In this document: positions 1 to 21,262 of the stretch, in pieces
How positions within the stretch are numbered: the first letter of the stretch is position 1
How the letters are laid out: the number at the start of each line of letters is the position of its first letter
Virus record (IMG/VR): IMGVR_UViG_3300025806_000273
Coordinates: 1-21,262 of that record
DNA length: 21,262 bases
Origin: a virus
Direction: 5' to 3' (one strand)
Program-made: the position numbers and the translations under genes
The notes under the pieces: generated by a model
The model's input: only the letters and a program-made list of their open reading frames with translations
What the model was told of the DNA's origin: nothing
Databases searched by the model: none

Positions 1-111
1 AGCATCAGATTGGCATAGATACGAACGACGACGAGGTTTCACATTTATAGATTTGTTGAGTTCGAGGTCTTGTAAACTTGACAGTGATGTCCATTGGTTA
101 GTTAGCTTCAT
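1..111 (-). CDS. Hypothetical protein, C-terminus cut by window edge
   Basis: An open frame reads leftwards from an ATG at 111 through 37 codons to the window edge without a stop. The start is well supported: GGAGGAA sits about nine bases upstream on the minus strand, and a plausible sigma-70-type promoter lies about 50 bases further up. The visible N-terminus begins MKLTNQWTSLSSLQDLELNK and continues into an Arg-rich stretch (three consecutive Arg near residue 30). No family is recognisable from so short a piece. It opens the leftward transcription unit that leaves the window, so it is probably the first gene of an early or accessory module. I infer a real gene from the RBS-start-open frame combination, not from homology. 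Confidence 0.6.
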   Translation of the reverse strand, partial: MKLTNQWTSLSSLQDLELNKSINVKPRRRSYLCQSDA

Positions 112-163
112 AGGGATTTCCTCCGCTTGGTTGAAATTAAAACTTTCGAAAAATCGAGTTTTC

Positions 164-192
164 TGTATCGCAGATCGGCAAAAAAGTGTCAA
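164..192 (-). promoter_or_regulatory. Putative leftward sigma-70-like promoter
   Basis: On the minus strand a perfect -35 box TTGACA (192-187) is separated by 17 bases from GATACA (169-164). The preceding TGC gives an extended -10 (TGnGATACA). The -10 hexamer matches consensus at only three of six positions, so the call rests mainly on the -35, the spacing and the TG. It would start transcription near 157, giving a short leader before the gene starting at 111. Confidence 0.45.
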
Positions 193-322
193 GTTTCGCC
201 CTGCCAAGTCAAAGAGTTATGCAACTAGTTAATAGGGGGGATATTTTAGATAAGAGATATGGCAGAATAACTAGCAATTTAACTAGTAGTAAGTATATGA
301 TATTATTAGGTTTATTTTCTGT

Positions 323-348
323 AACCTTACAACTAGTTAGATTAGTTA
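323..348 (+). repeat. Left arm of 26-bp perfect inverted repeat
   Basis: The 26 bases here are the exact reverse complement of 568-593. The arm contains two minus-orientation copies of the 9-mer (TCTAACTAA then TCTAACTAG on the minus strand, 350-333), followed by TTGTAAGGTT. The arms are about 219 bases apart, too far for an efficient terminator-type hairpin, so this looks like symmetric binding sites rather than an RNA structure. Confidence 0.9.
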
Positions 349-402
349 GAAATAAATAATAATAAGGCCTGCCTAGTGGAGTATATATTATGTCAAGTTA
401 TG

Positions 403-416
403 TATATGGCCATATA
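403..416. repeat. 14-bp perfect palindrome
   Basis: TATATGGCCATATA is a perfect two-fold palindrome lying between the left repeat arm and the central 9-mer cluster. Its form suits a homodimeric DNA-binding protein. No coding function is apparent. Confidence 0.75.
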
Positions 417-446
417 ATCTCTACAGGGGAAGGGTTATTAAATAAA

Positions 447-473
447 TCTAACTAATCTAACTATTCTAACTAA
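447..473 (+). repeat. Tandem 9-bp repeats, central cluster (three copies)
   Basis: Three head-to-tail copies of a 9-mer: TCTAACTAA (447-455), TCTAACTAT (456-464) and TCTAACTAA (465-473). The cluster sits almost exactly at the symmetry centre (about 458) of the inverted repeat arms at 323-348 and 568-593. The tandem, direct arrangement resembles iterons. Confidence 0.85.
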
Positions 474-556
474 TACAACTGTATACTTTTAGCGAATATG
501 TATGGTTTATAGGGGTTTACGGAGTGTAAGGTGTAAGGTTTTGAGACAGTAAGAAA

Positions 557-593
557 TCTAACTAGCTTAACTAATCTAACTAGTTGTAAGGTT
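557..593 (+). repeat. Tandem 9-bp repeats, right cluster, with right arm of inverted repeat
   Basis: Three adjacent 9-mers: TCTAACTAG (557-565), a variant CTTAACTAA (566-574) and TCTAACTAG (575-583), followed by TTGTAAGGTT. Bases 568-593 form the right arm of the perfect inverted repeat with 323-348. Confidence 0.85.
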
Positions 594-708
594 TGGCTTA
601 ACTAGCACTATAACACCCTATCTGCCCCTAATGTGGCTCTTGATGGTCTCGCGCGTGACTCTATAAACCCCCGACGAATGGCGAACATAGTGAGCAACAA
701 AACAATAG

Positions 709-743
709 ACAAAGAAATACCCTGCTAGATTGCTCTAACAGGG
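709..743 (-). terminator. Leftward rho-independent terminator
   Basis: Read on the minus strand, a 9-base stem CCCTGTTAG/CTAGCAGGG (one G-U pair) with a six-base loop is followed by TATTTCTTTG. It lies just 3' of the small membrane-protein gene ending at 754, where a terminator for the leftward unit would be expected. It probably separates that unit from the repeat region. Confidence 0.75.
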
Positions 744-753
744 TTGATTGGTG

Positions 754-912
754 TTATTTGTCGATGTATATGATTACACCTTGGAGTATTGCTACTATTG
801 CTACTAAGAATGATGACAACATCATGCCTATATCGTAGAACATGTATGATAGTACTGTTGCGGCTATCATTAGGATTACTAATAGTGTCATTTTTAATCT
901 GTATAATGTCAT
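754..912 (-). CDS. Small membrane protein, 52 aa
   Basis: A 52-codon frame starts with ATG at 912, preceded by AAGGAAT at about eight bases, and ends in TAA at 754. The product begins MTLYRLKMTLLVILMIAATV, so residues 8-24 form one hydrophobic segment. A second segment (about residues 29-50, with LVAIVAILQGVIIYI) follows after a short YDIG-containing turn. It therefore looks like a two-helix inner-membrane peptide. It lies 62 bases downstream of the 94-aa gene on the same strand and is followed directly by a good terminator, so it probably ends that operon. I do not recognise a family. Small membrane peptides at such positions can be lysis or superinfection-exclusion proteins, but nothing here decides that. 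Confidence 0.65.
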   Translation of the reverse strand: MTLYRLKMTLLVILMIAATVLSYMFYDIGMMLSSFLVAIVAILQGVIIYIDK

Positions 913-939
913 TTTGTTATTCCTTGTTTGATTAGTTGG

Positions 940-963
940 GTAGGGCGACTCTCGCCGCCCTAC
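940..963. other. GC-rich hairpin between leftward genes
   Basis: GTAGGGCG (940-947) and CGCCCTAC (956-963) form a perfect 8-bp stem with an eight-base loop. It lies between the stop of the 94-aa gene and the start of the 52-aa gene on the minus strand. No U-tract follows on either strand, so it is more likely an attenuating or RNA-stabilising element than a full terminator. Confidence 0.5.
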
Positions 964-974
964 TTATTGGTTGA

Positions 975-1259
975 TTAGAACTTGAACTTAGGCTTCGCAG
1001 ATGACTTAGGTTTCTCCGCCTCTACATCTACCTTAGCTATTGATAGTTTGCCGAATTTGTAGGCAAAGGCCATTGTCTCTGTGGACTCTATCATGCTTTG
1101 CTTGCGAAGTTCGTTTATGAACTGTGTCTGAAAGGACAATTTTGTATCCATTGCCTTTTTGTTAAGATCACGATACTCATTGTATCGTTTCTTAAGAGCC
1201 GCGCTCATTGAGTCCACGTCTACTTCGTGCCAAGTTAAGTTAGTTTTTGAATTAGCCAT
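975..1259 (-). CDS. Conserved small phage protein, basic C-terminal tail, 94 aa
   Basis: The frame can be opened eleven codons further upstream, but ATG at 1259 is the better start because AAGGAGA stands about eight bases before it. The product starts MANSKTNLTWHEVDVDSM. It has a charged, probably helical middle (residues 17-60, rich in Lys/Arg/Glu), then an FAYKFGKLSIA segment and a Lys/Ser/Pro-rich tail ending KPKFKF. A predicted-helix region followed by a 'KFGKLS' strand is a pattern I associate with small conserved proteins of marine podoviruses, with no known function. The basic tail suggests binding to nucleic acid or an acidic partner (inference). It is the upstream gene of a leftward pair with the 52-aa membrane protein and diverges from the packaging genes. 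Confidence 0.75.
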   Translation of the reverse strand: MANSKTNLTWHEVDVDSMSAALKKRYNEYRDLNKKAMDTKLSFQTQFINELRKQSMIESTETMAFAYKFGKLSIAKVDVEAEKPKSSAKPKFKF

Positions 1260-1590
1260 TGCTAATCTCCTTATAGTTTGGTGCAGTGCCACCTTTCAAA
1301 GAACTGTCTGTTGGGTCACTGTCCCTGTCGACAATTATCTTTTCCCATATTAATTTAAAAATGTAAAGTTTCGCTACCTTTCCCCTTGTTTATAAAGAGT
1401 TTTATTTTTAAGATGGAGGGGGGAGGGGGGGTAGTTGGACTGGCAAATTTTCTTGCCCCCCTTAATATAGTAAACCTCTCATAGCACGACCCAAAAAAAG
1501 GAAGGTGTAAAGTTTGTATACTTTGTAATTGAATTTGCTTGCCGATTCCGCATAATGCACCTATAGTTGCCCTGAAGAGAGGTGTATACA
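1260..1590. other. Divergent intergenic region upstream of the packaging genes
   Basis: About 330 bases separate the leftward 94-aa gene from the rightward terminase genes, with no supported gene. Contents: a purine/G-tract at 1415-1431 (runs of six and seven G); a small hairpin GGCAA/TTGCC (around 1442-1457); two related motifs TGTAAAGTTTCGCTACCTTT (around 1362) and TGTAAAGTTTGTATACTTT (around 1505); and a good forward promoter near 1529-1556. The doubled TGTAAAGTTT motif could be a regulator site or a phage-type promoter. Confidence 0.5.
1529..1556 (+). promoter_or_regulatory. Putative forward promoter of the packaging operon
   Basis: TTGAAT (1529-1534) and CATAAT (1551-1556) are separated by 16 bases. 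The -10 box matches consensus at five of six positions. Transcription would start near 1563, giving a leader of about 28 bases before the terminase small subunit ATG at 1591. Confidence 0.55.
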
Positions 1591-2061
1591 ATGGACAGCC
1601 TACCGTTATTCCACACTAAATGGTCTGATCGTTTAGCTTTTGACATAGCTTTAATGCTTGAAGGTAGCGGTGAGACTGTTGATGAAGTAAAACAACGCCA
1701 TAAAGTAAGTGGTCAAGACATATCTGGGTACAAAAATGACCCAGTATTTATGAAGCGTGTAAGCGCATATCGGGACGATATTAAGGAAAAAGGGCTTACT
1801 TTTAAGCTAAAAGCGCGTGCGCAGGCAGAAGAATTGCTTACTACTTCGTGGACTTTAATACACAATCCAGACGTATCTGCTGCTGTTAAGGCGGATTTAA
1901 TTAAGTCTACAGTTAAGTGGGCTGGGTTAGAAACTAAAGCAGACGATGGAGATGCAGGTGCAGGCGGCGGGGTTAAGATAACTATAAACTTAGGCGGTCA
2001 GGATAAAACTATGACGGTGGATCATGAAGTAGAAGACGTTGAGGTTTCTAATGCTGGATAA
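1591..2061 (+). CDS. terS: Terminase small subunit-like protein, 156 aa
   Basis: The product should bind the packaging start site and deliver DNA to the large terminase. A GTG lies three codons upstream at 1582, but GAGAGG is correctly spaced only for ATG 1591. Residues from about 8 to 45 (FDIALMLEGSGETVDEVKQR) look like an N-terminal helix-turn-helix. A central helical part follows (KLKARAQAEELL, then AAVKADLIKSTVKWAGLE), the pattern of small terminase proteins in marine podoviruses. The tail has a Gly-rich linker (GDAGAGGGVKITINLGG), also common in this family, and an acidic end. It is placed directly before terL with one small gene between. Identification rests on these motifs, length and position. 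Confidence 0.8.
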   Translation: MDSLPLFHTKWSDRLAFDIALMLEGSGETVDEVKQRHKVSGQDISGYKNDPVFMKRVSAYRDDIKEKGLTFKLKARAQAEELLTTSWTLIHNPDVSAAVKADLIKSTVKWAGLETKADDGDAGAGGGVKITINLGGQDKTMTVDHEVEDVEVSNAG

Positions 2062-2260
2062 GTTTGATGGGAAGTACAAAGGATTTCCCGCAGCTAGGTT
2101 TAGTAACTTGACAGACTATAATACATTTAGACTATTGCTTATTCGCGCAGGATATTCATTTAAGACTGCAATTATACCAGCGAAGAAAAATCGTAGAGCT
2201 AGGGAGATAATTATAATGTTGCTTCATACTATACCTCCGGAGGTTTCTCATGGCACTTGA
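2051..2260 (+). CDS. Small basic protein between terminase genes, 69 aa
   Basis: ATG at 2051 follows GAGGTTTCTA, closely matching the leader of the next gene (GGAGGTTTCTC before 2250). The gene overlaps the end of terS by 11 bases and the start of terL by 11 bases, so the three are probably translationally coupled. The product (LDKFDGKYKGFPAARFSN at the start) is strongly basic in its second half (AKKNRRAREIIIM). It shows no membrane segment and no domain I recognise. Its position suggests a packaging accessory role, but this is inference. A TTG four codons upstream would be an alternative start with a worse signal. Confidence 0.65.
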   Translation: MLDKFDGKYKGFPAARFSNLTDYNTFRLLLIRAGYSFKTAIIPAKKNRRAREIIIMLLHTIPPEVSHGT

Positions 2261-3635
2261 CATAAGTTACACTCCTCCTGCTACAGGTGAGAAGTTTATG
2301 AGTTCAGAAAAAAAGATGCGGGTGCTTATGGGGCCGGTTGGCTCCGGTAAGTCCGTGACTTGTTCATTTGAGATTATAAGACGGGCTTCTATGCAGAAAC
2401 CTGACGCTACAGGTAAGCGGCGAACTCGTGCAGCTGTTGTTCGTGAGACTGCCAGGCAGCTACAGGATACAGTTATTAAAACTTTTCTTGACTGGTTTCC
2501 CCCTGGGGTGTGCGGACGTTACATGCGTACGACTAAAACTTATTTTTTTGAGGTTGGTGATGTTGAGTGTGAGATAATGTTTCGTGCGCTCGACGATGCA
2601 GATGATGTAGCTAACCTTAACTCTTTAGAGCTTTCGTTTGCATGGTTCAACGAGTGTAGAGATATACACCCTGACATTGTTGATGCGATGTCTAAACGTA
2701 TTGGGCGTTTCCCTAGTTCTAAAGACGGCGGCCCAACGTGGTATGGTATGTGGGGTGACACAAACCCACCAACTATGGATACGTGGTGGTATTATCAGAT
2801 GGAACAGATTGACCCTAAAGATGGAGTAGGTACAAATGATAACGGATGGGATGTATTTAAGCAGCCAAGTGGGCGAAGCGCGTTTGCTGAGAATGTTGAA
2901 AATTTACCTGACGGGTATTATGATACACAGGGGCGTAGTGAAGAATATATCCGTGTATTTATTGATGGTGACTACGGCCTAAGCTCTGCAGGTCAACCTG
3001 TGTATAAGTATTTTAGGCCAGATTATCATATGGGTAAGGGTTCTTTGCGCCCTATTAGTAACGGCGTAAGACCTATTGTAGTTGGTATGGATTTAGGGTT
3101 GACTCCAGCAGCAATTATAGGGCAACAAGACCCCCGTGGACGGGTCCTTGTATATGACGAAGCTGTTAGTTTTGACATGGGCGTGCAAAGATTCGTCCGC
3201 ACGATACTAAAACCCCTGTTATATGAGCGTTTTTCCGGTATTCCTGTACTTGTTGTGGTTGATCCAGCAGGTGTACAGCGCGCACAGACTGATGAACGTA
3301 GTGCTGTAGACATCATAAAAGCAGAAGGATTACGCGTTATTGCCGCTAAAACTAACAATGTTAGTGCAAGACTTAGCTCAGTAGATGATTTTCTTATGCG
3401 TCAGGTAGATGGTGATAGTGCATTTGTAGTAGACCCTCGTTGTTCACAGCTAAAAGCTGCAATGATGGGCGGGTATAGGTTTCATAAAAAGAACGGGACT
3501 ATAGATAAAAACAAACATAGCCACGTTGCCGAAGCCTTACAGTACTTTATGCTACATGTAGGCTCTGCGTCTGACGGAGATTTACTAGCTAGACGTAGGG
3601 AAATAAAAACTGTATCGGCAGGAGGATGGACATGA
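2250..3635 (+). CDS. terL: Terminase large subunit (ATPase and nuclease), 461 aa
   Basis: This is the motor that drives DNA into the prohead and cuts it. It begins at ATG 2250 after GGAGG. The ATPase domain shows Walker A GPVGSGKS at residues 28-35, Walker B with catalytic Glu in LSFAWFNEC (E135), and a GDTNPP coupling motif at 169-174. The C-terminal RNase H-like nuclease domain shows acidic residues in VGMDLGL (D281), VVVDPAG (D338) and probably HVAEALQY (E428), where an Asp is more usual. Length suits a compact podovirus TerL. It overlaps the previous gene by 11 bases and the following mini-ORF by four (ATGA). The motifs appear intact, so it should be active. Confidence 0.95.
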   Translation: MALDISYTPPATGEKFMSSEKKMRVLMGPVGSGKSVTCSFEIIRRASMQKPDATGKRRTRAAVVRETARQLQDTVIKTFLDWFPPGVCGRYMRTTKTYFFEVGDVECEIMFRALDDADDVANLNSLELSFAWFNECRDIHPDIVDAMSKRIGRFPSSKDGGPTWYGMWGDTNPPTMDTWWYYQMEQIDPKDGVGTNDNGWDVFKQPSGRSAFAENVENLPDGYYDTQGRSEEYIRVFIDGDYGLSSAGQPVYKYFRPDYHMGKGSLRPISNGVRPIVVGMDLGLTPAAIIGQQDPRGRVLVYDEAVSFDMGVQRFVRTILKPLLYERFSGIPVLVVVDPAGVQRAQTDERSAVDIIKAEGLRVIAAKTNNVSARLSSVDDFLMRQVDGDSAFVVDPRCSQLKAAMMGGYRFHKKNGTIDKNKHSHVAEALQYFMLHVGSASDGDLLARRREIKTVSAGGWT

Positions 3636-3718
3636 CGAGACTTGACACATTATATTGTGTGTGTTACGCCATAGGCGTGTTACTACACAAGCTCTCCCTC
3701 TCAGGCTTGTTTTTATGA
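3632..3718 (+). CDS. Mini-ORF coupled to terL, 28 aa
   Basis: ATG 3632 overlaps the terL stop as ATGA and is preceded by GGAGG at a normal distance. The 28-residue product begins MTRLDTLYCVCYAIGVLLHK and is hydrophobic in its middle and end, so a short membrane peptide is possible. The 3' half overlaps the stem-loop at 3687-3714. I recognise no family. The good initiation signal supports translation, but a fortuitous frame cannot be excluded because the terL 3' end alone could create the Shine-Dalgarno match. Confidence 0.35.
   Translation: MTRLDTLYCVCYAIGVLLHKLSLSGLFL
3687..3714 (+). terminator. Weak terminator-like hairpin after terL
   Basis: ACAAGC (3687-3692) pairs with GCTTGT (3705-3710) around a 12-base loop and is followed by TTTT. 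The stem is only six pairs, so it is probably a weak terminator or a pause site ahead of the stronger one at 3727. Confidence 0.4.
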
Positions 3719-3726
3719 CTATTTTG

Positions 3727-3764
3727 CCCTCGCCATCTCCTCATCTCTGGCGGGGGTTTCTTTT
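3727..3764 (+). terminator. Rho-independent terminator closing the packaging operon
   Basis: CCCTCGCCA (3727-3735) pairs with TGGCGGGGG (3748-3756) with one U-G pair and a 12-base loop. TTTCTTTT follows. With the promoter at 3767-3795 immediately downstream, it separates packaging from head transcription. Confidence 0.75.
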
Positions 3765-3766
3765 AC

Positions 3767-3795
3767 TTGCATGAAAACTTGACTAGATGTATAAC
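3767..3795 (+). promoter_or_regulatory. Putative promoter of the head operon
   Basis: TTGCAT (3767-3772) and TATAAC (3790-3795) are spaced by 17 bases. The -10 matches consensus at five of six positions and the -35 at three. It lies directly after a terminator and just before the minigene/portal leader, as expected for independent, stronger expression of head genes. Confidence 0.5.
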
Positions 3796-3826
3796 TATAT
3801 ACATATTGTAATAAGGAGTACATACA

Positions 3827-3889
3827 ATGCCTAAAGGAAAACCCATGGGTTACGGTAAACCAACCAAAAAAATTAAAACAGGTACGTAA
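3827..3889 (+). CDS. Basic minigene before portal, 20 aa
   Basis: ATG 3827 has an excellent Shine-Dalgarno (AAGGAG, about eight bases upstream). The frame encodes only MPKGKPMGYGKPTKKIKTGT before TAA at 3887. The portal ATG lies two bases after this stop and has no convincing RBS of its own, so ribosomes terminating here probably re-initiate on the portal gene. The peptide itself is strongly basic (seven Lys in 20) and might bind DNA or an acidic head protein. It is either a leader for translational coupling or a real minor head peptide. The sequence alone does not distinguish these. Confidence 0.55.
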   Translation: MPKGKPMGYGKPTKKIKTGT

Positions 3890-3891
3890 AT

Positions 3892-5931
3892 ATGGCGGGT
3901 CTTTCAATGTTACGTGTTGTTAGCAATGACGATATGGTAAAAGCTGAAGAAGCAAAAATCCGTAGTGATATGGAAGAACGCCAAAATAGTGAGCTTATAC
4001 TAGGTCTTGCCGCACATGTTAAAGCATGTTGGAATCCTGCACGTATAGCTAAAAAGCCTATAGAAAATATAATGTTACGCGCCCTTAGACAGCGTAACGG
4101 TGAGTATGAAGCTGACAAACTTAGTCAGATCAAAGCTCAGGGCGGCTCAGAAGTATACATGATGCTAACAGAAGTTAAGTGTCGTGGGGCGGAGAGTTGG
4201 CTCAGAGATATTTTGTTGGACACAGGTTCTCCTCCCTGGGACTTAAGCCCTACACCTATCCCTGACCTTGGCCCTGAGCAAGAAGAAAAAATAAAAAACA
4301 TTTTTGCGCAAAGCGTAATAAAAGTTTTACAAACATCAGGTCAAGCACCCAGTGAAGAAGAAATGGCAGAGCTTGAAGAAGTTGCTGCACAAGATTTTAG
4401 ATTTGCTGTACTGCAAGAAGCACAAAATCGTGCTGATAAAATGAAATTAAAAATTAACGATCAGTTTGCCCAAGGTGGTTGGGCTGATGCGTTTGATGAA
4501 TTTATTACTGACATGGTTACCTACCCGTCAGCTTTTATAAAAGGCCCAGTAGTACGACGACAACGTGTTTTAGGTTATAGCCGAGCGTCAGATGGTACTA
4601 CTATTGTAGAAGGTACTGAGCGTTTAGGCCCTGAGTATGAACGTGTTAACCCCTTTAATATATACCCAGAACCTGGTATTACACATATTAATGAAGGGTA
4701 TATATTTGAACATCACCCTATGAGCCGTAGTCAATTGTCTGATCTTATTGGTGTACCTGGCTATGATGAAGACGCTGTACGAGAAGTTTTAAAAATTGGT
4801 AATGGCCAGTCTTGGATCAATGAAGATGTAAAGTTACAAGAAGAAGAGCAGGAACGTAAGTACTATTCTTATGAATCTCCTACAGAAACCTTTGATGCTT
4901 TAGAGTTTTGGGGTAAAGTTAGTGGCGAAATGTTACTAGACTGGGGTTTATCAGAGGAAGATATACCTGATCCTGCTAAAGAATACGATGCAAACGTGTG
5001 GGTTGTAGGCAATTATGTTATAAAAGCACTACTAAACTACGACCCTTTAGGCGAAAAACCATATGTTAAAACGTCATTTATTAAAGCTCCAGGCGCGTTC
5101 TGGGGTAAAGGTATACCGGAAATCATTGAAGACTTACAGAATGTTTGCAATGCAGCAGCACGTTCCCTTGTCAACAATATGGGACTCGCGTCTGGGCCTC
5201 AAGTTGAAGTTAACCTTGAGCGTATCCCTCCTAATGAGGATATTACGCAATTACATCCTTGGAAAATTTGGCAGGTAACTAACGATCCTTTAGGTTCTAG
5301 CGCTCCAGCTGTAAGGTTTTCACAACCTGATTCTCGTGCTAATGAGTTAATGGGTGTTTACGATAGGTTTAGTAAACTAGCGGACGACCATTCAGGCGTT
5401 CCATCCTACGTTACAGGTGATCTTAATGTATCCGGTGCAGGTCGTACTGCTTCTGGATTGTCTATGCTTATGGGTTCAGCCGGTAAAGGTATACGTCAGA
5501 TTGTTATGTATATAGATAACGATGTTGTCCGTCCTATTGTACAGCGGCAGTTTGTATATAATATGAGATACGACGAAGATGAGTCTATTAAAGGTGATGT
5601 AGAAGTACTAGCCCGTGGCGCTATAAACTTAGCAGTTAAAGAAACATTAAATGTTAGACGTGTAGAGTTCTTAAACGCTACTGCTAATCCGATTGATGTG
5701 GAAATTGTAGGTCAAGATGGTAGAGCAGCTTTACTACGTGAAGTAGCTAAAGGTTTACAAATGCCTGTAGATGACATTGTACCTTCAAGAGAAAAAGGTT
5801 CGCAACAAGCGCGAGGCCAAGCAAAGATGGCTGCGCAGCAACCTGCCCCAACACCTACACAACCTGACGGATCACCTAAAGGTGGCGGCGATGGCAATGT
5901 TGTAAGTAACCAACAAACGGGGGCAGTATGA
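3892..5931 (+). CDS. Portal protein (head-tail connector), 679 aa
   Basis: The portal forms the dodecameric ring at one head vertex through which DNA is packaged and ejected. The assignment rests on size, position between terL and scaffold, and composition. There is a charged helical N-terminus, a central region with ERVNPFNIYPEPG and repeated acidic/aromatic segments, and a GKGIPEIIEDLQNVCNAAARSLVNNM helix (about residues 405-430) like the portal stem/clip region. A DHSGVPSYVTG..TASGLSMLMGSAGKGI stretch and a Gln/Pro-rich C-tail (QQPAPTPTQPDGSPKGGG) follow. Length is closer to P22-type portals (about 725) than T7 (about 536). It starts two bases after the minigene stop and ends in an ATGA overlap with the next gene. 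Confidence 0.88.
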   Translation: MAGLSMLRVVSNDDMVKAEEAKIRSDMEERQNSELILGLAAHVKACWNPARIAKKPIENIMLRALRQRNGEYEADKLSQIKAQGGSEVYMMLTEVKCRGAESWLRDILLDTGSPPWDLSPTPIPDLGPEQEEKIKNIFAQSVIKVLQTSGQAPSEEEMAELEEVAAQDFRFAVLQEAQNRADKMKLKINDQFAQGGWADAFDEFITDMVTYPSAFIKGPVVRRQRVLGYSRASDGTTIVEGTERLGPEYERVNPFNIYPEPGITHINEGYIFEHHPMSRSQLSDLIGVPGYDEDAVREVLKIGNGQSWINEDVKLQEEEQERKYYSYESPTETFDALEFWGKVSGEMLLDWGLSEEDIPDPAKEYDANVWVVGNYVIKALLNYDPLGEKPYVKTSFIKAPGAFWGKGIPEIIEDLQNVCNAAARSLVNNMGLASGPQVEVNLERIPPNEDITQLHPWKIWQVTNDPLGSSAPAVRFSQPDSRANELMGVYDRFSKLADDHSGVPSYVTGDLNVSGAGRTASGLSMLMGSAGKGIRQIVMYIDNDVVRPIVQRQFVYNMRYDEDESIKGDVEVLARGAINLAVKETLNVRRVEFLNATANPIDVEIVGQDGRAALLREVAKGLQMPVDDIVPSREKGSQQARGQAKMAAQQPAPTPTQPDGSPKGGGDGNVVSNQQTGAV

Positions 5932-6152
5932 AGCGTCCCGATAACGATACAATAAAAGTGTTGGCTGCAGCTACGCGCCAACATCCAGCAATACTCTCCT
6001 GGTTCGATAGCTGGTATCAGCACGAGCTAGAGCAGTTGCCTAATATAGGCAGAGAGAACGTGACACGTTCACAGGGGCGGTGTCAAGTTCTCAAAGAGGT
6101 CAGAGACCTTTTAGAAAAGTCCCCTGAATATGCAGCACAGTCTTCCCCATGA
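5928..6152 (+). CDS. Small conserved protein between portal and scaffold, 74 aa
   Basis: Its ATG overlaps the portal stop (ATGA), indicating translational coupling. The product is helical and mixed-charge, with WFDSWYQHELEQLPNI in the middle and an SQGRCQVLKEVRDLLE helix near the C-terminus. A 'QGR.QVL.E' motif in small proteins at this site between portal and scaffold is, from memory, frequent in marine podoviruses. The function is unknown. An assembly cofactor of the portal ring is a guess from position only. Confidence 0.75.
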   Translation: MKRPDNDTIKVLAAATRQHPAILSWFDSWYQHELEQLPNIGRENVTRSQGRCQVLKEVRDLLEKSPEYAAQSSP

Positions 6153-6192
6153 GACAGCTGTTTAATTACGCATACCGATAGGAGCGTTTAAC

Positions 6193-7203
6193 ATGGCAAT
6201 ACCAGCGCAAGTTAGAAAACAGTCTGAGGCTGTTCAGAAATTGTATGATGATCTTAATGAAGATGTTACAGAACAGGATGTTGTATCCGAGGCTGTAGTT
6301 GAAAACATTAAGCCTGACCCAGTGGAAGACACCGACAGTGTAGAACAACAAGCAGTCGAATCTACTAATAACGAGCAAGTAAAAGTAGATGATGTAGATG
6401 AAGAAGAAACATTTGAGAAGAGATATAAGTCTCTTCAAGGAATGTATAATGCTGAAGTACCACGTCTTCACGCCGAAAAGCGTGAACTGGAATCGCGTGT
6501 TTCACAACTAGAAACGTTAATGACAACTTTAAGTGAGCCTAATGTAGCTTCTACTTCACCAGCACAAGTCCTAGTGACAGATGCTGACGTAGAGGAGTAT
6601 GGCGAATCTATAGATGTTATGAGGCGTGTAAGTCGTGAAGAGGCTGCAAGCCAACAGTCGCGCATTGACCAGTTAGAAAATCTTGTACGAGGGATGCAAA
6701 CCAGCGTAGTGCCGCAAGTGCAGCAACTACAGCATAGGCAAGCAGTTACCACGGAACAAGCGTTCTGGGCTGATATTCAGACCGCAGTACCTGACTGGCA
6801 GGAGGTTAACACAGACCCGGAGTTTCAATCCTGGTTACTTGATGTAGACCCTCTAACAGGTATAAGCCGACAAACTTATCTGGATGACGCACAGCGTAAT
6901 CTTGATTCACGGCGTGTGACCAATTTCTTTTCTACATGGAAGACGCAAACTGGCCAGTCTGTTGCTCAACCCAGTCGGCAAGCTACTGCTAATTCACAAC
7001 TTGAGAAACAAGTTGCTCCAGGACGAGGTCGTTCTAGCGCTACTAAAAACTCAGGTGAACCTGCTACTTACTCTTCAAACGATATTAAGAAATTCTTTTC
7101 TGATGTTCAAAAAGGTAAGTATAAAGGGAAAGAGCAAGAGCGTGACCGAAAAGAGCGTGACATTTTCGCTGCACAGCGGGAAGGTCGCATTGTCACTGCA
7201 TAA
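6193..7203 (+). CDS. Scaffolding protein, 336 aa
   Basis: Scaffold guides coat subunits into a prohead and then leaves. An AGGAG sequence precedes ATG 6193 at normal distance. After a short polar start (MAIPAQVRKQSEAVQKLYDD) comes a very acidic segment (about residues 22-72) and a strong coiled coil (about 72-114, EKRYKSLQGMYNAEVPRL onward). A Gln-rich helical middle follows (DQLENLVRGMQTSVVPQVQQ). The C-terminus is basic (about residues 295-336, SSNDIKKFFSDVQKGKYKGK then QREGRIVTA), fitting the coat-binding end of P22-like scaffolds. It sits directly upstream of the coat gene, the usual place. No protease gene is seen nearby, consistent with a P22-like, unprocessed scaffold. Confidence 0.85.
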   Translation: MAIPAQVRKQSEAVQKLYDDLNEDVTEQDVVSEAVVENIKPDPVEDTDSVEQQAVESTNNEQVKVDDVDEEETFEKRYKSLQGMYNAEVPRLHAEKRELESRVSQLETLMTTLSEPNVASTSPAQVLVTDADVEEYGESIDVMRRVSREEAASQQSRIDQLENLVRGMQTSVVPQVQQLQHRQAVTTEQAFWADIQTAVPDWQEVNTDPEFQSWLLDVDPLTGISRQTYLDDAQRNLDSRRVTNFFSTWKTQTGQSVAQPSRQATANSQLEKQVAPGRGRSSATKNSGEPATYSSNDIKKFFSDVQKGKYKGKEQERDRKERDIFAAQREGRIVTA

Positions 7204-7222
7204 TTAAACATAGGAGCCAATC

Positions 7223-8128
7223 ATGGCATTTCCAGTATCCCCAGGTAACCCGGCCTATTCGGGTAACTTTATCCCTGAAATTTGGTCAGGAAAACTAATT
7301 GAGAATTTCTACGATGCAACAGTATTGTCAGCAATCTCAAACACTGCTTACGAAGGTGAAATTCGTAATATGGGTGACACGGTAAATATCCGTACCACAC
7401 CAGAAATCACTATTCGTGATTACGTTAAGGGTCAAACTTTATCAGTAGAGAACCCTGACAAAGCTAAGTTGCAACTTCTAATTGACAAAGGCGAGTACTT
7501 TGCCTGTGTTGAAGACGATGTTGATAACATTCAGTCTGACGTAAACTTAATGGACACATGGTCTAAAGACGCTTCTGAGCGTATGAAAATTAAGATCGAC
7601 CAACGTGTTCTTACTGATATACTTCCAGATATTTCTGCACTTAATAAAGGCGCAACTGCCGGTGCAATTTCTGGTGATATTGATTTGGGTACGCAAGGCG
7701 CACCTGAAGCATTGACTACAACCAATGTAATTGATTTGATTGTTAATATGGGTACAGTATTAGATGAAGCTAATGCTCCTGAATCAGATCGTTACCTTGT
7801 AATTCCAGCTAAGATGGCTGGTTTAATTAAGCGTTCAGACCTTAAAGATGCGTCTATTACTGGTGATTCTACATCGCCTTTACGTAATGGTCGTTTAGGT
7901 ATGATTGATCGGTTCACAGTTTACATGAGCCACAACATCAAGAAAACTGGTGCTAACTTTGACGTTATTGCTGGTCATAAAATGGGTTTCACTTTTGCAT
8001 CACAGATGACAGAAATGGAAACTATTCGCTCCGAATCAACATTCGGCAATATTGTTCGCGGTTTACAAGTGTATGGTTACAAGGTTGTAAAACCTGAAGC
8101 TATCGCTCAAGCCGTTGTAACGCTTTAA
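7223..8128 (+). CDS. Major capsid protein, HK97 fold, 301 aa
   Basis: This is the main shell subunit. It has a strong RBS (TAGGAG). The sequence has the expected pattern: an N-arm (PGNPAYSGNFIPEIWSGKL), an E-loop-like segment (GDTVNIRTTPEITIRDYVKG at about 51-70), a long spine-like helix with KDASERMKIKIDQRVL, and P-domain strands such as RYLVIPAKMAGLIKRSD. An A-domain and final strand follow (GRLGMIDRFTVYMSHNI, then YGYKVVKPEAIAQAVVTL). The PEIWSGKLIE..Y motif near the N-terminus is typical of marine phage coat proteins. It lies 19 bases after scaffold, and its codon use is smooth like a highly expressed gene. No N-terminal delta domain is apparent, so maturation proteolysis is not indicated. 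Confidence 0.93.
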   Translation: MAFPVSPGNPAYSGNFIPEIWSGKLIENFYDATVLSAISNTAYEGEIRNMGDTVNIRTTPEITIRDYVKGQTLSVENPDKAKLQLLIDKGEYFACVEDDVDNIQSDVNLMDTWSKDASERMKIKIDQRVLTDILPDISALNKGATAGAISGDIDLGTQGAPEALTTTNVIDLIVNMGTVLDEANAPESDRYLVIPAKMAGLIKRSDLKDASITGDSTSPLRNGRLGMIDRFTVYMSHNIKKTGANFDVIAGHKMGFTFASQMTEMETIRSESTFGNIVRGLQVYGYKVVKPEAIAQAVVTL

Positions 8129-8143
8129 TCGGAGGTCTGAATT

Positions 8144-8620
8144 ATGGCTACTTATACTGAAGGAACTGGTTTCAATAAAGGAACTGCTGCTATACCCAAT
8201 AATGGGCTTAACAAACTTTCTATGATTGAGGTAACTCTTAACTGGGCTACTATCGCTGCTGATCGTGCAGCTGCAGGTCAAACTGCAATTGGTGCGAACG
8301 ACATCTTAGAAGTTATGCCTATCCCTGCTAAAACTTACGTTATGCAAGTTGGGTTAGATGTTACTACTGCTGAAGGCGGTACTTGTACTGTTGATGTTGG
8401 CGATGCATCAGACCCAGATGGGTTTCTTGATGGTGTGAACGCAAACACTGCTGCATCCTACGCTACTGCGTTGGTATTAGCTGAAGCTGCTCCAAACACT
8501 GTAGTGGGTTACAGCAACGGTAAGTACTACGCCGCTGCAGATACTATTGACATTAAAACTGTTAATGCTGCTGATGCTGCTGTTATGCGCTTATGGGCGC
8601 TAGTTGCAGATTGCAGCTAA
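8144..8620 (+). CDS. Probable head decoration or minor capsid protein, 158 aa
   Basis: A GGAGG Shine-Dalgarno precedes ATG 8144. The product is small, Ala/Thr/Gly-rich and predicted to be beta-rich (ILEVMPIPAKTYVMQVGLDV, then TCTVDVGDASDPDGFLDGVN), with a C-terminal strand pair (ADTIDIKTVNAADAAVMRL). No signal peptide or membrane segment is present. It directly follows the coat gene and is closed by a strong terminator, so it is made with the coat protein at presumably high level, as decoration proteins are. I recognise this type from marine phage genomes where it is listed as structural or hypothetical. The decoration role is inference from context. Confidence 0.7.
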   Translation: MATYTEGTGFNKGTAAIPNNGLNKLSMIEVTLNWATIAADRAAAGQTAIGANDILEVMPIPAKTYVMQVGLDVTTAEGGTCTVDVGDASDPDGFLDGVNANTAASYATALVLAEAAPNTVVGYSNGKYYAAADTIDIKTVNAADAAVMRLWALVADCS

Positions 8621-8634
8621 GTAACTAAAAGATT

Positions 8635-8659
8635 GGGGGCTAACGCCCCCTTTCATCTT
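8635..8659 (+). terminator. Strong rho-independent terminator after the capsid genes
   Basis: GGGGGC (8635-8640) and GCCCCC (8645-8650) form a perfect stem with the tetraloop TAAC, followed by TTTCATCTT. Partial read-through is likely needed, since no clear promoter is visible before the next gene at 8676. This would lower transcript levels of the downstream tail genes relative to coat protein. Confidence 0.85.
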
Positions 8660-8675
8660 ATTTAGGAGATAACAT

Positions 8676-9260
8676 ATGCCTACTAATTTAACTGGTTCGG
8701 ATATAAAAGATACTTACGACCAACTACTACATGTTAGTGATGGCCCTGCTTCAGCTGAAAAAGTAGTACATGGCGGTACAGGTGTTGCTACTGCTTTATC
8801 TATTGGTACAGGGTCTGTTTCTATAGATAATATTAAATTAGATGGCAATGTCATTTCTACTACAAACACTAACGGTAATCTAACTTTAACTCCTAACGGT
8901 ACAGGCGAAGTACAACTTACAGGAAAGTTTGGTTATTCTACAGGTGGCGGTACTGTAACTCAAGCTACAAACAAAACTACAGCAGTAACTTTAAACGCTA
9001 AAAGCGGGCAAATTACTATGAACAATGCAAGTATGTCTAGTAATACTACAGCTGGATTTACACTTACTAATAGTTTTATAGCGGCTACAGATGTTGTTAT
9101 AGTAAACATAGCTAGCGGCGCAACAGCAGATGGGTATATACTTACCGTAGATGCAGTAGCTGCAGGCAGTTGTAGAATTAGTGTACGTCATAATAGTGGC
9201 GGCGCATTAAGCGAAGCACTAGTACTTAATTTTGTAGTTATTAAAGGAGTTACATCTTAA
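8676..9260 (+). CDS. Beta-rich head fibre or tail structural protein, 194 aa
   Basis: TAGGAG precedes ATG 8676. The N-terminal part (TGSDIKDTYDQLLHVSDGP, then a VVHGGTGVAT motif) resembles the start of many phage fibre proteins, followed by a GNLTLTPNGTGEV turn repeat. The C-terminal half (from about 88, STGGGTVTQATNKTTAVTLN, with GQITMNNASM and FTLTNSFIAATDVVIVNI) is a beta-sandwich-like module found, from memory, in many marine phage structural proteins, including head fibres and tail proteins. The protein lies after the capsid terminator and just before the small basic protein run. A trimeric head fibre or tail-needle-like protein is plausible; the exact location in the virion is unknown. 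Confidence 0.65.
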   Translation: MPTNLTGSDIKDTYDQLLHVSDGPASAEKVVHGGTGVATALSIGTGSVSIDNIKLDGNVISTTNTNGNLTLTPNGTGEVQLTGKFGYSTGGGTVTQATNKTTAVTLNAKSGQITMNNASMSSNTTAGFTLTNSFIAATDVVIVNIASGATADGYILTVDAVAAGSCRISVRHNSGGALSEALVLNFVVIKGVTS

Positions 9261-9520
9261 TGGCTAAGTACCAAGGTAAAAGCGTTACCCTTAATAAACC
9301 TAGCAGAATTAGTAAGGGTCAACCAGGATATGGGCGTAAAAAATCTCAGGTTTATGTAAAAGGGAAAAGTGATAAAGTAGTAAAAGTTATGTTCGGTGAT
9401 CCAAACATGACTATTAAAAAAGAACAGCCAGGTAGACGTTCTAATTTTAGAGCGCGTCATAATTGTGATAACCCTGGCCCTAAAACAAAGGCACGATATT
9501 GGTCGTGTAAAGCGTGGTAA
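9260..9520 (+). CDS. Small basic phage protein with RARHNC and YWSCK motifs, 86 aa
   Basis: ATG 9260 shares a base with the previous stop (TAATG), and AAAGGAG stands 11 bases before it. The product is very basic (MAKYQGKSVTLNKPSRISK start). It has a VYVKGKSDKVVKVMFGDPNM strand pair, then FRARHNC and a final YWSCKAW. The His/Cys pair plus the C-terminal Cys/Trp could coordinate a metal, but only two Cys are present. This pattern is common in marine phages and cyanophages, where it can also occur as a terminal domain of larger head proteins. The function is unknown. It is the first of three adjacent small proteins of the same style. Confidence 0.75.
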   Translation: MAKYQGKSVTLNKPSRISKGQPGYGRKKSQVYVKGKSDKVVKVMFGDPNMTIKKEQPGRRSNFRARHNCDNPGPKTKARYWSCKAW

Positions 9521-9521
9521 T

Positions 9522-9692
9522 ATGGCAAAAGGCAAAGCAAAACCTAACAATCCTAAGTTATGGGCAGCAAAAATAAGGGCTGCTAAACAAAAGTTTGATG
9601 TGTACCCTAGTGCGTATGCTAATGCTTGGGCATCTAAACAATATAAACAAGCTGGCGGTACTTGGTCTGGTTCAGATAATAGGGTTAAGTAA
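9522..9692 (+). CDS. Small basic protein, DUF5872-like, 56 aa
   Basis: The frame is open further upstream, but ATG 9522, two bases after the previous stop, gives a product beginning MAKGKAKPNNPKLWAAKIRA, and a start inside the previous gene has no support. The segment WAAKIRAAKQKFDVYPSAYA followed by NAWASKQYKQAGGTW matches my memory of the small family called DUF5872, found in marine phages and some giant viruses; the name is from memory and uncertain. No clear RBS is present, so expression is probably coupled to the upstream gene. The function is unknown; basic charge suggests nucleic acid or capsid contact (inference). Confidence 0.7.
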   Translation: MAKGKAKPNNPKLWAAKIRAAKQKFDVYPSAYANAWASKQYKQAGGTWSGSDNRVK

Positions 9693-9693
9693 T

Positions 9694-9930
9694 ATGGCTA
9701 AAGAAGGTTTAGGTAAATGGTTTGCTGAAAAATGGGTAGACGTAAGTTCAGGCGAACCCTGTGGTAGGTCTACAGCACAAAAAACTTCTAGGGGTTATCC
9801 TGCCTGCCGACCTAAATCTATATCTGATAGGATGACAAAAAAAGAAAAAGATGATATGGCTAGAAAAAAGACTAGTTCTAAACGCCAGAGTTGGCCCGTT
9901 TCGCCTTCAGGTACAAGGAAGACAGTATGA
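9694..9930 (+). CDS. Small basic protein with CGRS/ACRP motifs, possibly DUF6321-like, 78 aa
   Basis: ATG 9694 is one base after the previous stop, again without a strong RBS. The product begins MAKEGLGKWFAEKWVDVSSG, continues with EPCGRSTAQKTSRGYPACRP, and then has a Lys/Arg-rich region (MTKKEKDDMARKKTSSKRQ) and a final SPSGTRKTV. The KWVDVS..PCGRS..RGYPACRP pattern with two Cys is known to me from marine phages and algal giant viruses, probably as DUF6321; the assignment is from memory. The function is unknown. The start could be placed upstream inside the previous gene, but that would lose the conserved MAKEGLGKW beginning. Confidence 0.7.
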   Translation: MAKEGLGKWFAEKWVDVSSGEPCGRSTAQKTSRGYPACRPKSISDRMTKKEKDDMARKKTSSKRQSWPVSPSGTRKTV

Positions 9931-10196
9931 AACAGCGTTGGTTAAAAAATATTAATGACGGTTTTATTTATGGATGGGATGAGTATTTAGAAAAACATCC
10001 TCTTGTAAAAGAAGTTACTGAAGAAGAAGCCTTCCCTGAAAAATTTTTAAAGCCTTTACAAGTAAAACGTGCTAAAGCTACTAGAGCTAAGAATAAATCC
10101 AAGCTAGACCTTACTACTGAAAACGTATTTGAGTCAGCTCCTATTACAACTGCACCAGAGTTAGCTGCTGATGCTTCACGGGGGTTACCTGAATGA
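9927..10196 (+). CDS. Small conserved phage protein, 89 aa
   Basis: ATG 9927 overlaps the preceding stop as ATGA and is preceded by AAGGAAG. The product begins MKQRWLKNINDGFIYGWDEY, continues with LEKHPLVKEVTEEEAFPEKF and becomes Lys/Ala-rich, then Pro/Ala-rich toward the end. A short N-terminal 'W(I/L).N.NDG..Y.W...L..NP' module followed by an EEAFPE segment is frequent among small marine-phage proteins near head-tail genes; it has no function known to me. Its stop overlaps the next ATG by four bases, which places it tightly in the head-completion operon. Confidence 0.7.
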   Translation: MKQRWLKNINDGFIYGWDEYLEKHPLVKEVTEEEAFPEKFLKPLQVKRAKATRAKNKSKLDLTTENVFESAPITTAPELAADASRGLPE

Positions 10197-10870
10197 CACC
10201 GCAAGATGTAATTGATGATGTAAGACAGTTAGTACAAGATACTGACTCTGCGTCTTATAGATACACTGACGCTGAAATGTTAGGGTTTGTTAATCAAACT
10301 GTAAAACGTGTAATTATTTTAAGACCTGATTTATTTTCTACTATAACAACTATAACAACTACGCCAAATACTGTTATACAGTCTATGCCGTCTGACTCGT
10401 TACGGCTTGTAGAACTTTACTCTGTACAAAGTGGTAATGTTTTAACAGAAGTAAATAGAGAATCTTTAGATCAAACTTATCCTGCTTGGGTTAGTGATCC
10501 AGCAGGTACTCCGTATAACTATATGCGCCATGTTAGAAATCCTAATAGATATTTTTTATATCCGCGACCTGTTTCTGGCATTGTAATAACCGGTGAGTAC
10601 GTACAGATACCTGCGGACTATGCTATTGGAGCTACTATTGCATCTCTTCCTGATGCTTATTTACCTGCCTTGGTAGACGGCACTGTGTTTTTAGCTGAGT
10701 CTATTGATGACGAACATGCAAACAATGGTCGTGCTAAATTATTCCTAGATTCATTTACTGCTTCACTTGGCGCAGGCTTGACTAGCCGTGAACTAACCGA
10801 CAGTGAAAGCGGCGGATTAGAACGTGCTAGACGACTAGCAGGGGATAAGTATAAAAGGATGACTGTATAA
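10193..10870 (+). CDS. Head-tail adaptor-like protein (DUF6682-like), 225 aa
   Basis: It begins in an ATGA overlap with the previous gene. The N-terminus (MTPQDVIDDVRQLVQDTDSA, then YRYTDAEMLGFVNQTVKRV) is the helical pattern of ring-forming head-completion adaptors: 'D.R.ll.D.....r.sd.ell.fin.a'. A beta-rich middle follows (SLRLVELYSVQSGNVL, then YFLYPRPVSGIVITGEY), and the end is helical (ARRLAGDKYKRM). I associate this arrangement with a family called DUF6682 in marine phages; the name is from memory. It likely forms the first ring below the portal. It is joined to the next gene by a TAATGG overlap, suggesting 1:1 expression. Confidence 0.7.
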   Translation: MTPQDVIDDVRQLVQDTDSASYRYTDAEMLGFVNQTVKRVIILRPDLFSTITTITTTPNTVIQSMPSDSLRLVELYSVQSGNVLTEVNRESLDQTYPAWVSDPAGTPYNYMRHVRNPNRYFLYPRPVSGIVITGEYVQIPADYAIGATIASLPDAYLPALVDGTVFLAESIDDEHANNGRAKLFLDSFTASLGAGLTSRELTDSESGGLERARRLAGDKYKRMTV

Positions 10871-11541
10871 TGGCCACACGTTCTTATATTTCACTTGCTG
10901 CTAGGATTAACCCTAGCGTACCAGGGTGTTCTTTACCTATGCTAGAACAGTATATTAGAGATGCTTCAATAGCTACATGCGAACGTACTTTAGCGTGGCG
11001 GTATGAACAACCTACATTTAACCTAACACCTGGCGTTTATAAGTATGCTTACAATAAACCGGTAGAAACTACTGTACAAACAGTAATGTACGCCTCACTT
11101 AACGATTCTCCTTTATCGGCAGTTACATTAGAAGACGCTACTCGAAGGTATCCTAACTGGGCAAAAACTTCTACTACTGACGCTGACATAGCTTTGTACG
11201 GCTCACAACCTATGGTGTTTACACAGCTTAGCCCTAATAGTTATATTGTGTTACCAGCTCCAGATGCTGAGGCAACTTATACAATACGTATGATATATGC
11301 TTTAAAACCTAGCCGTGATTCCGAAGGTATGGATGAAGTAATAATGGACGAATTAGAGCCAGCTATAATACATAAAACATTACAAGAACTATTAGTACTC
11401 CCCGGAGTTGCATGGTCTGACAGAGAGTTAGCATCTTATCATGCGAAACAATTTATTTCTAAGGTTTCTGAGTATAGAGCTAATGCAAGCCTAGGTAATA
11501 TGCGTGCTTCAGTTTCTGTGCGTATGCGACCCTTTGCTTAG
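10870..11541 (+). CDS. Head-tail connector or short-tail tube-like protein, 223 aa
   Basis: The start shares a base with the previous stop. The product opens MATRSYISLAARINPSVPGC, followed by SLPMLEQYIRDASIATCERT and LAWRYEQP, a signature common in marine podovirus proteins located after the adaptor. The middle is beta-rich (YKYAYNKPVETTVQTVMYAS, then YIVLPAPDAEATYTIRMIYA). The C-terminal part is helical (LEPAIIHKTLQELLVLPG and YHAKQFISKVSEYRANA). The general arrangement is that of stopper or tail-nozzle-like proteins. It probably assembles with the 225-aa adaptor. No detailed family can be named with certainty. Confidence 0.65.
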   Translation: MATRSYISLAARINPSVPGCSLPMLEQYIRDASIATCERTLAWRYEQPTFNLTPGVYKYAYNKPVETTVQTVMYASLNDSPLSAVTLEDATRRYPNWAKTSTTDADIALYGSQPMVFTQLSPNSYIVLPAPDAEATYTIRMIYALKPSRDSEGMDEVIMDELEPAIIHKTLQELLVLPGVAWSDRELASYHAKQFISKVSEYRANASLGNMRASVSVRMRPFA

Positions 11542-11550
11542 GAGACCGTT

Positions 11551-11898
11551 ATGGATGCAAGACTTTCAACCCCTCGAATAGAATTAGTAAGCAGCGATAC
11601 AGGGCCTCAACTTCAGTTTACTGTTACTGATAGTTTAACTGGTGCGGCTGTTGATCTTACTAATGCTACTGTAACAATGCACTTTCGCGCTGTCGGAACT
11701 ACTACTAATTTGTTTAGTAGAACGTGCGCCGTTTCTTCTCCTCCTGCAGATGGAGTGGCTGTCTTATCATGGCAAAGCACTGACCTTAACCGCGCTGCTG
11801 GAGATTACGAAGGTGAATTAGAAACAGTACTATCTGATGGCACTAGACAAACTGTATATGATACAATTCAGTTTAGATTGCGAGAGGACTTTGCGTGA
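11551..11898 (+). CDS. BppU-N-like baseplate/tail domain protein, 115 aa
   Basis: TAGGAG precedes ATG 11551. The whole protein looks like a single Ig-like beta-sandwich: PQLQFTVTDSLTGAAVDLTN, then ATVTMHFRAVGTTTNLFSRT, GVAVLSWQSTDLNRAAGDYE and GELETVLSDGTRQTVYDTIQ. The 'vDLTgAtV.f.mr ... G.v.y.w...Dt...G.Y..e.eV...dG...' pattern is that of the N-terminal domain of baseplate upper protein BppU, which in other phages holds receptor-binding proteins. Here it stands alone and could be a fibre-attachment hub. It overlaps the next gene (GTGA). Confidence 0.55.
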   Translation: MDARLSTPRIELVSSDTGPQLQFTVTDSLTGAAVDLTNATVTMHFRAVGTTTNLFSRTCAVSSPPADGVAVLSWQSTDLNRAAGDYEGELETVLSDGTRQTVYDTIQFRLREDFA

Positions 11899-12704
11899 AG
11901 ATAAGAGCCACTACGCAACAAATACGGGCTAGAGTAACTACTACCGCGTTTAACCTTGCTACGAGGGCTACAAATTTTGCGTTAACTACACGAGCGCACG
12001 CCTACAAAATAAAAATAGAAGTAGGACATTTTTTAAGTTTAAAGTTTTTTACTGAAACTATATCTATACTATCTTTACCTGCATTGTTTTTTAACAAAGC
12101 GGGTATAACTGATTCAGCTACTATAGATGATACAACTGTACTAGACCCTAACAAAGGTATTACAGACACTACTACAGTTAGTGAAGTATTTGCTAAAGTG
12201 CAGGATAAAGGTTTTACAGATAGATTTAGTATTGAAGATGGCGGGTTATATTTTTTAGAAGATTATACTTCTATTGATTATACTGCCGGTACACAGCCTA
12301 TACTTTCTATGGGTAAAAATATATCAGACTCTGCAGGGTTTAGTGATGTAATAGGTAACTTTAGTATAACTAAAGGTATAGTTGATATACCTATGTTTAC
12401 TGATGGTATAGCCTTAAATAAAAGCAAATTAATAGAAACAGATACTGCAAATGTATCAGAAGCATATGCAGCGTTGTTTAGTAATTCAGCTACTGATGGG
12501 ATAACAGTTGCCGAAAACTTTATTACGTTGTATAGTAAGGGTGTGGCTGATAGTGCTGCTTGGTCTGACATCTCTTCATTGGTGATTGGCCCTGTTGTGC
12601 AGGATGCTTTAAATACATCAGACTCAGGTAGTCTAAGGTCGCAAGGTTATTGTAGCTTTGACTATTTTGCAGCAGACTATGTTGGAACTTCGTTAACCTT
12701 CTAA
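11895..12704 (+). CDS. Repeat-containing tail structural protein, 269 aa
   Basis: Starts with GTG at 11895, overlapping the previous stop; GAGAGG is about eight bases upstream. The N-terminus is basic and helical (RATTQQIRARVTTTAFNLAT). From about residue 65 the protein consists of a degenerate repeat of roughly 18-21 residues with the core K-G-(I/F/V)-x-D-(S/T)-x-x-(V/F)-S-(D/E), for example AGITDSATIDDTTVLD, KGITDTTTVSEVFAK, KNISDSAGFSDVI and KGVADSAAWSDISSL. The end contains YCSFDYFAADYVG. I know similar repeat proteins from marine phage tail modules, without a function. A fibrous or spike-shaft role is inferred. Confidence 0.6.
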   Translation: MKIRATTQQIRARVTTTAFNLATRATNFALTTRAHAYKIKIEVGHFLSLKFFTETISILSLPALFFNKAGITDSATIDDTTVLDPNKGITDTTTVSEVFAKVQDKGFTDRFSIEDGGLYFLEDYTSIDYTAGTQPILSMGKNISDSAGFSDVIGNFSITKGIVDIPMFTDGIALNKSKLIETDTANVSEAYAALFSNSATDGITVAENFITLYSKGVADSAAWSDISSLVIGPVVQDALNTSDSGSLRSQGYCSFDYFAADYVGTSLTF

Positions 12705-12715
12705 GGGGTATGGCA

Positions 12716-13177
12716 ATGAACTCAAAAGAAAACTTAGGTCTATCCGGGAAGCTGACGCTTGTCCTAACTGATAGCAATGGTCGTGTAAAAGAAGAACGAC
12801 ACCTAAAAAATTTAATCGTAAACGCAGGCTTAGGCCATATAACTAGTCGTATGACTGCAGCATCCTCAGATGTAATGTCTCATATGGCTTTAGGTAGCGG
12901 CTCAACTGCTGCTGCTGCAGGCAATACAGCACTCGGCTCTCAATTAGGTAGTCGCGTAACTTTTACTAGTGCAACACGTAGCGGCTCTAACAATGAAAGT
13001 ATTGCATATGTTACTACTTTTGGCGCAGGTGTAGCTACAGGTGCAGTAACCGAAGCAGGTATTTTTAATGCTTCTTCTTCTGGTACAATGCTTTGTCGTA
13101 CCGTATTTGCTGTAGTTAACAAAGGTTCAGGTGACACACTACAAGTTACATGGACAGTTACATTAGCAGCTTCGTGA
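12716..13177 (+). CDS. Tail fibre/structural protein, 153 aa
   Basis: Two starts are possible. ATG 12710 lies only one base after AAGGGG, so ATG 12716 with a seven-base gap is preferred. The product has LGLSGKLTLVLTDSNGRVKE then RHLKNLIVNAGLGHITSRMT, a signature widespread in phage structural proteins (N-L-(I/V)-x-(N/T)-x-G-L). After that come Gly/Ala/Ser-rich strands including ALGSQLGSRVTFTSATRSGS, an AVTEAGIFNASSSGTML motif and TLQVTWTVTL. The 'itEAGIFn' motif plus a C-terminal '.W.i.l' strand is typical of this family. It lies between the repeat protein and the fibre genes, so a small collar or fibre-base protein is likely. Confidence 0.65.
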   Translation: MNSKENLGLSGKLTLVLTDSNGRVKEERHLKNLIVNAGLGHITSRMTAASSDVMSHMALGSGSTAAAAGNTALGSQLGSRVTFTSATRSGSNNESIAYVTTFGAGVATGAVTEAGIFNASSSGTMLCRTVFAVVNKGSGDTLQVTWTVTLAAS

Positions 13178-13185
13178 GGTAACTA

Positions 13186-13539
13186 ATGGCAACTATTGTA
13201 ACTAGATCAGGTAAAGGCTCACCGCTTACAAACGGAGAAGTAGACGCTAACTTTAATAATCTTAATAGTGATAAAGTTGAAACGTCTACTATATCTGGGT
13301 TTGGGGCAACGCTCATTGATGATGCAAATGCAACAGCAGCTAGGATTACATTGGGCGTAGGTACAATAGCTGTACAAGCTGCAAACAACGTAGACATAGA
13401 CGGAGGTAGTATTACTGGCATTACAGATTTAGCTGTAGCCGATGGTGGTACTGGCGCGTCAAATATATCTGCTGCGCAAACAAACTTACAAGTAGACCCT
13501 GCCGGAACTGCGGTAGCTCTAGCAATCGCATTGGGATAA
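13186..13539 (+). CDS. Short fibre-domain protein, 117 aa
   Basis: GAGGT precedes ATG 13186. The N-terminus (SGKGSPLTNGEVDANFNNLN, then SDKVET) is the short anchor repeated in many phage fibres. Further on, ATLIDDANATAARITLGVGT and LAVADGGTGASNISAAQTNL are the shaft motifs 'llDDad.a..r.tLg' and 'DGGTGAs....ar.nL' common in tail fibres. At 117 residues it is far shorter than an ordinary fibre: only the anchor and first shaft motifs are present. It may be a free fibre base to which another protein joins, or a shortened remnant. The frame is intact with normal signals. Confidence 0.65.
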   Translation: MATIVTRSGKGSPLTNGEVDANFNNLNSDKVETSTISGFGATLIDDANATAARITLGVGTIAVQAANNVDIDGGSITGITDLAVADGGTGASNISAAQTNLQVDPAGTAVALAIALG

Positions 13540-13545
13540 TATATC

Positions 13546-13884
13546 ATGGCTAATACATTTAAAGTAAAAACTTTTGGTGGAGGCAGCACAAACGCTAATA
13601 CAGCAATGACAGTGTATACTGCACCTTCTAGTACATCGACAACAATAATTGGTCTTACAATAGCAAACATTATTGCTACACAAGTACTGGTTAGTGTTCA
13701 GTTAGAAAACAATGACGGTAACAACGTATATTTAATTAAAGATGCGCCAATATCTTCAGGTGGTTCGTTTGTTCCTATAGGCGGTGACCAAAAAGTTGTT
13801 ATGGAAGCATCCGATATTTTAAAAGTTACTTCTAATACGGCAAATTCTGTCGATAGCACATTGAGTATTTTGGAGATCACCTAA
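13546..13884 (+). CDS. Small beta-rich phage structural protein, 112 aa
   Basis: The start lies six bases after the previous stop, with a weak GGGAT upstream. The product is a compact beta protein: MANTFKVKTFGGGSTNANTA, then TVYTAPSSTSTTIIGLTIAN, VSVQLENNDGNNVYLIKDAP, and PIGGDQKVVMEASDILKVTS. The pattern is that of small conserved virion proteins of marine phages ('vyt.p.gttatvigl.lan......v.v.l......y.l.....ip.gs....gg.k.vl..gD.l.v'). Fold and position suggest a trimeric or ring-forming tail-tip protein, but no function is established to my knowledge. Its stop shares bases with the next start (TAATG). Confidence 0.65.
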   Translation: MANTFKVKTFGGGSTNANTAMTVYTAPSSTSTTIIGLTIANIIATQVLVSVQLENNDGNNVYLIKDAPISSGGSFVPIGGDQKVVMEASDILKVTSNTANSVDSTLSILEIT

Positions 13885-15029
13885 TGCCATATCAAGGTAA
13901 TACACCAGTAGAATCTTATATAGCTACTGTAAAAGATTCGTTTAATGGTAACGGTTCTACTACTGCTTTTACAATGTCAAAACCGACACAGGTAAATGAC
14001 GTTAGGGTAGTTGTAGAAAATGTTATTCAAGACCCATCTGTAGCATATACTGTATCAGGAACTACGATTACCTTTACATCTGCTCCCCCCTCTGGGACAA
14101 ATAATATATATGTAATACATCTTGGCCCTGCTGTAGCAACAGCACAACCTCCCGCTGAAATAGCTGATGCTACTACGTTTGCATCTAATGTATCTGTGCA
14201 AGGTTCGTTTACCTCACCAGGTATTGACGATAACGCAGACGCAGTGGCACTTACGATTGACAGTTCAGAAGTCGTACTTGTCGGTAAAACATCTAATACA
14301 TTTTCTCAACAGGGCGTAGCATTACGCGCTAACAACGACAGCCAAATTACACGAGATGGCGGTAACCCGCTTAGTTTAAACCGGACATCTAATGATGGTG
14401 ATATTGCTAAGTTCTTTAAAGACGGCTCTGCTGTAGGTAGTATTCAATCTCGTGGAGGCACAGTAAGCACACTTATTCTTGACCCAAGAACTAATGGAGG
14501 TGGTCTTACTGGGACAGCAAATGCAGTAATGCCTACCAGTAATGCAGGTGTAATAGGAGATGCTAATACATCGCTAGACTTGGGTGCAAGTGGATATGCC
14601 TTTAGGAACGCTTACCTATCAGGCGGTGTATACCTCGGTGGCACTGGGTCGGCTAATAAGTTGGACGATTATGAAGAAGGGACTTTTCAGTTAACAATGA
14701 CTGGCAAAACTGGTGGTGCTGTAGGGTCTGGACGGTATGTTGTGGTAGGCAATATTTGTCATTTTAGTTGGTATAGTGGTACTCAAAGTATTACTAGCTC
14801 AGTAGCAGGGGTGTTAAGTGGTTTGCCTTTTACTCATGTCAGTACTGGAAATAGTGCGTATGCAGCCGTTATTCTTGCTCACAATACTTGGGTATCAGAT
14901 GCACCTACAGGATACATAAACCTAGGAACTACTTCAATATACCCTACTGCTCTTAATAATACATACGCAAGCAATACGTCTACTGGAAGTAAAGCCGTTA
15001 TGTGTTCAGGAAGTTATACAATAGCGTAA
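13884..15029 (+). CDS. Tail fibre protein, 381 aa
   Basis: GGAG lies seven bases before ATG 13884. Residues about 15-80 form a phage tail-attachment domain (DSFNGNGSTTAFTMSKPTQV, then VENVIQDPSVAYTVSGTTIT and FTSAPPSGTNNIYVIHLGPA), the 'D.f.gdG.tt.F.L....v..v.V.v.Gv.q.p..dYtvsgttitFt.aPp.G' pattern found at the N-terminus of many podovirus fibres. A shaft follows with ADAVALTIDSSEVVLVGKTS and SLDLGASGYAFRNAYLSGGV. The C-terminal domain (from about 250, DDYEEGTFQLTMTGKTG onward) is a compact beta domain probably forming the tip. There is no S74 chaperone domain. It is one of several alternative adsorption proteins here. Confidence 0.8.
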   Translation: MPYQGNTPVESYIATVKDSFNGNGSTTAFTMSKPTQVNDVRVVVENVIQDPSVAYTVSGTTITFTSAPPSGTNNIYVIHLGPAVATAQPPAEIADATTFASNVSVQGSFTSPGIDDNADAVALTIDSSEVVLVGKTSNTFSQQGVALRANNDSQITRDGGNPLSLNRTSNDGDIAKFFKDGSAVGSIQSRGGTVSTLILDPRTNGGGLTGTANAVMPTSNAGVIGDANTSLDLGASGYAFRNAYLSGGVYLGGTGSANKLDDYEEGTFQLTMTGKTGGAVGSGRYVVVGNICHFSWYSGTQSITSSVAGVLSGLPFTHVSTGNSAYAAVILAHNTWVSDAPTGYINLGTTSIYPTALNNTYASNTSTGSKAVMCSGSYTIA

Positions 15030-15070
15030 CCCACTCAGAGATTGGGTCGGACAGGTGGCAATAACGCCAC
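15029..15070 (+). other. Two small hairpins in the 64-base gap before the next gene
   Basis: ACCCA/TGGGT (15029-15033 with 15043-15047) and GTGGC/GCCAC (15055-15059 with 15066-15070) can each fold as five-pair stems. No U-run follows, so these are not classical terminators. This is one of the longest gaps in the fibre region. Confidence 0.4.
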
Positions 15071-15093
15071 GATAAACAACATAGGAGGCCAAT

Positions 15094-15372
15094 ATGGCAC
15101 TAACAAAAGTAATAACAGAAGATAAAATTGAAGTCGTTGGAGATCACAAAAATATTCAAGTGAGAACCAAAACCTCGGTTATGGAAGATGGTGTAGAACT
15201 ATCATCAGGTTTCCATCGTCACGTCTTATCTTGCTCAACTAAATCAGGTGATACATGGGCAGACACTGACATCAGTAAGCAGTCAACCGAAGTGAAAGCA
15301 ATATGCAATGCAGTTTGGACAGACGCAGTGAAGACTGCATACCAGACAGCTATGGATGCAGCAGAAATATAA
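15094..15372 (+). CDS. Small conserved phage protein, 92 aa
   Basis: AGGAGG before ATG 15094 is one of the best ribosome binding sites in the window. The product begins MALTKVITEDKIEVVGDHKN, continues IQVRTKTSVMEDGVELSSGF with RHVLSC, and has a helical C-terminus (VKAICNAVWTDAVKTAYQTA). The 'I.V.....iQVRt.T.i.EDG.E.s...hR.vl.p' pattern is frequent in marine phages next to fibre genes, with no known function to me. It might be a tail or chaperone-like accessory protein. It is preceded by a hairpin-containing gap and leads the gene group with the two S74 fibres. Confidence 0.75.
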   Translation: MALTKVITEDKIEVVGDHKNIQVRTKTSVMEDGVELSSGFHRHVLSCSTKSGDTWADTDISKQSTEVKAICNAVWTDAVKTAYQTAMDAAEI

Positions 15373-15385
15373 GGGATAGTAGCCA

Positions 15386-16843
15386 ATGACTAAATCAAGA
15401 GATACAGCCAATATAATTAAACAGCCATTTACACAAACTCTTGGTACGTCAAACTATAGAGCAGGTGTTAACGCAGGTAACTCAATAGCATCTGGCGGTA
15501 ACTACAACGTGGTTGTGGGTGACGAAGCAGGTACTGCTATTACGACGGGGGATGACAATGTAGCTATTGGCTTTGAGGCACTTAAAGCAGAAGATACTAC
15601 AAAAGGCGCAACTGCTGTAGGGTATCGTGCTTTACTACAACAAAACTTAGGTTCAGACGGCTACAATGTAGCAGTAGGACACAGCGCAGGTATTTCTAAC
15701 ACTACAGGTGTTTCTAACACTTTTATTGGTGGTTTTTCAGCAGGTAGCGCAACAGTAACAGGGGCAAGCAATACAGCAGTTGGTAGAAACTCTTTATATG
15801 CTCTAACTTCGGGTACTCAAAATGTGGCGATAGGTGCTTTAGCTGGCGATGCAATTACGACAGGTTCTTACAATGTAGCATTAGGTAAGTCAGCATTAGA
15901 AAACAACACCACCGCAAGTAACAACACTGCTGTTGGGCATCAAGCTGGGTATGATAATACTACTGGTTCTGCTTTAACTGCTGTTGGGACTGCCGCACTT
16001 GATGCAAACACAACGGGTATAGACAACACAGCGGTTGGTGTAAGTGCATTAGGTGGTAATACTACAGGTAATTATAATGTGGCTGTCGGAAGAATGGCTT
16101 TATTAGACAGCACCACCGCCTCAAACAACACTGCTGTTGGGTATCAGGCGGGGTATCTTAATACTACTGCTTCCAACAATGCTTTTTTAGGGTATCGAGC
16201 TGGTTATTCAACAACCACAGGTAATCTTAACACATTTGTTGGAAATGATAGTGGCTACTCAATGACTACAGGCACTAAGAACACCATCCTTGGACGTTAC
16301 AACGGCAACCAAGGCGGCCTAGACATCCGCACCTCAAGCAACCACATCGTGCTGTCTGATGGGGATGGTAATCCTAGAGTAAATATTTACAACGGAAGAA
16401 TAGGGTTTGCTAATGGCAACCTTACTGCTCATGGTAATTTTATAGGAGAAGTCGGTAGTTCAAACAGAGCATTAGCCTTTGAACATACTACTAATGGAGG
16501 AGTTGTTGGAACAGTAACAACAGGTAGTTCATCTGTTTCTTATAACACCTCCTCAGACCACCGCCTAAAAGAAAACGTAGACTACACATGGGATGCTACA
16601 ACTAGATTAAAGCAACTCAAGCCAGCAAGGTTTAACTTTATTGCTGATCCAGATACTACAGTCGATGGTTTCTTGGCTCACGAAGCACAGGCAGTTGTAC
16701 CAGAGTGTGTAACTGGAGCTAAAGATGCAGTCGATGCAGATGGCAACCCAGAGTACCAAGGCATAGATCAGTCTAAACTTGTACCACTATTAGTAAAAAC
16801 AATCCAAGAGCTAGAGGCTCGTATTACAGCACTGGAGGCTTAA
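15386..16843 (+). CDS. Tail fibre with YadA-head-like repeats and S74 chaperone domain, 485 aa
   Basis: A receptor-binding fibre candidate. The start MTKSRDTANII is a short anchor seen in many phage fibres. From about residue 25 to 300 there are some fifteen 17-residue repeats (NVAVGRMALLDSTTASN, NTAVGYQAGYLNTTASN), matching the left-handed beta-roll of YadA-type heads. The C-terminal 96 residues are a peptidase S74 intramolecular chaperone. It begins with SDHRLK at S390, where Ser and Lys have the five-residue spacing of the catalytic pair in endosialidase-type domains, and ends in a coiled coil (LLVKTIQELEARITALEA). Self-cleavage before S390 would release the mature trimeric fibre of about 389 residues. 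One 59-bp stretch is nearly identical to the next gene. Confidence 0.85.
   Translation: MTKSRDTANIIKQPFTQTLGTSNYRAGVNAGNSIASGGNYNVVVGDEAGTAITTGDDNVAIGFEALKAEDTTKGATAVGYRALLQQNLGSDGYNVAVGHSAGISNTTGVSNTFIGGFSAGSATVTGASNTAVGRNSLYALTSGTQNVAIGALAGDAITTGSYNVALGKSALENNTTASNNTAVGHQAGYDNTTGSALTAVGTAALDANTTGIDNTAVGVSALGGNTTGNYNVAVGRMALLDSTTASNNTAVGYQAGYLNTTASNNAFLGYRAGYSTTTGNLNTFVGNDSGYSMTTGTKNTILGRYNGNQGGLDIRTSSNHIVLSDGDGNPRVNIYNGRIGFANGNLTAHGNFIGEVGSSNRALAFEHTTNGGVVGTVTTGSSSVSYNTSSDHRLKENVDYTWDATTRLKQLKPARFNFIADPDTTVDGFLAHEAQAVVPECVTGAKDAVDADGNPEYQGIDQSKLVPLLVKTIQELEARITALEA
15905..15963 (+). repeat. 59-bp near-identical repeat shared by the two S74 fibres, copy 1
   Basis: Bases 15905-15963 match 17678-17736 with only two mismatches (positions 27 and 50 of the block). 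The block encodes one 17-residue shaft repeat (NTAVGHQAGY...). It is longer than one repeat unit (51 bp) and much more alike than neighbouring units, consistent with recent exchange between the two genes. Confidence 0.85.
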
Positions 16844-16846
16844 AGA

Positions 16847-18766
16847 ATGGCATATCAAGGACGACAACCGGGAGTAGGTGTACGAAACCGCTTCATCTAT
16901 TCTGCCACAAATGGTCAGACGTCCTTTAGCGGCGCTGACAGTAACGGGCTAACACTCGCCTACGCAGACGCAACATATGTCGATGTATTTTTAAACGGGG
17001 TACTTCTCGTTCCCGTATCAGATTACGCGGCCACAACTAAAACGTCCGTGGTCCTTGGATCGGGAGCCGCGGCTTCTGACATTGTGGAGATTGTAGCGTA
17101 TGAGATTAGTTCTATAGCTAACGCGGTTCCGACATCGGGCGGTACGTTTACAGGCGCGGTTACTGTTCAAGGTAACTTCTCCGCGGACGGCGGCACAATC
17201 AAGCTAGACGGGAACTATCCCAATGGTGTTAATAACGTAGCTCTAGGTAACACTGCTTTAGATACTGCAAGTGGATCAAATGGTTATTCAGTTGCTATTG
17301 GTACTAACGCTTTAACTGCCATGACAAGTGGCGGCTCAAACGTGGCTGTTGGTTATGCTTCTGCTGTGGCAATGACAACTGGCGGTAACAACGTGGCTGT
17401 TGGTACAGAAGCATTGGATGCTACTACAACAGGTGGTAGCAATGTTGCGATAGGTTCAGCCGCATTAGGTTCAAACACCACCGCAAGCAACAATACTGCG
17501 GTTGGCTATGATTCTTTAAAAGATAATACTACAGGCGCACAAAATACAGGTATTGGTATGTATGCCCTAGCAAATAACACTACTGCTTCAGATAACTTTG
17601 CAGGGGGATATAACGCATTAGGCGCTAACACTACAGGTAGCAACAATGTCGGTATAGGCCATCGTGCATTACAAGCAAACACCACCGCAAGTAACAACAC
17701 TGCGGTTGGGCATCAAGCTGGGTATGCTAATACTACAGGTGCTGACAACGTAGCAGTAGGATACCTATCTTTATCAACGGAAACTGGTGGACAAAATAAC
17801 GTAGCTGTTGGTCGTAGTGCTTTAGAAAATCAAGTTAATTCTTCGGGTAATATTTACAACACAGCAGTTGGAGCAAAAGCAGGTAGAGCAGTAACCACAG
17901 GCACTCGAAATACCCTTATCGGTGGCATTGCAGGAGATGCTCTTACTACTGGTGGTGACAATACTGTACTTGGATACAACGCATTAACCTCTGATACTTT
18001 AGGAAGTAAATCTGTTGCAATCGGACGATCAGTTTTATCTAGTCAAAACTTTACATCAGCTACAGACACTTACAACACAGCAGTGGGTTATGGCGCAGGT
18101 GGGCAAGTAACAACAGGCATAAAAAACACCCTCATTGGTGGCATTGCAGGTGATAATATAACTACTGGGATTGAAAACGTAGTTGTTGGTTACAATTCTA
18201 TGAATGCAGTATCTGGTGATTCAAACATTATTGTTGGTTCAAACTCAAGCAATTCTTCTACAACTGTTAATACAGAATATGTAATTGGAAGAGCGGCATC
18301 AGGAAGCGGCACTAATACTTTTACAATTGGTCGTGGTGACACTGATGTTCAAATAAATCTTGATGGCTCTGACACTAGTTGGAGTGCTACATCCGATGAA
18401 AGATTAAAACATAATATTAATCCACTATCTGTAGGATTAGATTTCATAGATGAGCTAAGACCAGTTACTTATGAGTGGAAAGAAAAAAAAGATATAGACC
18501 CAAGTTTGGGCAGATATTATGAAGAAAACTCTACTGAACCTTGCAGGGGCGATGGCGGTATTCATTATGGTCTTATTGCTCAAGAAGTAAAAACAGTAAT
18601 AGATAAATATTCTTTAACTGGAAGACATAATATCTGGAAAGAAGGTGTAGGTGGGTTTCAAGTTGTGGGTTTAGGTAACGTCATGCCCATGCTTATTAAA
18701 GCCGTACAAGAATTATCAGCAAAGAACGATGCATTAGAAGCACGTATCGCAACCCTAGAAGGATAA
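16847..18766 (+). CDS. Second S74 tail fibre with YadA-head-like repeats, 639 aa
   Basis: GGAGG precedes ATG 16847, three bases after the previous gene. Residues 1-120 are a different anchor: RNRFIYSATNGQTSFSGADS, then LAYADATYVDVFLNGVLLVP, a podovirus fibre attachment domain. Its DNA is visibly richer in G/C than the rest. From about 125 to 490 a long series of 17-residue repeats follows (NVAVGTEALDATTTGGS, NTAVGHQAGYANTTGAD). The last 124 residues are an S74 chaperone beginning SDERLK at S516, with Ser and Lys five apart, and ending in a coiled coil (QELSAKNDALEARIATLEG). Mature fibre length would be about 515. The chaperone differs clearly from that of the neighbour, so the pair are mosaic, not simple duplicates. 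Confidence 0.87.
   Translation: MAYQGRQPGVGVRNRFIYSATNGQTSFSGADSNGLTLAYADATYVDVFLNGVLLVPVSDYAATTKTSVVLGSGAAASDIVEIVAYEISSIANAVPTSGGTFTGAVTVQGNFSADGGTIKLDGNYPNGVNNVALGNTALDTASGSNGYSVAIGTNALTAMTSGGSNVAVGYASAVAMTTGGNNVAVGTEALDATTTGGSNVAIGSAALGSNTTASNNTAVGYDSLKDNTTGAQNTGIGMYALANNTTASDNFAGGYNALGANTTGSNNVGIGHRALQANTTASNNTAVGHQAGYANTTGADNVAVGYLSLSTETGGQNNVAVGRSALENQVNSSGNIYNTAVGAKAGRAVTTGTRNTLIGGIAGDALTTGGDNTVLGYNALTSDTLGSKSVAIGRSVLSSQNFTSATDTYNTAVGYGAGGQVTTGIKNTLIGGIAGDNITTGIENVVVGYNSMNAVSGDSNIIVGSNSSNSSTTVNTEYVIGRAASGSGTNTFTIGRGDTDVQINLDGSDTSWSATSDERLKHNINPLSVGLDFIDELRPVTYEWKEKKDIDPSLGRYYEENSTEPCRGDGGIHYGLIAQEVKTVIDKYSLTGRHNIWKEGVGGFQVVGLGNVMPMLIKAVQELSAKNDALEARIATLEG
17678..17736 (+). repeat. 59-bp near-identical repeat shared by the two S74 fibres, copy 2
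   Basis: The second copy of the block at 15905-15963, in direct orientation about 1.77 kb away and in the same reading register. Recombination between the copies would fuse the first fibre's anchor to the second fibre's chaperone in frame. Confidence 0.85.
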
Positions 18767-18770
18767 AACA

Positions 18771-19016
18771 ATGGATGACTTAACAGCAGAACAAATTGCA
18801 CAGAACTACTCAGCTATGGGTGACTCAGTTGCACTTATCAATGATGTGATAGCAGGTAATGCTATGGCAGATGCTGATGCGGCAGACAGACAAGACTGTG
18901 TAGATCGTAATACTCAGCACCTAGAACTAATGGTTGCTAAAGATTACTGGAAATCAGAAAGTATGACTGCGGCTAATGCAGCTATTACTGCTGGCAATGG
19001 TTACACGGCTTCTTAG
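18771..19016 (+). CDS. Small conserved protein after the fibres, 81 aa
   Basis: GAAGGAT precedes ATG 18771, five bases after the fibre stop. The acidic, Ala-rich product (MDDLTAEQIAQNYSAMGDSV, then DADAADRQDCVDRNTQHLEL and VAKDYWKSESMTAANAAITA) looks mostly helical. An 'R..CV.RN..HLe.m....w..ed......ai..g..y' pattern is known to me from small proteins beside marine-phage fibre genes, where it may be a fibre assembly partner. No enzymatic motif is visible. It is closely spaced with neighbours on both sides, so it shares their transcript. Confidence 0.7.
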   Translation: MDDLTAEQIAQNYSAMGDSVALINDVIAGNAMADADAADRQDCVDRNTQHLELMVAKDYWKSESMTAANAAITAGNGYTAS

Positions 19017-19028
19017 GAGAATAAATAA

Positions 19029-19898
19029 ATGGCGATTTCAACAATTGACAACAACGGCGCGAACCTCGGTCAACTGGGGAATCGGAATCTTATAATCAAT
19101 GGTGAATTTTTAATATCTCAACGTGGAGACTATACTTCCGCTACGTCCCTTTCAAATAACACATATTATTTAGATAGGTTTATAAACCGTAATGGTGTAG
19201 CTGGAACTATACAGCAGACATCTAACATGCCTACAGGTGAAACAGGTAAGTCAGTTAAAATGCTAACCACAGCATCTGGTACTGCTCAGTTTGTCCTAGA
19301 ACAGTTTATAGAACCGCAAACTTGGATGACATCTAAAACGTATACTGCTTCATGCTGGATTAAGAGTAACTCTGATAAATGTTCTCTCACATTAATAAAT
19401 AATGGAAATTTTGCAGATAGAGTAAGTCATACAGGGGGTGGTGATTGGGAAAAAATAACATTAACCTTTAATATAGGTAGTACACTTTCTGATTTTAGGA
19501 TTAGGATAGGGCTGTCTCAGGGAGGTAACACATCTATTTCGTCAGGAGACTACTTTGAGTTTACACAACTCCAACTAGAAGTCGGCGACACTGCTACTCC
19601 ATTCGAGCATAGGTCATACGGAGAAGAACTGGCGAAGTGCCAGAGGTATTATTATCAAAATTATGCTGGAGCAGGGAATAAATATTATGCGTTTCAGTAT
19701 GTAGCTTCACATAAGTTTATACAGTGGTCTCATCCTGTTACAATGAGGGCTACCCCAACAACAGCAGTAACCTATACAGCTGGTTCGTTTACAAATTGGT
19801 ATTTAGACAATCAACACTTTAAGGCTTACGTTTCCTCTACGTATACGGACACTGCAAGTTATGCTACTACTGGTTATAAAATGGATGCGGAGTTATAA
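19029..19898 (+). CDS. Tail protein with carbohydrate-binding-like beta-sandwich, 289 aa
   Basis: TAGGAG precedes ATG 19029. The start TIDNNGANLGQLGNRNLIIN followed by GEFLISQRG is the 'RNLIINGdf.isQRg' signature of many marine phage tail proteins. Residues about 45-200 form a jelly-roll like carbohydrate-binding modules (YYLDRFINRNGVAGTIQQTS, QFVLEQFIEPQTWMTSKTYT, and WEKITLTFNIGSTLSDFRIR), closing with FTQLQLEVGDTATPFEHRSY and GEELAKCQRYYYQ, a well known junction motif. A short C-terminal beta domain ends the protein. It probably binds surface glycans. The first 60 bases are richer in G/C, like the anchor of the second S74 fibre. Confidence 0.8.
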   Translation: MAISTIDNNGANLGQLGNRNLIINGEFLISQRGDYTSATSLSNNTYYLDRFINRNGVAGTIQQTSNMPTGETGKSVKMLTTASGTAQFVLEQFIEPQTWMTSKTYTASCWIKSNSDKCSLTLINNGNFADRVSHTGGGDWEKITLTFNIGSTLSDFRIRIGLSQGGNTSISSGDYFEFTQLQLEVGDTATPFEHRSYGEELAKCQRYYYQNYAGAGNKYYAFQYVASHKFIQWSHPVTMRATPTTAVTYTAGSFTNWYLDNQHFKAYVSSTYTDTASYATTGYKMDAEL

Positions 19899-19900
19899 TC

Positions 19901-20086
19901 ATGGAAAATAATATGAACATTACAACAGCACAATACCAAGCTGACATGGATGGTAACACCTCAAGCATCCAAGCAACAATAGACGGACAAGAGTTGTCAG
20001 TCCCACTAGACCTAGCCAATCGTCACTACGCAGAGATACTCAAGCAAGTCGAAGCTGGTACTCTGACAATACAGGAAGCAGATTAA
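19901..20086 (+). CDS. Small protein following the tail-fibre protein, 61 aa
   Basis: GGAG within the previous gene's end stands eight bases before ATG 19901. A second ATG four codons downstream is possible. The product (NITTAQYQADMDGNTSSIQA, then TIDGQELSVPLDLANRHYAE and ILKQVEAGTLTIQEAD) is acidic. It shows a 'a.Y..d..G....I.ati.G..lsVPld..NrhY.ei...v..G.ltI..ad' pattern that resembles small tail-fibre-associated or assembly proteins at the 3' end of fibre operons. Its stop overlaps the next start (TAATG). Confidence 0.7.
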   Translation: MENNMNITTAQYQADMDGNTSSIQATIDGQELSVPLDLANRHYAEILKQVEAGTLTIQEAD

Positions 20087-20277
20087 TGAACAAAAGAACT
20101 ATAGCGTCAGCTCACGATAGGATTGATAACTTGGAAAAGCAGGTCGTTGCAATTAAAACAGAAGTTAAAATACAATTTAAAGATTTATTTGGTAGAGTTA
20201 AACGTATGGAAAGCATTATGCTTGCAGCGACAGGGGCTATACTAACCTTACTTGTTGCGGTATTAATGAAAATGTAA
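20086..20277 (+). CDS. XhlA-like coiled-coil membrane protein, holin candidate, 63 aa
   Basis: The start shares a base with the previous stop; AGGAAG lies upstream. Residues 8-42 are a charged coiled coil (SAHDRIDNLEKQVVAIKTEV, then KIQFKDLFGRVKRMES). Residues 44-61 are one hydrophobic helix (IMLAATGAILTLLVAVLM). An N-terminal coiled coil with a C-terminal membrane anchor is the arrangement of the XhlA haemolysin-like family, which acts with holins in phage lysis. No endolysin is visible in the window, so the lysis role is inferred from fold and from the envelope-targeted neighbours. Confidence 0.65.
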   Translation: MNKRTIASAHDRIDNLEKQVVAIKTEVKIQFKDLFGRVKRMESIMLAATGAILTLLVAVLMKM

Positions 20278-20828
20278 TGTTAAAGTTATTAATTATTTTA
20301 TTTACTATACTAGGTACTGTTGTTTTTGCTGACGACGACGATACTATTAAGTCCGAAAGCAGAGTTATATCTGATGGCACAATGGATACAACAATCAACA
20401 GTCCGCCGCCTTCTGCGATTTCTCCACAGATTAGCGCAAGCAACTCTGACCTATGTACTGTAGGTGTCGCGGGGGCGGTGCAGACACAAATACTTGGTAT
20501 CTCAGCAGGTAGAACTGTACGGGATATGAATTGTGAAAAACTCAAAAACGCCAAAACCATGTACGATATGGGGATGAAAGTGGCAGCCGTATCTGTAATG
20601 TGCCAAGACGAAAGAGTGTTTGAAGCCATGATGAACGCGGGGACGCCCTGCCCCAAGGATGGGTTGGTGGGGGATAAAGCTAGGCTAGCATGGGAAATGG
20701 AGACAGTTAAGCAGACTATTGAACGTGAACAGAACAATCCAATGAGAAAGATTTTCAATGAAAACGTTGAAACAAAAACAGGTCTTAGTGTTATTATTAG
20801 CACTTTGGCCTTCTTACTCTTCTTGTGA
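20277..20828 (+). CDS. Exported protein with C-terminal membrane anchor, 183 aa
   Basis: The start shares a base with the previous stop. Residues 1-18 are a clear signal peptide (MLKLLIILFTILGTVVFA) followed by DDDD. Then come a SPPPSAISP motif (42-50) and a segment DLCTVGVAGAVQTQILGISA. Four Cys (60, 86, 109, 125) could form disulphides in the periplasm. A helical part (RLAWEMETVKQTIEREQNNP) leads to a hydrophobic C-terminus (SVIISTLAFLLFL, 171-183). I recall the SPPPSA..CV.G.sgavqt pattern from marine and freshwater phage genomes, always as unknown protein. A role at the envelope during lysis is possible but unproven. The last 71 bases also encode the start of the next gene in another frame. 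Confidence 0.8.
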   Translation: MLKLLIILFTILGTVVFADDDDTIKSESRVISDGTMDTTINSPPPSAISPQISASNSDLCTVGVAGAVQTQILGISAGRTVRDMNCEKLKNAKTMYDMGMKVAAVSVMCQDERVFEAMMNAGTPCPKDGLVGDKARLAWEMETVKQTIEREQNNPMRKIFNENVETKTGLSVIISTLAFLLFL

Positions 20829-21262
20829 TCCCTATAGCTACGGGACAACAAGAAACGCTGCGTCTACAGCACTAAGCTGGAGCATGAGTTCTGTTTTGCC
20901 TGATATTCCAGGTATTGATATTAACGGCTTACTATACAAATACACCACAGTAAAAGACCCTGACGCTGACATGAAAGTCCACGTTGGTAATCGTAACGCA
21001 ACTGGAAATGGGTATACGTTTCGCAAAACAGACGACTGGTCAGGAGTTCCCGGAAACACTATTGTTAGATCGTTTCCCCTTTCAAACATTCCAGCTCCTC
21101 AATGGGGTACGGGTTCAATTGATATTGAAGGGGAGGGTTCGGTCAAAGATGCTATGGTTATATATAACTATAGAATAGACGAATGTTACGACGAACAATC
21201 TAACCCTGCGTGTCCGGGGTATGTCAAACCTATACCTGTAATACCTGTAGTTGAACTGTATG
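20758..21262 (+). CDS. Exported or lipoprotein-like protein, 3' end outside window
   Basis: ATG 20758 lies inside the previous gene, in the +1 frame, and the frame stays open for 168 codons to the window edge. The first 24 residues form a signal sequence: basic start (MKTLKQKQ), hydrophobic core (VLVLLLLALW), then SYSSC with Cys at 24. The Cys is placed as in a lipoprotein, but the -3 residue is Tyr, so the lipobox is imperfect. After it follow DPYSYGTTRNAAS, WSMSSVLPDIPGIDINGLLY, KYTTVKDPDADMKVHVGNRN, a DDWSGVPGNTI motif, WGTGSIDIEGEGSVKD and PACPGY. The same motifs are familiar from marine phage genomes as an unknown protein following the SPPPSA exported protein. Beta-rich; substrate and role unknown. 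Confidence 0.8.
   Translation, partial: MKTLKQKQVLVLLLALWPSYSSCDPYSYGTTRNAASTALSWSMSSVLPDIPGIDINGLLYKYTTVKDPDADMKVHVGNRNATGNGYTFRKTDDWSGVPGNTIVRSFPLSNIPAPQWGTGSIDIEGEGSVKDAMVIYNYRIDECYDEQSNPACPGYVKPIPVIPVVELY

What the first reader, a model, noticed from the sequence alone, without database searches (positions are those of the whole stretch)
15386..18766. Tandem S74 fibres sharing recombinable 51-bp repeat shafts
Both fibres have 17-residue (51-bp) repeats and S74 domains with intact Ser/Lys (S390/K395 and S516/K521), but different anchors and chaperones. A 59-bp block is identical except for two bases (15905-15963, 17678-17736) and lies in the same codon register. Recombination between the direct repeats would exchange anchors, shaft length and chaperone without frame loss, a possible source of rapid tail variation.
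Basis: partly seen in the sequence, partly recalled or inferred. Interest (0 to 1): 0.6.

Follow-up and report, generated by a model that had tools for sequence, protein, structure and literature searches.

The report
Tandem phage tail fibres swapping tips
Two neighbouring tail-fibre genes of an uncultured aquatic virus of bacteria share a short identical stretch, and otherwise near-identical relatives have exchanged the host-contacting ends of these fibres at or near that stretch, showing that these viruses reshuffle their fibre tips faster than the rest of the genome changes.

Summary
A (15386-16843, 485 aa) and B (16847-18766, 639 aa) are tandem S74 fibres with intact SDxRLK (S390/K395, S516/K521). 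The 59-bp block is 57/59 identical and in frame. It holds the only exact A/B repeats of 18 bp or more (26 and 22 bp). G002 matches the window with no mismatch over 14,505 bp, then differs by 12 bases, all inside the block (15937-15954), where the window carries B's sequence; it later switches tip and chaperone and lacks gene B. L091 matches the window with no mismatch over 5,716 bp, then crosses from A to B within the 22-bp repeat. L299/L300, a different backbone, carry A-anchor/B-chaperone plus B-anchor/A-chaperone, a reciprocal swap. Contig L424 repeats the tandem-to-single change in that second backbone. Exchange also uses a conserved shaft cap (16263-16386) and the C-terminal coil. Shaft-length variants in 51-bp steps were not found. 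The kind is known (modular fibre recombination at conserved motifs). The variant is exchange between two tandem fibres of one genome, caught at base resolution. Reads and function remain untested.

The parts
15094..15372 (+). 92-aa conserved gene upstream of the fibre pair (marks position 1 in relatives)
   Evidence: phrog_6228 E=3e-24; precedes gene A or its substitutes in the contigs compared
15386..16843 (+). Fibre gene A, 485 aa
15386..15505 (+). Anchor of A (residues 1-40), fixed at position 1
   Evidence: identical or near-identical in G002, G003, L091, L299, L423, L424; no similarity to the B anchor
15506..16285 (+). A shaft of 17-residue units, about one predicted beta strand per unit
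   Evidence: unit list; AF2 model, pLDDT about 49-92 over the shaft
15905..15963 (+). 59-bp block, A copy
   Evidence: 57/59 identical to 17678-17736
15932..15953 (+). 22-bp exact repeat GTTGGGCATCAAGCTGGGTATG: A-to-B crossover interval of L091 and L299/L300/L345
15937..15954 (+). 18-bp patch with all 12 differences between window and G002 in 1432-16324; window is B-like up to 15953; contig G003 ends at 15936
16263..16386 (+). Shaft cap (NTILGRYNGNQGGLDIR..VLSDGDGNPR), shared exchange point; G002 switches at 16378
   Evidence: about 89-96% DNA identity in unrelated phage contigs; 92.9% in Roseobacter phage CRP-1
16387..16552 (+). A tip between cap and S74, least conserved part of the distal half, probable receptor-binding tip
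   Evidence: no invariant or nearly invariant residue between N329 and S390 in 27 sequences; replaced in L222/L423 between conserved cap and chaperone
16553..16840 (+). S74 chaperone of A, predicted cleavage before S390
   Evidence: Pfam PF13884 28.2 bits; Foldseek to MyRF ICA 7dc3
16820..16843 (+). 3' end of A, retained at the end of gene 1 in L299 after B's distal half
   Evidence: 24-bp exact match
16847..18766 (+). Fibre gene B, 639 aa; absent in G002 and L424
16847..17233 (+). Anchor and neck of B (residues 1-129), fixed at position 2
17234..18226 (+). B shaft of 17-residue units
17678..17736 (+). 59-bp block, B copy; contains 17705-17726, the exact 22-bp repeat
18392..18763 (+). S74 chaperone of B, predicted cleavage before S516
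   Evidence: Pfam PF13884 55.3 bits
18698..18766 (+). C-terminal coil of B, third exchange point; ends the single fibre of G002 and of L424
18771..19016 (+). 81-aa gene following B (or following the single fused fibre)

Best explanation
A and B are two trimeric-type tail fibres, each anchor - shaft of 17-residue units - cap - tip - S74 chaperone, the last presumably cleaved off after folding. The anchors are gene-specific and stay in place. The distal halves (shaft end, tip, chaperone) are interchangeable cassettes, because the two genes share homology in the same reading frame at the shaft block (15905-15963), a conserved cap and a terminal coil. Ordinary homologous recombination between A and B, within one genome or between co-infecting phages, patches the shaft, swaps distal halves reciprocally, or deletes the middle to leave one fused fibre. 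Shown: base-resolved mosaics among assembled contigs, in frame, on near-identical backbones. Inferred: that general homologous recombination made them, that the tips bind receptors, and that exchange alters host range.
For: Window and G002 show no mismatch over 1432-15936. All 12 differences up to 16324 fall in 15937-15954, inside the block, where the window has B's exact 17 bases (15937-15953); G002 then changes tip and chaperone at 16378, rejoins B's coil at 18698 and lacks gene B. L091 equals the window over 10238-15953, then follows B; its distal part equals that of L345 and L299. L299/L300 (99.97% identical over 14 kb, two metagenomes) carry A-anchor/S74-B and B-anchor/S74-A, with exact tracts of 641, 484, 377, 260 and 217 bp shared with the window in new order. 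L423 and L424 match over 6,136 bp with one mismatch, then split in the A shaft; L424 is a single fibre ending in B's coil. The 26- and 22-bp repeats of the block are the longest A/B exact repeats and host both the patch and the crossover. Contigs also stop at these places: G003 at 15936, L091 and L345 at the equivalents of 18332-18334.
Against: All evidence is from metagenome assemblies; no reads, isolates or rates. The polarity of the G002/window patch is unresolved: base 15954 (A) matches neither B nor G002 (both C). The distal parts of G002 and L424 are not the B of the window or of L423, so donors outside these genomes are needed and exchange within one genome is not proven. Enrichment of the NTTASNNTAVG unit at junctions is weak (22/113 against 7.7% for segments of 200 bp or more; not significant at 120 bp or more) and partly trivial, since conserved units lengthen apparent homology. 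No recombinase was identified in the congener G008 beyond a PD-(D/E)XK exonuclease.
Confidence: 0.82

Rival explanations
1. Assembly artefact: the chimeric fibres were made by metagenome assemblers joining different phages or the two genes at the shared repeats.
For: All contigs are metagenome assemblies; contigs break at the variable points (G003 at 15936; L091 and L345 near 18332-18334), so the assemblers did meet branches there. Window and L299 share a 641-bp exact stretch in which an L091 join could hide.
Against: The A-to-B junction recurs at the same bases in four contigs from four metagenome ids (L299, L300, L345, L091). L299 and L300 agree at 99.97% over 14 kb including both swapped genes. 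The exact A/B homology is only 22-26 bp, and all complete products stay in frame with complete S74 ends. The G002 patch is 18 bp flanked by perfect identity on both sides, not a path switch.
Confidence: 0.08
2. Exchange happens only between phages: whole fibre alleles or distal cassettes come from co-infecting relatives, and A/B homology within one genome plays no special part.
For: L091 has the window backbone but L299's gene 1 over 1,247 identical bp. The distal modules of G002 and L424 come from elsewhere. The cap is shared among unrelated phages. Many other fibre genes share long identical stretches and then split.
Against: Gene 1 and gene 2 of L299 carry the other gene's distal half relative to the window, so material has crossed between paralogous positions at least once; the window's patch equals its own B sequence over 17 bases; the crossover lies in the longest A/B repeat.
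Confidence: 0.4
3. Similar blocks arose by selection on protein sequence (convergence or conserved function of the NTTASNNTAVGHQAGY unit), not by recombination.
For: NTTASNNTAVG is a common unit (433 of 5,595 units), and its 31-bp DNA form occurs in 20 viral contigs.
Against: 17 of 19 amino-acid-identical codons are identical against a 39% background; 357 distinct DNA forms of the unit exist; the mosaics on identical backbones cannot come from convergence.
Confidence: 0.02
4. A dedicated diversification machine (diversity-generating retroelement or DNA invertase) makes the changes.
For: Changes are concentrated in the adhesin gene, as in such systems.
Against: Patch changes are not limited to adenines; no inverted repeats of note flank the genes and both lie in the same orientation; none of the window proteins scanned matches a reverse transcriptase or invertase family. 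Only 21 kb of the genome is held.
Confidence: 0.03

Closest known systems
T-even phage distal tail-fibre locus (gp37/gp38), recombination between conserved motifs swapping adhesin specificity (Tetart et al. 1998, seen here only as reference 50 of PMC7468147)
   Same: Conserved shaft motifs serve as homology for swapping distal adhesin parts in frame
   Different: Here two tandem S74 fibres of one genome exchange with each other, the chaperone is part of the cassette, and the sites are 17-residue shaft units, a cap and a C-terminal coil
Ackermannviridae (Kuttervirus) multi-tailspike loci (PMC8432352, abstract and highlights only)
   Same: Several receptor-binding proteins per phage; [quoted passage not shown]
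   Different: Those are tailspikes; here near-clonal genomes localise the events to 22 bp and show a reciprocal swap and gene fusion
Metaviromic islands / flexible modules of aquatic phages (PMC3909814, PMC7468147)
   Same: Near-identical phage cores carrying different tail-fibre variants in nature
   Different: Those studies do not, in the passages read, resolve crossover points or exchange between paralogous fibres of one genome
Bdellovibrio MAT fibres (PMC10769870)
   Same: Mosaic trimeric fibres, many ending in an S74 chaperone with SDxxxK motif
   Different: Cellular predator fibres; in the passages read, not shown to recombine at shaft repeats

Membership tests
S74 intramolecular chaperone / auto-protease (Pfam PF13884) | Profile match above the curated cut-off | tested here: met
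   28.2 and 55.3 bits against 22
S74 intramolecular chaperone / auto-protease (Pfam PF13884) | Catalytic Ser-Lys in SDxxxK, C-terminal position | tested here: met
   S390/K395, S516/K521; S390, D391, R393, K395 invariant in 27 relatives
S74 intramolecular chaperone / auto-protease (Pfam PF13884) | Fold of the intramolecular chaperone domain | tested here: met
   Model of A: Foldseek to MyRF ICA 7dc3, E 2.9e-3, prob 1.00; weaker to 3gw6, E 1.0. B was not modelled.
S74 intramolecular chaperone / auto-protease (Pfam PF13884) | Autocleavage and trimerisation | not testable with these tools
   Needs expression or virion mass spectrometry
Modular recombining tail-fibre locus (T-even type) | Conserved N-terminus with alternative distal parts on near-identical genomes | tested here: met
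   window / G002 / L091; L423 / L424
Modular recombining tail-fibre locus (T-even type) | Junctions fall in shared, in-frame motifs | tested here: met
   22-bp repeat, cap, coil
Modular recombining tail-fibre locus (T-even type) | Host range changes with the swap | not testable with these tools
   No isolate
Diversity-generating retroelement | Adenine-specific substitutions and a reverse transcriptase | tested here: not met
   12 patch changes involve all bases; no RT match among window proteins scanned; window is a partial genome
Invertible fibre cassette | Inverted repeats around alternative fibre ends | tested here: not met
   Only two weak inverted pairs, 22 and 17 nt at 82%; A and B in direct orientation
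51-bp shaft-length variation | Near-identical fibre genes differing by multiples of 51 bp in the shaft | tested here: inconclusive
   47 gene pairs sharing at least 250 24-mers; only 51-bp shift found is in the neck of L093 against L105/L118

The most novel reading that the evidence does not exclude
The tandem pair works as a built-in combinatorial switch: two position-specific anchors plus a pool of distal cassettes are reshuffled between the two genes of one genome by short shaft repeats (patching, reciprocal swap, reversible tandem-to-fused change) often enough that clonal phage populations carry several tip combinations at once.
Probability: 0.25. Interest if true: 0.75.

Novelty: new variant of a known kind. 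Interest (0 to 1): 0.58.

Why it matters
Tail-fibre variation between nearly identical phages is known from metagenomes, but the exchange points are rarely seen. Here several near-clonal pairs, one with no mismatch over 14.5 kb, place the events inside a 22-bp repeat and show distal halves moving between two fibres of one phage. This gives a concrete, checkable route by which a phage with two fibres could generate new tip combinations without losing reading frame or the match between tip and chaperone, and exact junction sequences to look for in reads.

Tried and rejected
Shaft-length variants in 51-bp steps: none found in shafts; the one 51-bp indel is in the neck. Enrichment of NTTASNNTAVG units at junctions: modest for long segments, vanishing at 120 bp or more, and biased by conservation; not used as a main argument. 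Solved-structure sequence search: no meaningful hit. Foldseek: only the chaperone end matched; the shaft gave no confident hit from a monomer model of mean pLDDT 71. NCBIfam: nothing. Rfam and tRNA scans: nothing. Search for a recombinase in congener G008: PD-(D/E)XK exonuclease, PolA, helicase, primase, but no recognised annealase among proteins scanned. Origin of the G002 and L424 distal modules: not found among held loci beyond the coil. DGR, inversion and convergence were considered and rejected.
Full report
OBSERVATION. Genes A (15386-16843) and B (16847-18766) are tandem and co-directional. The 59-bp block is 57/59 identical and in the same frame. Within the two genes the only exact shared stretches of 18 bp or more are the 26-mer and 22-mer that make up this block. 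The block pair is an outlier among 460 A-B unit pairs (48/51 against a mean of 20.9) and in codon identity (17/19 against 39%). The other 51-bp units are diverged. The 17-residue period is general to this class of fibre: 3,216 of the motif spacings in 234 genes are 17.

NEAR-CLONAL COMPARISONS. Contig 3300022178_000179 (G002) shows no mismatch to the window from 1432 to 15936. It then differs at 12 positions, all in 15937-15954, is again identical to 16324, shows three changes at 16325-16343, and at 16378 switches to an unrelated tip with a different S74 domain (SDSRVK). It rejoins window sequence at 18698, in the coil that ends gene B, and continues into the 81-aa gene that follows B; gene B itself is missing. 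In the patch the window has B's exact 17 bases from 15937 to 15953. At 15931 it has the A-type base, and at 15954 a base that neither B nor G002 has, so the direction of change is open. Contig 3300007229_000189 (G003), identical to the window apart from five bases at positions 8-14, ends at 15936, the last base before the patch. Contig 3300006029_000794 (L091) is identical to the window from 10238 to 15953; its next base is B's, and it runs on as B-type shaft. Its crossover therefore lies within the 22-bp repeat, 15932-15953.

RECIPROCAL SWAP. Contigs 3300025853_001412 and 3300008012_000132 (L299, L300; 99.97% over 14 kb) belong to another backbone, about 68% identical to the window at 13411-14444 and without matches further upstream in the stretch held. 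Their gene 1 is identical to A from 15386 to 15953, then B from 17705 through the B chaperone to 18733 (with some divergence in the shaft part), and ends with A's last 24 bases. Their gene 2 starts as B (identical 16847-17196), has another shaft with a 217-bp stretch identical to B's, and ends with A's cap, tip and chaperone (16298-16830, in exact pieces of 260, 74, 68 bp and shorter). Relative to the window the two chaperones have changed places while both anchors kept theirs. Contig L345 (3300013010_000417) carries the same gene 1 junction and stops within 2 bp of where L091 stops, at the end of the B shaft.

A SECOND TANDEM-TO-SINGLE PAIR. Contig 3300020595_000456 (L222/L423) has A-anchor with an A-type chaperone plus B-anchor with a fourth chaperone type (SDRRLK). 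Contig 3300020169_000458 (L424) matches it with one mismatch over 6,136 bp, splits from it inside the A shaft and is a single 678-aa fibre that ends in B's coil, again without gene B. This repeats the window/G002 situation on the second backbone.

FURTHER EXCHANGE POINTS. The cap (16263-16386) is shared at about 89-96% DNA identity with many unrelated viral contigs and at 92.9% with the cultured Roseobacter phage CRP-1. Between the cap and S390 no residue is invariant or nearly invariant in 27 relatives, while cap and S74 are conserved. L222 gene 1 keeps A's cap and chaperone but has another tip. Other fibre genes in the sample share long identical stretches and then split, for example L097/L114 at an NTTASNNTAVG unit after 2.7 kb and L105/L118 after 929 bp. 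Statistical enrichment of that unit at junctions is weak and partly circular.

MECHANISM. The simplest account is ordinary homologous recombination at short in-frame homologies, producing patches, swaps and fusions. Whether partners are the two genes of one genome or genes of co-infecting phages is not settled. L091 clearly involved material identical to L299's, and the distal modules of G002 and L424 have no donor among held sequences. But material has crossed between gene-1 and gene-2 positions at least once, and the crossover sits in the longest A/B repeat. The congener G008 (53 kb; its segment L017 is about 81% and 75% identical to the window over two long stretches) encodes a PD-(D/E)XK exonuclease, PolA, helicase and primase; no annealase was recognised among the proteins scanned. 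Function of the tips as receptor binders is inferred from position and variability.

STRUCTURE. An AlphaFold2 model of A (mean pLDDT 71) shows roughly one beta strand per 17-residue unit and matches the MyRF chaperone domain at its C-terminus. The shaft has no confident structural match.

LIMITS. All data are assemblies. Artefact is unlikely, because the same base-level junction is seen in four contigs from four metagenome ids and the two swapped-gene contigs agree over 14 kb, but reads were not available and the independence of the samples was not checked. No rate, host range or cleavage was measured. The predicted 51-bp shaft-length variants were not seen; one 51-bp indel lies in the neck of another phage group.

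KNOWN CONTEXT. Modular exchange of fibre ends at conserved motifs is known (T-even phages, cited as reference 50 in PMC7468147), as are swapped tailspike modules (PMC8432352) and variable fibre regions on near-identical aquatic phages (PMC3909814, PMC7468147). I file this as a new variant of a known kind.

Noticed in passing
window 1-1580: About 1.5 kb at the contig start with few ORFs and several imperfect 9-bp tandem arrays (AATCTAACT at 445-474 and 555-582; TATTGCTAC at 787-806); no Rfam or tRNA match.
   Followed up: partly
L093:3440-5599 against L105/L118: Near-identical fibre genes differing by exactly 51 bp (17 residues, ITNLDVVDIDGNLDVDG) in the neck, flanked by an imperfect LDVDG direct repeat.
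   Followed up: partly
   Followed up: partly
L206:5666-7558 and 7870-10053: An unrelated viral contig also carries two S74 repeat fibres close together on one strand, so tandem S74 pairs may be common.
   Followed up: no
window 13884-15029: A further fibre-like gene (phrog_18673) just upstream of the pair, starting MPYQG like the B anchor MAYQG, but with no significant BLASTP similarity to B.
   Followed up: partly
window 7223-8128: Major capsid protein: closest annotated phages are Rhizobium phages RHph_TM3_14A and relatives at 51.5% identity, so the window phage belongs to a group without close isolates in the collection searched.
   Followed up: no
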